The notes under the pieces are model-generated. The model made no database searches and was not told where the DNA came from. It was given only the letters and a program-made list of their open reading frames with translations. This document shows, piece by piece, positions 1 to 64,000 of a stretch of DNA of 64,000 nucleotides; within the stretch, counting starts at the first letter, position 1; every line of letters starts with the position of its first letter. The DNA comes from Curtobacterium sp. MCPF17_002. GTDB lineage: Bacteria; Actinomycetota; Actinomycetes; Actinomycetales; Microbacteriaceae. A program made the position numbers and the translations under genes. The stretch spans positions 2,170,001 to 2,234,000 of the forward strand of contig NZ_CP126251.1 of NCBI RefSeq assembly GCF_003234115.2, read 5' to 3'.

Positions 1-347
1 GTGTCGATGCCGGAGATGCCGACGATGCCGTCGCGGACGAGGTGCTCGTCGAGCGAGGCGTTCGCGCGGTGGTTCGACACCACGCGGCTGGGGTCGCGCA
101 CGACGTACCCGGCGACCCAGATGCGACGGGACTCGGGGTCCTCGTCGTTCACACCCGTGTTGCCGATGTGCGGCGCGGTCTGCACCACGATCTGTCCGGC
201 GTAGGACGGGTCGGTCAGTGTCTCCTGGTACCCGGTCATGCCGGTCGCGAAGACCACCTCGCCGAGCGTGCGCCCGCGGGCGCCGTAGGCCCAGCCGTCG
301 TACCGGGTGCCGTCCTCGAGGACCAGTACGGCCCGTTCGCGTGTCAT
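1..347 (-). CDS. carA: carbamoyl-phosphate synthase small subunit, N-terminal part
   Basis: Glutamine-hydrolysing subunit of carbamoyl-phosphate synthase, which feeds pyrimidine and arginine synthesis. About 115 N-terminal residues are present, starting [20 protein letters not shown] and including [20 protein letters not shown] and [10 protein letters not shown], which are typical of the CarA N-terminal domain. The class I glutamine amidotransferase domain lies outside the window, so the gene is cut by the edge and not broken. The ATG shares one base with the TGA of the upstream PH-like membrane gene (TGATG), so it is translationally coupled as the fourth gene after pyrB in the pyr operon. 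Confidence 0.93.
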
Positions 348-889
348 CAGTTCGTCCCTTCGCCCGCGGTGTGCGGGTGTTCGTGCTTCGTCGACAGTCC
401 CTGCAGGGCGACGAGCGCTGCTGCGTCGCCCTCCGGGAACCGGAAGTAGGTGTCGAGTTCCGTCGCTCCTGCGGCGCCGGTCGCCGTCCATCGCAGTCGG
501 ACCAGTCCCCCGGGCTCGACCACACGGTCGATGGCCCACGTGGCGCGGTCGGCGCCGCGGACGTCGTCGGCGGCGATCCACCGGTCGGCGGTCCCCGCGT
601 GGTGCAGGACCACGCCGGTCTCGTGGACGGTCACGCCGCCGCGGCCCCGGAACCCGAGACCGCCCGCCGTGATCCGCTCGAGCGGCTGGTCAGCGCGGGT
701 CGTCGCGACGGTGAACCCGTCCCAGGAACCGGCCGACGGTGACAGGTCGGTCGGCACACTGACTGGAGGCACGGCTTCCGCCTGCTTGCCGGCCCGCGTC
801 CGCCAGGTGCGCACCATGGCGACGAACAGGGCGACGACGAGGGCGAGGATGATCCCGCCCTCGAGCCAGCGCAGCCCGTCACCGCTCAT
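347..889 (-). CDS. PH-like membrane protein of the pyr operon
   Basis: 180-residue protein with one N-terminal membrane segment (about residues 10-26, [17 protein letters not shown]). A basic stretch follows, then a soluble domain of about 130 residues rich in beta-strand-like sequence. The order pyrC, small membrane protein with a PH-like domain, carA is common in Actinobacteria, and that position is the main basis for the family call. No catalytic motif is visible and no biochemical role is known to me. Its start overlaps the end of pyrC by four bases and its stop overlaps the carA start, so it is made with the pathway enzymes. Confidence 0.75.
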
Positions 890-2244
890 GCCGTGGCCCC
901 GATCCGGGTCGCACGGGCGTGCGCCGCCACGGCGTCGGCATCGACGAGCCGTCCGTCGAGGAGCGTCGGGTACCCGTGGTGGAACGTCGCGACGACGCGT
1001 CCGGGGAGCCGCATGCCGAGGTACGGCGAGTTCTGCGACTGCCCGGCGAGGTCGGTGACCGCGTACTCACGGCTCGCTGACGGGTCGTACAGGGTGATCT
1101 CGGCCGGTGCGCCCTCGGCGATCCGCTGGCCGTGGCCCTCGACCTGCCCGATCGTCGCCGGCGCCTCGGAGAGCACCCGGGCGACGTCGGCCCAGTCGAG
1201 CTGCCCGCTCTCGACCACGGCGGCCTGCACGACGCTGAGCGCCGACTCGAGGCCGACCATGCCGTTCGCGGCCGCGGGCCACTCGCAGCACTTCGCCTCG
1301 GCGGTGTGCGGGGCGTGGTCGGTCGCGACGATGTCGATCGTCCCGTCGGCCAGCGCACCGCGGAGCGCGTCGACGTCCTCGCGGGAGCGGAGCGGCGGGT
1401 TCACCTTGTACCGGGCGTCGTACCCCGCGGCGCCCTCGTGACCGGCGATGAGGTCCTCGGTGAGGATCAGGTGGTGCGGCGTGACCTCGGCCGTGACGTC
1501 GATGCCGCGGGACTTCGCCCAGCGGATCACCTCGACGCTGCCGGCGGTCGAGACGTGGCAGACGTGCAGCCGGGCCCCGACGTGGTCGGCGAGCAGGACG
1601 TCGCGGGCGATGATCGCCTCTTCGGCGACGGCCGGCCAGCCCGCGAGTCCGAGTTCCGACGACAGCCGGCCCTCGTTCATCTGCGCGCCGATCGTCAGCC
1701 GGGGCTCCTGCGCGTGCTGCGCGAGCACCCCGCCGAAGCCCTTGATGTACTCGAGCGCCCGGCGCATGAGGAGCGGGTCCGACACGCACGAGCCGTCGTC
1801 CGAGAACACCCGGACCTTCGCGCGCGAGGTCGCCATCGCACCGATCTCGGACAGGTGCGTGCCCTGCAGCCCCTGCGAGACCGCGCCGATCGGGCGCACC
1901 GTGACGTAGCCGGCGTCGTCGCCGAGCGCCTGCACCTGCTCGACGACGCCCGCGGTGTCCGCGACCGGGCTGGAGTTCGCCATCGCGTTCACGGCGGTGA
2001 AGCCGCCGGCGGCCGCGGCACGCGAGCCGGTGAGGACGGTCTCCGACTCCTCGTGACCGGGCTCGCGCAGGTGGGTGTGGAGGTCCACGAGGCCAGGGAG
2101 GGCGATGAGTCCGTCGGCGTCGACGACCGTGGCGCCGGCCGCGTCGAGACTGGACCCGACCGCGGAGACGCGCCGTCCCTCCAGGAGGATGTCGGCACGC
2201 GTGCCGTCGATCAGCTGCGCGCCGCGGATGAGGTGGGCGGTCAT
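886..2244 (-). CDS. pyrC: dihydroorotase
   Basis: Converts carbamoyl-aspartate to dihydroorotate, the third step of de novo pyrimidine synthesis, in the cytosol. The 452 residues are the usual length for a class I amidohydrolase-type dihydroorotase. Visible signatures are the metal-binding [10 protein letters not shown] near residue 55 and a C-terminal [11 protein letters not shown] containing the metal-ligand Asp. The ATG overlaps the pyrB stop as ATGA. It is the third gene of the pyrR-pyrB-pyrC order. Confidence 0.95.
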
Positions 2245-3269
2245 GCGACGGTCTCCTTCGGTGCTGCTGCTGCGGCTGCCGCCGGGGCGGCGCCGGCTGC
2301 GGCTGTTCCTGCTGCGTGTGGGTGGGTGGCCTCGCTGCCCGTCAGGGCGAGGTAGAGGACCGCCATCCGGACCGAGACGCCGTTCTCGACCTGCTCGACC
2401 ACCGTCGAACGGGGGTCGTCGGCGGCGACGCCGGCGATCTCGAGCCCGCGGTTCATCGGACCGGGGTGCATGATCAGCGTCCGCTCCGACAGCCGGGCGA
2501 ACCGGCTCGCGGTGAGCCCCCAGTGCCGGGTGTACTCGCGGGGGTTGGGGAAGAACGCGTCGTTCATGCGCTCCTGCTGGATCCGGAGGGTCATCACGAC
2601 GTCCGGGTCCTCGGCCAGCGCGGCGTCGAGGTCGTGGTGCACCGCGGCACCGAACGGCGAGGCCGTGGCGGGCAGCAGCGTCGGCGGGGCGGCGAAGGTG
2701 ACGCTCGCGCCGAGGGTCCGGAGGAGCCAGGCGTTGCTGCGTGCGACGCGGCTGTGCAGGACGTCGCCGACGATGAGCACGCGGACGCCGTCGAGCGCCT
2801 GCCCGCGGCTCCCCGCACCGTGCAGCCGCCGGCGCATCGTGAACGCGTCGAGGAGCGCCTGCGTGGGGTGCTCGTGCGTGCCGTCGCCCGCGTTCACCAC
2901 GGGCACGTCGATCCAGTCCGCGTCGGCGAGGACCCGCGGGGCACCCGACGCGCCGTGGCGCATCACGATGCCGTCGATGCCCATCGCGCCGAGGGTCTGC
3001 ACGGTGTCCTTGAGGGACTCGCCCTTGGAGACGCTCGAGCCCTTCGCGGCGAAGTTGAGGACGTCGGCCGAGAGGCGCTTCGCGGCGGCCTCGAACGAGA
3101 TCCGGGTGCGGGTGGAGTCCTCGAAGAAGAGGTTCACGACGGTCTTGCCGCGGAGCGCCGGGAGCTTCCGGACCTCTCGCGTGTTCACCTCGGCCATCTC
3201 CTCCGCGACGTCGAGGATGTGGATCGCCTCGTCTCGGGAGAGGTCGGCGGTGGAGAGCAGGTGCTTCAC
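2241..3269 (-). CDS. pyrB: aspartate carbamoyltransferase catalytic subunit
   Basis: Condenses carbamoyl phosphate with aspartate. The 342 residues carry the carbamoyl-phosphate loop FFEDSTRTR (residues 48-56) and the HPGPMNRG motif near residue 285. The open frame runs much further upstream, but the GTG at 3269 overlaps the pyrR stop as GTGA and gives the conserved start [15 protein letters not shown], so I place the start there. The last 25 residues are an alanine-rich tail absent from most homologues. It is encoded by GCT/GCC/GCG runs and is probably disordered. No regulatory pyrI gene is adjacent, as expected for Gram-positives. Confidence 0.95.
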
Positions 3270-3835
3270 GACGCGACCCCCTGCGTCTCGCTCTGCTCGA
3301 TGACGACCTCGTCGACGCCGTCGGTCTCGGTCAGGCGCAGCGTGACCCGCTCGTCGGACGCCGTCGGCAGGTTCTTGCCGACGTGGTCCGCGCGGATCGG
3401 GAGCTCGCGGTGGCCCCGGTCGACGAGGACCGCGAGGCGGACCGCACGCGGCCGGCCGATGCCCTGCAGCGCGTCGAGCGCTGCCCGGACGGTGCGGCCG
3501 GAGTACAGGACGTCGTCGACGAGCACGACGACCTTGCCGTCGATGCCGCCCGCCGGGATCGTCGTCCGCTGCGGTGCCCGGCCGATGCCGTGACCGAGGT
3601 CGTCGCGGTGCATCGTGACGTCGAGCGTGCCGACCCGCCGCGCGCCGTCGGTCGTCCACTCGGGCTCGATGTCGGCCAGGACGCGGTCGAGCCGCTCGGC
3701 CAGGACGGCACCCCGTGTCGGGATGCCCAGGAGCACGAGGTCCGAGGAACCGTGGTTGGCCTCGAGGATCTCGTGCGCGATGCGTGTCAGAGCACGCGTG
3801 ATGTCGGAGTGCTGCAGGACCGTTCTGGTACCCAC
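3266..3835 (-). CDS. pyrR: PyrR pyrimidine operon regulator / uracil phosphoribosyltransferase
   Basis: RNA-binding regulator of pyrimidine genes with a phosphoribosyltransferase fold. The PRPP-binding loop [19 protein letters not shown] is at residues 102-120, and the length of 189 residues is normal. The start is GTG, with a strong AAGGAGG Shine-Dalgarno five bases upstream. It heads pyrB-pyrC-PH-carA, and the short leader before it carries a PyrR-type binding loop, so it probably represses its own operon when UMP is plentiful. Uracil phosphoribosyltransferase activity is known in the family but cannot be judged here. Confidence 0.95.
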
Positions 3836-3840
3836 GCCGA

Positions 3841-3874
3841 CCTCCTTCCCCGCCTCACCGGACGGACTTAAAGG
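3841..3874 (-). promoter_or_regulatory. PyrR-binding leader with sequestered Shine-Dalgarno
   Basis: Read on the minus strand, the 34 bases run CCTTTAAG, then GTCCGTCCGGTGAGGC, then GGGGAAGGAGG. The middle part folds as CCG-U-CC / GGUGA / GG-CGG and contains UCCGGUGAGGC, matching the PyrR-binding loop consensus (UCC-G-GAGG type). The CCTT at the 5' side can pair with the AAGG of the pyrR Shine-Dalgarno, extending the hairpin over the ribosome-binding site. This fits PyrR-dependent translational repression as described for mycobacteria, not Bacillus-style transcription attenuation; there is no U-tract. Confidence 0.7.
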
Positions 3875-3892
3875 ATGCTGACGTGGTCAACC

Positions 3893-4408
3893 CTACCGGG
3901 ACTCCTGGTCCCCTGCGACCGTCCGACCGGACGGTTCGGCGCTGTCGGCCCGGTCGGCGCTGCCGGCACGGTCGGCGCTGCCGGCCTTCTGGCCCGGGCC
4001 GCGTCCGCCGGCGACCGCACCGAGCACGCCGTTGACGAACCCGGCCGATTCCTCGGTCGAGAGCGACTGCGCGAGCTCGACGGCCTCGGCGATGGCGACG
4101 GCGTCCGGCACCTCGGCGTTGAACCGCAGTTCCCAGACACCCATGCGGAGGATGCACCGGTCGAGCACGGGCATGCGGGCGATGGACCAGCCCTGCGCGT
4201 GCTCGACGATGACCTTGTCGATCTCCGCACGGTCCTCGTCGACGCCGTTCACGATCTGCCGCGCGTAGTCCCAGCTGGAGGCGCGCTCCGGCTGGTCCAG
4301 GTGGCGGACGGTCTCGGTGGCGAGGACGTCCGAGATCGGGAGTTCCCGCACCTCGGCCACGTACAACATGTCGAGGGCGCGCTTGCGGGCCTTGGAACGA
4401 GCACTCAT
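3893..4408 (-). CDS. nusB: transcription antitermination factor NusB
   Basis: RNA-binding antitermination protein acting with NusE (S10) on boxA of rRNA transcripts. The N-terminal MSARSKARKRALDMLYVAE and the helical core with GVDEDRAEIDKVIVEH and AVELAQSLSTEESAGFVNGVLG are typical. The 171 residues are about 30 longer than the core family. The extra is a C-terminal tail with SADRAGSADRAD repeats, probably unstructured. It lies 11 bases downstream of efp, and the efp-nusB pairing is usual. The gap to pyrR is 57 bases. Confidence 0.93.
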   Translation of the reverse strand: MSARSKARKRALDMLYVAEVRELPISDVLATETVRHLDQPERASSWDYARQIVNGVDEDRAEIDKVIVEHAQGWSIARMPVLDRCILRMGVWELRFNAEVPDAVAIAEAVELAQSLSTEESAGFVNGVLGAVAGGRGPGQKAGSADRAGSADRADSAEPSGRTVAGDQESR

Positions 4409-4419
4409 CCGGTCAGCGC

Positions 4420-4983
4420 CTAGGAGTTGACGCGGCCGAGGAAGTTGCCGTCGCGCGTGTCGATCTTCACCAGCGTGTCGGTCTCGAGGTACAGCGGCAC
4501 CTGGATCTGGTAACCGGTCGCCTTGATCGTCGCGGGCTTGGTGCCGCCCGAGGAGCGGTCGCCCTGCAGGCCGGGCTCGGTTTCGATCTCGGTGACGATC
4601 GACGTCGGGAGCTCGATGTAGAGCGGCGTGCCCTCGTTGATCGCGATGGTGACCATCGCCGACTCGAGGAGGAAGTTCTTCGCGTCGCCGACGACCGTCG
4701 CGGGGACCGGGATCTGGTCGTAGGTGTCGGTGTCCATGAACACGTACGAGTCGCCGTCCTCGTAGAGGTACTGGTAGTCGCGGCGGTCGACGGTCGCGGT
4801 CTCGATCTTCGCACCGGCGTTGAAGGTGCGGTCGACGACCTTGCCCGACACGACGTTCTTGAGCTTGGTGCGGACGAACGCGCCGCCCTTGCCCGGCTTG
4901 ACGTGCTGGAACTCGACGACCGACCAGAGCTGCCCGTCGATGATGAGAACGGCGCCGTTCTTGATGTCAGTGGTACTGGCCAT
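4420..4983 (-). CDS. efp: translation elongation factor P
   Basis: Relieves ribosome stalling at polyproline stretches. The 187 residues are full length, with three beta-barrel domains. The modifiable loop is KPGKGGAF, placing Lys32 at the tip. No EpmA/EpmB genes are nearby, and in Gram-positives this lysine may be modified differently or not at all. The C-terminal signature ([20 protein letters not shown]) is intact. A TACACT hexamer at 5047-5052 on the minus strand is a possible -10 box in the gap behind the upstream kinase gene, but no convincing -35 is visible. Confidence 0.96.
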
Positions 4984-5061
4984 GAGTCTTCGGTGTCCCG
5001 TTCGGTCGTGTGTTGTGAAGGTCTGCGGGCGTGAACGCCCCGGACGAGTGTAGCGGACCGC

Positions 5062-6753
5062 TCATCCACGCCTCCGCGCGAGTGCCGCTTCGATCGCCGC
5101 CCACCCGAGCAGCACGACGGCCGCTCCCCCGAGGAGCGCCCCGGCGACCCCGGTGGAGAGGACGGCGGTGGGACGGGCCGGCAGCGCCAGGTAGACGATC
5201 GAGAGGATGCCGGCCCCGGAGCCGAGCAGGACCAGCAGCACGCGGCGGATGACCGCGTCGAGCGTGCGGCGGTCCCGCCGGTCGGCGAAGAGCCGGATGT
5301 TCACCGACAGCCTGCCGGTCTCGATCGCCTCGCCGATGCGGTCGACGCGCCGCGGGAGCCGCCGGGCCGCTGACACCACGCCGAGGAGCTCACGGACCGC
5401 GACGTCCCGGATCTTCCCCGGACGCAGCTGGTCTCGGATCTGGTCGCGTGCGAGTCCGCGGGACTCCTCGAGCAGGTCGAAGGACGGTGCGAGCGTGCGG
5501 AGCGTGCCCTCGAAGATCGCGAGGGCCCGGGCCGCGGCGACGAAGTCCGGCGGCGCCTTGAGCCGGTAGCGCCCGAAGACCTCGACGGCATCGTCCACGG
5601 TCTCGACGCCGATGCGCGCGCCCGGCCCGAGCTCGTCCGCGACGAACCGTGCGATGTCCCGGCGGAAGTCCGGTTCGTCCTGCGGGTCGCGCACCGGTGC
5701 CATCCGCAGCACGGCGTCGGCGATCCGCGCGGTGTCGTCCTGCAGGTACGCCGCCAGGAGCTCCTGCACGATGTCCCGCAGCCCGGGGTCGAGCCGGCCG
5801 ACGGACCCGAAGTCGATGAGCGCCGGTCGGCCGTCCGGCAGCAGGATCACGTTCCCCGGGTGCAGGTCGGCGTGGTAGATCCCGTCGAAGACCACCTGGC
5901 GGAGGAACGTCCGCAGGATCGCCCGCATCGGCTCGTCGAGGTCGCGGTCGGACCGCTCGGCGCGCAGGGCGCTCAGGGTGTCGCCCTCGAGGAACTCCAT
6001 CACCATGACCCGGCGCCCGGAGAGCTCCTCGTGCGGCGTCGGGAAGACGACCTCGTCCGGGCTGGCGCTCCGAGCCTGGGCCGCGCGGAGCGCCGCCAGG
6101 TTCCGCATCTCCGAGTTGAAGTCCACCTGGCGGACGAGGTCCGCCGCGTACTGCGCGGCGACGTCCTGCACCCCGACCTGCCGTGCCTCGGCCGACCACC
6201 GCGCCATGAACCGGACCACCCGGAGCGCGATGTCGACGTCACGGCGCACCGCCTGGTCGATGCCGGGGCGCTGCACCTTCACCGCCACCTCGGTGCCGTC
6301 CTGCAGGCGTGCGCGGTGGACCTGGGCGATCGAGGCGGCCGCCACGGGCACGGGGTCGAACGTCCGGAAGACCTCGTCGACAGGAGCGCCGAGCTCCCGC
6401 TCGAGGAGCGCTGCGACCTCGTCCGGCGGCGCCGGACGGACGCTCCGCTGCAGGTGCGCGAGCCCCTCGGTCCACTCCTCGGGCAGCAGGTCGTCACGGG
6501 TCGAGAGCAACTGGCCCATCTTCACGAACCCGCCGCCGGCCTCCTCGAGCGCCCGTCGGAGGTGGTCCGCCTGCCGGGTGCGGAGTGCGGACCGCTCCGG
6601 GTCGTGCGAGAAGTCGAGCCGACGGAACGGCAGCAGCTCGTGGCGGCGGGCGATCGCGAGGAGCTCGGCGAAGCGCCGGCCGCGCGATCGGAGGGTTCCG
6701 GCCTCGACGGCCGGGGAGCCGGCGAGGTCGCTCAGGCGGGGCGGGTTGGGCAC
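5062..6753 (-). CDS. AarF/UbiB (ABC1) family atypical kinase
   Basis: 563-residue protein kinase-like fold protein. It has the family KxGQ motif ([10 protein letters not shown], residues 77-86), a nucleotide-binding lysine region ([11 protein letters not shown]), and the catalytic and metal loops [15 protein letters not shown] and ALIDFGSVG. Two membrane segments form the C-terminus (about residues 495-560), as in UbiB. UbiB members support quinone synthesis or lipid homeostasis as ATPases; which applies here is unknown. It is monocistronic by position, with a divergent small membrane gene upstream and efp downstream. Confidence 0.88.
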
Positions 6754-6797
6754 GGTGCCAGTCTGCTCCCCCGTCCTGCGTGGTCGGTTCCTCCCCA

Positions 6798-6810
6798 GCC
6801 TGGAGGCGCG
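6798..6810 (+). repeat. dispersed 13-base motif, copy 1
   Basis: GCCTGGAGGCGCG, followed by GGTCGCC. It lies in the 121-base gap between the divergent UbiB-family kinase gene and the small membrane gene. The full 20-base string including GGTCGCC recurs at 47132-47151. Confidence 0.6.
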
Positions 6811-6874
6811 GGTCGCCGTCCACAGATCGGCCGACGCCGTCGTCGGGCCGCGTCCACGGCGTCAGGGTGGGGTG

Positions 6875-7189
6875 ATGGAGACAGCACTGATCACGGCCCT
6901 CATCGCCGCTGCCGCGGCGATCGCCGCCGCGGTCGTCAGCTGGTTCGGCGCCTTCCAGAACCGCCGGACTGCCGATCGTGATCAGGCGTGGAAGCGCTTG
7001 ACCTGGGCGATACGTGCTCGCCGATCCCAAGCGGAATACGACATCTCGAGAACTGTGCTCGAGCGGATGATGACCGTACGGTGGGCCTCGAAAGCGGACC
7101 AGAACCTGGCGGTCCGGGCGCTCCGCCGCCACGCTCCGCCCGATCGCGACCCCGACCCCGACCGCGACCCCGACCCCGAGGATGCCTGA
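6875..7189 (+). CDS. small membrane protein, unknown
   Basis: 104 residues. The first 22 form one hydrophobic helix ([20 protein letters not shown]), followed by a charged cytoplasmic part and a C-terminal [10 protein letters not shown] repeat encoded by tandem CGACCCCGAC units. I do not recognise a family. ATG preceded by GGGTGGGGTG is the likely start; a GTG directly before it is possible. The centre of the gene is visibly less GC-rich than its neighbours. Its TGA overlaps the next ATG (TGATG), so the two are coupled. It could be a phage- or toxin-like small membrane product, but nothing proves this. Confidence 0.6.
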
Positions 7190-7383
7190 TGCCACTGTTC
7201 GCACCGCTGCCGGACCGACCACAGTTCGTGATCGACGGCGACGACCACGATGACGCCGTCATCATCGCGTGGGTCGAGGGCGCCACGGTCGAAGAATGGC
7301 TCGAGGCCGAGCGCACCGGGGTGACGACACTGTCCATGCACGTGAAGTGGTGGTGGCGGCGGACCCGCCGTGTCCTGCGCTGA
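7189..7383 (+). CDS. small hypothetical protein
   Basis: 64 residues. The N-terminal half is acidic (FVIDGDDHDDAVIIAWVEG) and the end is strongly basic and aromatic (HVKWWWRRTRRVLR). No family is recognised. It is coupled to the preceding small membrane gene by a one-base overlap, which makes a two-gene unit more believable than either frame alone. It ends 12 bases before the convergent deaminase gene. Confidence 0.5.
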   Translation: MPLFAPLPDRPQFVIDGDDHDDAVIIAWVEGATVEEWLEAERTGVTTLSMHVKWWWRRTRRVLR

Positions 7384-7395
7384 GCGACGCGCGCG

Positions 7396-8010
7396 TCAGG
7401 CGCCGTCGCCGTTGTAGCGCGCGGTGGTCCCGGCCTCGACGAGCTCACGGAAACGGTGCAGGGCGTGCTCCGCACCCACGTCGTGCTCCTGGTGGACGTC
7501 GATGCCCCGTGCGCGGAGCTGCTCCTGCCAGTCGCCGGGCACGGGCCCCTCGTCGAACCCGGTGATGCGCTCGACCGTGGCGCAGTCGGCGCCGAACTCC
7601 ACCGCGGACACCCCCGACCAGAGGAGCGCACCCAGGCACATCACGCACGGCTGCGCGTTCACCACGAGGGTCCGGCGCCGCCCGACGTCACGCCCGAGGT
7701 TCCAGGCGCCGGTCCTCGCGTGCGCCAGACCGAGGGTGACGACCTCGGCGTGCATCGACGCGACGTTCGAGTGCAGGACGAGGTTCGTGCCGATCGACAC
7801 CACCTCGGCGGACTCCTCGTCGACGACCACCGCCGCGAACGGACCGCCGGTGCCCTCCTCGACGTTCCGGGTGGCCAACTCGGTCACGAGGGCGAACCGA
7901 CCCGCCCGGGTCGGCAGGTGCGCGGGAGCCGCGGCCTGGGCGCCCCGCAGCCAGTCGGGAACGCCGACACGGAGCTCGGTGGGGAACGGGGCGAGAACTG
8001 GTCCGGACAT
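7396..8010 (-). CDS. nucleoside deaminase (CDA/guanine deaminase superfamily)
   Basis: 204-residue zinc-dependent deaminase. The signatures are MHAEV (His87, catalytic Glu89) and PCVMC (Cys122, Cys125), separated as in the cytidine/guanine/tRNA-adenosine deaminase fold. Family members act on free bases, nucleosides or tRNA, and the substrate cannot be told from the motifs. The open frame extends upstream, but MSGPVLAPFP at 8010 is the only start that keeps the four-half-site operator outside the gene. It is divergent from the flavin monooxygenase. Confidence 0.8.
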   Translation of the reverse strand: MSGPVLAPFPTELRVGVPDWLRGAQAAAPAHLPTRAGRFALVTELATRNVEEGTGGPFAAVVVDEESAEVVSIGTNLVLHSNVASMHAEVVTLGLAHARTGAWNLGRDVGRRRTLVVNAQPCVMCLGALLWSGVSAVEFGADCATVERITGFDEGPVPGDWQEQLRARGIDVHQEHDVGAEHALHRFRELVEAGTTARYNGDGA

Positions 8011-8033
8011 GGCGAGGACGCTAGCCGCGGATG

Positions 8034-8071
8034 GTTTCGAGGGTGTTTCCCGGTCGAAACGCGGCGGAAAC
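8034..8071. promoter_or_regulatory. candidate operator: four half-sites at 11-base spacing
   Basis: GTTTC at 8034 and 8045 and GAAAC at 8056 and 8067 start exactly 11 bases apart. This gives two interleaved dyads, with an outer 12-base inverted repeat (CGAGGTGTTTCC type, one bulged base) at 8038-8077. The element lies 24 bases upstream of the deaminase start and 64 bases before the short leader ORF, in a 351-base intergenic region between divergent genes. No regulator gene is adjacent. Confidence 0.6.
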
Positions 8072-8135
8072 ACCTCGCCCGTAGCGTCGCTCGCACCGGT
8101 CCTGCACGACCGGCCGGACGCAGGAGGTGGCAGCG

Positions 8136-8204
8136 ATGACGGCACACGACTCCGAGTACGCACCGCGCCGCTGGCCGCGTGGCGCGATCGCGCACGGGCA
8201 CTGA
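8136..8204 (+). CDS. possible 22-residue leader peptide
   Basis: ATG preceded by a very strong AGGAGGTGG Shine-Dalgarno (8122-8130) with five-base spacing. The frame ends at TGA after 22 residues. The peptide contains APRRWPRG and no cysteine. It is followed by about 155 bases without a recognisable gene before the monooxygenase GTG. Such a strong ribosome site on so short a frame suggests a regulatory upstream ORF. It could also be the decayed start of a lost gene. Confidence 0.4.
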   Translation: MTAHDSEYAPRRWPRGAIAHGH

Positions 8205-8361
8205 AGCGGACCGGACCCGACCGGCCGGCGCACCACGCGTCGGCCCCGCCGCAACGTCCCCCCGTCGGTCACCTGCGCCGACCCACCCGCCGTGCCGCGC
8301 CTCCCGTCCGTCGTGTCGGACGCGCGCCGCCCCGTTCGTCGTCCCCTGAGAGGACACCACC

Positions 8362-9678
8362 GTGCAGCAGATCCACCTCGCCCTGTTCCTGTTCCCCGGC
8401 TACCACCTCGGCGCGTGGCGCCTGCCCGACGCCGTGCCCGAACTGGACCTCGGCATCGAGCACTACGTCCGCGCCGCCGAGCTCGCCGAGGAGGCGAAGC
8501 TCGACGCGCTGTTCTTCGAGGACCAGGCCGCCGTCCGCCGGAGCAACGACATCCTCGCCGGCGACACGTACGGCGCCGCCAACCCGCGGTCGATCCACTT
8601 CGACCCGACGATGCTGCTCCCCGCCCTCGCGATGCGGACCTCGCGGCTCGGGCTCGCGGCGACGTCGACCACGACCTTCAACGACCCGTTCAACCTGGCC
8701 CGGCGGTTCTCGACGCTCGACCACATCAGCAACGGCCGAGCTGGGTGGAACCTCGTGACGTCGTTCAACGAGGACGAGGCGCAGAACTTCGGGCTCGACG
8801 CGCACGTGCAGCACGCGGCCCGGTACGAACGGGCGAGCGAGTTCGTCGACGTCGTGACCGGGCTCTGGGACGGGTGGGACCCCGACGCGATCGTCCGCGA
8901 CAAGGAGTCCGGCACCTACTTCGACGTCGAGAAGATGCGGTTCCTGCAGCACGAGGGCGAGCACTTCCGGGTCCGCGGACCGCTCACCACCGGCCGGAGC
9001 CCACAGGGGCGGCCGGTGGTGTTCCAGGCGGGCGCGTCCGAGCCCGGGCGCGAACTCGCGGCACGGACGGCGGACGTCGTCTTCACGCTGCAGTCCGACC
9101 CGACTGCGAGCCGTGCCTTCCGCGACGACATCCGTGCTCGCGCCGAACGGTTCGGGCGCGACCCGGAGCACGTGAAGGTGCTGGTCGGGATGACGCCGAT
9201 CGTGGGCGACACCGACGAGCTCGCTCACGACCTCGCCGACGAGATGATGGCGCTCATCCCCGACGACCTCGCGTTGGCCAACCTCGGGCCGCTCGCCGGC
9301 GGGGTCGACTTCCGGCAGTTCGACCCGGATGCGCCCGTCCCCGAGCTGCCCGAGTCGAACGCGGGCAAGTCCCACCGCGAAGCGATCATGTCGGTGTCGC
9401 GCGACCAGGGACTCTCGACGATCGAGACCGCCCGGTACTTCGCCGAGGGCAGCTACCGGAAGGTGATCGGGTCACCCGCGACGATCGCCGACACCATGCA
9501 GGAGTGGTCCGAGGCCGGAGCCTGCGACGGGTTCCTCGCGGTGCCGACGCACTTCCCGACCGGGGTCGAGGCCTTCACCCGGAAGGTCGTTCCCGAGCTG
9601 CAGCGCCGCGGGCTGCACCGGACCGAGTACACGGGCCGGCACCTCCGCGACCACCTCGGCGTCAGGCGGTACGCCTAG
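8362..9678 (+). CDS. NtaA/DszA-type FMN-dependent monooxygenase (LLM class)
   Basis: 438-residue luciferase-like flavin monooxygenase of the NtaA/SnaA/DszA/SoxA group. It starts LALFLFPGYHLGAWRLPDA and has LEADKLDALFF-like sequence near residue 50, DHISNGRAGWNLVTS near residue 120 and a C-terminal FPTGVEAFTRKVVPELQRRGL. Members use reduced FMN supplied by a reductase to cleave C-S or C-N bonds of organosulfur compounds or chelators. No reductase or transporter lies beside it, so the substrate is unknown. GTG start with GAGAGGA upstream. It ends in a palindromic CTAG shared with the convergent aroB stop. Confidence 0.88.
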   Translation: MQQIHLALFLFPGYHLGAWRLPDAVPELDLGIEHYVRAAELAEEAKLDALFFEDQAAVRRSNDILAGDTYGAANPRSIHFDPTMLLPALAMRTSRLGLAATSTTTFNDPFNLARRFSTLDHISNGRAGWNLVTSFNEDEAQNFGLDAHVQHAARYERASEFVDVVTGLWDGWDPDAIVRDKESGTYFDVEKMRFLQHEGEHFRVRGPLTTGRSPQGRPVVFQAGASEPGRELAARTADVVFTLQSDPTASRAFRDDIRARAERFGRDPEHVKVLVGMTPIVGDTDELAHDLADEMMALIPDDLALANLGPLAGGVDFRQFDPDAPVPELPESNAGKSHREAIMSVSRDQGLSTIETARYFAEGSYRKVIGSPATIADTMQEWSEAGACDGFLAVPTHFPTGVEAFTRKVVPELQRRGLHRTEYTGRHLRDHLGVRRYA

Positions 9679-10778
9679 ACGCCCACCTCTTGGTAGGCGG
9701 TGAACAGCAGGTGGTCCTCGGGTCCCTCGAGCGTCACCGGCTTGCCGACCCCGTCGAGGATGATGAACCGGAGCATGCCGGCGCGGGCCTTCTTGTCACG
9801 GCGCATCGTGGCGAGGAGGCCCTCCCAGCGACCGGCTCCGTACGTCGTCGGGAGCTCGAGCGACTCGAGGATCGCCCGGTGCCGGTCGACCGTGGCGTCG
9901 TCGAGGTGTCCGGTCAGACGGGCGAGCTCGGCCGCGAAGACCATGCCGACCGACACCGCCGCACCGTGGCGCCACTGGTAGCGCTCGGCGTGCTCGATGG
10001 CGTGCCCGAGGGTGTGGCCGTAGTTGAGGACCTCCCGGCGGCCCTGCTCGGTGAAGTCGTCCGAGACGACCTCGGCCTTGAGCTGGATCGCGAGTTCGAC
10101 GACCCGCCGGAACTCGGGCGTGGTCGGGTCGGTGACCCGCGCGACGTCGGCCTCGACGATGTCGAGGATCTCCGGCACGGCGATGAAGCCGGCCTTCACG
10201 ATCTCGGCGAAGCCGGTGAGGATCTCGTTGCGCGGCAGGGTCCGGACCAGGTCGAGGTCCGCCACGACCGCGCGCGGCGGGTAAAACGCGCCGACGAGGT
10301 TCTTGCCCTCGTTCGTGTTGATGCCGGTCTTGCCGCCGACGCTCGCGTCCACCATGCCGAGCACGCTCGTCGGGATCGCGATGTACGGCACGCCGCGCAG
10401 CCACGTGGCGGCGACGAAGCCGGCCAGGTCGGTCACGGCGCCGCCGCCGAGGCCGATCACCGCGTCGGTGCGGGTGAAGTCGGACTGCCCCAGGATCTGC
10501 CAGCAGAACGCGGCCACCTCGACGCGTTTGGCGCCCTCGGCGTCGGGCACCTCGGCGATGAGGGCCTCGAGTCCGGCGGCCGCGAGCAGGTCGCGCAGGC
10601 CGTTCGCCCGGGCACCGAGCGTCGGTGCGTGCACGATGAGGACCTTGGCGACCCGCGGTCCGAGGAGCGCCGGCACCGAGCCGAGCAGGTCGTTCCCCAC
10701 GGCCACGACGTAGCCGTCGTCGCCGCCCACGCGGATCTCGGTGGTGCCCTCCGGCAGGATCTGGGCCGAGTCGGTCAC
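9675..10778 (-). CDS. aroB: 3-dehydroquinate synthase
   Basis: Second step of the shikimate pathway. 367 residues with the NAD-binding GLGGGAVTDLAGFVAATW, PTSVLGMVDASVGGKTGIN, and metal ligands in GFAEIVKAG and NYGHTLGHAIEH. The GTG start overlaps the aroK stop (GTGA). It is the last gene of aroC-aroK-aroB, and its stop codon shares a CTAG with the convergent monooxygenase gene, leaving no room for a separate terminator. Confidence 0.96.
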   Translation of the reverse strand: MTDSAQILPEGTTEIRVGGDDGYVVAVGNDLLGSVPALLGPRVAKVLIVHAPTLGARANGLRDLLAAAGLEALIAEVPDAEGAKRVEVAAFCWQILGQSDFTRTDAVIGLGGGAVTDLAGFVAATWLRGVPYIAIPTSVLGMVDASVGGKTGINTNEGKNLVGAFYPPRAVVADLDLVRTLPRNEILTGFAEIVKAGFIAVPEILDIVEADVARVTDPTTPEFRRVVELAIQLKAEVVSDDFTEQGRREVLNYGHTLGHAIEHAERYQWRHGAAVSVGMVFAAELARLTGHLDDATVDRHRAILESLELPTTYGAGRWEGLLATMRRDKKARAGMLRFIILDGVGKPVTLEGPEDHLLFTAYQEVGV

Positions 10779-11401
10779 GGTGCTCCTTCGTTGGTGGTTC
10801 CGGGTGCGTCACCGGCTGTGCCGTCGGTGGCGCTGCCGTCGGCGGCGCTGCCGTCGATCGTGCTGCTGCCGTCGGCCGTGGCGCTGCCGTCGGCGGACCG
10901 CAGCCATGCGACGACGTCGTCGACGACGTGCGACATCGGCCGACGGGAGGTGTCGAACACAGCGTGGGCGAGCTCGGCGTAGGTCGCCGCCCGCGCGTCC
11001 ATGATGGTCTGCCAGGCGTCGATCCCGCCGTCGGCCAGCAGCGGTCGGTCACTGCCGGCGATCCGATCGGCGACGGCCTCCGGTGAGACGGTGAGCAGGA
11101 CCACGCGGGCACCCGCCAGGGCCTCGCGTGTCGCCGCGTGCGTGACTGCGCCGCCCCCGACGGCGATCACGCCGCCGGTGGCCACGGCGTCACGAACCGC
11201 AGCCGCCTCGAGCTCGCGGAAGGCCGATTCGCCGCGGTCCGCGAAGATCCCCGGGATCGGCCCGTGCTCACGCACGATCGCCCGGTCGGTGTCGGTGAAG
11301 GGGACGCCGAGCGCCTTCGCGACGCGCTTGCCGACGCTCGACTTCCCAGCGCCCATCGGGCCGATGACGACGACGGGGGCCGCGGGTGCGGGCGTGCTCA
11401 C
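10775..11401 (-). CDS. aroK: shikimate kinase
   Basis: Phosphorylates shikimate with ATP. P-loop GPMGAGKSS at residues 14-22, substrate-binding DTDR at about residue 38 and GGGAV at about residue 83. The catalytic domain ends near residue 170. It is followed by a 38-residue tail of repeated A/T-D-G-S units encoded by tandem GCTGCCGTCGGCG-like DNA, which is unusual for the family and probably a linker with no catalytic role. GTG start overlapping the aroC stop (GTGA). Confidence 0.94.
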
Positions 11402-12618
11402 CAGGCGGTGGAGTGCTCGGCGGCCTCGGTGCGTCGGCTGCGGAGGGTCTCCGGGATCGATGCCAGGTAGGCGTCGAGGTTCCGCTTCGTCTCGACGACG
11501 TTGTCGCCGCCGAACTTCTCGAGTACGGCGTCGGCGAGGACGAGCGCGACCATGGCCTCGGCCACGACACCCGCGGCCGGCACGGCGCAGACGTCGGAGC
11601 GCTGGTGGTGCGCCGAGGCGTCCTCACCCGTGGTGACGTCGATGGTGTGCAGGGCGTGCGGGACGGTCGCGATCGGCTTCATGCCGGCGCGGACGCGCAA
11701 CACGGTGCCGGTGGACATGCCGCCCTCGGTGCCGCCGGCGCGGTCGGTGGTGCGGATGATCTCGCCGTCCTCGCGGTACAGCTCGTCGTGCGCCTCGGAA
11801 CCGCGGCGCGCAGCGGTGGCGAAGCCGTCGCCGACCTCGACGCCCTTGATCGCCTGGATGCCCATGATCGCCGCGGCCAGCCGGGCGTCGAGCCGGCGGT
11901 CCCACTGCACGTGCGAGCCGAGCCCCGGCGGGACGCCGTAGAACAGCACCTCGACGACACCGCCGAGGGTGTCGCCGTCCTTCTTCGCCGCCTCGACCTC
12001 GGTGACCATCCGGGCGGAGGTCTCGGCGTCGAAGCAGCGCAGCTGGTCCTCGTCGAGACGGTCGACGTCGTCGGGGAGCGGCAGTGCGGTGCCGTCGGGC
12101 ACGCGGACCGTGCCGACCTGCAGCGTGTGCGCGACCGAACGGATGCCGAGCTCGGCCAGGAAGGACTTCGCGACGGCGCCGAGCGCCACCCGGGCCGCGG
12201 TCTCGCGGGCCGAGGCGCGCTCGAGGATCGGTCGGGCCTCGTCGAAGCCGTACTTCTGCATGCCGACCAGGTCGGCGTGACCCGGACGCGGTCGCGTCAA
12301 CGGGGCGCTGCGGCCACGGGAGAGCTCGGTCTGCTCGACGGGTTCGGGGTTCATGACCTCGACCCACTTCGGCCACTCGGTGTTGCCGATCCGGATCGCG
12401 ATCGGGCTGCCGAGGGAGTACCCGTGCCGGACACCACCGGACACGTGCAGTTCGTCCTGCTCGAACTTCATGCGGGAGCCGCGGCCGTAGCCGAGCTTGC
12501 GTCGCGCGAGGTCGGTACGGATGGACTCGAACGAGACCGGGACACCCGCGGGCAGGCCCTCGAGCATCGCGATCAGTTCGGGTCCGTGGGACTCACCAGC
12601 GGTCAACCAACGAAGCAT
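11398..12618 (-). CDS. aroC: chorismate synthase
   Basis: Makes chorismate from EPSP using reduced FMN. 406 residues. The conserved start [23 protein letters not shown] fixes the ATG at 12618, with GGGAAG nine bases upstream; an in-frame ATG three codons earlier sits too close to that site. Other signatures are [43 protein letters not shown] and [16 protein letters not shown]. First gene of aroC-aroK-aroB. Confidence 0.96.
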
Positions 12619-12653
12619 GGTGCCCATCTTCCCACAGCGCACACCCGTGCGAC

Positions 12654-12708
12654 GCGACCCCGACTACCAGGAGTCGGGGTCGCGCACCCCGCCTACTGGT
12701 AGTCGGGG
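12654..12708 (-). terminator. mltG terminator with two mutually exclusive hairpins
   Basis: A perfect 12-base stem (12654-12665 with 12672-12683, GCGACCCCGACT/AGTCGGGGTCGC) lies just after the mltG stop. The same distal arm (12658-12670) can pair instead with 12696-12708, the last codons of mltG (CCCCGACTACCAG). No U-tract. Most likely a terminator; the shared arm may come from a local duplication. Confidence 0.55.
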
Positions 12709-14411
12709 TGCGCGCGCAGCCAGGCCTGGAACTGCTTCACGGCGACGAGGTGCTGGTCGTAGGTGTCCGAGAACACCGTCTCCCCCGTCTCGAGGTTCAC
12801 CGTCACGAAGTACAACCAGTTGCCCGACGCTTCCTGCGTGACCGCCTTGATGGCGATGTCGCCCGGGTTCGAGATCGGCGCAGGCGGCAGGCCGTCGTGC
12901 ACGTAGGTGTTGTACTCGTTCCCCGCGTCGGCGCGCTCGGCGTCGGTCGTGGTCACCGTGTGCGTGTTGCCCGTGCCGTACGCGACCGTTGCGTCGGACT
13001 GCAGCTTCATGCCCTGGTCGAGGCGGTTCTGGAAGACCCGCGCGACCTTCGGGTAGTCGGCGGCGAGGCCGGCTTCCTTCTGCACGAGCGACGCGAAGAC
13101 GATCACGTGCTCCTGGTCGGCCTCGGCGACACCCGCCGCGGCGAGGTGCTCCTTCATCGTGTCGACCATCGACTTGAAGTACTGCGTGGCCGTCCACCCG
13201 GGGTTGATCGGGTACGTGGCCGGGAACAGCCAGCCCTCGAGCGTGGTGACGTTCGCCGGCAGACCGTACGCCGCGAGGTCCTTCGCCGCAGCGGAGACCT
13301 CGGCCTGGGAGAGCCCCGCCTTCGAGACCATGCCGGCCTCGATGTCCTGCAGCGCGGTGCCCTCGGGGATGACGATCGACGCCTGCACCCGGTTCTTCGT
13401 GTCCTGCAGCGCCGCGAGGGCCGTCTTCGAGCTCATCTCCTTCTTGAGCGAGTACGACCCGGGCTGGAACTGGACGTCAGGCGACGCGAGCAGCAGCTTG
13501 TAGAAGACCTTCGAGTCCTTCACGACGCCGCTGCGCTGCAGCGTCTTCGCGACGTCCTCACCGATGTCGCCCTGCTTGATGGTGATGGTCACCTTGGTGG
13601 TGCCGTCGCCGGTGTAGTCGTCGGGCTCCTTGTTGCCGCTGAGCGCCGCGACGACCTGCTGGATCTTCGGAGCGGCGAACGCGTACGCCGACACCCCGCC
13701 GGCGAGGACGACCGCCACGATGACGATCCCCGCGATCAGCGGTCCGCGACGTCGCCTGCGGTGCGGCCCACGCGGCTCGCGTGGCGCCCTGGAGGCTCCC
13801 CCGCGTCCACCGCGACCGCCGCGTCCGTCGTCTCCCGCGCCTCCAGAGCCGTCGTCGCCCTGGGCAGGACCGCTCGCGCCGGACGCTGTCGCGCCCGCGT
13901 CCGTTCCCCTGTCGGGGGATGCGGCGTCGTCGGCCAGAGCACGGTCGCCTGCGGCACGGTCGGCTGGCCGGTCCGCGTCGCCCACGTGCACCTCGCCGGT
14001 GAGGAGTGCGTGGACCTCGGGGTGCAGGTCCGCCGCGCGTCGTGCTACGGGCGCATCGGCCGGGGACACCGGGTGGTCGCGGTAGGTCGACCGTCGAGCG
14101 GGCGCGGCGGGCGCCTCGGGCTCGGCGGCTGCCGGGCGCTGACCCGCTGCCGAGCGATCGGCTGCTGCGCGCTCCGCCTCGGCTGCGCGAGCTGCCTCCG
14201 CTGCGCGGGCCTCGCGTCGCGAGAGGTGCCGGGTGGGCGCCGGGGTACCGGGGGTGGGTTCGACGACGCCGTCACGCGCATCGGTGGTGGCCGCACGGTC
14301 GGAAGTGGTCTTCCGCCGCTCGGCGTCGTTGCCGGGCGCGATGATCGCGTTCCAGTCCAGGTCGTCTGCCAACGGTCCTCGGTCTCTCGGTCGGGAACTC
14401 CGCCTGGGCAT
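12693..14411 (-). CDS. mltG: endolytic murein transglycosylase MltG
   Basis: Membrane-anchored lytic transglycosylase that cuts nascent peptidoglycan. 572 residues: about 250 cytoplasmic residues rich in Ala, Pro, Arg and Gly, a single membrane helix (LIAGIVIVAVVLAGGVSAYAF), a LysM-like region and the YceG catalytic domain. Catalytic-domain signatures are EGWLFPATYPINPG, the catalytic Glu in VIVFASLVQKEAG, FQNRLDQGMKLQSDATVAYG and NTYVHDGLPPAPISNPG. Start chosen at MPRRSSRPRDRGPLADDLDW, 31 bases after ruvX. The long disordered cytoplasmic arm is common in Microbacteriaceae and could carry phosphorylation or binding sites. Confidence 0.92.
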   Translation of the reverse strand: MPRRSSRPRDRGPLADDLDWNAIIAPGNDAERRKTTSDRAATTDARDGVVEPTPGTPAPTRHLSRREARAAEAARAAEAERAAADRSAAGQRPAAAEPEAPAAPARRSTYRDHPVSPADAPVARRAADLHPEVHALLTGEVHVGDADRPADRAAGDRALADDAASPDRGTDAGATASGASGPAQGDDGSGGAGDDGRGGRGGRGGASRAPREPRGPHRRRRRGPLIAGIVIVAVVLAGGVSAYAFAAPKIQQVVAALSGNKEPDDYTGDGTTKVTITIKQGDIGEDVAKTLQRSGVVKDSKVFYKLLLASPDVQFQPGSYSLKKEMSSKTALAALQDTKNRVQASIVIPEGTALQDIEAGMVSKAGLSQAEVSAAAKDLAAYGLPANVTTLEGWLFPATYPINPGWTATQYFKSMVDTMKEHLAAAGVAEADQEHVIVFASLVQKEAGLAADYPKVARVFQNRLDQGMKLQSDATVAYGTGNTHTVTTTDAERADAGNEYNTYVHDGLPPAPISNPGDIAIKAVTQEASGNWLYFVTVNLETGETVFSDTYDQHLVAVKQFQAWLRAHPDYQ

Positions 14412-14442
14412 CGTCGTCTCGGTCGACGGCAGGGAGCCCGGT

Positions 14443-14892
14443 TCAGGGGAGCGTGGCCCCCGGTGGGGCACTGGACGCACGCTCGTGGTCGAGCGCGTGT
14501 TGCAGAATGATAACAGCGGCCGCTTGGTCGATCACGGCACGCGACTTCTTCGTGTTCTTGCCGGCCTGGTGGAGCCCGCGCTGGGCGGTCACCGTCGACA
14601 GGCGTTCGTCCACGAGTCGCACCGGCCGGTGCTCGGCGAGCCGGGCGGCGAACTCGCGGGCGTCGGTGGTCGACGCGGTGTCCCCGCCCGACATCGACAG
14701 CGGCAGCCCGACGACGATCTCGAGCACGTCGTACTCGTCCGCGATCTCGGCGATCCGGCGGACGTCCGTCGCGTCGTGGCGCTTGACCGTCTCCACCGGC
14801 GTCGCGAGGAGCCCGTCACGGTCGCACACGGCCACCCCGATCCGGGCGCGACCGACGTCGATGCCGAGTCGCCGCCCGGAACGGATCGCCAC
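14443..14892 (-). CDS. ruvX: Holliday junction resolvase-like protein RuvX (YqgF)
   Basis: 149-residue RNase H-fold protein. GIDVGRARIGVAVCD at the N-terminus, VVGLPLSMSGGD in the middle and VDERLSTVTA plus DQAAAVIILQ at the end match YqgF/RuvX. The family processes the 16S rRNA 5' end in E. coli and is essential in many bacteria; a resolvase role is less certain. GTG start two bases after the alaS stop. The order alaS-ruvX-mltG-aroC is a classic actinobacterial block. Confidence 0.92.
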   Translation of the reverse strand: MAIRSGRRLGIDVGRARIGVAVCDRDGLLATPVETVKRHDATDVRRIAEIADEYDVLEIVVGLPLSMSGGDTASTTDAREFAARLAEHRPVRLVDERLSTVTAQRGLHQAGKNTKKSRAVIDQAAAVIILQHALDHERASSAPPGATLP

Positions 14893-14894
14893 GA

Positions 14895-17552
14895 TCAGGC
14901 CGTGAGCCGCTGGGTCACCGCACGCAGCGCTGCCGGGAGCGCGGACGCGTCCGTGCCACCGCCCTGCGCCAGGTCCGGCTTGCCGCCACCACCGCCACCG
15001 AGCACACCGGCGGCTTCCTTGGCGAGCGGACCCGCCTGGACGCCGGCGGCGCGCGCTGCGTCGTTGGTGGCGACGATGACCACGGGCTTGCCGCCCACGA
15101 CGGCGCCGAGCACGACGACGGCCGCGCCGTCCCCGAGCTGTGCGCGGACCCCGGTCGCGAGGGCGCGGAGGTCGTCCCCGGACTGCAGGCCGTCGACGGA
15201 CTCGGCCACGACGGTCGTCGCACCGACGGTCGTCGCCTGCCGTGCGAGCGACGGCACACGCTGCTGCAGGTTCGCCGACTCGAACTCGGCGACCCGCTTC
15301 TGGGCGGTGCGCAGGTCCTCCATGAGGGACTGCACGCGGGTCGGGAGGTCCTCGCGCGGAGCCTTCAGCGCACTCGACAGCTGGGAGACGATCGTGCGCT
15401 CGACCGCGAGGTCGCGGAAGCCCTCGAGCCCGACGAGCGCCTCGACACGACGGTTGGTCGAACCGACGCTCGACTCCCCCACCAGGTTGACGAGGCCGAC
15501 CTGGGCGCTCGACGCCACGTGGGTGCCACCGCAGAGCTCACGGGACCACGGGCCACCGATGTCGACCATGCGGACCTCGGAACCGTACTTCTCACCGAAG
15601 AGCGCCTGCGCGCCGAGCGACTTCGCCTCGTCGATCGGGAGCACGCGCGTGGAGACCTCGAGGTCGGAGCGGATCGCGGTGTTCACGACCTCCTCGATCT
15701 CGGAGCGGGTCTCGAACGACACCGGCTGCGACCACGAGAAGTCGAGGCGCATGTAGCCGGACTTGTTGTACGAACCGGCCTGCAGTGCCTCCGGGCCGAG
15801 GATGTCACGGAGCGCCGCGTTCACGAGGTGCGTCGCGGAGTGGGCCTGGGTGGCGCCGCGGCGGTACTCGGAGTCGACGACCGTCGTCGCCGGCGCACCG
15901 ACCCCGACCTCGCCGGAGCGGACCTGCACGGTGTGGCTCCAGAGACCCGCCACCGGGCGCTGCACGTCGAGCACCTCGAGGTCGAAGCCGTTGCCGACGA
16001 TCGAGCCCTGGTCGGCGTCCTGCCCGCCGGACTCGGCGTAGAGCGAGGTCTCGCCGAGGATGACCTCGGCGATGTCGCCTGCGACGGCACGGTCGACGCT
16101 GACGCCGCCGACGATGATCCCGAGGACGTTCGTCTCCGCCTCGAGCGCGTCGTAGCCGAGGAAGACCGTCTCGCCCTTGGCGCGGAACGCACTGTAGACG
16201 CTGAGGTCGGCGAGGGCGGTCTTCTTGCTCTTCGCGTCCGCCTTGGCCCGCGCCCGCTGCTCGGACATCAGGGTCTCGAAGGCCGAGCGGTCGACGTGCA
16301 CGCCGGCTTCCTCGGCCATCTCCATCGTCAGGTCGATCGGGAAGCCGAAGGTGTCGTGGAGCAGGAACGCCGTGTCGCCGCCGATCGACGGTGCGCCGTC
16401 CTGCTTGGCGCGCTCGACCGCGACGTCGAGGATCGTCGTGCCCTGCGCGAGGGTGCGGAGGAAGGTCTCCTCTTCCGCGTAGGCGATGCGTGCGATGCGG
16501 TCGAAGTCGGAGCCGACCTCGGGGTAGGCGTCCTGCATGGCGTCGCGCGACGCCGGGAAGAGGTCCGGGAAGGTCGCACCCTCGACGCCGAGCAGGCGCA
16601 TGGCACGAACCGTCCGGCGGAGCAGACGCCGGAGGATGTAGCCGCGCCCCTCGTTCGACGGGCTGACGCCGTCGGTGATGAGCATGAGCGCCGACCGGAC
16701 GTGGTCCGCGATGACGCGCATGCGGACGTCGTCCTCGTGCACGGCGCCGTAGCGTCGGCCGGAGATCTCGGCGGCCTTGTCGAGGACCGGGCGGACCTGG
16801 TCGATCTCGTACATGTTGTCGACGCCCTGCTTGATGAAGGCGACGCGCTCGAGGCCCATGCCGGTGTCGATGTTCTTGTTCGGCAGCTCGCCGGTGATCT
16901 CGAAGTCGTACTTCGACCGGACGTCGGCGATCTGGTACTGCATGAAGACGAGGTTCCAGATCTCGACGTAGCGGTCGTCGTCGGTCGCGGGACCGCCGTC
17001 GATGCCGTACGCGGGGCCGCGGTCGAAGAAGATCTCCGAGCACGGGCCCGCTGGGCCGGGCTGACCGGTCGACCAGTAGTTGGTGTCCTTGCCGAGCCGC
17101 TGGATGCGCTCCTCGGGCAGGGACGAGTGCTGCTTCCAGAACGCGATCGCCTCGTCGTCCTCTTCGTAGACGGTCACCCACAGGTCGTCGGGCGAGAAGC
17201 CGAGGCCGCCGTCGCTCTCCGGCTGGGTCAGGAACTCCCAGGCGTACTGGATCGCCTGCTCCTTGAAGTAGTCGCCGAAGGAGAAGTTGCCGTTCATCTG
17301 GAAGAACGTGCCGTGCCGCGGGGTCTTGCCGACCTCTTCGATGTCGTTCGTGCGGATGCACTTCTGCACGCTGGTGGCGCGCGGGTACGGCGCCGGGACC
17401 AACCCCGTCAGGTACGGGATGAAGGGGACCATGCCAGCGACCGTGAAGAGGAGCGAGGGATCGTCCGAGACGAGTGAGGCGGACGGGACGACGGTGTGGC
17501 CGCGGTCACCGAAGAACTGGAGCCAACGGCGGCGGATCTCTGCGGTCTGCAT
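14895..17552 (-). CDS. alaS: alanyl-tRNA synthetase
   Basis: 885 residues, full length. The start MQTAEIRRRWLQFFGDRGH is the conserved N-terminus although the open frame continues upstream. The class II catalytic domain includes FQMNGNFSFGDYFKEQ. The editing domain carries the zinc-type motifs HSATHLVNAAL and CGGTHV. A C-Ala domain ends the protein with GGGGGGKPDLAQGGG. It clears misacylated Ser/Gly-tRNA(Ala) as well as charging tRNA(Ala). Confidence 0.97.
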   Translation of the reverse strand: MQTAEIRRRWLQFFGDRGHTVVPSASLVSDDPSLLFTVAGMVPFIPYLTGLVPAPYPRATSVQKCIRTNDIEEVGKTPRHGTFFQMNGNFSFGDYFKEQAIQYAWEFLTQPESDGGLGFSPDDLWVTVYEEDDEAIAFWKQHSSLPEERIQRLGKDTNYWSTGQPGPAGPCSEIFFDRGPAYGIDGGPATDDDRYVEIWNLVFMQYQIADVRSKYDFEITGELPNKNIDTGMGLERVAFIKQGVDNMYEIDQVRPVLDKAAEISGRRYGAVHEDDVRMRVIADHVRSALMLITDGVSPSNEGRGYILRRLLRRTVRAMRLLGVEGATFPDLFPASRDAMQDAYPEVGSDFDRIARIAYAEEETFLRTLAQGTTILDVAVERAKQDGAPSIGGDTAFLLHDTFGFPIDLTMEMAEEAGVHVDRSAFETLMSEQRARAKADAKSKKTALADLSVYSAFRAKGETVFLGYDALEAETNVLGIIVGGVSVDRAVAGDIAEVILGETSLYAESGGQDADQGSIVGNGFDLEVLDVQRPVAGLWSHTVQVRSGEVGVGAPATTVVDSEYRRGATQAHSATHLVNAALRDILGPEALQAGSYNKSGYMRLDFSWSQPVSFETRSEIEEVVNTAIRSDLEVSTRVLPIDEAKSLGAQALFGEKYGSEVRMVDIGGPWSRELCGGTHVASSAQVGLVNLVGESSVGSTNRRVEALVGLEGFRDLAVERTIVSQLSSALKAPREDLPTRVQSLMEDLRTAQKRVAEFESANLQQRVPSLARQATTVGATTVVAESVDGLQSGDDLRALATGVRAQLGDGAAVVVLGAVVGGKPVVIVATNDAARAAGVQAGPLAKEAAGVLGGGGGGKPDLAQGGGTDASALPAALRAVTQRLTA

Positions 17553-17599
17553 GGTGCTTCCTGATTCAGGTTCGGCGGGAGGGAACGGCGAGGAGGACC

Positions 17600-17782
17600 T
17601 CAGACGTCGGTGCGGAGCTCGGCCTCGCGGGAGCGGTAGCCGTCGGCGACGGCACCCGTGAAGGCCTTCGTGCGGTCGTTCACATCGGCGAAGAACCGTG
17701 CGCCAGCGGGAGTGTTCGCGACCTTGTGCGCGACGGCGAACCCGATGACGACGCCGACGGCGACGAAGAACAGCTGCTTCAC
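17600..17782 (-). CDS. small single-pass membrane protein between alaS and rpsD
   Basis: 60 residues: VKQLFFVAVGVVIGFAVAH is one membrane helix, followed by an amphipathic soluble part (AGARFFADVNDRTKAFTGAV). GTG start with GAGGGAGAGG upstream. Short proteins of this kind recur between rpsD and alaS in Microbacteriaceae, which supports its reality. No function is known to me. Composition and codon use match its neighbours. Confidence 0.7.
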   Translation of the reverse strand: MKQLFFVAVGVVIGFAVAHKVANTPAGARFFADVNDRTKAFTGAVADGYRSREAELRTDV

Positions 17783-17854
17783 GGTGCCTCTCCCTCTTCC
17801 ACACGCGAGCGGTGCGTGCCCAGACGATCTTACTGAAGGTGCCGGGCGGGAACG

Positions 17855-17898
17855 CCGAACGGCGGGCCGACCTCTGGAGAGGACGACCCGCCGTTCGG
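17855..17898 (-). terminator. rpsD terminator
   Basis: A 12-base perfect stem (CCGAACGGCGGG/CCCGCCGTTCGG) whose 20-base loop holds a second stem (CCTC-TGGA-GAGG). It lies 15 bases after the rpsD stop. No U-tract follows, as is common in high-GC Actinobacteria. Confidence 0.8.
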
Positions 17899-17912
17899 GT
17901 GTGATCAGGAGA

Positions 17913-18542
17913 TCAGCGAGCTGCGTAGTACTCGACGACGAGCTGCACTTCACAGGTCACGGGGACCTCGGCGCGCTTCGGACGACGGACCAGGCGAGCG
18001 TGGAGCTTCTCGATCTCGACCTCGAGGTAGCCCGGGACCTTCGGCAGGACTTCCTGGTGCCCACCGGCGGCGGCGACCTGGAGCGGCTCGAGCGACTCGG
18101 AGCGCTGCTTCACGTGGATGAGCTGGCCCTCCTTGACGCGGAAGGAGGGGCGGTCGACGAGCTTGCCGTCCACGAGGATGTGGCGGTGCACGATCAGCTG
18201 ACGGGCCTGTGCGGTCGTGCGGGCGAAGCCGGCACGGAGCACGAGGGCGTCGAGGCGCTGCTCGAGGAGCTCGACCAGGTTCTCACCGGTCAGGCCCTTC
18301 GTCTTGCGGGCCTCTTCGAAGACGATGCGGAGCTGCTTCTCGCGGATGCCGTACTGGGCGCGCAGACGCTGCTTCTCACGGAGGCGGACGGCGTAGTCGC
18401 TGTCCGCACGACGGCGGGTGCGGCCGTGCTCACCGGGGCCGTAGGGGCGCTTCTCGAGGTAACGGGCCGCCTTCGGCGTCAGCGGGATGCCGAGCGCGCG
18501 CGAGAGGCGGGTCTTGCTGCGGGTGCGTGACTTGGTAGACAC
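17913..18542 (-). CDS. rpsD: 30S ribosomal protein S4
   Basis: 209 residues. It has KRPYGPGEHG near the N-terminus, an S4 RNA-binding domain (RLDALVLRAGFARTTAQARQLIVHRHILVDG) and the C-terminal VEYYAAR. It lacks the N-terminal zinc cysteines, the C-minus form usual in this lineage. GTG start with AAAAGGA nine bases upstream. It is monocistronic between a strong hairpin and a promoter-like sequence with a leader of about 225 bases, so autoregulation by S4 is possible. It lies outside any rpoA-type operon, as in Bacillus. Confidence 0.95.
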   Translation of the reverse strand: MSTKSRTRSKTRLSRALGIPLTPKAARYLEKRPYGPGEHGRTRRRADSDYAVRLREKQRLRAQYGIREKQLRIVFEEARKTKGLTGENLVELLEQRLDALVLRAGFARTTAQARQLIVHRHILVDGKLVDRPSFRVKEGQLIHVKQRSESLEPLQVAAAGGHQEVLPKVPGYLEVEIEKLHARLVRRPKRAEVPVTCEVQLVVEYYAAR

Positions 18543-18773
18543 AGGGTCCTTTTCTCTGTACTGAACTGAACTGACCGTCGGCCACCGCACGCGCACGTGT
18601 GATCGAACCCGACGGAGGGATCCAGAGGGATGAGCCTGTGGGATCGGACGGCTACAGTCCGAACCTCTGCCCCCGTGGCGTCGGGATCGAGGTCCGGTCT
18701 GACCGGTTCTCGTTCCTGACGGCACTCTGTCCTCGGCGCAGCCGCACGCGAGGACCAGGACGTAGGCCCGTCA

Positions 18774-18802
18774 ACGATAGCAGCATCCGGACCCGGGGTG
18801 AA
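18774..18802 (-). promoter_or_regulatory. candidate rpsD promoter
   Basis: TTCACC (18802-18797) and TATCGT (18779-18774) are 17 bases apart on the minus strand, matching four of six positions in each sigma-70-type hexamer. It lies directly behind rarA and would give an rpsD leader of about 225 bases. The rest of the 298-base gap (18543-18840) shows nothing further that I can name. Confidence 0.4.
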
Positions 18803-18840
18803 GCACCGGTACCGACGACGGACGGCTCGTGGACGCCGGG

Positions 18841-20235
18841 CTACTCGCCGCGGGTGATCTTCCGGAGCCGTTCGAGCCGCGGGCCGACCTCGCGCTCGTA
18901 GCCGTTGGCGGTCGGCGTGTAGTACTCGGTGCCCTCGAGCGCATCCGGCAGGTACTGCTGCTCCGCGACCCCGTGCTCGGCGTCGTGGGAGTAGACGTAC
19001 CCCTTGCCGTGCCCGAGCCGCTTCGCCCCCGGGTAGTGCGCGTCGCGGAGGTGCATCGGGACGACCCCGAGACGACCGGCCTTGACGTCCGCAGCGGCGG
19101 CGTTCACCCCGTTGTACGCGGCGTTCGACTTCGGCGCGGTCGCCAGGTAGACGACGGCCTCGGCCAACGGGATGCGGCCCTCCGGCATGCCGATGAGCTG
19201 CACGGCCTGCGCGGCGGCGACGGCGATCGGCAGCGCCTGCGGGTCCGCCATGCCGATGTCCTCGGACGCGGAGATGATGATCCGCCGTGCGATGAACCGG
19301 GGGTCCTCGCCCGCCTCGATCATGCGCGCGAGGTAGTGGAGCGCCGCGTCGACGTCGCTCCCCCGCACCGACTTGATGAACGCGCTGATGACGTCGTAGT
19401 GCTCGTCGCCCTGCCGGTCGTACCGCAGCAGTGCACGGTCGACGGCCGCAGCGACGGTGTCCGCGTCGACCACCGGGACCGTGTCGACACCGTCGAGCGC
19501 TTCGTCGGCGTCGTCGGCCTGTGCGGCCACCGCCGAGGCCGCGGCGGCCTCGAGCGCGGTGAGCGCACGACGGGCGTCCCCGGAGGACAGCCGGACGATG
19601 GCGCTGCGGGCCTCGTCACCGAGGACGACCGAGCCGCCGAGCCCGCGCGGGTCCTCCACCGCACGGTCGACGAGCGTGCCGAGGTCTTCGTCGGTGAGGG
19701 GCTTCAGCGTGAGGAGCAGGGAGCGTGACAGCAGCGGGGAGATGACCGAGAACGACGGGTTCTCGGTGGTCGCGGCGATGAGGATGACCCAGCCGTTCTC
19801 GACCCCCGGCAGCAGGGCGTCCTGCTGCGCCTTGCTGAAGCGGTGGATCTCGTCGAGAAACAGCACCGTCGTGGCGCCGTAGAGGTCACGGTGCGTGAGT
19901 GCCTTCTCCATCACCTCGCGCACGTCCTTCACGCCGGCGGTGACCGCGGAGAGCTCGACGAACTCGCGGCCGGACTGCCGGGCGATCGCCTGCGCCAGGG
20001 TCGTCTTGCCGGTGCCGGGCGGACCCCAGAGGATCACGGAGACGCCCCCCGGGTTCTCGCGCGTGCCGGTGGCGAGCTGCACGAGCGGACTGCCGCGGCC
20101 GAGCAGGTGCTGCTGGCCGGCGACTTCCGCGAGGCTGGTGGGGCGCATCCGGACCGCCAGCGGGACGGAACCCTGCGCGAGCCCGGCGTGACCGCCCGTC
20201 GTGGGCGCACGCATGCCCGAACGGTCCGCTGCCAT
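18841..20235 (-). CDS. rarA: replication-associated recombination protein A (RarA/MgsA)
   Basis: AAA+ ATPase acting at stalled replication forks. 464 residues with Walker [12 protein letters not shown] (residues 70-80), Walker [10 protein letters not shown], sensor TTENPSF, and the C-terminal tetramerisation domain including [14 protein letters not shown] and [14 protein letters not shown]. The start is uncertain among 20259 (GTG), 20235 (ATG) and 20214 (ATG); none has an ideal ribosome site, and I prefer 20235. Divergent from the PPIase gene. Confidence 0.93.
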
Positions 20236-20268
20236 GCTCCCAATGGTAAGCCGCCCCACCGACAGGGG

Positions 20269-20279
20269 CGCGCCTCCAG
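20269..20279 (-). repeat. dispersed motif, 11-base core copy
   Basis: CGCGCCTCCAG on the plus strand (CTGGAGGCGCG on the minus strand), in the 107-base gap between divergent rarA and the PPIase gene. It sits against the possible -35 of the latter. Confidence 0.5.
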
Positions 20280-20308
20280 TCGGTCCTGATGGCCGGTTCC
20301 GCTACGCT
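20280..20308 (+). promoter_or_regulatory. possible PPIase promoter
   Basis: TCGGTC and TACGCT 17 bases apart. The -10-like TACGCT is a common form in high-GC Actinobacteria and ends 34 bases before the GTG start. The -35 match is poor. Confidence 0.3.
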
Positions 20309-20342
20309 CGTCGCACACTCGACGAGAGGTCAGAAGAGCACC

Positions 20343-21164
20343 GTGGCACCGAAGAACCAGGCGCGTGACAACCGCGAGGCGCGCGAGCGCCTCCGCCTCT
20401 ACAAGGCGCGACAGGGCCTCCACGACCGGCAGCGACGCCGTCGGCTGCGCGACAACCTCGTCGGTGCGGGCGTCCTGGTGCTCGTCGCGGCGCTCGCGAC
20501 CGGGTCACAGCTCGCGTTCGCCGGCTCGCAGGACTCCGGGAAGCAGGCCGACGCCAGCGCCAGCGCGACCGCCACGGCCACCCCGACCCCGTCGGCCAGT
20601 GCGACCGCCGCGAACACCGGCGACGTGCCGGCCAAGTCGATCGCGAAGGACTCCACCTGGACCGGGTCGCTCACGATCAACAAGGACGTCGAGCTCGGCA
20701 TCGAGCTCGACGGGGGAAAGGCCCCGCAGGCCGCGAGCGTCGAGATCAAGCTCATCCAGGACCAGTTCTACAACGGCACGACCTGTCACCGGCTCGCCGA
20801 CAGCAAGGGCTTCCAGTTCCTGCAGTGCGGCTCCGCGAACGGGGACGGCACCGGCGACGCCGGCTTCGAGTACGGCCCGCTCGAGAACGTGCCGAGCGAC
20901 GGCGTCTACGAGAAGGGCACGATCGCGATCGCCCGTGGCTCGTCGGCGTACTCGCAGACGACGCAGTTCTTCATCGTCTACGGCGACACCACGCTCGACG
21001 GCTCGACCGGCGGCTACACCGTCGTCGGGAAGGTCACGAGCGGCCTCGACGACCTCGAGTCGGACATCACCTCGAAGGGGATCTCGTCGGCCGGTGACGA
21101 CGGCACCGGCGAGCCCAAGGTCACGACCAAGATCACCGGCGCGACGATCGCGCGGGAGAAGTAG
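20343..21164 (+). CDS. cyclophilin-like peptidyl-prolyl isomerase, membrane-anchored
   Basis: 273 residues. A basic N-terminus (KNQARDNREARERLRLYKARQ) and one membrane helix (about residues 38-58) are followed by an Ala/Thr/Ser-rich linker and a cyclophilin-type domain (about residues 95-270). Domain signatures include TCHRLADSKGFQFLQCG and TTQFFIVYGDT. It probably assists folding outside the membrane. GTG start. It lies 113 bases upstream of the DUF349 gene, a pairing common in Actinobacteria. Confidence 0.88.
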   Translation: MAPKNQARDNREARERLRLYKARQGLHDRQRRRRLRDNLVGAGVLVLVAALATGSQLAFAGSQDSGKQADASASATATATPTPSASATAANTGDVPAKSIAKDSTWTGSLTINKDVELGIELDGGKAPQAASVEIKLIQDQFYNGTTCHRLADSKGFQFLQCGSANGDGTGDAGFEYGPLENVPSDGVYEKGTIAIARGSSAYSQTTQFFIVYGDTTLDGSTGGYTVVGKVTSGLDDLESDITSKGISSAGDDGTGEPKVTTKITGATIAREK

Positions 21165-21277
21165 TCCACAGGCGCGCCGACCGGGCGGGTCGCAGACGCC
21201 GTCCGTGCAATAGGCTGACGACCTGACCGTGCCGACGGCGACGTCGGTGATGCACGACCACGATCGAGGCGAGACCT

Positions 21278-22510
21278 GTGGGATCTGACGAAGCAACGAC
21301 CTGGGGCCGGGTCGACGAGAACGGGACGGTCTACGTCCGGTACGACGACACCGAGAAGGCGGTCGGTGAGTACCCCGACGCGACCCCGGACGAGGCCCTC
21401 GCCTACTTCGCGCGGAAGTACGCCGACCTCGAGGGGCAGGTGAAGATCGCCGAGCAGCGCGTCCAGCGCGGAGCCTCGGCGAACGACGTCGCCCGCACCG
21501 TGGAGCACCTGCAGGCCCTGGTGGCCGAGGCCCGCGTCGTCGGTGACCTCAAGGCGCTCGAGACCCGCGTCGGCGCACTGACCGAGCAGCTCGGCTCGCT
21601 CACCAAGGAGCAGGCGGAGCAGGCCCAGCAGGCCCTCGCCGATGCGCTGGCACACCGCACCGCACTGGTCGAGGAAGCCGAGGCGCTGGCCGCCGTCGAT
21701 CCCGCCCGAGCGCAGTGGAAGCAGATCACCGCGCAGCTCGACGACGTCTTCGCGCGGTGGCAGCAGCACCAGCACGACGGCCCGCGCATCCCCAAGAACG
21801 AGGCGAACGAGCTCTGGAAGCGGTTCCGCGCGGCGCGTTCGACCGTGGACCAGCACCGTCGTGCCTTCTACTCGGAGCTCGACTCGCAGCACCGCGACGC
21901 CCGCAACCGCAAGCAGGAGCTCGTGCAGCAGGCCGAGGCCCTCGCACCGCGCGGCTCCGACGCGATCTCGGCGTACCGCGAACTGCTCGACGACTGGAAG
22001 GCCGCGGGCCGTGCCGGCAAGCGGCACGACGACGCGCTCTGGGCTCGCTTCAAGGCCGCCGGCGACGTGCTGTTCGAGCAGCGACACGCCGAGAGCGCCG
22101 CTGAGAACGAGGAGTACTCGGAGAACCTCGTGGCGAAGCAGGCGCTCCTCACCGAGGCCGAGCCGCTCCTCACCGCGACCGACCGCGTGTCTGCACGCCG
22201 GACCCTCACCGGCATCCAGCGCCGCTGGGACGAGGTCGGCAAGGTCCCCCGCGCGGACGTCCGCCGCGTCGAGGACCGACTCCGTGCGATCGAGGACCAC
22301 GTGCGGAGCCTCGAGGACCAGCACTGGAAGTCGTCCGACCCGGAGCGCAAGGCCCGTCAGACCGGCCTGGCGAGCCAGCTCGAGGACGCCATCGGCAAGC
22401 TCGAGGCCGAGCTCGCCGACGCGCAGGCCTCCGGCAACGCACGCAAGATCAAGGACGCCCAGGAAGCGCTCGACGCCCGCAAGATCTGGCTCGACGCACT
22501 CGGCGGCTGA
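21278..22510 (+). CDS. DUF349 domain protein
   Basis: 410 residues. A short beta-rich N-terminus (WGRVDENGTVYVRYDD) is followed by a long, highly helical, charged region with several DUF349 repeats (for example WKQITAQLDDVFARWQQ, ELWKRFRAAR, DDALWARFKAAGDVLFEQR, GIQRRWDEVGKV). It is likely an extended coiled-coil-like structure. Function is unknown to me. GTG start with GAGGCGAG upstream. A 23-base-pair hairpin terminates the unit. Confidence 0.87.
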   Translation: MGSDEATTWGRVDENGTVYVRYDDTEKAVGEYPDATPDEALAYFARKYADLEGQVKIAEQRVQRGASANDVARTVEHLQALVAEARVVGDLKALETRVGALTEQLGSLTKEQAEQAQQALADALAHRTALVEEAEALAAVDPARAQWKQITAQLDDVFARWQQHQHDGPRIPKNEANELWKRFRAARSTVDQHRRAFYSELDSQHRDARNRKQELVQQAEALAPRGSDAISAYRELLDDWKAAGRAGKRHDDALWARFKAAGDVLFEQRHAESAAENEEYSENLVAKQALLTEAEPLLTATDRVSARRTLTGIQRRWDEVGKVPRADVRRVEDRLRAIEDHVRSLEDQHWKSSDPERKARQTGLASQLEDAIGKLEAELADAQASGNARKIKDAQEALDARKIWLDALGG

Positions 22511-22520
22511 CACCTCCCAC

Positions 22521-22570
22521 CACACGACGGAGCCCCCGCGACCCTGAGGTCGCGGGGGCTCCGTCGTGTG
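22521..22570. terminator. 23-base-pair terminator hairpin
   Basis: A perfect 23-base inverted repeat (CACACGACGGAGCCCCCGCG... arms at 22521-22543 and 22548-22570) with a CTGA loop, ten bases after the DUF349 stop. No U-tract. Symmetric, so it may also stop minus-strand transcripts leaving ribF. Confidence 0.85.
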
Positions 22571-22584
22571 CGGCGCCGGGCGCC

Positions 22585-22637
22585 GGGCGCCGGGCGCTCG
22601 TGCGACGGCGTGGGGCGCCGGGCGCTCGTGCGACGGC
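22585..22637. repeat. 25-base direct repeat, two copies
   Basis: GGGCGCCGGGCGCTCGTGCG plus ACGGC occurs at 22585-22609 and again at 22613-22637, period 28. Extra GGGCGCC units precede the first copy. It lies between a terminator and a large palindrome, with no gene. Confidence 0.7.
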
Positions 22638-22638
22638 T

Positions 22639-22703
22639 TGGTGCGAGGTTGCGTCCTCCGTGGGACCGTGCGGGTCCCGCACGGAGGACGGAACCTCGCA
22701 CCA
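22639..22703. repeat. 65-base imperfect palindrome
   Basis: The outer arms TGGTGCGAGGTT/AACCTCGCACCA (12 bases) and the inner arms GTCCTCCGTG/CACGGAGGAC (10 bases) are separated by one mismatch. A GGGACC-GTGCG-GGTCCC core sits at the tip. It is much larger than needed for a terminator and resembles a REP-type or small mobile palindromic unit. Its 3' edge is 36 bases from the ribF stop. Confidence 0.65.
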
Positions 22704-22739
22704 CACGCGACGGGGAAGCGTGCACCCGCCGCGCACCCG

Positions 22740-23708
22740 TCACACGGGCGCGGGCAGCCCCAGCAGCAATCGGATGTCGCGGTCGTCCTGGCGCATCTGC
22801 TCGGCGAGCTCGTCCATCGACGAGAACTTCACCATGCCGCGGACGTACGAGACGAACAGCACCGAGATCGTCTCGCCGTAGAGGTCGATGTCGACGTCGA
22901 GCAGGTGCGCCTCGATCTGCTTCGCGGGGACGCCCTCGAACGTCGGGTTGTTCCCGACCGAGACCGCCGCGGGGTACACGGTGCCGTCGTGCAGGACCCG
23001 AGCCGCGTAGACGCCGTCGGCGGGGACGAACCCCTCGCAGGCAGGGTCGAGGTTCGCCGTCGGGTAGCCCATGGCGCGGCCGCGCTGGTTCCCGTGGACG
23101 ACGACGCTGCGGACGGCGTGCTCGCGGCCGAGCAGCCGTGCGGCCTCGGCCACGCGACCGTCGCCCAGCAGCTCGCGGATCCACGTCGAGGACACCCGTC
23201 GTTCGCCGTCCGGGCGGACGTCGTCCACCAGGTCGACGTCGTCGATGAGCTCGACGGTGAACCCGTGCCGCTCGCCGAGGGTGCGGAGGAGCGTGACGTC
23301 GCCGGCGCCCTTCGCGCCGAAGCGGAAGTCACTGCCGACGAAGACCAGGCGGGCGTGCAGGGTGTCCACGAGGATCTCGGACACGAACGCCTCGGGCGAC
23401 TTCGACTGCAGGTCGTGGTCGAACCGGAGGAGCAGCGTCGCGTCGACCCCGACCTGGTCGAGGAGCTCCCGTCGCTGCGCCGTGCTCGTCAGCGCCGGCG
23501 GGACCTTCACCGGGTCGATGACGTTGAGCGGGTGCCGGTCGAACGTGACGACGGTGGACACCAGGCCGTGTTCCTGTGCCGCACGCTCGAGGTGGGCGAT
23601 CACGGCACGGTGGCCGACGTGGACCCCGTCGAACTTGCCGATCGTGACCGCACTCGGACCGAAGCCCTGGGCCACGTCGGCGATGTCGTCGTAGTACTGC
23701 ACCGTCAC
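22740..23708 (-). CDS. ribF: bifunctional riboflavin kinase / FAD synthetase
   Basis: Converts riboflavin to FMN and FAD. 322 residues. The adenylyltransferase domain has TIGKFDGVHVGHRAV near residue 22, FVGSDFRFGAKGAGD, and VSSTWIRELLGDG. The C-terminal kinase domain has GRAMGYPTANLDP and HLLDVDIDLYGE. GTG start four bases after the stop of the upstream membrane gene. No FMN riboswitch is visible. Confidence 0.95.
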   Translation of the reverse strand: MTVQYYDDIADVAQGFGPSAVTIGKFDGVHVGHRAVIAHLERAAQEHGLVSTVVTFDRHPLNVIDPVKVPPALTSTAQRRELLDQVGVDATLLLRFDHDLQSKSPEAFVSEILVDTLHARLVFVGSDFRFGAKGAGDVTLLRTLGERHGFTVELIDDVDLVDDVRPDGERRVSSTWIRELLGDGRVAEAARLLGREHAVRSVVVHGNQRGRAMGYPTANLDPACEGFVPADGVYAARVLHDGTVYPAAVSVGNNPTFEGVPAKQIEAHLLDVDIDLYGETISVLFVSYVRGMVKFSSMDELAEQMRQDDRDIRLLLGLPAPV

Positions 23709-23712
23709 TCCC

Positions 23713-24159
23713 CTACTCGCCGGCCGGTACGGCGGTGGACGCAGCGGGATCGGTGCCGACCGCCGTGCGGTGGTGCTTGCGGAGCCACCAGAGACCCGCG
23801 ACGGGCAGCACGAGCGGGGCGAACGCGTACCCCAGGCCGTAGTACGACCAGATGGTGTCGTCGGGGAAGAGCGCGCGGTCGAAGAGCGAGAGCGTGCCGA
23901 CGACGAGCACGCCGGTCATCTCGAAGCCGATCGTGACGCAGGCCACGCGGTACCAGAACCGGCCCGGTGCGATGAGGGCGATGATCGCGACGATGTAGAC
24001 GACCGCCGCGACGGCGCTCAGCGTGTAGGCGAACGGCGCGAAGTCGAACTTCTCGATGATCTGGACGACGCTCCGACCGGTCGCCGCCAACGCGAGGACG
24101 CCGTAGACGGCGATGAGGACTCGGCCGATGCCGGTCGCGAGAGAGGATCTGGTCGCCAT
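23713..24159 (-). CDS. four-helix membrane protein, unknown
   Basis: 148 residues with about four hydrophobic helices (near residues 10-30, 43-65, 73-95 and 107-125) and a hydrophilic C-terminus. Aromatic-rich SYYGLGYAFAPLVLPVAGLWWLRKHH near the end is the most distinctive part. Such proteins lie between truB and ribF in related genomes, but I know of no function. It is probably co-transcribed with ribF, four bases apart. Confidence 0.75.
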   Translation of the reverse strand: MATRSSLATGIGRVLIAVYGVLALAATGRSVVQIIEKFDFAPFAYTLSAVAAVVYIVAIIALIAPGRFWYRVACVTIGFEMTGVLVVGTLSLFDRALFPDDTIWSYYGLGYAFAPLVLPVAGLWWLRKHHRTAVGTDPAASTAVPAGE

Positions 24160-24226
24160 TGGACCGAGTCTACCGACGGAGCGGGTGCACGATGACGCAG
24201 CGCGTCAGTGCGGACCACGCCGCGCG

Positions 24227-24592
24227 TCAGTTCAGCGCGAACCAGATCTGGTACATCCGGTAGACCATCACGGCGACGGTGAACGCGCCGGCACCGAGGA
24301 CGACGGTGCTCCACTTCGTCCGGTCGATGAGGGCCCACACGATGGTGGCCGGCGGGACGAGCAGCACGGACACCGCGTACACGCCGAACTCCAGTGCGTT
24401 GCCCTCCGGCGGGCTGCCGACGACGGGGAGCACGATCGCGATCACGCCCTGCGCGACGAGGAGCAGCTCGACGAGGACGAGCGAGCCGACCGTGTAGTCG
24501 TTCGGCTTCCACCCGATGAACCCGACGACCACCGCGAACAGCCCCGCGACGACGGCGATGACGAGCTGGACCCACATGAACCACTCGATCAC
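24227..24592 (-). CDS. four-helix membrane protein, unknown
   Basis: 121 residues, almost entirely four membrane helices (near residues 5-27, 38-60, 70-90 and 98-117). It has a short GWKPNDYTVG loop after the first and RTKW before the last. The GTG overlaps the truB stop as GTGA, so translation is coupled to the pseudouridine synthase. Function unknown. Confidence 0.75.
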   Translation of the reverse strand: MIEWFMWVQLVIAVVAGLFAVVVGFIGWKPNDYTVGSLVLVELLLVAQGVIAIVLPVVGSPPEGNALEFGVYAVSVLLVPPATIVWALIDRTKWSTVVLGAGAFTVAVMVYRMYQIWFALN

Positions 24593-25551
24593 GCGTTCGC
24601 TCCTCGTCCGGCCGACGTCGGCCGGGCCGCCGTCGGGAAGTTGGTGATGACCCGGAGCAGTCCTCGCCGGACCGAGACGAGGCCGACGAGCCGGTCCCCG
24701 TCGGTGGCGACGGCTGCGACGGGTCCGTCGGTGTCCGGGTGGTCTGCGGCGACGCGCTTGCCGTCACCGAGGTCCTTCGCGGCCGCGGCGTCCAGCGGGA
24801 CGGCCGGGAACAGCCGTCTGGCGACGTCGGCCGGTCGCTGCAGTGCGGCACGGACGTCGACGTCGTCGTCCTCGAGGTCGATGGCGTCCTCGACGTCGAA
24901 CGGTCCGATCCGCGTGCGGCGGAGGGCGGTGAGGTGCGCCCCGGTGCCGAGCGCAGCACCGACGTCACGGGCGAGCGCGCGGACGTAGGTGCCCGACGAG
25001 CAGCTGACGACGACGTCGAGGTCCACCACGTGGACGTCCGTGCCGTCCACCGTGACGACCCGCTCGTTCCGGCCGGTCACGTCGAAGCGCGACACCGTGA
25101 CGGTTCGCGACTTGAGCACGACCTCCTCGCCCTTCCGGGCGAGGTCGTAGGCGCGGCGGCCGTCCACCTTGATCGCGCTGACGGTCGACGGGACCTGCGA
25201 GATCTCGCCGCGCTGCACGGCCACCGCAGCCTCGATCGCGGCGTCGGACACGTCGGCCGACCCGGTGCCGACGGCAGCCGTGGGAGAACCGTCGGCGTCG
25301 TCGGAGTCGGTCGAGACACCGAGGCGGATCGTCGCCGTGTACGTCTTGTCGAGGCCGACCAGGTGGGTCAGGAGCCGTGTGGAGGGACCGATGCCGAGGA
25401 GCAGCAGGCCGGTCGCCATCGGGTCGAGGGTGCCGGCGTGGCCGACCTTCTTCAGGTCCAGTCGCCGACGGGCGATCGAGACGACCCGGTGACTGGAGAT
25501 CCCCTGCGGCTTGTCGACGAGGAGGATGCCATCGGGCGCGGTTTCGAGCAC
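24589..25551 (-). CDS. truB: tRNA pseudouridine-55 synthase TruB
   Basis: Forms pseudouridine 55 in the tRNA T-loop. 320 residues. GILLVDKPQGISSH at the N-terminus, catalytic Asp in VGHAGTLDPMATGLLL, CSSGTYVRALARDVG, and a C-terminal PUA-like part. GTG start. In many bacteria truB follows rbfA; here rbfA lies nearby but mutY and another gene are inserted. Confidence 0.95.
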   Translation of the reverse strand: MLETAPDGILLVDKPQGISSHRVVSIARRRLDLKKVGHAGTLDPMATGLLLLGIGPSTRLLTHLVGLDKTYTATIRLGVSTDSDDADGSPTAAVGTGSADVSDAAIEAAVAVQRGEISQVPSTVSAIKVDGRRAYDLARKGEEVVLKSRTVTVSRFDVTGRNERVVTVDGTDVHVVDLDVVVSCSSGTYVRALARDVGAALGTGAHLTALRRTRIGPFDVEDAIDLEDDDVDVRAALQRPADVARRLFPAVPLDAAAAKDLGDGKRVAADHPDTDGPVAAVATDGDRLVGLVSVRRGLLRVITNFPTAARPTSAGRGANA

Positions 25552-25579
25552 CGTAGGAGATTACCAGCGGCGGCGAGCC

Positions 25580-26026
25580 TCAGCAGGCATCGTTCCACTC
25601 ACGACGAGGGTGCTCCGGATCGGTCACGTCGAGCACCGCGGAGGCGGCGATCTTCACGTCCGCACGACGCTCGAGACGCCCGTCCTCCTGCTCCACCCAG
25701 AGCGACCAGCGCCAGAGTCCACGGGCGCCGTGACCGAGCACCCCGTGACCGTGCACGACGAGGACGCCGTCCCCCGCCCCGGTCGACCGGAACGGTGCGA
25801 CGAGGTCCGAGCGCAGCGCATCGACGTCACTCGACGGTGCCGCCGCGGCCATCGCCGAGACCCCGTGCTGTTCGAAGCCGGCGACGAGTCCGGCGGCGAC
25901 CCGCTCGAGGTCCGTGCCGTCCTGTCCGTCCACGCCGATGACGGTGCGGTTCGTGCCGACCTGCGCGATCACCTCGGTCGCGATCGCGGCCATCGTGTCG
26001 ATCTCCTGGGGTGCCCAACGTGCCAT
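25580..26026 (-). CDS. degenerate uridine kinase-like protein
   Basis: 148 residues resembling actinobacterial uridine kinase-like proteins in layout: a beta-strand and loop VIGVDGQDGTDLERVAAGL (residues 27-45), VLVVHGHGVL in the position of the Walker B strand, and a C-terminal DVTDPEHPRREWNDAC. The P-loop lacks the GK[ST] core (GQDGTD instead of a GSGKT-like stretch), so ATP binding of the normal kind looks lost. It is probably a pseudoenzyme. The ATG at 26026 is only 19 bases from the divergent mutY start. Confidence 0.6.
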   Translation of the reverse strand: MARWAPQEIDTMAAIATEVIAQVGTNRTVIGVDGQDGTDLERVAAGLVAGFEQHGVSAMAAAAPSSDVDALRSDLVAPFRSTGAGDGVLVVHGHGVLGHGARGLWRWSLWVEQEDGRLERRADVKIAASAVLDVTDPEHPRREWNDAC

Positions 26027-26045
26027 GCACCCACCGTAGGCTGTC

Positions 26046-27005
26046 GTGGTGAACGCGAGTCGGGCCTCCAGGGAGAATGTGGACAACCCGACGACGCGAG
26101 ACGGTGTGGAGGACTCGGCCACACCCGGACGACCCGACATCGCGACCCCGCTCGTCGCCTGGTTCCGACAGGACGCCCGCGACCTGCCCTGGCGCCGCCC
26201 CGGCTTCCCGGCCTGGGGCACGCTGGTCAGCGAGATCATGCTGCAACAGACGCAGGTCGCGCGCGTCATCCCCCGCCTGGAGGCATGGCTCACCCGGTGG
26301 CCGACACCTGCGGACCTCGCGGCCTCGCCCCCGGCGGACGCGGTGCGCGCCTGGGACCGGCTCGGCTACCCGAGACGCGCGCTCGCGCTGCACGCGGCGG
26401 CCACGGCCATCGCCGAACAACACGACAACGTGGTGCCGCGCGACGTGGACGCGCTCTTGGCACTGCCCGGGATCGGCGACTACACCGCGCGCGCCGTCGC
26501 GGTCTTCGCCTACGGCGACCGTCACCCGGTGGTGGACGTGAACGTCCGCCGGGTCCTCGCGCGGGCGGTGCTCGGCCAGGGCGAGCCCGGTCCGGCGAAG
26601 GCGAAGCAGGACCTCCCGCTGATGGAGTCCGTGCTGCCGGCCGACCGCGACGACGCGGCCGCCACCAACGCCGCCGTGATGGAGCTCGGGGCGCTCGTCT
26701 GCGTGGCCCGCTCCCCCGCGTGCGACGCCTGCCCGATCGCGGACCGGTGCGCCTGGCGGGCGGCGGGGTACCCGGAGCACGACGGACCCCGTGCGCCGAA
26801 GCAGTCGAAGTTCGCCGGCAGCGACCGGCAGGTGCGCGGGCTCATCATGGCCGAGCTGCGGGCCAGCGACGTCCCGGTGACGCGCGACGAGATCGAGCCG
26901 GTGTGGCCGGACGCCGAGCAGCGCGACCGGGCGCTCGCGTCGCTCCTCCGTGACGGACTGGCCGTCGGGGACGACGCGAGCGGCTACCGGCTGCCCGAGG
27001 CGTGA
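26046..27005 (+). CDS. mutY: A/G-specific adenine glycosylase
   Basis: Removes adenine opposite 8-oxoguanine. 319 residues. Catalytic Glu63 in SEIMLQQTQVARV, helix-hairpin-helix LPGIGDYTARAV, Asp164 in VDVNVRRVL, and the 4Fe-4S cysteines 219, 226, 229 and 235 (C-x6-C-x2-C-x5-C). After the cluster only about 80 residues remain. The NUDIX-like 8-oxoG recognition domain is therefore missing or reduced, as in many Actinobacteria. Two adjacent GTG codons are possible starts, and the first 35 residues look unconserved, so a later start is possible. Confidence 0.92.
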   Translation: MVNASRASRENVDNPTTRDGVEDSATPGRPDIATPLVAWFRQDARDLPWRRPGFPAWGTLVSEIMLQQTQVARVIPRLEAWLTRWPTPADLAASPPADAVRAWDRLGYPRRALALHAAATAIAEQHDNVVPRDVDALLALPGIGDYTARAVAVFAYGDRHPVVDVNVRRVLARAVLGQGEPGPAKAKQDLPLMESVLPADRDDAAATNAAVMELGALVCVARSPACDACPIADRCAWRAAGYPEHDGPRAPKQSKFAGSDRQVRGLIMAELRASDVPVTRDEIEPVWPDAEQRDRALASLLRDGLAVGDDASGYRLPEA

Positions 27006-27033
27006 ACGAAGACTGACGCGGCGTGACCGCGGG

Positions 27034-27501
27034 CTAGGCCCGGGTCTCGCCCTCGTCGCCCTCGTCGGTCTCGGCTTCGTCGTCCTCGTCGCGCTTGTAC
27101 GGGTCGGCATCGCCGGCGTAGGTCGCGCCGACGGCGGCCGCTCGGACCTGCTCGTCCCGCACCTGCGCCTGCACGAGGAGGTCCTCGAGGTGCGCGGAGG
27201 TGTCGGGCAGGGCGTCGGCGATGAACTCGAGCGACGGCGTGAGCCGTGCCGTGATGTTCTTCCCGACCTCGGTGCGGAGCAGACCGGTGGCGGCCTTGAG
27301 CGCTGCGCCGGAGTCGGCGCGCTCCTCGTCGGTGCCGTACACCGTGTAGAAGATCGACGCGTGCTGCAGGTCACCGGTCACGCGGACGTCGGTGATCGTG
27401 ACGAACCCGAGTCGCGGGTCCCGGAGGCCCTTGTCGAGTCGACGTGCAACGACTTCCTTGATGCGGTCCGCCATCTTGCGTGCGCGCTGCGGATCGGCCA
27501 T
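27034..27501 (-). CDS. rbfA: ribosome-binding factor A
   Basis: Binds the 30S subunit during late 16S rRNA maturation and cold adaptation. 155 residues. KH-like core with RKMADRIKEVVARRLDKGLRDPRLGFVTITDV and a highly acidic C-terminal tail (DEDDEAETDEGDEGE). CAGGAGG Shine-Dalgarno. A strong hairpin separates it from infB, so it may be partly uncoupled from the nusA-infB transcript. Confidence 0.94.
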   Translation of the reverse strand: MADPQRARKMADRIKEVVARRLDKGLRDPRLGFVTITDVRVTGDLQHASIFYTVYGTDEERADSGAALKAATGLLRTEVGKNITARLTPSLEFIADALPDTSAHLEDLLVQAQVRDEQVRAAAVGATYAGDADPYKRDEDDEAETDEGDEGETRA

Positions 27502-27561
27502 GGGTGCCTCCTGAGGCAGTGGCGGGACGCTTCCCGCCGGTGGTCCTGATGGAACGGGGTC

Positions 27562-27596
27562 GGGCCCCGGCCTCCCACGTGGGGAGACCGGGGCCC
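27562..27596 (-). terminator. hairpin between infB and rbfA
   Basis: GGGCCCCGG/CCGGGGCCC (9 bases) enclosing CTCCC/GGGAG, 16 bases after the infB stop. A second hairpin (GGCGGGA-CGCT-TCCCGCC, 27521-27538) lies in the rbfA leader. No U-tract. It is likely a partial terminator or an RNA processing signal. Confidence 0.65.
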
Positions 27597-27611
27597 AGGG
27601 TACTCACGCGA

Positions 27612-30575
27612 CTAGTCGCGCGGCTTCTCGACGAGCTCGGTGGTCTCGATCTCGTCGCCGATCTGGATGTCGTTGTACTTGCCCAGACCGATACCGGCTT
27701 CGAAGTCCGTGCGGACCTCGGTGACGTCGTCCTTGAAGCGACGGAGCGACTCGATGGCCAGGCCATCGGCGAGCACCACGCCGTCTCGGATGACGCGCGC
27801 CTTGGCGTTGCGCGTGATCGTGCCGGAGCGGACGATGACACCCGCGATGTTGCCGAACTTGGAGGAACGGAACACCTCGCGGATCTCGGCGACGCCCGAC
27901 TGGACCTCTTCGTACTCGGGCTTGAGCATGCCCTTGAGGGACTGCTCGATGTCCTCGAGTGCGTTGTAGATGACCGAGTAGAAGCGCACGTCGATGCCCT
28001 CGCGCGCTGCACGCTCACGGGCCTTGACGTCCGGACGGACGTTGAAGCCGATGACGATCGCGTTGTCGATCGTGGCCAGGTCGATGTCCGACTCCGTGAT
28101 CGCACCCACACCGCGGTGCAGGATGCGGAGCTGGACGCTGTCGTCGACCTCGATGTCCAGGAGCGACTGCTCGAGTGCCTCGACGGCACCGGAGACGTCA
28201 CCCTTGATGATGAGGTTGAGCGAGTCGACCTTGCCCTCTTCGAGAGCACGGGTGAAGTCCTCGAGCGAGATGCGCTTGCGGGCCTTGGCCAGCTGGGCGT
28301 TGCGCTCGGCGGCTTCACGCTTCTCAGCGATCTGACGTGCCGTGCGGTCCTCTTCGGTGACGAGGAACGTGTCACCGGCGCGGGGCACCGAGGACAGACC
28401 CTGCACCTGGACCGGACGGCTGGGCGTCGCGGCGGTCACCGGGTTGCCGTCCTCGTCCGCCATCGCACGGACGCGGCCGTAGGCCGTCCCCGCCACGATC
28501 GCGTCACCGACGTGCAGCGTGCCCGACTGGATGAGCACCGTGGCGACTGCACCGCGGCCCTTGTCCAGACGCGCTTCGATCGCCACACCACGTGCGTCCT
28601 TGTCGGGGTTCGCACGCAGGTCGAGACCGGCGTCCGCGGTGAGCAGCACGGCGTCCAGGAGGTCCTGGATACCGATGTTCTGCCGCGCGGAGACGTCGAC
28701 GAACATGACGTCGCCGCCGTACTCCTCGGCCACCAGGTTGTACTCGGTGAGCTGCTGCCGGACCTTTGCCGGGTTCGCACCCTCCTTGTCGATCTTGTTG
28801 ACCGCCACGACGATCGGCACGTTCGCCGACTGCGCGTGGTTCAAGGCCTCGATCGTCTGGGGCATGATGCCGTCGTCCGCCGCGACCACCAGGATCGCGA
28901 TGTCCGTCACCTGCGCACCACGGGCACGCATGGCGGTGAAGGCCTCGTGACCCGGGGTGTCGATGAACGTGATCGGACGGTCGATGCCCTCGTGCTGCGC
29001 GACGATCTGGTACGCACCGATGTGCTGGGTGATGCCGCCGGCTTCGCCCTCCACGACCTTCGAGTTGCGGATGGCGTCGAGCAGGCGGGTCTTGCCGTGG
29101 TCGACGTGACCCATGACGGTGACCACCGGGGGCCGCTGCTGCAGCACCGAGTCGTCCTCGTCGTCGAGCTCTGCCTCGAGGTCGATGTCGAAGCCCTCGA
29201 GGAGCTCCTTGTCCTCGTCCTCGGGCGAGACGATCTGGATCTTGTAGCCCAGTTCCTCACCGAGGACCTCGAACGTGGCCTCGTCCAGCGACTCGGTCGC
29301 GGTCGCCATCTCACCGAGGTGGAACAGCACCGTCACCAGGTTGCCGGGGCTCGCGTCGATCTTGTCCGCGAAGTCCGAGATGCTCGCACCGCGACGCAGA
29401 CGGACGACCGTGTTGCCGTCGCCACGAGGGACCTGCACACCGCCGAGCGACGGGGCCTGCCGCATCTCGTACTCGGCGCGCTTCGTCCGCTTCGACTTGC
29501 GGGCACGGCTCTTGCCGCCACCGCGACCGAACGCACCAGCGGTACCGCCGCCGGGGCCACGACCGCGGCCACCGCCACCGGCGGGACGCGGGCCGCTGAA
29601 GGCCGGACGCGGGAAGCCGCCACCGGCACCTGCACCGGCACCACCGGGACGACCACCGGGGCCGCCACGACCGCCGCCACCCTGGCCCGGGCGCTGCCCG
29701 AAGCCGTTCGGACGGTTGCCCTGACCGGGACCACCGGGTCGCGGAGCACCCGGACGCGGGACGCCCGGACGCGGCGGAGCGGGACGGGGGATGCCGTTGC
29801 CGCCACCGGCGCCGCCGGCGGGGCGCTGCCCCATGCCCTGGTTCGAGGAGTACGGGTTGTTGCCCGGACGCGGCGGGCGCGAGCCCATGCCCTGGCTCGA
29901 CGCGTACGGGTTGTTGCCGGGACGTGCGCCCGGCTTCGGGCCACCCGGCTTGGGGCCGGCTGCGGAGCCCGGCTTCGCGGCGCCGCCGGGCTTGACGGCG
30001 TCGTCCTTCGGCTCGGGCTGCTTGCCGGCGGCCTTGTCGGCCGCAGCTGCGGCCTTCTCGGCTGCGGCGGCCTTCTGAGCTGCCTCGGCCTCGGCCTGAC
30101 GCTGTGCGACCGACTTCGGCGCGGCCGGGACGGCTGCGTTCGGGTCGGCCGGGGTCTCGTCGGCCGGCGCTGCCTCGGGCGCCGCCGGAGCGGGCGCGGG
30201 ACGGGCGGGGCCGGGCTTCATGCCGCCGGGCTTCGGCGCGCCTGCAGCAGCACCGGCCGGAGCCGCACTGCCGGAAGCGGCCTTGCCGGACGCTGCACTG
30301 CCGGAACCGGCACTGCCGGTACCTGCACTGCCCGCACCGCCGGTACCCGCGCCAGCGGGCTTCGGCGACGCGGAACCGGACGCGGGTGCTGCGGCGGGCT
30401 TCGACGTCGGGACGCCATCAGCCTGCAGCGCGGCACGGAGCTTCCGTGCGACGGGGGGTTCGACGCTGGAGCTCGGGCCCTTGACGAATTCGCCGAGTTC
30501 CTTGAGCTTCTCCATTGCGGTCTTGCTGTCGACACCGAGTTCGGATGCGATCTCGTGTACGCGTGGTTTTGCCAC
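27612..30575 (-). CDS. infB: translation initiation factor IF-2
   Basis: GTPase that places initiator tRNA on the 30S subunit. 987 residues. N-terminal [19 protein letters not shown] domain, then about 350 residues of Ala/Pro/Gly-rich low complexity. The latter contains twin NNPYxSxQGMG repeats and a Gly-Arg-rich part. The GTPase domain begins with G1 GHVDHGKT (near residue 488), with DTPGHEAF and NKID. GTG start. Long disordered N-terminal arms are the rule for actinobacterial IF-2. Composition stays uniform, so the repeats look native. Confidence 0.96.
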
Positions 30576-30581
30576 TGTTCT

Positions 30582-30607
30582 CCTTCACGGGTCCCACCCC
30601 GTGAAGG
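30582..30607 (-). promoter_or_regulatory. infB leader hairpin over the Shine-Dalgarno
   Basis: CCTTCACGGG pairs with CCCGTGAAGG across a five- to six-base loop just upstream of the infB GTG. The AAGG of the 3' arm is part of the likely infB Shine-Dalgarno (GAAGGAGAA). Positions may be off by one base. Confidence 0.45.
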
Positions 30608-30649
30608 GGCAGGACTCAATGGATGACGGGTCTCATTTCGAGCCGCTCA

Positions 30650-30964
30650 TCAGTTGTCCATAAGCCGTTCAGCCTGTTCTGTCATGTCCTGGTGACGCGC
30701 CTGCCCGGAGCGCTGGAGCGCTTCGAGGTAGTCACGCACCGCGGACGTGTCCGGTTCATGGTCCAGCCGCAGCGCCCGGCGGAAAGCCCTGCGCTTGGCG
30801 GCCTGATCATGTGCTTCGACGGTCGGTGTGAGCCACGCTCCCCGACCCGGCATGACTGCCTTCGGGTCCGCCACGACGCGGCCGTCGCTCAGGGCGACGA
30901 CACGGAGAAGAGAGGACCGGGGAGCACGACGGCGACTGCCGATGCATGTTCTGACGGGAACCAC
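30650..30964 (-). CDS. ylxR: YlxR family RNA-binding protein
   Basis: 104 residues, DUF448. PVRTCIGSRRRAPRSSLLRVV and the GRGAWL motif are diagnostic. YlxR lies between nusA and infB in most Gram-positives; roles as an RNase P modulator or nucleoid-associated regulator have been proposed elsewhere. GTG start with CGGAGGAG upstream. 98 bases separate it from nusA. Confidence 0.92.
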   Translation of the reverse strand: MVPVRTCIGSRRRAPRSSLLRVVALSDGRVVADPKAVMPGRGAWLTPTVEAHDQAAKRRAFRRALRLDHEPDTSAVRDYLEALQRSGQARHQDMTEQAERLMDN

Positions 30965-31062
30965 CTTACTCCTCCGCTCCGACGACCGCGATCCGGCACG
31001 CCCGGACCGGACATGCCACGAGCGAAACCGGCCGCGCCGACGCGGTCCGCGTCACGGTGTCC

Positions 31063-32058
31063 TCAGTCCTCGCCGTCCAGGATCGAGTCCGGCTGGATGT
31101 CGATCCGGGCGCCCGTGAGCTTCGCGGCGAGACGGGCGTTCTGCCCTTCCTTGCCGATCGCGAGGGACAGCTGGTAGTCCGGCACGAGGGCGCGGACGGC
31201 CTTGGTCGAGGCGTCGAGCACGAACGCGCTCGTCACCTTCGCCGGCGACAGGGCGCTCGCGACGAACGACGCCAGGTCGGACGAGTAGTCGACGATGTCG
31301 ATCTTCTCGGCGCCGAGCTCCGTCGTCACCGCGCGCACGCGGGCTCCGAGTTCGCCGATGCAGGCACCCTTCGCGTTCACGCCAGGCTCGTTCGCCTTCA
31401 CCGCGATCTTCGTGCGGTGACCGGCTTCGCGGGCGAGCGAGGTGATCTCGACGACGCCGGACGCGATCTCCGGCACCTCGAGCGCGAACAGCTTCCGGAC
31501 CAGGCCCGGGTGCGTGCGCGACACGGTGATCTGCGGGCCCTTGGCACCGCGGCCGACGCTCGTCACGTAGACGCGCAGACGGGAGCCGTGCTTGTACTCC
31601 TCGCCCGGCACCTGCTCTTCCGGCGGCAGGATCGCCTCGACCGTGCCGAGGTCGACGTGCACCATCTTCGGGTTCGGGCCCTGCTGGACCACGCCCGCGA
31701 CGATGTCGCCTTCCTTGCCGCGGAACTCGCCGAGGATCTTGTCGTCGCCGATGTCGCGCAGACGCTGGTTGATGACCTGCTTCGCGGCGAACGCAGCGAT
31801 GCGGCCGAAGTCGTTCGGCTGGTCGACGGCCTCGCCGACGACGGTGCCCTCTTCGTCACGCTCGGGCACGAAGACCGAGACCTCGCCCGACTTGCGGTCG
31901 AGTTCGACGCGCACCTGCGCGTCGACGGGCTCCTCGTTCTCGGTGCGGTGCTTCTGGTACGCCGTGAGGATGGCCTGTTCGATGATCTGGACGAGTTCGT
32001 CGAACGGGATCTCCCGCTCACGCTCCATGAGTCGCAGGACTGCGAGATCGATCTTCAC
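31063..32058 (-). CDS. nusA: transcription termination/antitermination factor NusA
   Basis: Binds RNA polymerase and nascent RNA. 331 residues. N-terminal domain (MKIDLAVLRLMERER), S1 domain ending in GSRLRVYVTSVGRGAKGPQ, and KH domains (KANEPGVNAKGACIGELGARV and LAIGKEGQNARLAAKLTG). It lacks the acidic repeats of proteobacterial NusA, as expected. GTG start. proS lies directly upstream with no rimP gene between them. Confidence 0.96.
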   Translation of the reverse strand: MKIDLAVLRLMEREREIPFDELVQIIEQAILTAYQKHRTENEEPVDAQVRVELDRKSGEVSVFVPERDEEGTVVGEAVDQPNDFGRIAAFAAKQVINQRLRDIGDDKILGEFRGKEGDIVAGVVQQGPNPKMVHVDLGTVEAILPPEEQVPGEEYKHGSRLRVYVTSVGRGAKGPQITVSRTHPGLVRKLFALEVPEIASGVVEITSLAREAGHRTKIAVKANEPGVNAKGACIGELGARVRAVTTELGAEKIDIVDYSSDLASFVASALSPAKVTSAFVLDASTKAVRALVPDYQLSLAIGKEGQNARLAAKLTGARIDIQPDSILDGED

Positions 32059-32164
32059 CGAGGGCCTCCGTATTCAGATGAGTCGCTCCCGCGGATGGAA
32101 CTGCGCGGAAGTCGGCGACCAGACTACCGCACTGCGGCTCGCGGACCCGGCGGTGCAACGGACT

Positions 32165-32196
32165 GGAGGCCCGTGGCGGGGTCGCCACGGGCCTCC
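32165..32196 (-). terminator. proS terminator
   Basis: A perfect 14-base stem GGAGGCCCGTGGCG / CGCCACGGGCCTCC with a GGGT loop, about 20 bases after the proS stop. It separates proS from the nusA operon. Confidence 0.8.
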
Positions 32197-32216
32197 GGTC
32201 GCCAGAGGTGGTGCGT

Positions 32217-33968
32217 CTAGATCGCGCGCACCGCGTCGAGCAGGTCGGCGACCGGCAGGTCGCGACGCTCGCCGCTCGCGCGGTTCCACAGCTCGACGAC
32301 GCCGTCGGCCGCTCCGCGGCCCGCGACGACGACGATCGGCATGCCGAGCAGTTCGGCGTCGCGGAGCTTCACCCCGGGCGAGACCTTCGGACGGTCGTCG
32401 TAGAGGACCTCGAACCGCTCGCCCTCGAGCTGCGCGACGACGTCCGTCGCCAGGTCGTAGGCGAGTTCGTCCCGGCCGGTCGCGACGACGTGCACGTCGA
32501 ACGGTGCGACGTTCTTCGGCCAGGCCAGGCCCTTCTCGTCGTTGTGCGCCTCGGCGAGGATCGCGAGGATGCGCGTCACGCCGATGCCGTACGAGCCCAT
32601 CGTGACGGTGACGAGCTTGCCGTTCTCGTCCTGCACCTTGAGGCCCAGGGCCTCGGCGTACTTGCGGCCGAGCTGGAACACGTGGCCGATCTCCATGCCG
32701 CGGGCGGTCTCGAGCGGCCCGGAGCCGTCCGGGGCCGGGTCGCCGGCGCGGACGTCGGAGACCTCGGCGACGCCGTCGGCCACGAAGTCGCGCCCGGCGA
32801 CGAGGCCGGACACGTGCACGCCGCGCTCGTTCGCGCCGGTGATCCAGGCGGTGCCGTCGACCACGCGCGGGTCGACGAAGTAGCGGATGCCGGTCGCGCT
32901 GTCAGCACCGAGGACCTGCGGGCCGATGTAGCCCTTCACCAGGCCCTTGTGCTTCCGGAAGTCGTCGTCACCGGCGGCTTCGACCTCGGCGGGGCCGAAG
33001 GCCACCTCGGCGCGCTTGAGGTCGACGTCGCGGTCGCCGGGGAGCCCGACGACGACGACCTCGCGGGTGCCGTCGAGGTGGGTCAGGGCGAGCACGACGT
33101 TCTTCAGCGTGTCGGCAGCGGTCCACGGCGCGCCGTCACGCGGGGCGACCGCGTTCGCGTGGGTGACGAGCGTGTCGATCGTCGGGGTGTCGGACGCGGG
33201 CAGGAGCACCGGCTCGGGCTGGCCGTCGATCGGCAGCGCGTCGGGCACCGGCGTGACGTACGCCTCGACGTTGGCCGCGTACCCGCCGGCGCTCCCGACG
33301 AAGGTGTCCTCACCGACGCCGATCGGGTGCAGGAACTCTTCCGACTTCGAGCCGCCCATCGCGCCGGCGTCGGCCTTCACGATGACGTACTCGAGGCCGA
33401 GGCGCGCGAAGACCTGCTCGTACGCGTCGCGCATGACCTGGTAGCTGCGGTCGAGGCCCTCGTCGGTGAGGTCGAAGGAGTACGCGTCCTTCATGGTGAA
33501 CTCGCGGCCGCGCAGGAGTCCGGCGCGGGGGCGGGCCTCGTCGCGGTACTTGTCCTGGATCTGGAAGAGCGTGACCGGGAGGTCCTTGTACGACGAGTAC
33601 AGGTCCTTCACGAGGAGCGCGAACATCTCCTCGTGCGTGGGTGCGAGCAGGTAGTCGGCGCCCTTGCGGTCCTGCAGGCGGAACATGCCGTCGCCGTACT
33701 CGGTCCACCGGTTCGTCGCCTCGTACGGGTCGCGCGGCAGGAGCGCCGGCAGCAGGACCTCCTGCGCACCGGCCGCCACCATCTCCTCGCGGATGATGGC
33801 CTCGATCTTGGAACGGACGCGGAGTCCGAGCGGCAGCCAGGCGAAGATGCCCGGGGCCTGGCGACGGACGTACCCGGCGCGGACGAGCAGCTTCGCGCTC
33901 GTCACCTCGGCGTCGGAGGGGTCGTCGCGGAGCGTACGGAGGAACAGATGCGAAAGCCGTGTGACCAC
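32217..33968 (-). CDS. proS: prolyl-tRNA synthetase
   Basis: 583 residues, bacterial type. Class II motifs include [16 protein letters not shown] motif 1, [21 protein letters not shown] and [11 protein letters not shown] long insertion between motifs 2 and 3 is the INS editing domain, which clears Ala-tRNA(Pro). A C-terminal anticodon-binding domain ends the protein. It lies downstream of ispG with 37 bases between them. Confidence 0.96.
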
Positions 33969-34005
33969 GGGCCAAGCCTAGCGGCGTGCTGGGCCGTGAC
34001 GACGA

Positions 34006-35160
34006 CTAGACCGTCGTGACGACCTCGGGCTTGCCGGTCGCGGCCGCCGGGCCCATCTCGTCGGCGATGCGGTTCGCCTCGGTGATCAGGGTCTGCACGA
34101 TCTCGGCCTCCGGCACGGTCTTGACGACCTTGCCCTTGACGAAGATCTGGCCCTTGCCGTTGCCCGAGGCGACGCCGAGGTCGGCCTCCCGCGCCTCGCC
34201 CGGACCGTTCACGACGCAGCCCATGACGGCGACGCGGAGCGGGACGGTCATGCCCTCGAGCCCCTTCGTGACGTCGTTGGCGAGCTGGTAGACGTCCACC
34301 TGGGCGCGACCGCAGCTCGGGCAGGAGACGATCTCGAGCTTCCGCTCCCGCAGGTTGAGCGACTGCAGGATCTGCAGGCCGACCTTCACCTCCTGCGCGG
34401 GCGGGGCGGAGAGGGAGACGCGGATGGTGTCGCCGATGCCCTCGGCCAGCAGGATGCCGAACGCCGTGGCGCTCTTGATCGTGCCCTGGAACTCCGGGCC
34501 GGCCTCGGTCACACCGAGGTGCAGCGGCCAGTCGCCGGCGGCAGCGAGCTGGCGGTAGGCCTTCACCATGATGATCGGGTCGTTGTGCTTGACCGAGATC
34601 TTGAAGTCGTGGAAGTCGTGCTCCTCGAAGAGGGAGGCTTCCCACACCGCGGACTCGACGAGCGCCTCGGGCGTGGCCTTGCCGTACTTCTGCAGCAGGC
34701 TCGGCTCGAGCGACCCGGCATTGACCCCGATGCGCAGCGAGACACCGGCGTCCTTCGCGGCACGGGCGATCGCGCCGACCTGGTCGTCGAACTTGCGGAT
34801 GTTGCCCGGGTTCACGCGGACCGCGGCGCACCCGGCGTCGATCGCCTGGAAGACGTACTTCGGCTGGAAGTGGATGTCGGCGATGACCGGGATCTGCGAC
34901 TTCTTCGCGATGATCGCCAGTGCGTCGGCGTCGTCCTGCGTCGGCACGGCGACCCGGACGATGTCGCAGCCCGAAGCGGTCAGCTCGGCGATCTGCTGCA
35001 GCGTGGCGTTGATGTTCGTCGTCGGGGTCGTGGTCATCGACTGGACGGACACCGGCGCGTCGCCGCCCACGAGGACCTTGCCGACCCGGATCTGCCGGGA
35101 CTTGCGGCGCGGGGCGAGGGTTTCGGGGACTTTCGGCAGACCGAGGTTCACTGCAGGCAC
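34006..35160 (-). CDS. ispG: 4-hydroxy-3-methylbut-2-enyl-diphosphate synthase (flavodoxin)
   Basis: Iron-sulfur enzyme of the non-mevalonate isoprenoid pathway. 384 residues. [31 protein letters not shown], and the cluster cysteines in CPSCGR and [10 protein letters not shown]. The start is taken at GTG 35160 ([24 protein letters not shown]), which matches actinobacterial homologues; GTG 35151 is possible. The usual dxr-rseP-ispG run is interrupted here by a permease and an isochorismatase gene. Confidence 0.95.
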
Positions 35161-35170
35161 GAGGTGCACT

Positions 35171-35791
35171 CTACGCGCTCGGGTCGGCCGGCTCCGTGCG
35201 TGCTGACAGGTCCGCGACCGAGTCGACGACGGTGATGAGCGGGGCGTACAGACGCATCGCCGCGAGGGCACGCTCGTGGTCCTCGTCGCTCGCTCCGGCG
35301 CAGGCCTCGGCGACGACCGTCACCGTCGCGCCGGCGTCCGCCGCCGCCAGCGCCGTCGACAGCACGCAGCAGTCGGTCGAGACGCCCGCCAGGACGAGGT
35401 GCGGAAGGCTGCCGACGATCTCCTGGAGGCTCGTCCCCCACTTGCCGAAGCGCGGTGCCGTGACGACGGGGTCACGTCGGTCCGCCGCCGCCGACGCGAA
35501 GGGTTCGGTGAGGTCCCAGATCGGGTCGTGCGCGGGGCGCCGGGCGAAGGACCACTCGCGGTAGTACGGCACCCAGGAACCGACCGGGCGTTCGGGAGCG
35601 ACGAAGCGGGTGAAGACCGTGCGTCCGGTGAAGCGGGGCAGCAGCCGTTCGATCCCGGCGGTGGCGTGGTCGTAGCGCGGCGTCGCCCACGGGCTCTCCC
35701 CCGTGAACACCTGCTGCATGTCGATGACGACGAGCCAGGCGTCCTCCGACAGCACGACGGTGGTGCCGGTGCCGGTGACGGCAGTGCTCAC
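35171..35791 (-). CDS. isochorismatase family cysteine hydrolase
   Basis: 206 residues. Catalytic-triad elements: Asp in [10 protein letters not shown] near residue 20 and Cys in [17 protein letters not shown] near residue 140. The family hydrolyses small amides or vinyl ethers such as nicotinamide, ureidoacrylate, N-carbamoylsarcosine or biuret. The GTG overlaps the stop of the NCS1 permease as GTGA, so the natural reading is uptake of a nitrogen compound followed by its hydrolysis. Confidence 0.82.
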
Positions 35792-37242
35792 CGGAGCGCC
35801 TCCTGGCGGCGGACCGACCCGCGCCCGGTCAGCAGCGTGCCGGCGAAGCCGACGACGAGCGCCACCAGGACGCCGAGGTTCGCGTACGCCCACGCGCCGT
35901 CACGGCCCCCGAGGCCGAACGGCTCCAGCAGGTAGCCCTGCCAGGACAGCCAGGCCGGCGACGCCAGCGTCACCAGTCCCCAGCCGAGCGCGGTACCGAG
36001 GGCGACGAGTGCGATGGCTCCCCACCGGACGTCGCCGTAGCGGCCGCGACGATCGTCGAGCTCGTCCTCGGCGTACGCCGTGCGTCGGAGCACCACGTCG
36101 GCCACGAAGACGCCGGCCCAGGCTGCGATCGGGACACCGAGGGTGATGAGGAAGGCCTGGAACGGTCCGATGAAGTCCTTCGCGAAGAAGGCGATGTAGA
36201 CCGCACCGGCGACCATGAACACCCCGTCGACCCCGGCGGCGACCGGCCGGGGGATCTTCACGCCGACGCTGAGGAGCGCCAGCCCCGACGAGTAGATGTC
36301 GAGCACCGCACCGCCGACCAGCCCGAGGATCGCGACGAGCGCGAACGGGATGAGGAACCACACCGGCAGGATCGTCGTCAAGGCACCGATCGGGTCGGCA
36401 ACGATCGCCGCGCTGAGGTCCGGCGACGAACCGGCGAGCAGCACGCCGAAGACCACCAGGACCGCCGGTGCCAGCGCCCCACCGAAGGTCGTCCACCAGA
36501 CCACACCGCCGGTCGAGGCGGACCGCGGCAGGTACCGCGAGTAGTCGGCGGCGGCGTTGACCCAGCCGAGACCGAAGCCGGTCATCACGAGCACGAGCGC
36601 CCCGATGACCTGCTGGGCGCTGCCGGAGGGCATCGCAGCGATCGCCCCCAGGTCGATGGACGGCGCCGCGAGCACCACGTAGACGATCGTGAGCACACCC
36701 GTGACCACCGTGATCCAGGTCTGCAGGCGCATGATCACGTCGAAGCCCGCGATGCCCGCCCCGACCACGAGCGCGGCGACGACCACGAGCGCGACGACCT
36801 TCGTCAGGACCCCGCCGTCCCAGCCGAGTTCCTCGAACACCGTCGACGTCGCCAGGACCGCCAACGCGGCGAGGGCCGTCTCCCACCCGACGGTGAGGAT
36901 CCAGCTCAGGAACGAGGGCACCCGGTTGCCGCGCACGCCGAAGGCCGCACGGCTCAGCACCATCGTCGGGGCCGACCCGCGCTTGCCCGCGATCGCGACG
37001 ATGCCGCAGAGTAGGAACGAGAACGCCACCCCGATCACCGAGACGACCGTGGCCTGCCAGAACGAGATGCCGAAGCCGACGACGAACGAACCGTAGGCGA
37101 TGCCGAGGACGGAGATGTTCGCCGCGAACCACGGCCAGAACAAGCCCCTGGGCGTGCCCTTCCGGTCGGACTCGGCGATGACGTCGAGGCCCTGGCGCTC
37201 GACGGTGCGAACCTCGGGAGGGTTCGTGGGCGCTGTGCTCAT
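35788..37242 (-). CDS. NCS1 family purine/pyrimidine-type permease
   Basis: 484 residues with about 12 membrane helices. Cytosine/allantoin-permease features include GLFWPWFAANISVLGIAYG at the start, the APTMVLSRAAFGVRGNRVPS loop and GWVNAAADYSRYLPRSAS. It imports a nucleobase-like or hydantoin-like solute. The substrate is open; the coupled isochorismatase hydrolase argues for an amide-containing compound. ATG start 24 bases from the rseP stop. Confidence 0.87.
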   Translation of the reverse strand: MSTAPTNPPEVRTVERQGLDVIAESDRKGTPRGLFWPWFAANISVLGIAYGSFVVGFGISFWQATVVSVIGVAFSFLLCGIVAIAGKRGSAPTMVLSRAAFGVRGNRVPSFLSWILTVGWETALAALAVLATSTVFEELGWDGGVLTKVVALVVVAALVVGAGIAGFDVIMRLQTWITVVTGVLTIVYVVLAAPSIDLGAIAAMPSGSAQQVIGALVLVMTGFGLGWVNAAADYSRYLPRSASTGGVVWWTTFGGALAPAVLVVFGVLLAGSSPDLSAAIVADPIGALTTILPVWFLIPFALVAILGLVGGAVLDIYSSGLALLSVGVKIPRPVAAGVDGVFMVAGAVYIAFFAKDFIGPFQAFLITLGVPIAAWAGVFVADVVLRRTAYAEDELDDRRGRYGDVRWGAIALVALGTALGWGLVTLASPAWLSWQGYLLEPFGLGGRDGAWAYANLGVLVALVVGFAGTLLTGRGSVRRQEALR

Positions 37243-37266
37243 CCGCTGAGCGTAGCGTCGCGGCGT

Positions 37267-38628
37267 CTACCCGAACAGGTTCACGGGTCGCACGATGTCC
37301 GCGTAGATGAGCAACGCGCTCATGCCCGCGAGCAGGACCACGACCACCATCGTCAGCGGCATCGTCTTCGCCAGGTCGATCGGCCCCGGGTCCGCCTTGC
37401 CGACGAGCTTGAACGACCGTCGCTTGATCGCCTCCCAGAGCGCACCCGCGATGTGTCCGCCGTCGAGCGGCAGCAGCGGCACCATGTTCAGCACGAACAG
37501 GCCGATGTTCAGCGAGGCCAGCAGCCCGAGGATCGTGTACGCCTTGTCGACGACGGGGACACCGCTCATCGACGACACCTCACCGATGGCACGTCCGACA
37601 CCGACGACCGACACCGGGCTGTCCTGCGACCGCTCCTGGGCACCGAACGCCGCGTTCCACACCGCGACGAGTCGCTGCGGCAGGTCGATGATGAGGTGCG
37701 CGGAGGCCGCGATCTGGGCGCCCGTCGCGGGCAGGACGGTGGCGGGCGACTGCCGGACGAGCGACTGCCCGATGCTCACCCCGACCACGCCGACCTGCTG
37801 CGTCTTCGTCGAGCCGTCGTCGTTCTTCGCGACGGTGCCGTCGGCCGTGTACACGTCACGGGTCGCGGTCGTCGGCGTGATGTGCAGCGTCTTCTCGGCG
37901 CCGTCCCGCTCGACGACCACGGTGACGTCCTCACCCGCGGAGCGCTGGAAGACCTCGGACACCTCGGTGATGGTCGGGTCCTGCTTCCCCCCGACCGACA
38001 GCACGACGTCGCCCGAGCGGATGCCCGCCTGCTTCGCCGGGGACACCGCGTCGCCGGAGGTGCACGTCGTCGCCTGGCTCGTCGGCAGCACGCAGTCGAC
38101 ACTCGAGGTGAACGTCGTGGTGGGCGCCCCGAACCCGACGAGGAGCACCCCGAACAGGAAGATGCCGATCACGAGGTTCATGGCCGGACCGGCGACCATC
38201 ACGATGATCCGCTTCCACGGCGTCAACCGGTAGAACGCCCGCGCGTCGTCACCGCCCGAGTCCGCGATCTGCTCGGCACTCGCCTGCCGGGCGTCCTGCA
38301 CGAACGCGCCGTACATCCCGGTGTTCGTGATCGCGGCCGGCCGGCCCGACGCACGTGGCCGGAGCATGCCGACCATCGAGATGTAGCCGCCGAGCAGGAT
38401 CGGGCGGATGCCGTACTCGGTCTCACCGCGCCGGAACGACCACATCGCCTTGCCGAAGCCCAGCGAGTACTGCGTCACCTTGACGTTGAAGAGCTTCGCG
38501 AAGGACAGGTGTCCCAGCTCGTGGAGTCCGATCGAGACCAGCAGGCCGATGATGAAGACGACCACGCCGAGGATGAAGAGCAGGACGGATTCGACGGTCA
38601 CCGGGAAAGGGTACGGGACGGTTCCCAT
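37267..38628 (-). CDS. rseP: site-2 protease RseP/Rip family
   Basis: Intramembrane zinc metalloprotease. 453 residues. HELGH zinc motif in the first helix, a PDZ domain in the middle (about residues 190-265, with KQAGIRSGDVVLSVGG), and LPLDGGH in the last helix region. It cleaves anti-sigma factors and other single-pass proteins, as Rip1 does in mycobacteria. ATG start chosen; a GTG at 38601 that gives VTVESVLLFILG fits many homologues and is equally likely. The gene lies downstream of dxr with a hairpin between. Confidence 0.93.
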   Translation of the reverse strand: MGTVPYPFPVTVESVLLFILGVVVFIIGLLVSIGLHELGHLSFAKLFNVKVTQYSLGFGKAMWSFRRGETEYGIRPILLGGYISMVGMLRPRASGRPAAITNTGMYGAFVQDARQASAEQIADSGGDDARAFYRLTPWKRIIVMVAGPAMNLVIGIFLFGVLLVGFGAPTTTFTSSVDCVLPTSQATTCTSGDAVSPAKQAGIRSGDVVLSVGGKQDPTITEVSEVFQRSAGEDVTVVVERDGAEKTLHITPTTATRDVYTADGTVAKNDDGSTKTQQVGVVGVSIGQSLVRQSPATVLPATGAQIAASAHLIIDLPQRLVAVWNAAFGAQERSQDSPVSVVGVGRAIGEVSSMSGVPVVDKAYTILGLLASLNIGLFVLNMVPLLPLDGGHIAGALWEAIKRRSFKLVGKADPGPIDLAKTMPLTMVVVVLLAGMSALLIYADIVRPVNLFG

Positions 38629-38659
38629 GACGGAGCCGAGCGCCGTCTGGGAGGTGCGC

Positions 38660-38727
38660 CGCGCCTCCAGGCAGTCCTGTCCGTTCCGTCCGGCGGACTG
38701 CCGCGGTCGTACCGGCCTGGAGGCGCG
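38660..38727 (-). terminator. inverted pair of the dispersed motif, dxr terminator
   Basis: CGCGCCTCCAGGC (38660-38672) and GCCTGGAGGCGCG (38715-38727) are perfect inverses. Between them GGCAGTCC (38670-38677) and GGACTGCC (38695-38702) form a nested stem. It fills most of the 106-base gap between dxr and rseP. The two 13-base arms are copies 2 and 3 of the repeat found elsewhere in the window. Confidence 0.7.
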
Positions 38728-38734
38728 ACCCGCG

Positions 38735-39859
38735 TCAGCGGGACAGCGTGCGGTCCGCCGCGATGCGCGCCCAGCGCTCCGCTGCCAGGACGCCCTCGAG
38801 CGAGGGCTCCCCCGCGGTGTGCTCCTCGACGACGCGCTCGACCGTGTCGACGATGTCGAGGAACCCGATCGCCCCCGCGTGGAAGGCGGCGACGGCCTGC
38901 TCGTTCGCCGCGTTGAAGACCGCGGGGAACGTCCCGCCGAGCTGCCCGACCCGCTTCGCGAGCGCGACCGCGCCGAACGCGGCGTCGTCGAGGGGCTCGA
39001 ACGTCCACGTGCTCGCCGTCGTCCAGTCGAGGGGCACCCCGACGTGCGGGACGCGGTCCGGCCACGCCAGCCCGAGCGCGATCGGCAGCCGCATGTCCGG
39101 CGGCGACGCCTGCGCGATCGTCGACCCGTCCGTGAACTCGACCATCGAGTGCACGATCGACTGCGCGTGCACGGTCACGTCGATGTGGTCGTAGGGGACG
39201 CCGAAGAGCAGGTGGGCCTCGATGACCTCGAGTCCCTTGTTGACGAGCGTCGCCGAGTTCGTCGTCACCACGAGACCCATGTCCCACGTCGGGTGGGCGA
39301 GCGCCTGCGCCGGGGTCACGTCGCGCAGCTCGGCGCGGGACCGGCCGCGGAACGGACCACCGCTGGCCGTGAGCACGAGCCGACGGACCTCGTCCGCCGT
39401 GCCCGAGCGGAGCGCCTGCGCGATCGCGGAGTGCTCGCTGTCGACCGGCACGATCTGCCCCGGTGCCGCGGCGGCCTGCACGAGGGAGCCGCCGACGATG
39501 AGGCTCTCCTTGTTCGCGAGGGCCAGCGTCGCGCCGGACTCGAGCGCCGCGAGGGTCGGGCCGAGTCCCACCGAACCGGTGATGCCGTTCAGGACGACGT
39601 CCGCCTCGACCGTGCGGACCAGCCGTTCGGCGTCGGCCGCGCCGAACGCCGTGTCACGGACGCCGAAGCGGGCGGCCTGCTCGGCGACGAGGGCGCGGTT
39701 GCTGCCGGCGGTGAGGCCGACCACCTCGAAGCGGTCCGGGTTCCGGGCGACGACGTCGAGGGCCTGCGTGCCGATCGACCCGGTGCTGCCGAGGATGACG
39801 ATGCGGCGCTTCGCCGGGACGCCGGTGTCCCCGGCCCGGGCCGTGCCCGTCGCCGTCAT
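38735..39859 (-). CDS. dxr: 1-deoxy-D-xylulose-5-phosphate reductoisomerase
   Basis: Second step of the non-mevalonate pathway, NADPH-dependent. 374 residues. [52 protein letters not shown] and [12 protein letters not shown]. Start at ATG 39859, two bases after the FKBP stop. The open frame extends 71 codons upstream inside the FKBP gene without homology. Confidence 0.96.
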
Positions 39860-39861
39860 GC

Positions 39862-40833
39862 TCAGCCCTTGGCGAGGATGTCGACGACGAACACGAGGGT
39901 CGCGTTCTTCGGGATGCCCGAGCCCTCCTGCGGGGTCGCGCCGTAGCCGTCCTCCGGGGTGACGACGATGAGGACCTGCGAGCCGACCTTCTGGCCCACG
40001 AGCCCCGTCACGAAGCCCTTGATGAGCGAACCCTCGGAGATCGTGAAGGTCGTCGGGGCGCCCTTCGACCACGAGGAGTCGAACTCCTTGCCGGTGTCGT
40101 AGACGACGCCCTTGTACTGCACGAGGGCGGTGTCACCGTCGGCGATCGTGTCGCCCTTGCCCTGCTTGATGACCTCGGGCGTGGTCTTCGTCGGCGCGGC
40201 GACGCCCTTCGGGACGGTGATCTCCGGCTCGCCGTCCGCCTTGTCCTTCACGGTGGGGAGCTTCGGGTCCTGCGTCTGCGGCGTGCCGGTGGACTTGGTC
40301 GGGGTCTGCGCGACGACGTCGGCGACCACGACGATCTCGCCGCCGGTGTTGAAGCCGAGCGCCGACGACTGGCCGACCGCCGCGACGCGGTCCCCCACGT
40401 TCGCGCAGGCCAGCAGCGCGCCGAAGCCGGAGCCGCCGACCGAGAGGACCTGCGGGTTGCCCTGGTCGAACCCGACCGTGCCGAGCTTCTTGGCGTCCGA
40501 CGCCTGGTAGACGCTGTACGAGACCTGCGCGTACTGGCCGTCCTTCAGCGCGGAACCCTTGCCCTGGACGACCGTGGTCGCCTGCGGCTTCGACGCCGAG
40601 AGACCCTTGTCGAACTTCACCGTCGGGGCGGTCTTGCCGCCGAACGCGCCGGAGACGGTGATCGCCTTCGACGACGTGCCCGGCTTCGGGCAGGACGTGA
40701 TCGCCGCGGCGGTCGCGCTGCCGGACGGTGTCGGGCTGGCCGACGCGCCGCCCGATCCGGAGCCGGAGCATGCGGCGAGTCCCAGCACGACGGCGGGGAC
40801 GAGGGCGATCGGGAGGAGACGCAGACGCTTCAC
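39862..40833 (-). CDS. FKBP-type peptidyl-prolyl isomerase lipoprotein
   Basis: 323 residues. Signal peptide with lipobox LGLAAC (Cys22), a Ser/Gly/Ala linker, and a C-terminal FKBP domain (about residues 225-323) with [37 protein letters not shown] and FVVDILAKG. The middle part (about residues 60-190) looks like a second, diverged FKBP-like fold. Exported folding helper; two bases from dxr, so co-transcribed. Confidence 0.9.
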
Positions 40834-40839
40834 GAGGAC

Positions 40840-41316
40840 CTAGTGTGCCGCACGGACCTTGGTGTGCGGGGCGTGGTGCACAGGAAAGGCCACCGAGCGA
40901 GCGATGAAGCACAGGCTGTTCGCCGTCGCGTGGGCCGCTTCGGCGTCGGCGACGCGGTCCGCCTCGAGGATCGTGACGACGGGGTGCAGCGTCGCCTCCG
41001 TCAGCTCGCCGGAGCCGTCGCGGTTGAGGTTGAGGCTCGCGGTGGCCCGGTCCTCGTAGTCCACCACGGTGAACCCCTGCGTCACCGCGACGTGGAGGTA
41101 GCTCAGCATGTGGCACTGAGCGAGCGAGGCCAGGACCATCTCCTCCGGGTTCCAGCGGTCGCGGTCACCACGGAAGGTGGGGTCGGCCGAGCCCGCGATG
41201 TCGTGCTTGCCCGCGGCCGTGACGTCGTGGTCGCGGCCGTAGTCGCGGTAGCCGCTCGTGCCGGTGCCGCGGTCGCCGGTCCAGCGGACGGAGACCTCGT
41301 AGGAGTGATCGGTAAC
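40840..41316 (-). CDS. OsmC/Ohr family protein with an apparent GTT start
   Basis: 158 residues from the conserved N-terminus. Peroxidatic-type cysteines Cys68 (LASLAQCHML) and Cys135 (NSLCFIARSV). The family reduces organic hydroperoxides; this branch starts TDHSYEVSVRWTG. No ATG, GTG or TTG exists at the homologous start: the codon is GTT at 41316, with GAAGGGCCCCACC before it. The next in-frame start upstream is ATG 41421, which would add 35 residues and run 36 bases into the divergent asparaginase gene. Confidence 0.75.
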   Translation of the reverse strand, partial: VTDHSYEVSVRWTGDRGTGTSGYRDYGRDHDVTAAGKHDIAGSADPTFRGDRDRWNPEEMVLASLAQCHMLSYLHVAVTQGFTVVDYEDRATASLNLNRDGSGELTEATLHPVVTILEADRVADAEAAHATANSLCFIARSVAFPVHHAPHTKVRAAH

Positions 41317-41385
41317 GGTGGGGCCCTTCGGTGGGGTGCGGGGTGCGGGGTTCGGCGGCCGGTGCCGCCTCGGTACGATGGCGGC

Positions 41386-42378
41386 ATGACGGTGAGCTCC
41401 GATGTCCGCACTGATCGCCATCCTCTCACCGCCGACGGGTCGGTCGAACTGGCGGTCCTCGACCGCAACGGCTTCGACGAGAGTCGGCACATCGGCGCCG
41501 GGGTGGTCGTCTCCGCCGACGGCACCGTGCTCGACGCGGTCGGCGACGTGCACGCGAGCGTCTACCCCCGCTCGACGATGAAGCCGTTCCAGGCGCTCGG
41601 CATCCGCCGCGCCGGGGCGGTGTTCTCCGACGAGGAGCTCGTCCTCAGCACCGCCAGCCACGCCGGCACGATCGCGCACCAGGCGATCGCACGGCACATG
41701 CTCGAGTCGTTCGACCACGTCGAGGCCGACCTCGGGTGCCCGCCGGACCTGCCCTTCGACCGGGCCACCGCACGCACGATGGACGGACCGCGCCGCCTGG
41801 CGATGAACTGCTCCGGCAAGCACGCCGGCATGCTCGCCGCCTGCCGCGTGAACGGCTGGGACGAGGCCACCTACCTCGACATCACGCACCCGCTGCAGCA
41901 GCGCATCCGGTCGACCGTCGAGGAGTTCACCCACGAGACGGTCGACGTCGTCGGCACCGACGGGTGCGGCGCCCCGGTCTTCCCGCTGACCCTGGCCGGT
42001 CTCGCACGGGGATTCGCGGGGGTCGTCGCCCGCGCCGAGGCCGACACCGCGGCTCTGACCGACGCGGTGCTCGACCACCCGTGGGCGCTCGACGGCATCG
42101 GCCGGGCGAACACGGTCACGATCGAGCGGCTCCGGGTGCTCGCCAAGCTCGGTGCCGAGGGCGTCATGGTGATGGGACTGCCCGGCGGTGCCGCCGTCGC
42201 GGTGAAGACCCTGGACGGGGCTCAGCGCGCGGGCACCCTCGCGGCGCTGACGCTGCTCGAGCGGAACGGTCTCGTCGACGCGGCGGGCGTCGCGGACGTC
42301 ATGGAGGCGACGGGCGAGAAGGTCCTCGGCGGGGGTGTCCCGGTGGGTGCCCTGCGCGTGGGTGACGGGCTTCGCTGA
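41386..42378 (+). CDS. asparaginase (asparaginase II family, PF06089)
   Basis: 330 residues. ELAVLDRNGFDESRHIGAGVVV, YPRSTMKPFQALGIRR, STASHAGTIAHQAIARHML, NCSGKHAGMLAACRVNGW and GTDGCGAPVFPL are typical of the actinobacterial and rhizobial asparaginase II group, which is distinct from the classical L-asparaginases. It probably releases ammonia from asparagine in the cytosol. ATG start in a 69-base divergent gap with the OsmC gene. It ends two bases before a convergent hypothetical gene. Confidence 0.9.
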   Translation: MTVSSDVRTDRHPLTADGSVELAVLDRNGFDESRHIGAGVVVSADGTVLDAVGDVHASVYPRSTMKPFQALGIRRAGAVFSDEELVLSTASHAGTIAHQAIARHMLESFDHVEADLGCPPDLPFDRATARTMDGPRRLAMNCSGKHAGMLAACRVNGWDEATYLDITHPLQQRIRSTVEEFTHETVDVVGTDGCGAPVFPLTLAGLARGFAGVVARAEADTAALTDAVLDHPWALDGIGRANTVTIERLRVLAKLGAEGVMVMGLPGGAAVAVKTLDGAQRAGTLAALTLLERNGLVDAAGVADVMEATGEKVLGGGVPVGALRVGDGLR

Positions 42379-42380
42379 GG

Positions 42381-43205
42381 TCATGCCAGGAGGGTCGACG
42401 GCGCTGTCGCTGTCGCTGTCGCTGGAGCTGGCGCTGGCGCTGTCGCTGTCGCTGTCGCCGGCGCTGTCGCCGGCGGCTCGAGCTGCGGGAGCGCCGGCGC
42501 GATCGCGGTGCCGCGGGACTCGTGGTGTCGACGGGTCGTGCACCCGTACCGGGTGACCTCGACCGCCACGTCCCATCGGCGTGGCAGCTGCCGGAGGCCG
42601 GGCACCAGGACGAGCGTCAGCGGGGCCCGGCCAGCCGGGTCCACCACGAGGGCGGCGGTGTCGTCCGGCAGACGCGGGCAGCGGACGGGCTCCGCACCCG
42701 AGGGGTGCCAGGTGACGAGGTCACGGAGGTCCAGCGCCGCGGCACATCGGGCAACGACACCGGCATCGGCATCGGCATCGGCCGAGACCTCGGACACCTG
42801 CACGGCGAGGGCTCGGAACACCGCGTGGGCGAGCACCCCGACACCGACGACGACGAGGTGCATGGGACGGCCGTCGATCACCACGTCCACGGTGCGACCG
42901 TCCCGGCCGGTCCCCAGCGTCACCGAGCGCCGGACGAGCGGCACCGGCGGCGACCGTTGCGCCGTGGTCGACCCGTGGGCGCCGGGTGACGGGGCGGGTG
43001 GGCCGAGGACGACCGCGTCGCCCGCAGAACCCGCGGAGCCTGCACCGCGGGAGGATCGGACGAGCACGACGTCGAGCGCCGCACACCATGCTGCGGCGAC
43101 GAGGACGGTCGCGCGCGGGACACCGCTCAACGGCACCACGACACCGACCACCGCGAGCACCATCGCGGCTCCGACGAGGAGGCAGCGGGCGACGAACGGG
43201 CTCAT
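42381..43205 (-). CDS. membrane protein with a P-loop-like remnant, unknown
   Basis: 274 residues from MSPFVARCLLVGAAM (GGTGGG nine bases upstream); a GTG at 43232 would add nine. Two membrane helices at the N-terminus are followed by a Gly/Ser/Pro-rich linker and a soluble domain. Its DGRPMHLVVVGVGVLAHAVF resembles the nucleotide-binding strand and loop of FtsK/EccC ATPases without the GK[ST] residues. The C-terminus is an Ala/Thr/Pro tail encoded by tandem GCTGTC hexamers. No confident family. It may belong to the neighbouring FHA cluster. Confidence 0.6.
   Translation of the reverse strand: MSPFVARCLLVGAAMVLAVVGVVVPLSGVPRATVLVAAAWCAALDVVLVRSSRGAGSAGSAGDAVVLGPPAPSPGAHGSTTAQRSPPVPLVRRSVTLGTGRDGRTVDVVIDGRPMHLVVVGVGVLAHAVFRALAVQVSEVSADADADAGVVARCAAALDLRDLVTWHPSGAEPVRCPRLPDDTAALVVDPAGRAPLTLVLVPGLRQLPRRWDVAVEVTRYGCTTRRHHESRGTAIAPALPQLEPPATAPATATATAPAPAPATATATAPSTLLA
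42400..42475. repeat. GCTGTC/GCTGGC hexamer tandem repeat
   Basis: About twelve imperfect copies of GCTGTCG-type hexamers, lying inside the 3' end of the minus-strand membrane protein gene. There they encode an A-T-A-P tail. In-frame length change here would only lengthen or shorten the tail. Confidence 0.8.
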
Positions 43206-43270
43206 GACCGACAGCCCACCATCGATCGTCACCGTTGCCAGGAATCACCCGGCGAGCTGGGGACGAACAG

Positions 43271-43306
43271 CGGTGCGCCGGCTCCTGTGGAGGAACCGGC
43301 GCACCG
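43271..43306 (-). terminator. terminator of the FHA/MoxR cluster
   Basis: An 11-base perfect stem CGGTGCGCCGG / CCGGCGCACCG whose loop contains CTCC-TGT-GGAG, nine bases after the stop of the zinc-ribbon FHA gene. It marks the 3' end of the cluster transcript. Confidence 0.8.
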
Positions 43307-43314
43307 GGCCGTGC

Positions 43315-45141
43315 TCACTGCACGAGGAAGAACTGCTCCCCGATGTCCACCCGGGCACCGCGCTCGACGCGGTACCGACGGCCGGGCTCACACCGACGGA
43401 TCGACCCGTCGATGTGCCGCACCACCGTGCCGTTGCCCGAGAACCGGTCGGAGACCCAGAGGTCGTCCCCGTCGCGGCCGAGCTCGATGTGGGTCTTCGA
43501 CACCGACTTGCCCGGGTCGTGGACGGTGAGCAGGTCGTCGAAGCGTTCGCCGGGCTGCGGGCGCGGGAGCCGCCCGACGAGTCCGGTGCCGTGGACGCCG
43601 AACCGCTCACCGGTGCTGAAGTGCAGCACGAAGGGGGCGTGCGTCGGGGTCTGCGAGACGATCCGGGTCTCCTCGACGTCGTCCTCGAGGTCACCGTCGG
43701 CGCTGGTCGGCGACCCGTCCGCAGCACCGGAGGGCTGCGCCGGACCGCTGACGCCCGGGACCGGTGGGAGCGGCGCGGCCGACGGGATGCTGACGGCGGC
43801 GGTGTCCTCGGCGGTCGGGGCAGAGGACGGCAGGGTCGCAGAGGCCGGCGTGTGCGGCGTCTGCGGCGCGTCGAGCGGGAGGACGTCGTCCACCGGCGCA
43901 GCGTGCACGCCACGGGGACGCAGCGGCACGCGTGGGGTGTCGTCGTCGACCGCAGGGTCGTCCTCGCGGGGAGCGGCGGCGGCGTCCGTGTCGTCCGCTT
44001 CGTCGGCCTCGTCGACCTCGTCGGCCTCGTCCACCTCGTCGATCTCCGCTTCAGCGTCAGCCTCAGCTTCAGCTTCAGCTTCAGCCGGGACGGAATCGTC
44101 GGCAGCCCAGTCGGGTCGGTCCATCGGCAGCGGCACGATCTGCCCGGTGAACGCCGCGGTGACGGCGGGCCGGACCGCGCCGCACTCACCGCAGAAGATG
44201 TCGTCGGGCTCGAGGCGGTGACCGCACACGTGGCAGATGGACGCCTGCGACCCCGGCGTCACGAGCGGCATCGGCCGAGGCGGACGCCGATCGACGAGGG
44301 GCTCGACCACGGCGGTGTCACCTGGTTGCGGCGGGGAGACGACACCCGGGGCATCGTTCGATGCGGTCGAGGCGTCTCGGCCGGAGTCGTCGGTGCCGTT
44401 CGTGCCGGCGGTGTTCGGACGTCCGACCCACCACGACGGCCCGGCGGGCGCAGCCGGGGGCGCCTGCTCCTGCGGCGGACTCCAGACCGGCAGGGTCTTG
44501 TCCGGCACGTCCGAGTCCGGCACGTCCGCGCCGAGTACGGCCGTGCTCGGTTCTGCGTCCGGCGACGCCTGGTCCGGATCGGCGTCGCCCTGCTGAGCAC
44601 TCGGTGCAGCGTCAGCTGCCCCGGGCTCCGTCGACTGCTCGACGAGGCGGGCCACTGACGGGTCCTCGGCTTCGGACGGGTAGGCGTCGGCGTCGAGCGG
44701 CCGTTTGGCGGGCGCCGACGGGTCCTCGTCGTCAGAGCGCGCATCCGGACCGGCGGGAGCGACAGGGGCCGACTGCTGCCCGGTCCAGTCCCGCAGGCCG
44801 GAACCGGCACCGTGCACGTGGGTGGGCGCGGATCGCGGCGCGTGGTCGTCGGGACGCTGTACCGGCACCGGTGCGGGCGGCTGGTCGTCGCGACGGTCGG
44901 CTCCTGTGAGCCAGGCACGCGTCGCCGGGTCGAGGGTCGCCTCGGGCAGCCACGCGTCGGCGGCGGGGTCGAGTCGGCGACCGTGCAGGTCCGGCTGCTG
45001 GAGCGGCGGCGGCGGAGCCTGCTCGACGGGCGTCCGCGCGACCGGTCGACGGTTCGCCCCAGCGGTCACCGCACGCCCGCACTCACCGCAGAAGATCGCT
45101 CCGTCCGGGAGCGTCGATCCGCAGTGTTCGCATCTGATCAC
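43315..45141 (-). CDS. zinc-ribbon and FHA domain protein
   Basis: 608 residues. Zinc ribbon 1 at Cys4, 7, 18 and 21; a long disordered acidic and Pro-rich region; a second zinc ribbon near residues 301-321 (CHVCGH and FCGECGA). Then a hexapeptide-like acidic stretch of E-A and D-E-A-D repeats, and a C-terminal FHA domain (about residues 505-600) with GLVGRLPRP, VSKTHIEL and GNGTVV. FHA domains bind phosphothreonine, so it is likely a scaffold read by the nearby kinase/phosphatase pair. DVEETRIVSQTP just before the FHA domain is a candidate phosphosite. Its GTG overlaps the transglutaminase-like gene stop. Confidence 0.88.
   Translation of the reverse strand: MIRCEHCGSTLPDGAIFCGECGRAVTAGANRRPVARTPVEQAPPPPLQQPDLHGRRLDPAADAWLPEATLDPATRAWLTGADRRDDQPPAPVPVQRPDDHAPRSAPTHVHGAGSGLRDWTGQQSAPVAPAGPDARSDDEDPSAPAKRPLDADAYPSEAEDPSVARLVEQSTEPGAADAAPSAQQGDADPDQASPDAEPSTAVLGADVPDSDVPDKTLPVWSPPQEQAPPAAPAGPSWWVGRPNTAGTNGTDDSGRDASTASNDAPGVVSPPQPGDTAVVEPLVDRRPPRPMPLVTPGSQASICHVCGHRLEPDDIFCGECGAVRPAVTAAFTGQIVPLPMDRPDWAADDSVPAEAEAEAEADAEAEIDEVDEADEVDEADEADDTDAAAAPREDDPAVDDDTPRVPLRPRGVHAAPVDDVLPLDAPQTPHTPASATLPSSAPTAEDTAAVSIPSAAPLPPVPGVSGPAQPSGAADGSPTSADGDLEDDVEETRIVSQTPTHAPFVLHFSTGERFGVHGTGLVGRLPRPQPGERFDDLLTVHDPGKSVSKTHIELGRDGDDLWVSDRFSGNGTVVRHIDGSIRRCEPGRRYRVERGARVDIGEQFFLVQ
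43988..44085. repeat. CCTCGTCGG / GCTTCA coding tandem repeats
   Basis: Runs of TCGGCCTCG-like nonamers followed by AGCTTC hexamers inside the zinc-ribbon FHA gene, encoding an acidic E-A / D-E-A-D low-complexity stretch. Confidence 0.7.
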
Positions 45142-47636
45142 GGGTGTCCTCTGTCCTCACTCGGCCGTCCACGACGCTCGCCGGCCTGCAAGCCATCGTA
45201 GTCACGAGCACCGGCCGGTCCCTGGCCGCGGGACGGTCGACGCCCCCTGCCACCCACCACGGCGGCCACCGAGGCGCCTGCCGTCCGCGACGTGTCGGCG
45301 ATGCGCAGCGACCGGAGGGAGACCGCCGCGCGCACCCGCTCCTTGCGGGTGCGTCCGGAGCGGAGGCTCGAGATGGCGTCGTCCGCGGCGGACCACATCC
45401 GGTCCGCGGTCGTGACGTCGGCGTCGTTCGGCCCGAACACGGACCGGTCCGCGAGCGCGGCGAGACCGCTGCCGCCCTCGCCGGGGGCACCGACGACGGT
45501 CTCGCGACGGGTCGCCGAGCGGTCCACGTCGTGCCCGCGGTCGACGAGCGCGTCGCGGTACTCGTCCCAGGCGCCCACGATGCGGCCCCGCGGCGTCGGA
45601 GCGCGTCGTCGCCGTCGTCGCCGGATCCGCTTGAGCAGCACGATGACGCCGAACGGCAGCAGGACGAGCGCGACGAAGCCGAGCGTCGCGAGCACCCACG
45701 GCAGCGCCGCGAGCAGGATCTGCAACCAGAGCGGTTGCACGGGCGGGGTGTCCCGGTCGCTCTGCGGCGGTGCCTGCTGCGACTGGTCCTGCTGCTCGGC
45801 GGGGGGCGGCGGCACGACGGTCTCCGGCCGGGTGACGGGCTGCGGCGTCTGCTGCTGCTCGTCGGGGATCTCGCGCACGGTCGGGTTCGGGTCGATCATG
45901 ACCCACCCCCACTGGGCGGTGTCGACCTCGACGCGGGCGGTCACGTCGGAACCCCGGAAGGTCGTGGTCCCGCCCGTGGTCGAGCCCGCGCCGGAGTCTC
46001 CCCCGGCGTCACCGCCGGCCGAGAACCCCATCACCACGCGCGCCGGGAACCCGAGCTGGTTCGCCATGAGCGCGACGGCCGCCGCGTACTGCTCCTGGTC
46101 CCCGATCATGATCGGGGACGTCAGGAGCTCCTGGATGCGGTCGGCACCGTGCCCGGATCGGCTCGCCCGGTCGTCGCCGACCCCGTGGCTCACGTAGCCG
46201 TTCCGCTTGAGCTCCTGCACCATCGCGACGAGCTTGGCGCCGTCGGTCTCGGCGTTGCCGCTGTACGCGTCGACCGTGTCGCGGACGGCGTCCGGCACGG
46301 AACGGGGCGTCGGGACGGAGGCGCTGCCCGGACGTGCGGACGCCAGCTCGTCGTCGGTCGGCTGGTCCGGCAGCACCGCCGTCAGGTCGTACCGGGTCCC
46401 GTCGGCGACGCCGCCGAGGACCGCGCCGGTGCCGGTCGAGCCGTTGTAGAAGAACGCTCCGCGCTCCTGGTCCGCGCCCGAACCGGTGAACTCGACCCGC
46501 TCGAGGTCTCCGACCGTCGGCAGCCACACCCCGCTGTAGCCCTGCACGGTCACACCGACCCGGACGGTGGTGCCGCGGACACCGCGGACGTCGACCGAGG
46601 TCGGCACCCGCTCGAAGGTGCCGGACGCCGTCGATCCGTCCGACCCGCCGACGCGGTAGACCACGCCGTCGTAGGTGTCGAGCGTCGCGATCCGCACGAA
46701 CCCGTCCGCGGGCAGACCGGTGACCCGCAGCTGTGCGGTGTCGGCCTCGGTCTGCTCCTCGTAGGCGCGGAAGCCGCTCAGCGGGCTGACGTAGTCCCGC
46801 GGGTCGAACGGCTTCACGACGTCGGTGCGCGCGACGGTCCGGCCCACCGTGGGCGGTGCGACGAGTCCGAGTCCGGTCGCGACGACGGCGGCCGCGACGA
46901 TGGTCCCGGTGCCGACGAGCGCCGGTCGCAGGACCGAGCGCGCGATCGGCACGCGGGACCCGATGGTGGTCGCCACCGCGGTCGCGCGTCGCGCGTGCCG
47001 CACGGTGAGCGCCCAGACGAGCGCGATCCCGGTGAGCGTGACGGCGGTCGCGATCGACGTGTCGAGACGGCTCGGCCCGATCACGACACCGGCTGCGAAG
47101 AGCACGAGCGCCGGGATGCTGGCGAGTTCCTGCCTGGAGGCGCGGGTCGCCACGCTCACGGCCGTCACCGTCGCGATGAGGAGCGTCACGAAGTACGGCA
47201 CGAGGAGCGATTCGTAGGACCCGACCGGCAGGCTGATGGTCACCAGCCGCTTCCAGCCGAGGGCGACGCCGGCGAACAGGTCGACGAGTCCCTGCCCGGT
47301 CGGCAGGATGCCGTTGGCCTGGCCCGGCACGGCCGCGGGGACGCCGGTGAGTGCGAACGCCGCGATCGTCGCGACCGCGATCACCGCCGTCGGCAGCCGG
47401 AACACCGCGCCGAGGAGGGCGACGAGTGTGCCGAAGACCACGGCGGTCACCGCGGCGACGATCATCGCGTCGTCGCGGTAGACGGGCCACCAGGCCGTGC
47501 TGGCGACCGCGAGGAGGAGCCACACCGCGAGGGTGCCGCCGACGAGCCGGGTCGGCGTGAGACGACGGGCCTCGCGGCGGGCGTCCCGACGCACGGTCTT
47601 CCTCGCCCGGGTGGCCGGGTCCGCTGCGACGCTCAC
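45138..47636 (-). CDS. TgpA-like transglutaminase-fold membrane protein, catalytic Cys replaced
   Basis: 832 residues. A block of seven to eight membrane helices (about residues 30-270), an extracellular transglutaminase-like domain (about 280-640), a further helix (about 655-680) and a cytoplasmic basic tail. At the normal GDCE active-site position the sequence is IGDQEQYAAAVALMANQLG (near residue 508), so the nucleophilic Cys is Gln. The usual HAW position reads TARVEV, and only the Asp (MIDPNP) is kept. A structural or binding role is therefore more likely than catalysis. GTGA overlaps at both ends couple it to the DUF58 and FHA genes. Confidence 0.87.
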   Translation of the reverse strand: MSVAADPATRARKTVRRDARREARRLTPTRLVGGTLAVWLLLAVASTAWWPVYRDDAMIVAAVTAVVFGTLVALLGAVFRLPTAVIAVATIAAFALTGVPAAVPGQANGILPTGQGLVDLFAGVALGWKRLVTISLPVGSYESLLVPYFVTLLIATVTAVSVATRASRQELASIPALVLFAAGVVIGPSRLDTSIATAVTLTGIALVWALTVRHARRATAVATTIGSRVPIARSVLRPALVGTGTIVAAAVVATGLGLVAPPTVGRTVARTDVVKPFDPRDYVSPLSGFRAYEEQTEADTAQLRVTGLPADGFVRIATLDTYDGVVYRVGGSDGSTASGTFERVPTSVDVRGVRGTTVRVGVTVQGYSGVWLPTVGDLERVEFTGSGADQERGAFFYNGSTGTGAVLGGVADGTRYDLTAVLPDQPTDDELASARPGSASVPTPRSVPDAVRDTVDAYSGNAETDGAKLVAMVQELKRNGYVSHGVGDDRASRSGHGADRIQELLTSPIMIGDQEQYAAAVALMANQLGFPARVVMGFSAGGDAGGDSGAGSTTGGTTTFRGSDVTARVEVDTAQWGWVMIDPNPTVREIPDEQQQTPQPVTRPETVVPPPPAEQQDQSQQAPPQSDRDTPPVQPLWLQILLAALPWVLATLGFVALVLLPFGVIVLLKRIRRRRRRRAPTPRGRIVGAWDEYRDALVDRGHDVDRSATRRETVVGAPGEGGSGLAALADRSVFGPNDADVTTADRMWSAADDAISSLRSGRTRKERVRAAVSLRSLRIADTSRTAGASVAAVVGGRGRRPSRGQGPAGARDYDGLQAGERRGRPSEDRGHP
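47132..47144 (+). repeat. dispersed 13-base motif, copy 4 (coding)
   Basis: GCCTGGAGGCGCG followed by GGTCGCC, identical over 20 bases to the copy at 6798-6817, but inside the transglutaminase-like gene where it encodes ATRASRQ. Confidence 0.55.
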
Positions 47637-49048
47637 GCTGCCGTCGCCGATCGGTGCAGCGCGTGGCGGAGGTCGTCGAGGTAGCCGATGGTCATCACGG
47701 TGAGTCCCGCGACGCGGAGGAACCGCGGCTGGGCCGACGGCTCGCAGATCACGGCGACGACCTCGACCCCGACGGGGAACCTGGTCGCGGCCAGCCGCAG
47801 TGCCGGCAGCTCGACGGTGGACCCGACGACGAGGAACGCGACCGAGATCCCGACGGTGTCGTTGCCGACGATGCTCGAGACCTCGGCGATCGGCAGGCAG
47901 GCGTCCGCGAGCCCGACCGACGCGAAGTCGTCGAGCAACCGCGTCGGGGTGACCGTCGGCAGCGGGTGCACGGCGTACACGGCGCGCTTGGCGAACTCCG
48001 GCGTTCGCTCGGACACGACGACGGTGACCTCGCGGCCGTCGCGGATCGCCCGCGTGCCGAGCGATGCCGCAGCGCTCACAGCGAGCTCGAACTCCTCGTC
48101 GTCGGCGAACTCGGCACGGGATATCCCGAGCGCGATCACGAGGTGGGACCGGCGGGTGTCCTCGAACTGCCGGACCATCAGCGCGCCGGACTTCGCCGTC
48201 GACTTCCAGTGGATCGTGCGGGGGTCGTCGCCCGGCATGTACTCGCGGATGGCGTGGAAGGCGATGTCCGACGGCGACAGGTCGGTCGTCGCCTGCCCCT
48301 CGAGATCGCGCACGAGACCGGTGCTCGTCGACGGGATCGCGATCGTCCGCGGGTGCACGATGACCTGCTCGCGGGCGGTCCAGACGACCTCACGGCGGAC
48401 GAGGCCGACCGGGTCCGCGCGGACGCCCGTCACCGGCCCGACGTCGAGCACCCCGCGGCGCACGGTCGGGACCGGCACCTCGCGCTCGAACGTGCCGTGC
48501 GGGCCGATCGACGGGATCGCGACGTCGACCAGACCCGAGCCGACCGGCACCTCCACCGTCGTCGGGACCGACGGCAGCCGCGCCGGGTTCTCGGCGGTGA
48601 CCACCACGCCCGCGGCGTCGCCGACGGCGACGCGGTGCTGGGGAAGCCGCATGCGGATGAGGAGTCGCGAGCGCCCGATCAGCGCGATCGCGGCCACGAC
48701 CACGAGCACCGCGCCCGCGAAGCCGACGACGACGACCTCGCGCAGTCCGAAGCGGTACCCCAGGACGAACGCGACGAGCGTGAGCGCGGCAACAGTCCAA
48801 CCCAGGCCGGTGACCACGGACGAGACCTCTGCCCACCCGCGCTTGACGAGCCTCCAGGCCGTGGCCCAGGCCCTGGCGAGACCGACGACTGCTTCCGCTG
48901 CCACGCCCTCGCGGTCACCGACCAGGCGCGTCCGGACGTTCGTCAGGCCGGCGACCGTCCCCGTGCGCTCGTACGCCGTCGTCCCGCGACGCGACCGCGT
49001 CGAGGACGGGCGGCGCGACCGCGTGGAGACGGGCCGGCGATCGGTCAC
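47633..49048 (-). CDS. DUF58 domain protein
   Basis: 471 residues. A basic, Ser/Thr/Arg-rich cytoplasmic N-terminus is followed by two close membrane helices (about residues 85-130) and a domain carrying the DUF58 signature (REYMPGDDPRTIHWKSTAKS). The C-terminal part has a von Willebrand A-like fold. DUF58 proteins are standard partners of MoxR ATPases and TgpA-like proteins, probably as substrates or adaptors of the chaperone. GTG start overlapping the moxR stop (GTGA). Confidence 0.9.
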   Translation of the reverse strand: MTDRRPVSTRSRRPSSTRSRRGTTAYERTGTVAGLTNVRTRLVGDREGVAAEAVVGLARAWATAWRLVKRGWAEVSSVVTGLGWTVAALTLVAFVLGYRFGLREVVVVGFAGAVLVVVAAIALIGRSRLLIRMRLPQHRVAVGDAAGVVVTAENPARLPSVPTTVEVPVGSGLVDVAIPSIGPHGTFEREVPVPTVRRGVLDVGPVTGVRADPVGLVRREVVWTAREQVIVHPRTIAIPSTSTGLVRDLEGQATTDLSPSDIAFHAIREYMPGDDPRTIHWKSTAKSGALMVRQFEDTRRSHLVIALGISRAEFADDEEFELAVSAAASLGTRAIRDGREVTVVVSERTPEFAKRAVYAVHPLPTVTPTRLLDDFASVGLADACLPIAEVSSIVGNDTVGISVAFLVVGSTVELPALRLAATRFPVGVEVVAVICEPSAQPRFLRVAGLTVMTIGYLDDLRHALHRSATAA

Positions 49049-50016
49049 GAGGCGGACCGGTCCGCCGGTGGCGGGGTCTCGACCAGCAGCTGCGCGATGA
49101 CGCTCGGGGCGCTGACGCCGTCGAACTCCGCCTCGGCGTCGAGCACCAGGCGGTGGGAGAGGATCGGCACCGCCAGGGCCTTCACGTCGTCGGGGGTGAC
49201 GTAGTGACGGTTGTTCAGGGCGGCGTACACCCGCGAGGCGCGCATGAGACCCATCGCGCCACGGACGCTGACGCCGAGGCGGACCTCGCTCGCCGAACGC
49301 GTGCCGTCGACCAGCCGCGCGACGTAGTCGGCGATCACCGGGTCGACGTGCACCGTCCGGGCGATCGCGGCCATCTCGGTGATCGTCGCGGCGGGCACCA
49401 CGCTCGCCAGCGGGACCGAACTCGACGGCGCGGACGCCGTCTCGAGGATCTTCACCGTCGCCGCGTGGTCCGGGTAGCCGATCGAGGCCTTCATGAGGAA
49501 GCGGTCGAGCTGCGCCTCGGGCAGACGGTACGTGCCGGCCTGCTCGATCGGGTTCTGCGTCGCGATGACCATGAACGGCGCGGCCAGCTTGTGGTTCACG
49601 CCGTCGACCGTGACGGCGGACTCCTCCATCGCCTCGAGGAGTGCCGACTGCGTCTTCGGGCTCGCACGGTTGATCTCGTCGGCGAGGACGATGTTCGAGA
49701 ACACCGGGCCGCGGTGGAAGTCGAACTCCTGGGTCTTCTGGTCGTACACGCTGATGCCGGTGATGTCGCCCGGCAGCAGGTCGGGCGTGAACTGGATGCG
49801 GTTCGTCGAGCCCTGCACGCTCTGGGCCATCGCCCGCGCGAGGCTCGTCTTGCCGGTGCCGGGGACGTCCTCGAGCAGGAGGTGTCCCTCGCTGAGCATC
49901 GCCGTGACCGCCAGGCGGATCACGAACGTCTTCCCGAGGAGCACCTGCTCGACGTTGGTCACGATGCGGCCTGCGACGTCGGCGAACCAGGTGGCCTGCT
50001 CCGGGGTCATGCTCAT
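49045..50016 (-). CDS. MoxR family AAA+ ATPase
   Basis: 323 residues. Walker A EDVPGTGKTSL (residues 49-59), Walker B LADEINRASPKTQSALLEAM, sensor 1 ATQNPIEQAGTYRLPEAQLDRF, and a C-terminal lid domain. MoxR proteins are chaperone-like ATPases that mature or remodel partner complexes containing von Willebrand A-type domains. GAGGAAC Shine-Dalgarno. 69 bases after the giant Ig-like gene, with no hairpin between, so it is likely the same transcript. Confidence 0.93.
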   Translation of the reverse strand: MSMTPEQATWFADVAGRIVTNVEQVLLGKTFVIRLAVTAMLSEGHLLLEDVPGTGKTSLARAMAQSVQGSTNRIQFTPDLLPGDITGISVYDQKTQEFDFHRGPVFSNIVLADEINRASPKTQSALLEAMEESAVTVDGVNHKLAAPFMVIATQNPIEQAGTYRLPEAQLDRFLMKASIGYPDHAATVKILETASAPSSSVPLASVVPAATITEMAAIARTVHVDPVIADYVARLVDGTRSASEVRLGVSVRGAMGLMRASRVYAALNNRHYVTPDDVKALAVPILSHRLVLDAEAEFDGVSAPSVIAQLLVETPPPADRSAS

Positions 50017-50085
50017 GCGGTGTCGTTCCTCGTTCTCGGGGATGGCGTTGGGGGCAGCGTACGGTCAGCGGGCGACGGAGCGGCG

Positions 50086-53000
50086 CTACTCGCTCGGCGA
50101 GGGGTCGGACGGCTGGGACGGCTCGGGGTCCGGCTCCGGTGCCGGGGTCACCGCGACGGCGTCCGAGAGATCACCCGTCGTGGTGAGGGTTGCACCATTG
50201 CCCAACGAGAGGGTCACGGTTGCCTGAACCCGGACAGAGCCCGACAGCAGAGGCGGATTCGGCGGGTCCTCGGACGAATCCCACGTCTGAGGCACAGAAA
50301 TGCCGGAACCGTCGTCCGACCCGTACCACCGCGCCGTGTACTGCACCGAGACACCAGCACCGGACGGGCCGCTGACCGAGATCGCGGAACCTTGTTTGGC
50401 CGCGACGACCGAAGCAGTTGCGTCGAGCGCTGCTGCACGCACCAGTTTCGACTGGCCGTCCTGGGTGCAGAACGATGACCCCGGTCCACCGCAGGCACGG
50501 AGCGTCACGGTCACCGGTACGTTCCGGGCGCCGTCTCCGGGCACGCCGCTCCACGACTGGCCCGGCTGCAGCGTCACGGTGGAGCCGCCGGTCTCGAGCT
50601 GGTAGTGGTCGACCTGCGTCCGCGGCGCGGTGACGACGGCGTTGGGGCGGCTCGTGCTGTTCGAGGTCAGCGACACCGACGGGTCATCCGTGCCGTCAGG
50701 ACGCTGGTACGCGGTCGTCTCGGCGTACTGGACGTTGCAGAAGTACCCGTTCGACACGGTGACCGCGAACGTCCGCTTCCCGCCACCCACGCCGGTCACG
50801 GTGGTCGGGCTCGACGAACCGAGCGAGCCGCCCGACGGGTTGTTGCAGTCGACGCTGCCGGACTGGAACACGCCGTAGCTGGTGGACGGGCCGCCAGCGG
50901 CGTCAGCAGCACCCCAGGTGACGGTCACGACGGACCTGCCGGTTCCGTCGTCGTTGTTCCCCACGTTCGCCGAGACGTTGGCCGGCTTGCTGGGCACGCC
51001 GACGGCGCTCCCCGTCGCGGACGCGGTGTTCCACTGCACGACGGTACCGTTGCGGTCGGCGGCGTTCCTCGGCGAGATGGTGACCTTGTACTGCGCCGCG
51101 CTCTGGGCGCCGGTGAACGAGGCGCTCGTCGCGGTGCCCGTGCTCCGCGTCGCGGACAGGCCGGGGCCCTCGATCGTCACGACGTAGTTGTTCACCGCGG
51201 TGCCGTTGTTCGGGGCGTCGACCTTGTCCCAGTCGACGTCGAGCTGGTTCGGCGTGCTCGTGCTCGGGCTGACGGTGATGCCCTTCGGCGGCGCCGGCAC
51301 GAAGTCGGCGCTCACGGGCGAGGACTCGGCCGACGCCTTCGAGTCGCCGACGGCGTTCGTCGCGACGACGCTGAACCGGTACGACGCCTTCGGGTCGAGG
51401 CCCGTGATCGTGCACACGGTCGCGGTCCCGCAGTCCTTCGAGACACCGTTCGTGCCCTCGATGCGGTAGCCCGTGATCGGCGAGTTGTTCGCCTGCGGGG
51501 TCGCCCACGTCAGGGTCGCCTGACCGCCTTCGTAGGACCCGGTCCGGCTCGGGGCGCCCGGGGCGTCGGGGACGTCCTGCACCGAGATCGTCACGTCGCC
51601 CCACACGTACCGGTCGGGGTCGTCGGTGGCGTCGGCGACCTGGTACTGCAGGTGGGTGTCGACGGGCTTCGCGTTGTCAGAGACGCTCACCTGCAGGCGG
51701 GACCGGTCGGCGCTGGGCGTGACGGTGACGCCACCGGGCAGGCCGCCGGAGAGCCCGCGGATGTTCACGACCCGGAGCCGCTGCTCGGGGAACGGGTTCG
51801 TCGGCTGGTCGTTCTGGAGGACGTCGATGGTGGTGGTCGCGCCACGCTTCGTCACCGACTTGTCGGCCCCGGGCTGCACGAGCGGCCGGGTGGACGCGAC
51901 CACGTCCACCGCGATCGAGCCCGAGCGGCCGGCGTTCGCGTCGTCGGCGACCCCGATGCCGATGGTGGCGGTGGTGTTCTTCTTCGCCGTGTCGGAGACC
52001 TTGACCGTCAGCTCCTGGCCGGAGATCGTCGCGGTGGTGCCGTCGCTCGGGCGGCTGACCACGGAGTACCGGAGCTCGGGCAGGTCCTTCGGGTACGGGT
52101 AGTCGGTCAGCTTCGTGAGGTCGATGGTGCGCGACTCCCCCGGCTGCATGTCGACCGCCGACCCGGTGAACGCGGGCGGCTGGTTCGAGCGCGGGGTGAC
52201 CTTGATCGGCAGCACGAGCGTCGCGACGCGTCCCTTGCCGCCGTTCGCGTTCGAGCCGTCGGTGACCTCGAACGAGATCGACGCGTTGCCGTAGTAGAGC
52301 TTCGACGACGTGAACTGCAGCGTCGAGGCGTCGACGACCAGGTCCTGCCCGTTCGCGTGGGTCGCCTTCACGGTGCCGTCGTCGGTGACCTTCGCGGTCT
52401 GCCCGTTCGCCGTGACGACGTACTTCGACAGCGGGATGTGGACCGTCGCCTCGCTCTTCACGCTGATCGCACCGGCGGTCCGGTTGACCTGCGGCAGGGC
52501 GTCGTCGAACCCGGGGACGTGGATGAAGCCGTAGGACACGATGTCCGGGTGGTCGGCGCGGGCGACCGAGAACGGGATCACCTGCGACTCGTCGGTCAGC
52601 CGGACGGCGATGCGCTGGTCGTCGGTGGCGCGGGCGGTGTCGCCGTAGCCGTCGACGACGCCGACGCGCAGGTCGGCGGCGGTGCCCTCGGCGAAGAAGA
52701 CGTTGTCGAGCACGTCCACCGTGACGCTCTGCCGGTGCATGATGTCCTGCAGGTCGAGCGTCGTGTCGTCGACCTCGGGGCGGAGCGGCTGTGCGTCCTC
52801 GTCGACGGTGACGGTGAGGAACGCGGTGCTCGCACCACCGTTCTCGTTCGCCACGGTGTACAGCACGGCGTAGTCGCCGGACTTCGCGGACTTCGGCGGC
52901 GTGACCCGGATCTGCTGCTTCTGCAGGACCTTCGCGGTGACGTCCTGCGCGGTGGGCTCCGCCTTCGTGACGGTGAGCTGGCCGCCCTCGGGGTCGGAGT

Positions 53001-55956
53001 CGTTCTGCAGGACGCGGACGGTCACGGAGCCACCGGGCCGGATCGTGACGTGGTCGGCTTCGGCCACCGGGTTCGACGCCTGCTCGGCGCGCGGCGCGAT
53101 CCCGACGCGGACGGTGCCGGTCGCGCGGGCGCCCAGTGCGTCGACGACGGTGTACGTGAACTCGTCGGTGCCGGCCGAGTAGTCGCCGGCCTCGTACGTC
53201 AGCGAGTCGGAGGCGACGTCGCTCACCGAACCCTTGTCGGGGTTCGAGGCGACGCCGACCAGCTGCACGGAGTCACCGTCGGGGTCGATGCCGTTCAGCG
53301 GGATCGACACCCGGACGGACTGCCCCGCGACGACCCGCGCCGTGACGGTCTGCGGGACGGGCGGGTTGTTCGTGGCGGCGTCCTGCTCGCGGACGGAGAT
53401 CGACACGGTGGCGTCGGCGTACTGCCCGTCCGGCCCGGCGACGCGGTAGACGGCGGTGTAGTTGCCCGGGGTGGTCGGCGCGAGGTACCGGAGGTGGTCA
53501 CCCGAGGCGAAGAGCAGGCCGCCGTCGCCGGGGACGTTCTGGACGAGGTCCGGCTGCAGGGTGAGCGGTTCGCCCTCGGGCTGCGTGTCGTTGTCGAGCA
53601 CGTCGATGTTCGCGACGTCGCCGACGCGGACGGTGGCCGTGTCCGGCTGCGCGACGGGCGGCTGGATCCGGTCGGGCTTCGGGATCTCGACGACCGTGAC
53701 CGTTCCGGTGGCGGACGCGAGGCCGTTCGTCTCGGTGTACCCGAACGAGACGGGCCCGTCGAGCGGCGCGGTGAGCGTCACCCGGACGGTGTGCTGGTCG
53801 AGGATGCTCGCCTGCACGCCGGAGCCGCGGTCGGGTCCGTCGAGCGCCGTCACGAGGAGGACGCCGCCAGCCGGGTCGATGTCGGTCGCCGTGACGTCGG
53901 TGTCCTTGGTGGACAGGGTGTTGACGAAGACGGTCTTCGGCGTGGTGATCGGCGCACTGGAGGCGTCCGGCGGAGCGAGGATCGTGATGCGGACGATGCC
54001 GCTCGAGGTCTTGGTGCCGTCGGTGACGGTGTACTCGAGCTGGTGGTCGCCCGCGCTCGCCCCCTGCACGCGGAAGGTGCCGGCGTCGTAGCTCGGGGTC
54101 ACGGTCAGTCCCGCCGCCGACGAGACGCTGGTGAGCGTGACGGTGCCGTTGCCGCCACGGACGTGGTCGAGCGGGTCGACCGTGAAGGCCTTCCCCGCGT
54201 AGCCCTGCACGGGGAACGGGTCGGCGTAGAGCGGGACGCTGCCCTGCTTCGCGACGTGCACCGTGACCGAGCCACGCCCGTCGGCACGGCCGTCGCTGAC
54301 GACGAGCTGCACCGCGCGGTCGCCGGTCTTCCCGCTCGCGTTCCGGAAGTCGAGCAGCCCGTCCGGCGTCGTCGACACGCGGTCGCCGTCCGCTCCGCTC
54401 GCCGACTTCAGGTAGACCGGGTCCCCGTCGGGGTCGACCCAGTCGCCGAGCACGTTCGCCACCACGTGGCCGTTCTGCACCACGTCGGCGGAGGTGTCGC
54501 GCACCTGCCGTGGTGGGTCGTTCGCCGAGTCTGGCCGGACGGTCACCCGGACCGTCGCGGTGTCGGATCCCCCGTTGCCGTCGGTGATCGTGTACGGGAA
54601 CGAGACCGTGCCCGTCGCGCCGCCCGACAACGTGATCTGCAGGCGCTGGCCGTCGCCGACGATCGCGACGTCGCCGACGGCGTCGTCGACCTTCCCGACC
54701 TCGCTGATGACGATCGGGTCCCCGTTGGGGTCGTAGTCGTTGAGCAGGACCGGGAGGCTCGTGGTGCGTCCCGGACGAGCGCCCAGGTCGTCGTCGACCG
54801 CGACCGGCGGCTTCTGGTCCTTGTCGACCTCCGGGTCGTCGTCGGACACCTGCTCCTGCTGCTGGTCGTCGTCCTTCTTGATGAGGTCGGCCCAGTTGTC
54901 GATGACCTGGCCGCTGCGGTCGATCGCCCAGGAGCGCCCGCTCTGCGGGTCGTTCGCGACGACGGTCTCCCCGTTGTGCAGGATCTGCAGCTCGCCCGTA
55001 CCGGCGGTGTCCGCGAGCCGCTGCAGTCCGTTGCCCTTGCAGGTGTCCACGGCCTGGCCGCCGGCCCAGGCCGCGTACGTGCACGATCCGACGACGGCCG
55101 GCCGTGCAGCGCGACCGGAGACCTGGAGCGCGGTGGTGTCGACTGCGCCGGACGCCGAGACGCGGACGAGTCCGGCCGTGCCGGCGACGGTCACGTCGGA
55201 CGCGTCGTCCGCCGATCGCTGGAGGGACGGCGAGGTCCCGACGCGGTCGCCGAGGTCGACGGTGTCGCCGTCGACCGAGATCTCCCCCGAGCTCCGGTCG
55301 AGCACGGCGACGTGGTCGCCGAACGACGCCACCTGGAAGTCGTCCGCCCGGTCCATCTTCACGGTCCACCGCGCGTCGACCGTCAGGGTGGTGCCGACGT
55401 CGACGAGCGACGCGGTGCCGGTCTTCGGCGAGTACACGGCGACGTGGTCGTCCGAGGCGTCGAAGACCGCGTCGGCGCCGAGCGTCAGGTCCGCCTTCGT
55501 CGAGGCGTCGAACTCGCCGAGGTCCTTCGCCGGGGTCGCCCACAGCTCGCCCGTGTCGGCGTTGCCGATGATCGCGGTCGAACCGGCGAAGAAGACCTGG
55601 GGCGAACCCGCCGGCAGGGTCACCGGGTCGGCGACGGTGGCGTCGGCGACGTCGACCTTCGCCACGGTCCCCTTGGTCTCGTCGACGCTGTAGACCATCG
55701 ATCCGCGCTGCAGCACGGACAAGCTGTCGCTCGCGGTCTCGACCGCCGTGTTGAGCTGGAGGACGCCGGTGTTCGCGCGGCCGACGGCACCGTACTCGGC
55801 CGACGGCACCCACACCGTGCCGTCGCCGAGGTCGACGCGCTGCGTGTGGTAGCCGGTGGAGGCGACCGCCGCGGTGGCGACGACCGCACCGACGAGGACC
55901 GAGGCCCCCACCGTGACCGCTGCGGACCGGTGCTTCGCCAGGAACGCCCGGATCAC
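50086..55956 (-). CDS. giant extracellular protein: propeller-like head, 11 Ig-like repeats, FN3 tail
   Basis: 1956 residues. A single N-terminal membrane helix (about 10-33, SAAVTVGASVLVGAVVATAA) acts as signal anchor. Residues 40-365 show repeated short strands like a beta-propeller, followed by an acidic DDDQQQEQVSDDD linker. Residues 385-1460 hold 11 Ig/cadherin-like repeats, several with Ca-binding-type DPDGD or NDxDPxG motifs. Residues 1465-1850 hold FN3-like domains (YRIEGTNG, YRFSVVATNAVG) and the end is a Pro/Glu/Ser tail. Start at GTG 55956, where GTGA overlaps the kinase stop; the frame opens eight codons earlier. It is likely a surface fibre or receptor working with the kinase. 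Confidence 0.85.
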   Translation of the reverse strand: MIRAFLAKHRSAAVTVGASVLVGAVVATAAVASTGYHTQRVDLGDGTVWVPSAEYGAVGRANTGVLQLNTAVETASDSLSVLQRGSMVYSVDETKGTVAKVDVADATVADPVTLPAGSPQVFFAGSTAIIGNADTGELWATPAKDLGEFDASTKADLTLGADAVFDASDDHVAVYSPKTGTASLVDVGTTLTVDARWTVKMDRADDFQVASFGDHVAVLDRSSGEISVDGDTVDLGDRVGTSPSLQRSADDASDVTVAGTAGLVRVSASGAVDTTALQVSGRAARPAVVGSCTYAAWAGGQAVDTCKGNGLQRLADTAGTGELQILHNGETVVANDPQSGRSWAIDRSGQVIDNWADLIKKDDDQQQEQVSDDDPEVDKDQKPPVAVDDDLGARPGRTTSLPVLLNDYDPNGDPIVISEVGKVDDAVGDVAIVGDGQRLQITLSGGATGTVSFPYTITDGNGGSDTATVRVTVRPDSANDPPRQVRDTSADVVQNGHVVANVLGDWVDPDGDPVYLKSASGADGDRVSTTPDGLLDFRNASGKTGDRAVQLVVSDGRADGRGSVTVHVAKQGSVPLYADPFPVQGYAGKAFTVDPLDHVRGGNGTVTLTSVSSAAGLTVTPSYDAGTFRVQGASAGDHQLEYTVTDGTKTSSGIVRITILAPPDASSAPITTPKTVFVNTLSTKDTDVTATDIDPAGGVLLVTALDGPDRGSGVQASILDQHTVRVTLTAPLDGPVSFGYTETNGLASATGTVTVVEIPKPDRIQPPVAQPDTATVRVGDVANIDVLDNDTQPEGEPLTLQPDLVQNVPGDGGLLFASGDHLRYLAPTTPGNYTAVYRVAGPDGQYADATVSISVREQDAATNNPPVPQTVTARVVAGQSVRVSIPLNGIDPDGDSVQLVGVASNPDKGSVSDVASDSLTYEAGDYSAGTDEFTYTVVDALGARATGTVRVGIAPRAEQASNPVAEADHVTIRPGGSVTVRVLQNDSDPEGGQLTVTKAEPTAQDVTAKVLQKQQIRVTPPKSAKSGDYAVLYTVANENGGASTAFLTVTVDEDAQPLRPEVDDTTLDLQDIMHRQSVTVDVLDNVFFAEGTAADLRVGVVDGYGDTARATDDQRIAVRLTDESQVIPFSVARADHPDIVSYGFIHVPGFDDALPQVNRTAGAISVKSEATVHIPLSKYVVTANGQTAKVTDDGTVKATHANGQDLVVDASTLQFTSSKLYYGNASISFEVTDGSNANGGKGRVATLVLPIKVTPRSNQPPAFTGSAVDMQPGESRTIDLTKLTDYPYPKDLPELRYSVVSRPSDGTTATISGQELTVKVSDTAKKNTTATIGIGVADDANAGRSGSIAVDVVASTRPLVQPGADKSVTKRGATTTIDVLQNDQPTNPFPEQRLRVVNIRGLSGGLPGGVTVTPSADRSRLQVSVSDNAKPVDTHLQYQVADATDDPDRYVWGDVTISVQDVPDAPGAPSRTGSYEGGQATLTWATPQANNSPITGYRIEGTNGVSKDCGTATVCTITGLDPKASYRFSVVATNAVGDSKASAESSPVSADFVPAPPKGITVSPSTSTPNQLDVDWDKVDAPNNGTAVNNYVVTIEGPGLSATRSTGTATSASFTGAQSAAQYKVTISPRNAADRNGTVVQWNTASATGSAVGVPSKPANVSANVGNNDDGTGRSVVTVTWGAADAAGGPSTSYGVFQSGSVDCNNPSGGSLGSSSPTTVTGVGGGKRTFAVTVSNGYFCNVQYAETTAYQRPDGTDDPSVSLTSNSTSRPNAVVTAPRTQVDHYQLETGGSTVTLQPGQSWSGVPGDGARNVPVTVTLRACGGPGSSFCTQDGQSKLVRAAALDATASVVAAKQGSAISVSGPSGAGVSVQYTARWYGSDDGSGISVPQTWDSSEDPPNPPLLSGSVRVQATVTLSLGNGATLTTTGDLSDAVAVTPAPEPDPEPSQPSDPSPSE

Positions 55957-57365
55957 CCGGTGCTCCCGATCGTCGCGCACTTCTGGGCGCTGGCGACCCC
56001 GGTCTTGCCGTCACGGTTCACGGCGACGGCGATGCACTCCTCGTCGCCCTTCTTGCCGGAGACGACGAAGCTCGTTCCCGTCTGCTGGCTCGCGGCGCCG
56101 TTGGACGAGATCACGTAGGTGTCGCCGTTCCCGAGGCCCGGGTCGGCCCAGGTGAAGGTCACCGAGGCCGGGGTGGTCTCCGCGCGGACGTCTGACACCA
56201 CGGGGATCGCCCCCGCGCCGAGACGCCCGACGACCACCACCGTGGCGATGGCGAGGGCCGCGACGACGACGACCGTCAGCGAGGTCGCCCAGACGAGCGT
56301 CGATCGCGACCGACGACGAGCGCGTGTGACCGAGCCCGTGCGGTGGACGGTCCCGACGCTCTGCGAGGCCGCAGCGGACGAACCGCCCACCACGGCCTTC
56401 CGGGTGCGACGGCGTGCGCCGACCCGGGACGGCGGCTGGAGCTCGCGGATCATGGTGCGGTCGCCGTCCGGGGTCGGTGTGGCCACCGCCCAGGCCTCGA
56501 CGGCGACGTCCGCAGCGGTCTGCGGGATGCCGAGCTCGGCCTCGACCTGCTGCAACCCGCGCACGAGCCCCATCACGGTCGACGGGCGTCCGGCGACCTT
56601 GCGGGACATGGCCGCGGCGAGCAGGCGTTCGAGGGACGGCGGCACGTCGGTCCGGCCGGTCGGCTTCACGCCGCCCTTGTCGATGCGCCCCATCAGGTCG
56701 GCCGCGCCGTTCTTGCCGCCGCGGACCTCGAACGGGCTCCGTCCGGCGAGCAGGGAGTAGACGGTCGCTGCGAGCGAGTAGACCTCGGACTGGATGGTGC
56801 CGCGGGACTCGTCGATGAGGACCTCGGGTGCCGACCACGGGATCGACATGCCGATGGGTTCGTCCGGGTCGGCCTCGCCGATCGTGGCCGCGATGCCGAA
56901 GTCGGAGAGCACCGGGTTGCCGTACGCCGTCAGCAGGATGTTGGACGGCTTGATGTCGCGGTGGAGGACGCCTTCGCGGTGTGCCGTCTCGAGCGCGGAC
57001 CCGATGCGGATGCCGATCGAGAGGACTTCCGACACCGGGATCGGTTCGCGCCGGTACCGCTCGCTGAGCGACGAGGAGCAGAGCTCCATCACGAGGTAGG
57101 GGCGCCCGTCGGAGGCCACGCTCGCCTGGAAGACGGTGAGGATGGACGGGTGCGTGCTGAGGCGCGCCATGAGGTTGGCCTCGGCCTGGAACATCTGCCG
57201 GACGCGGTCGTCGACGACCTCGTCGAGCAGGACCTTCACGGCGACCTGGCGGCGCGGCATGTCCTGCTCGTAGAGGAAGACGTCGGCGAAGCCACCAGAA
57301 CCGAGGACGTGCACGGGGCTGAACCCGCCGATCACGGGCGGGCTGGACGGCAGGCGTCGCGCCAT
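55953..57365 (-). CDS. receptor-like Ser/Thr protein kinase with extracellular FN3-like domain
   Basis: 470 residues. Gly-rich loop LGSGGFADVF (21-30), VAVKVL Lys44, HRDIKPSNILL Asp137, DFGIA 155-159. The activation segment reads DEPIGMSIPWSAPE, without the paired threonines usual in Hanks-type kinases. A cytoplasmic linker contains GDRTMIRELQ. One membrane helix (355-380) is followed by an 85-residue extracellular FN3-like domain with two cysteines (about 444 and 463) that could form a disulfide. ATG with GGGGAGGAGGG upstream. The stop overlaps the giant gene start, suggesting that kinase and surface protein act together. Confidence 0.9.
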   Translation of the reverse strand: MARRLPSSPPVIGGFSPVHVLGSGGFADVFLYEQDMPRRQVAVKVLLDEVVDDRVRQMFQAEANLMARLSTHPSILTVFQASVASDGRPYLVMELCSSSLSERYRREPIPVSEVLSIGIRIGSALETAHREGVLHRDIKPSNILLTAYGNPVLSDFGIAATIGEADPDEPIGMSIPWSAPEVLIDESRGTIQSEVYSLAATVYSLLAGRSPFEVRGGKNGAADLMGRIDKGGVKPTGRTDVPPSLERLLAAAMSRKVAGRPSTVMGLVRGLQQVEAELGIPQTAADVAVEAWAVATPTPDGDRTMIRELQPPSRVGARRRTRKAVVGGSSAAASQSVGTVHRTGSVTRARRRSRSTLVWATSLTVVVVAALAIATVVVVGRLGAGAIPVVSDVRAETTPASVTFTWADPGLGNGDTYVISSNGAASQQTGTSFVVSGKKGDEECIAVAVNRDGKTGVASAQKCATIGSTG

Positions 57366-57415
57366 CGTGCCCTCCTCCCCGGCCGAGCGGCCAGCTCTCT
57401 CGTCACGGCCATGCC

Positions 57416-57446
57416 ATTGTACGAACCGTGGGTGACCGACGTTCCG
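57416..57446 (-). promoter_or_regulatory. candidate promoter of the kinase operon
   Basis: TACAAT at 57421-57416 is a near-consensus -10 box in the 130-base gap before the kinase. No good sigma-70 -35 is present. GGAAC at 57446-57442, 17 bases before CGTAC, matches the shape of ECF-sigma promoters instead. Confidence 0.4.
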
Positions 57447-57475
57447 CACACCGATGCGCACGGATGCCCATCGCT

Positions 57476-57490
57476 CCCCCAGTTCGGGGG
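57476..57490 (-). terminator. short hairpin after the PP2C gene
   Basis: CCCCC-AGTTC-GGGGG directly after the PP2C stop. A five-base stem only, so termination would be partial. Confidence 0.35.
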
Positions 57491-57495
57491 GTCAC

Positions 57496-58317
57496 TCAGT
57501 GGCGCGGGAGCGTGTCCTCGACGTCGCCGTCGACGGGTGCGGCGTCGACCTGCAGCACGACCACCGTCACGTTGTCGCGTCCGCCCGCGACGACCGCGTC
57601 GCCGACGAGTCGCTCGGCGAGCTCCTGCGCGCCCGGCACCCGCGCGGCGATCCGACCGATGCCGACGTCGCCGAGTTCCTTCGTGAGACCGTCGGAGCAG
57701 ACGATGTAGCGGTCCCCCGCCCGGAGCGGGAGGGTCCACCAGTCGGGCTCCGGCGGTTCGCCGAACCCGACGGCGCGGGTGATCACGTTGCTGTCCGGGT
57801 GGCGCTCGGCGTCCTCTGCACGGAGGAGCCCGGCGTCGACCATCTCCTGGACGACCGAGTGGTCCACCGTGACGCGACGCAGCACGCCGCCCTCGATGCG
57901 GTAGGTGCGCGAGTCCCCGACGTTGAAGACGAGCGCCGCCGGCTGGCCGTGCGCCGCGACGAGGGCGATCCCGGTCACCGTCGTGCCCGCGCCGATCGCG
58001 TTGCCCCCGGCGGCCCGCTCGATGTCCGCGGTGGCCAGCAGGAGCGCACGCTGGATCGACTGCCGCGTCGTGAAGGCGCTCTCGGTGGCCTGCTCGAGCC
58101 GGCGGACGACTGCGTCGCTCGCGCGGTCACCCGCGAGGTGCCCGCCCATGCCGTCGGCGACGACGAAGAACGGCGCACCGATGATGTAGCTGTCCTCGTT
58201 GTGGTCACGCCGACGACCGATGTCGGTCGCCGCCCCCCAGGTGAGCGTCAGGGTGGCGCCGTCGGCACCGGGGACGTCGATGGCGTGCGCAGTCGCTGCT
58301 CGGCCGAGTTCGGTCAC
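57496..58317 (-). CDS. PP2C-type Ser/Thr protein phosphatase
   Basis: 273 residues, soluble. The metal-binding and catalytic motifs are complete: RRDHNEDSY, VADGMGGHLAGD, GTTVTGIAL, FNVGDSRTYRI, CSDGLTKEL and GGRDNVTVVVLQ. It probably reverses phosphorylation by the neighbouring kinase. The C-terminus GDVEDTLPRH carries an acidic-Thr motif like those in the adjacent FHA protein. GTG start three bases after the FHA stop. Confidence 0.93.
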   Translation of the reverse strand: MTELGRAATAHAIDVPGADGATLTLTWGAATDIGRRRDHNEDSYIIGAPFFVVADGMGGHLAGDRASDAVVRRLEQATESAFTTRQSIQRALLLATADIERAAGGNAIGAGTTVTGIALVAAHGQPAALVFNVGDSRTYRIEGGVLRRVTVDHSVVQEMVDAGLLRAEDAERHPDSNVITRAVGFGEPPEPDWWTLPLRAGDRYIVCSDGLTKELGDVGIGRIAARVPGAQELAERLVGDAVVAGGRDNVTVVVLQVDAAPVDGDVEDTLPRH

Positions 58318-58320
58318 GTT

Positions 58321-59037
58321 TCAGGATCGCTCTCTGGGGGTTCGGGGCGGACCAGCTGGTGGATCGGAGGGCCACGCGGGAAGCGGAGGGAGGTCGTCCG
58401 CCGACGGTGCGACCCGCAGGTGCGGCGAGAGGACCTCGATCACGTTGCCGTCACCGATCTCGACAACCGTACCCGTCAGCACGACGTTCGACGCACCTGC
58501 GGGCATCCGGAACGGTGCCGCGCCCGCCGGACGCACCACGGTGCCGTTGGTCGATCGGAGGTCGTCGACGACGGCGGCTTCGCCCTCGGCGTGCACCAGC
58601 ACGTGCGATGAGGACACCTGGCCACTCGCCGACGGCACGGTCACGAGTTCGGGAACCGGCCCCCGCACCATCCGTGGCAGCGCCGGCCGCCGCCCGATGA
58701 TGACGGGGTGGTCGAGTCGGAGCACCCGGTCACCGATGCGGATGGACGGCACCCTGGTCGTCACCCCGATCGGCGCGGTCGGGTCGGTCGGGTCGGTCGG
58801 GTCGGACTGGAGGCGCGGTGCGGCTCCGTCAGGACCCGCACCCTCGGCACGGGGCGGCCTGGGCACCCGCACGACGGTGTCCTCGGTCGCGGACGTGTCG
58901 GGCCGGGCCTGTGGACGGATCACTGTGTCACCGAGCGCATCGTCCATGCGATCGCCCGAGAGCGGCGCGCGCGGTCGACGGACGACGGTGTCGTCGATGT
59001 CGTCGTCGCGCACTCGAGCCCTCCAAGCGTGGTCCAC
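58321..59037 (-). CDS. FHA domain protein with three repeated DTVVR motifs
   Basis: 238 residues. Three near-identical threonine motifs precede the FHA domain: DDTVVR (Thr17), GDTVIR (Thr38) and EDTVVR (Thr54). The domain itself (about residues 105-215) has VIIGRRP, SSSHVLVH, DLRSTNGTVV. Acidic-T-x-V/I-R resembles the N-terminal phosphothreonine motif of GarA/OdhI. The protein may therefore be phosphorylated by the nearby kinase and bind itself or partners through FHA. DPTDPTDPT is a short additional repeat. First gene of the cluster, three bases before PP2C. Confidence 0.88.
   Translation of the reverse strand: MDHAWRARVRDDDIDDTVVRRPRAPLSGDRMDDALGDTVIRPQARPDTSATEDTVVRVPRPPRAEGAGPDGAAPRLQSDPTDPTDPTAPIGVTTRVPSIRIGDRVLRLDHPVIIGRRPALPRMVRGPVPELVTVPSASGQVSSSHVLVHAEGEAAVVDDLRSTNGTVVRPAGAAPFRMPAGASNVVLTGTVVEIGDGNVIEVLSPHLRVAPSADDLPPLPAWPSDPPAGPPRTPRERS
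58807..58817 (+). repeat. dispersed motif, 11-base core copy (coding)
   Basis: CTGGAGGCGCG inside the FHA gene, where it encodes PRLQ on the minus strand. Confidence 0.4.
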
Positions 59038-59067
59038 ACCACCGTAGACGATCCTGTCCGCCGCTCG

Positions 59068-59625
59068 TCATCGACGCTCCCACGAGGGTGCACTGCCGGC
59101 CCGCACCGACCGCAGCACGAGGCCGGCGAGCGGATCGTCCCCCCGGGTCTCGAGCGCGTACTGCGCCCGGGTCTGCGCGCGCGCCACCGACCCGAGCGCC
59201 CACGAGCACCACGACGCCATCGCCAGCGCCCCGGCCGCCCCGGTGGCGGTGTCGGCGGGCAGGTCCTCGGCACGCCACCACTGCCAGGCCTCGGCGCACC
59301 GGTCTCCCGCGACCCGCACGCGGTCCCGGTCGGGCTCCGGCCCGAAGCCGCGCAACGCCGGCGGCGTCGGGTCGTGGAACGGGTCGAAGGCCGCGACGGT
59401 CCGGGCGTCGGGTTCGTCACGGGCGGCGACGAACGCGAGCAGCGCGAACCGCGGCGCGAGCGCACCACAGGCGGTGAGCACGGCGATCCCGGCGGTCCGC
59501 GGCAGCGGACCCGTTCCGTCCGCGACGAGTGCGGCGCACGCCGCGGGGAGGGTGACGGCAGCCGCGATCTCGCGCGGGTACCGGACTGCGGCTTCGGGGT
59601 GGACTCGTGTCGTCACGGGGATCAT
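59068..59625 (-). CDS. DUF4192-like protein, short form
   Basis: 185 residues from MIPVTTRV; two ATGs upstream (59634 and 59676) are alternatives. AEAWQWWRAEDLPAD and GALAMASWCSWALGSVARAQTRAQYAL match the C-terminal half of DUF4192 proteins. The longer N-terminal half usual in the family is missing, so this is a short variant or a truncated remnant that is still open. Function unknown. 30 bases upstream of the FHA gene, same strand. Confidence 0.6.
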   Translation of the reverse strand: MIPVTTRVHPEAAVRYPREIAAAVTLPAACAALVADGTGPLPRTAGIAVLTACGALAPRFALLAFVAARDEPDARTVAAFDPFHDPTPPALRGFGPEPDRDRVRVAGDRCAEAWQWWRAEDLPADTATGAAGALAMASWCSWALGSVARAQTRAQYALETRGDDPLAGLVLRSVRAGSAPSWERR

Positions 59626-59646
59626 GCACGCCATCGAAACGCACCA

Positions 59647-59659
59647 CGCGCCTCCAGGC
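59647..59659 (-). repeat. dispersed 13-base motif, copy 5
   Basis: CGCGCCTCCAGGC on the plus strand, in the 103-base gap between yaaA and the DUF4192-like gene. Confidence 0.6.
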
Positions 59660-59698
59660 CCGCACCCACCGGCCATCTGTGGAACGTACGAACCCCAC

Positions 59699-59726
59699 CC
59701 GCCCCTGTGGAGGACGAGTGGGGCGG
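59699..59726 (-). terminator. possible yaaA terminator
   Basis: CCGCCCC / GGGGCGG with a 14-base loop directly after the yaaA stop. Seven base pairs, no U-tract. Confidence 0.45.
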
Positions 59727-59728
59727 TG

Positions 59729-60496
59729 CTACCGGACGGCGACCGGTTCGAGACTCTCCGCGACGAGGTCCCAACCGCCGCCGTGCTCCTCGAACACGAC
59801 GCCGTGCGACGACGCCCACTCGAGGAGCCCCGCCATGGTCGACACCTGTGCCCCGGTGCGCGCGAGCAGCGCGACCAGGCGCCCCTTCGCGGTCTTGTTC
59901 CAGTGGTTGAGCGCCTTCCGACGGCCGGAACCGTCGACGCTCACGACCCGAGGGACGATCGCCGCGGGCACCGGGCCCAGCTGTCGGTAGCCCTCTGAGC
60001 GGAGGTCGAGCACGAGACGGCCAGCGGTCCGCCCCGCGAGGACACGCGACGACGGCTCGGGCCAGTGCGCGGCGAGCCGGATCGCACCGAGCCGGGAGTC
60101 GTGCGACAGCCGGTACGCGGGGACGGGATCGCCGCCACCGATCGGGCCGAACATCGCGGACTGCACCACGACGTGTCCGAACCACCACGCGCGGGTCGCC
60201 GGGTCGGCCTCGCGCGCACCGAGCGGGTCGTAGAGCACGCCGGTGTAGCGGTCGATCGCCGGCATCGTGCCCGACGTGTCGAGGACGAGGTTGCGGAACC
60301 GCTCCTCGATCGACTTCGGTCCGAGTTTCAACGCCGTCCTGGCCGAGGACTCCTCGGAACTGACGGAGCGGGCCGCGGTGATCACCGCGGCCCGCTCTGC
60401 AGCCAGTTCCGGGAACGACAGCGCACGCAGGTCGAGCGTGCGCTCCGTGTCCCCGCCCTCCCGCTTCGTCTCCGAAGGCGGGAGGAGGACGGTCAG
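59729..60496 (-). CDS. yaaA: YaaA family peroxide stress protein, apparent CTG start
   Basis: 255 residues from CTG 60496. The conserved N-terminus VLLPPSETKREGG is present, but no ATG, GTG or TTG precedes it in frame. The first conventional start is GTG 60385, which would delete the signature. A second CTG at 60505 overlaps the atpC TGA as CTGA, like the many GTGA overlaps here. Other signatures: RYTGVLYD near residue 84, and LNHWNKTAKGRL. YaaA lowers free iron under peroxide stress in E. coli and binds DNA. It lies directly behind the ATP synthase operon. Confidence 0.82.
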   Translation of the reverse strand: MTVLLPPSETKREGGDTERTLDLRALSFPELAAERAAVITAARSVSSEESSARTALKLGPKSIEERFRNLVLDTSGTMPAIDRYTGVLYDPLGAREADPATRAWWFGHVVVQSAMFGPIGGGDPVPAYRLSHDSRLGAIRLAAHWPEPSSRVLAGRTAGRLVLDLRSEGYRQLGPVPAAIVPRVVSVDGSGRRKALNHWNKTAKGRLVALLARTGAQVSTMAGLLEWASSHGVVFEEHGGGWDLVAESLEPVAVR

Positions 60497-60501
60497 TCCG
60501 G

Positions 60502-60765
60502 TCAGGACGCCAGCGCGGCCTGCCGCGCGACGATCGTGACCGTGTCGTGCTCGACCGAGAGGAAGCCGTCCTCGGCGTCGACCGCGACGGTCGACCCGTC
60601 GGCCCGCGTGATGCGGACCTGACCCTGCGCCAGGATCGCGAGCATCGGCTCGTGTCCGGCGAGGATGCCGATCTGGCCCTCGGTCGTGCGTGCCACGACC
60701 ATGGTGGTGTCGCCCGACCAGACCTCACGGTCGGCCGAGACGACGCTCACGCTGAGACCCGCCAT
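60502..60765 (-). CDS. atpC: ATP synthase epsilon subunit, N-terminal domain only
   Basis: 87 residues, MAGLSVSVVSADREVWSG through EDGFLSVEHDTVTIVA. This is the beta-sandwich domain; the C-terminal helical hairpin (about 45 residues) is absent, as is common in Actinobacteria, so epsilon-mediated latch inhibition is not expected. ATG one base after the atpD stop. Confidence 0.94.
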   Translation of the reverse strand: MAGLSVSVVSADREVWSGDTTMVVARTTEGQIGILAGHEPMLAILAQGQVRITRADGSTVAVDAEDGFLSVEHDTVTIVARQAALAS

Positions 60766-60766
60766 G

Positions 60767-63171
<2,405 letters not shown>

Positions 63172-64000
63172 CTAGCGACGACCCTTGACGATCTGCTCCT
63201 GGTCGACGTCCTCGGCGTCAGCCGCCTGGACCTGATCGGACCCGAGCGTCTTGCCGTCGCTCGTCTGGAAGCTCTTCGTGAACTCGTCGATCTGCTTCGA
63301 CATCTCGGCGACGGTGTCGTCGCTGAGCTGGTTCGTCTCGCGCAGGGTCGTGAGGACGTCGGAGTTGCGACGCAGGTGGTCGAGCAGCTCGGACTCGAAG
63401 CGGAGCACGTCGGGGACGGGCACCGTGTCGAGCTTGCCGTTCGTGCCGGCCCAGATCGAGACGACCTGCTCCTCGACGGGGTACGGCGAGTACTGCGGCT
63501 GCTTGAGGAGCTCGGTCAGACGAGCGCCCCGGTCCAGCTGACGACGCGACGCCTGGTCGAGGTCGGACGCGAACATCGCGAACGCCTCGAGCGAGCGGTA
63601 CTGCGCCAGCTCGAGCTTCAGCGTGCCGGAGACCTTCTTGATCGACTTCACCTGGGCGTCACCACCGACGCGGGACACCGAGATGCCCACGTCGACGGCC
63701 GGACGCTGGTTCGCGTTGAAGAGGTCCGACTGCAGGAAGATCTGGCCGTCGGTGATGGAGATGACGTTGGTCGGGATGTACGCCGAGACGTCGTTCGCCT
63801 TGGTCTCGATGATCGGGAGACCCGTCATCGAGCCGGCGCCGAGCTCGTCGGACAGCTTCGCGCAACGCTCCAGCAGACGGGAGTGCAGGTAGAAGACGTC
63901 ACCCGGGTAGGCCTCGCGTCCCGGCGGACGACGCAGGAGGAGCGACACCGCACGGTAGGCCTCGGCCTGCTTCGAGAGGTCATCGAAGATGATCAGGACG
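63172..64000 (-). CDS. atpA: ATP synthase alpha subunit, C-terminal part
   Basis: About 275 C-terminal residues; the N-terminus is beyond the window. [40 protein letters not shown], and [21 protein letters not shown] are standard. The end carries a 25-residue hydrophilic extension ([12 protein letters not shown]). Gene order atpA-G-D-C. Confidence 0.97.

Follow-up and report, generated by a model that had tools for sequence, protein, structure and literature searches.

Gene content and organisation of the locus

The window analysed in the present study is a stretch of 64,000 nucleotides from Curtobacterium sp. MCPF17_002, whose genome is a single contig of 3.82 Mb. All eight ORFs of the cluster lie on the minus strand at 43315-59037 (Table 1). 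As judged by Pfam matches, they encode, in gene order, an FHA protein (FHA1; FHA at 20.1 bits, slightly below the cut-off of 20.7), a phosphatase (PP2C_2), a kinase (Pkinase), a giant surface protein (Big_9 in six stretches, cadherin-like and fn3 domains), a MoxR ATPase (AAA_3/AAA_lid_2), a DUF58 protein (DUF58), a TgpA-like protein (TgpA_N and Transglut_core) and a second FHA protein, FHA2 (zinc ribbon in two stretches and FHA), which closes the row. Thus, the eight genes, their common strand and the domain types described in the first-pass annotation are confirmed by the ORF list and Pfam. The four GTGA overlaps that it listed also read as claimed, at kinase/giant (55953-55956), moxR/DUF58 (49045-49048), DUF58/tgpA (47633-47636) and tgpA/FHA (45138-45141), and the remaining intergenic gaps are 3, 34 and 69 bp. 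Its length of 1956 residues for the giant holds with the GTG at 55956. Because each ORF runs from one stop to the next, untranslated sequence may be included at the outer N-ends. NCBIfam gave no model for DUF58, TgpA or FHA2 at E <= 0.001, and a promoter and terminator scan returned 0 and 2 sites, not above shuffles. The nearest named relatives of the giant, among the best 120 of 212 matches, are Curtobacterium proteins.

Table 1. Coordinates of the genes and features of the cluster in the window.
Feature	Position	Strand	Remark
FHA1, FHA protein, repeated DTVVR/DTVIR motifs in N-terminus	58321..59037	-	
FHA1 T17 codon, [DE]xTx[VIL] motif	58987..58989	-	
PP2C phosphatase, metal-binding motifs intact	57496..58317	-	
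Ser/Thr kinase with a single TM and an FN3-like ectodomain (two conserved Cys)	55953..57461	-	
Kinase T336, [DE]xTx[VIL] motif in the segment linking kinase domain and TM	56454..56456	-	
Kinase transmembrane segment (approximate)	56226..56297	-	hydropathy
Giant surface protein ORF	50086..55980	-	1956 aa from overlapping GTG at 55956
Giant N-terminal membrane helix (model residues 20-41)	55858..55923	-	
Giant beta-propeller (model residues about 55-360), placed outside by the inferred topology	54901..55818	-	AlphaFold2 pLDDT 87; Foldseek
Giant Ig-like/cadherin-like stalk (Big_9 stretches; end limits by eye)	51661..54810	-	
Giant FN3 domain	51319..51525	-	Pfam
MoxR AAA+ ATPase, Walker A and B intact	49045..50016	-	
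DUF58 protein, first MIDAS Asp not conserved	47633..49048	-	
TgpA-like membrane protein, pseudo-transglutaminase domain	45138..47636	-	
TgpA Q514, catalytic Cys position	46095..46097	-	
TgpA T566, catalytic His position	45939..45941	-	
FHA2 with two zinc ribbons, a long linker and a C-terminal FHA	43315..45141	-	
FHA2 T492, EETRIV motif N-terminal of FHA fold (GarA-like place)	43666..43668	-	

Upstream of the cluster, on the same strand, genes for an ATP synthase alpha/beta-type subunit and a gamma subunit occupy 60767-63171, and two ORFs between them and FHA1 (59068-59676 and 59622-60728) have no Pfam match at 0.001. On the other side, ORFs at 40840-42576 (-) and 40843-42378 (+) overlap on opposite strands and match OsmC and asparaginase II.

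Relation to the PFNA operon and distribution

The PFNA operon of Bifidobacterium, as described in the accessible parts of the literature, comprises pkb2, fn3, aaa-atp, duf58 and tgm, with optional prpC, hypothetical and fha genes (PMC8430577, PMC6803598, PMC10688814). The window shares with it the five core genes, their order and direction, a receptor kinase with a TM segment and a giant with a TM segment and an fn3 domain, and profiles built on the window family find the bifidobacterial genes. By sequence, the cluster is a PFNA-type operon and, contrary to the first-pass annotation, it belongs to a type that has been studied. Unlike the PFNA operon, the window has FHA and PP2C genes before the kinase, a second, zinc-ribbon FHA gene at the end and no long MoxR extension.

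The available text of one paper states that the FN3 protein occurs only in Bifidobacterium (PMC10688814), but the gene set is not restricted to this genus. Among 120 genomes of the window's own family, 106 have DUF58 matches, and the N-terminal 380 residues of the giant match in 91, all within those 106. The 14 genomes without DUF58 are all 1.8 Mb or less. In some larger genomes (e.g. G016, G097, G039, G066 and G100) the DUF58 matches are only weak and may represent paralogues. Sixty family stretches were taken, 53 through the giant match and seven through DUF58 where the giant search had missed; all seven carry the giant, which shows that the initial giant search lacked sensitivity there. The contiguous core, giant-MoxR-DUF58-TgpA, is present in 59/60 stretches, the exception being a lone giant (L047).

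At the order level, TgpA matches were found in 91/149 genomes, and 40 stretches were taken. All 33 with stronger matches (L068-L100) contain the giant, and 28 have the uninterrupted core order. The exceptions have an FHA gene between DUF58 and TgpA (L083), no MoxR labelled between giant and DUF58 (L085, L093), the giant after TgpA (L089) or MoxR at the head of the cluster (L097). Of the seven weakly matched stretches, one has the core (L103) and six have no labelled giant. In total, the order is contiguous in 89/103 loci, the window counted, all chosen by matches to cluster genes; eight of the other 14 lack a giant and had been taken either for contrast (L066, L067) or through weak matches (L101, L102, L104-L107). 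This order rules out chance clustering, and the earlier proposal of a single conserved cluster, with the surface protein closely tied to MoxR, DUF58 and TgpA, is borne out.

A scan for named organisms gave 77 loci (from the best 80 of 93 confirmed matches), nearly all from Bifidobacterium, with Actinotalea and Cellulomonas in addition. Window-family profiles recovered the core in 70/77 of these loci, some of the others being cut by contig ends. At the class level, DUF58 matched at E <= 1e-30 in 33/196 genomes, and sixteen stretches were taken. In the outside family f40 the core is present in 9/9 stretches, with the kinase on the opposite strand in 6/9. Three further stretches (L266, L267, L271) and a cut one (L272) have a short giant match, and L268-L270 have no labelled giant.

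Among 168 loci of the two main sets with giant and TgpA, co-directed genes for DUF58 were found in 168, MoxR in 164, kinase in 149 and PP2C in 105. Within the fetched stretches of the 89 core loci, a kinase is present in 84, an FHA gene in 82, PP2C in 60 and all three in 57; no kinase was found in the stretches of core loci L051, L053, L071, L082 and L103. Giant, MoxR, DUF58 and TgpA are thus the core, and the phospho-module usually, not always, stands beside it. As the core rarely separates and the genes for kinase, PP2C and FHA proteins vary in position and strand, the cluster is best described as a core with a regulatory module. The counter-test named in the first-pass annotation, independent gain and loss of the two gene groups, thus has a divided outcome: the four core genes stay together with few exceptions, and the phospho-module is the variable part.

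For bifidobacteria, a host interaction has been proposed, in which the FN3 protein is an adhesin and a cytokine receptor signalling through the kinase; the accessible parts of the papers report TNF-alpha binding by FN3 fragments, TNF-alpha induction, adhesion of B. bifidum and positive selection (PMC8430577, PMC10688814, PMC12607495, PMC6803598). Against this as a general explanation, the core is widespread in the window's family, whose named relatives comprise Curtobacterium, Agromyces and Leifsonia together with soil metagenomes, and it was also found in Actinotalea and Cellulomonas. Curtobacterium, Agromyces, Leifsonia, Actinotalea and Cellulomonas are mostly not animal commensals. On this view, host binding would be a later use in gut lineages, and host interaction as the function of the cluster is quite improbable.

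The giant surface protein

Residues 1-385 of the giant, modelled by AlphaFold2 with 40 sequences, gave a pLDDT of 87 and a pTM of 0.78, with a helix at 20-41 and strands at 55-360. In a Foldseek search, the top match of this model was the archaeal surface-layer YVTN propeller 1l0q (E 7e-10), followed by the AztD, BamB and NirF propellers. The query TM-scores were 0.30 to 0.56 among the 50 matches listed, which settles the fold class, a beta-propeller, but not the number of blades.

The giant of the window ends in PSQPSDPSPSE and has neither a C-terminal LPxTG nor a C-terminal TM segment; among 172 giants of at least 1500 aa, an LPxTG-like end was found in 2/172 and a C-terminal TM segment in 0/172. 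The first-pass annotation had spoken of a surface fibre; a fibre of the sortase-anchored type is rejected on these counts. The giant is anchored via its N-terminus, and the probable membrane orientation would place the propeller outside.

Short giant matches lie in open frames in L267 (959 aa) and L271 (898 aa). Both contain a hydrophobic helix, a region that matches the propeller and four fn3 stretches, with no Big_9 match. MoxR, DUF58 and a TgpA that reads GTSEQF at the Cys position come next, and a kinase was not found within the fetched stretch of either locus. Because such stalk-less forms exist, the Ig stalk looks like an insertion into a smaller membrane propeller-FN3 protein; the opposite direction, loss of the stalk in the short forms, is also possible. 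The short proteins (L267:10045-12921 and L271:10066-12759) come from 7-Mb genomes, and their C-ends have no Pfam match. Tandem giants precede a single MoxR-DUF58-TgpA set in L053 (three) and L051 (two), with no kinase labelled within 20 kb.

MoxR, DUF58 and the pseudo-transglutaminase

The Walker A (with one variable position) and Walker B motifs of MoxR are kept in 60/60 copies. The TgpA-like protein is polytopic, matches Transglut_core at E 3.4e-9 and has the TgpA fold. Single TgpA and DUF58 sequences gave no phmmer matches among PDB sequences; the TgpA profile did. The positions of the Cys-His-Asp triad are occupied in the window by Q514, T566 and D582, so that the first-pass label 'transglutaminase-like' applies to the fold and not to an enzyme. 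The Cys is absent in 92/92 alignable giant-linked copies (of 94; L052 and L053 were omitted, their tgpA being cut by the fetched end), with A 30, D 28, Q 12, E 11, S 6 and G 5 in its column, and the catalytic His is retained in 10/92. In the named set, mostly Bifidobacterium, the column holds Ser in 74/77 copies (best 80 of 93 confirmed matches), a figure biased because the named loci were partly found by a pattern containing this Ser. A Ser at this place could in principle act as a nucleophile, which was counted against the reading of a dead enzyme.

In P. aeruginosa TgpA (6g49/6g4h), which the window protein resembles by its fold, the triad is conserved and activity has been tested, according to the accessible part of the report (PMC3507681). 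That TgpA is likewise an active enzyme here, cross-linking or cleaving the giant, was rejected and appears extremely unlikely, with the Cys gone in all 92 giant-linked copies and the His left in ten. Unlike its P. aeruginosa counterpart, the window TgpA belongs to a larger gene set. Structures of erythrocyte protein 4.2 are among the structural matches of TgpA. Protein 4.2 is a dead transglutaminase serving as a scaffold, and the pseudo-transglutaminase can be likened to it. The TgpA of this cluster is not treated among the matches listed, as far as their text was available, in a search for literature on inactive bacterial transglutaminase-like proteins.

Cys loss is not strictly linked to the giant, since L101, L102, L104 and L268 have neither a labelled giant nor the Cys. 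The trio itself is shared with other MoxR-DUF58-TgpA sets. The source genome contains two further MoxR-DUF58 loci (L066/L067); in one of them, the giant-less trio L066, TgpA retains both Cys and His, unlike that of the cluster. The other has a 410-aa ORF upstream and no labelled TgpA. In DUF58, the first MIDAS Asp is gone in 54/60 copies. This loss was dropped as a defining trait: the two paralogues of the same genome, in which the first Asp is kept, likewise lack DxSxS (by eye), which makes the trait weak.

The window MoxR passes the bpMoxR cut-off (35 versus 27 bits) but reaches 214.6 bits with AAA_3. Together with the presence of a propeller, the bpMoxR match might recall MoxR-vWA-beta-propeller ternary conflict systems, some of whose vWA domains lack MIDAS aspartates, as given in the available text (PMC7159879). 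An anti-phage or suicide role of this kind is nevertheless very unlikely: the propeller is carried by a separate membrane protein, the giant, behind a TM helix and outside by the inferred topology; no effector domain was found among the Pfam matches of the cluster; and PADLOC matched the kinase only to broad kinase families, MoxR and PP2C weakly, and the other five proteins not at all. Directly before the giant-less, Cys-less MoxR-DUF58-TgpA set of L102 lies a gene (L102:6915-9821) whose product starts TIR-like and continues with a TM segment and WD-type repeats (by eye); a link of this protein to conflict systems is possible.

Kinase, phosphatase and FHA proteins

The write-erase-read circuit recognised in the first-pass annotation, formed by a receptor kinase, a PP2C and one or two FHA proteins, is intact by its motifs. 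The kinase Lys, HRD and DFG-Asp are kept in 58/58 copies, PP2C D55, D209 and D248 in 44/44 (NED motif 43/44, one gap), and GR..S..H of the FHA domain is present in 78/80 FHA1 and 112/113 FHA2 proteins. The kinase has one TM segment and an FN3-like ectodomain, for which single sequences give weak support: fn3 matched 3/20 (best E 0.0046) and not the window's own piece, but many of the weak PDB matches obtained with the ectodomain profile are FN3-fold proteins (best E 0.0094).

A threonine motif, [DE]xTx[VIL], recurs in these proteins. Besides T17, T54 of FHA1 (58876-58878) fits it; at T38, an acidic residue stands at -1 only. The motif occurs 63 times in FHA1 N-termini (41/73 sequences; 13.3 expected from shuffles), 92 times in FHA2 linkers (82/112; 17.6), 65 times in kinase linkers (52/87; 17.1) and 153 times in bifidobacterial MoxR extensions (63/69; 11.5), the shuffle figures not being probabilities because related sequences inflate motif counts. 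The Ser and basic control motifs show no enrichment in any of the four sets, and the reversed motif reached at most 16 versus 11.5. Across 339 further ORFs from these stretches, 221 occurrences were counted versus 211 expected. The FHA tests kept 73 of 80 and 112 of 113 proteins, omitting those whose GR..S..H was unclear or whose N-terminus was too short; the kinase test kept 87, all from unnamed loci, after kinases in which no HRD could be located or the linker was short had been omitted; the MoxR test kept 69, omitting four non-bifidobacterial named loci and extensions <60 aa. The MoxR extension fits a real feature of bifidobacteria, since the giant and the MoxR core are separated by a median of 719 bp in the named set, which is mostly bifidobacterial, versus 91 bp in the other set, which contains a few bifidobacteria.

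In FHA2, 78/100 motif sites lie 25-45 residues ahead of the FHA GR. An acidic-x-Thr-x-hydrophobic motif N-terminal of the FHA domain is shared with GarA/OdhI. The residue that follows the ETTS of GarA is Val. This ETTS site lies in an N-terminal extension ahead of the FHA domain, according to the accessible text (PMC5448819). GarA/OdhI are linked to the TCA cycle; the FHA proteins considered here, zinc-ribbon or short, stand within an envelope gene set.

As controls, mostly from one genus, FHA N-termini from outside the cluster (n=49) gave 9 occurrences versus 7.4 expected, and non-cluster kinase linkers (n=23) gave 23 versus 3.0. Because of the latter result, the kinase-linker motif is general, and for kinases the motif failed as a mark of this cluster alone. 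Non-cluster Ser/Thr kinases (L215-L244) carry juxtamembrane [DE]xTx[VIL], which is possibly a general FHA docking site.

This generality agrees with the view that two units are mere neighbours, an assembly unit of MoxR, DUF58, TgpA and giant and a general kinase/PP2C/FHA set, as does the fact that the kinase, PP2C and FHA genes move, turn to the opposite strand (as in f40) or are not found nearby. Yet a kinase accompanies the core in 84 of its 89 loci, the kinase and giant genes overlap in the window, the threonine motif is placed on bifidobacterial MoxR, and MoxR is a reported Pkb2 substrate in B. longum, where co-transcription of the PFNA operon has also been published (as far as the text is accessible). 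Mere neighbourhood seems rather unlikely.

Possible function of the cluster

On balance, the data speak for an envelope machine that combines a dead-enzyme clamp with a phospho-switch more than for host sensing, defence or an active enzyme. It seems that this PFNA-type operon may act as a phospho-regulated envelope machine, a reading held tentatively, with a chance somewhat short of even. The kinase would respond to an outer signal, probably including the state of the giant, and would phosphorylate [DE]xTx[VIL] threonines of the FHA proteins and of itself, in bifidobacteria those of MoxR too. FHA docking, or GarA-like self-binding, might then set the place and time of MoxR/DUF58 action, and MoxR would remodel a membrane complex of TgpA and the giant, in which the pseudo-transglutaminase would serve as a binding clamp and not as an enzyme. 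PP2C would reset the circuit. The original role would concern the cell's own envelope and not the host immune system. We infer the contacts between the parts, the order of events and the signal. Counted against such a machine were the general kinase-linker motif, the mobile kinase, PP2C and FHA genes, the kinase-less loci, the giant-less Cys loss, the His in 10/92 and the lack of a long MoxR extension in the window.

The discussion in print, so far as its text is available, presents the bifidobacterial operon as one that senses host cytokines and encodes a transglutaminase and an FN3 protein exclusive to bifidobacteria. The present survey shows that the gene set is spread more widely in actinobacteria and is common in a family whose members are mostly environmental; its transglutaminase fold has lost the nucleophile, and its giant is propeller-headed. 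Among the matches listed in a PFNA literature search of openly available papers, in the passages covered, neither the Cys loss nor the propeller nor the threonine motif is reported. The question thus shifts from host immunity to envelope biology, for which non-pathogenic model organisms become available, and the specific threonines and the dead active site named here are open to direct testing.

By analogy, a more specific scheme might be drawn, although it is unlikely to hold: a Gram-positive inside-out control of a surface protein, analogous to Lap but reversed. The dead transglutaminase TgpA would clamp the N-terminal propeller of the giant, uncut; its grip would be set by a MoxR/DUF58 motor gated by kinase, PP2C and FHA, with a GarA-like switch that sits on the FHA proteins in the majority of lineages surveyed but in bifidobacteria has shifted to MoxR. 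In Lap control (LapG/LapD), as far as the accessible text goes, a transglutaminase-fold protein likewise adjoins a giant surface protein, but LapG is an active protease controlled by c-di-GMP.
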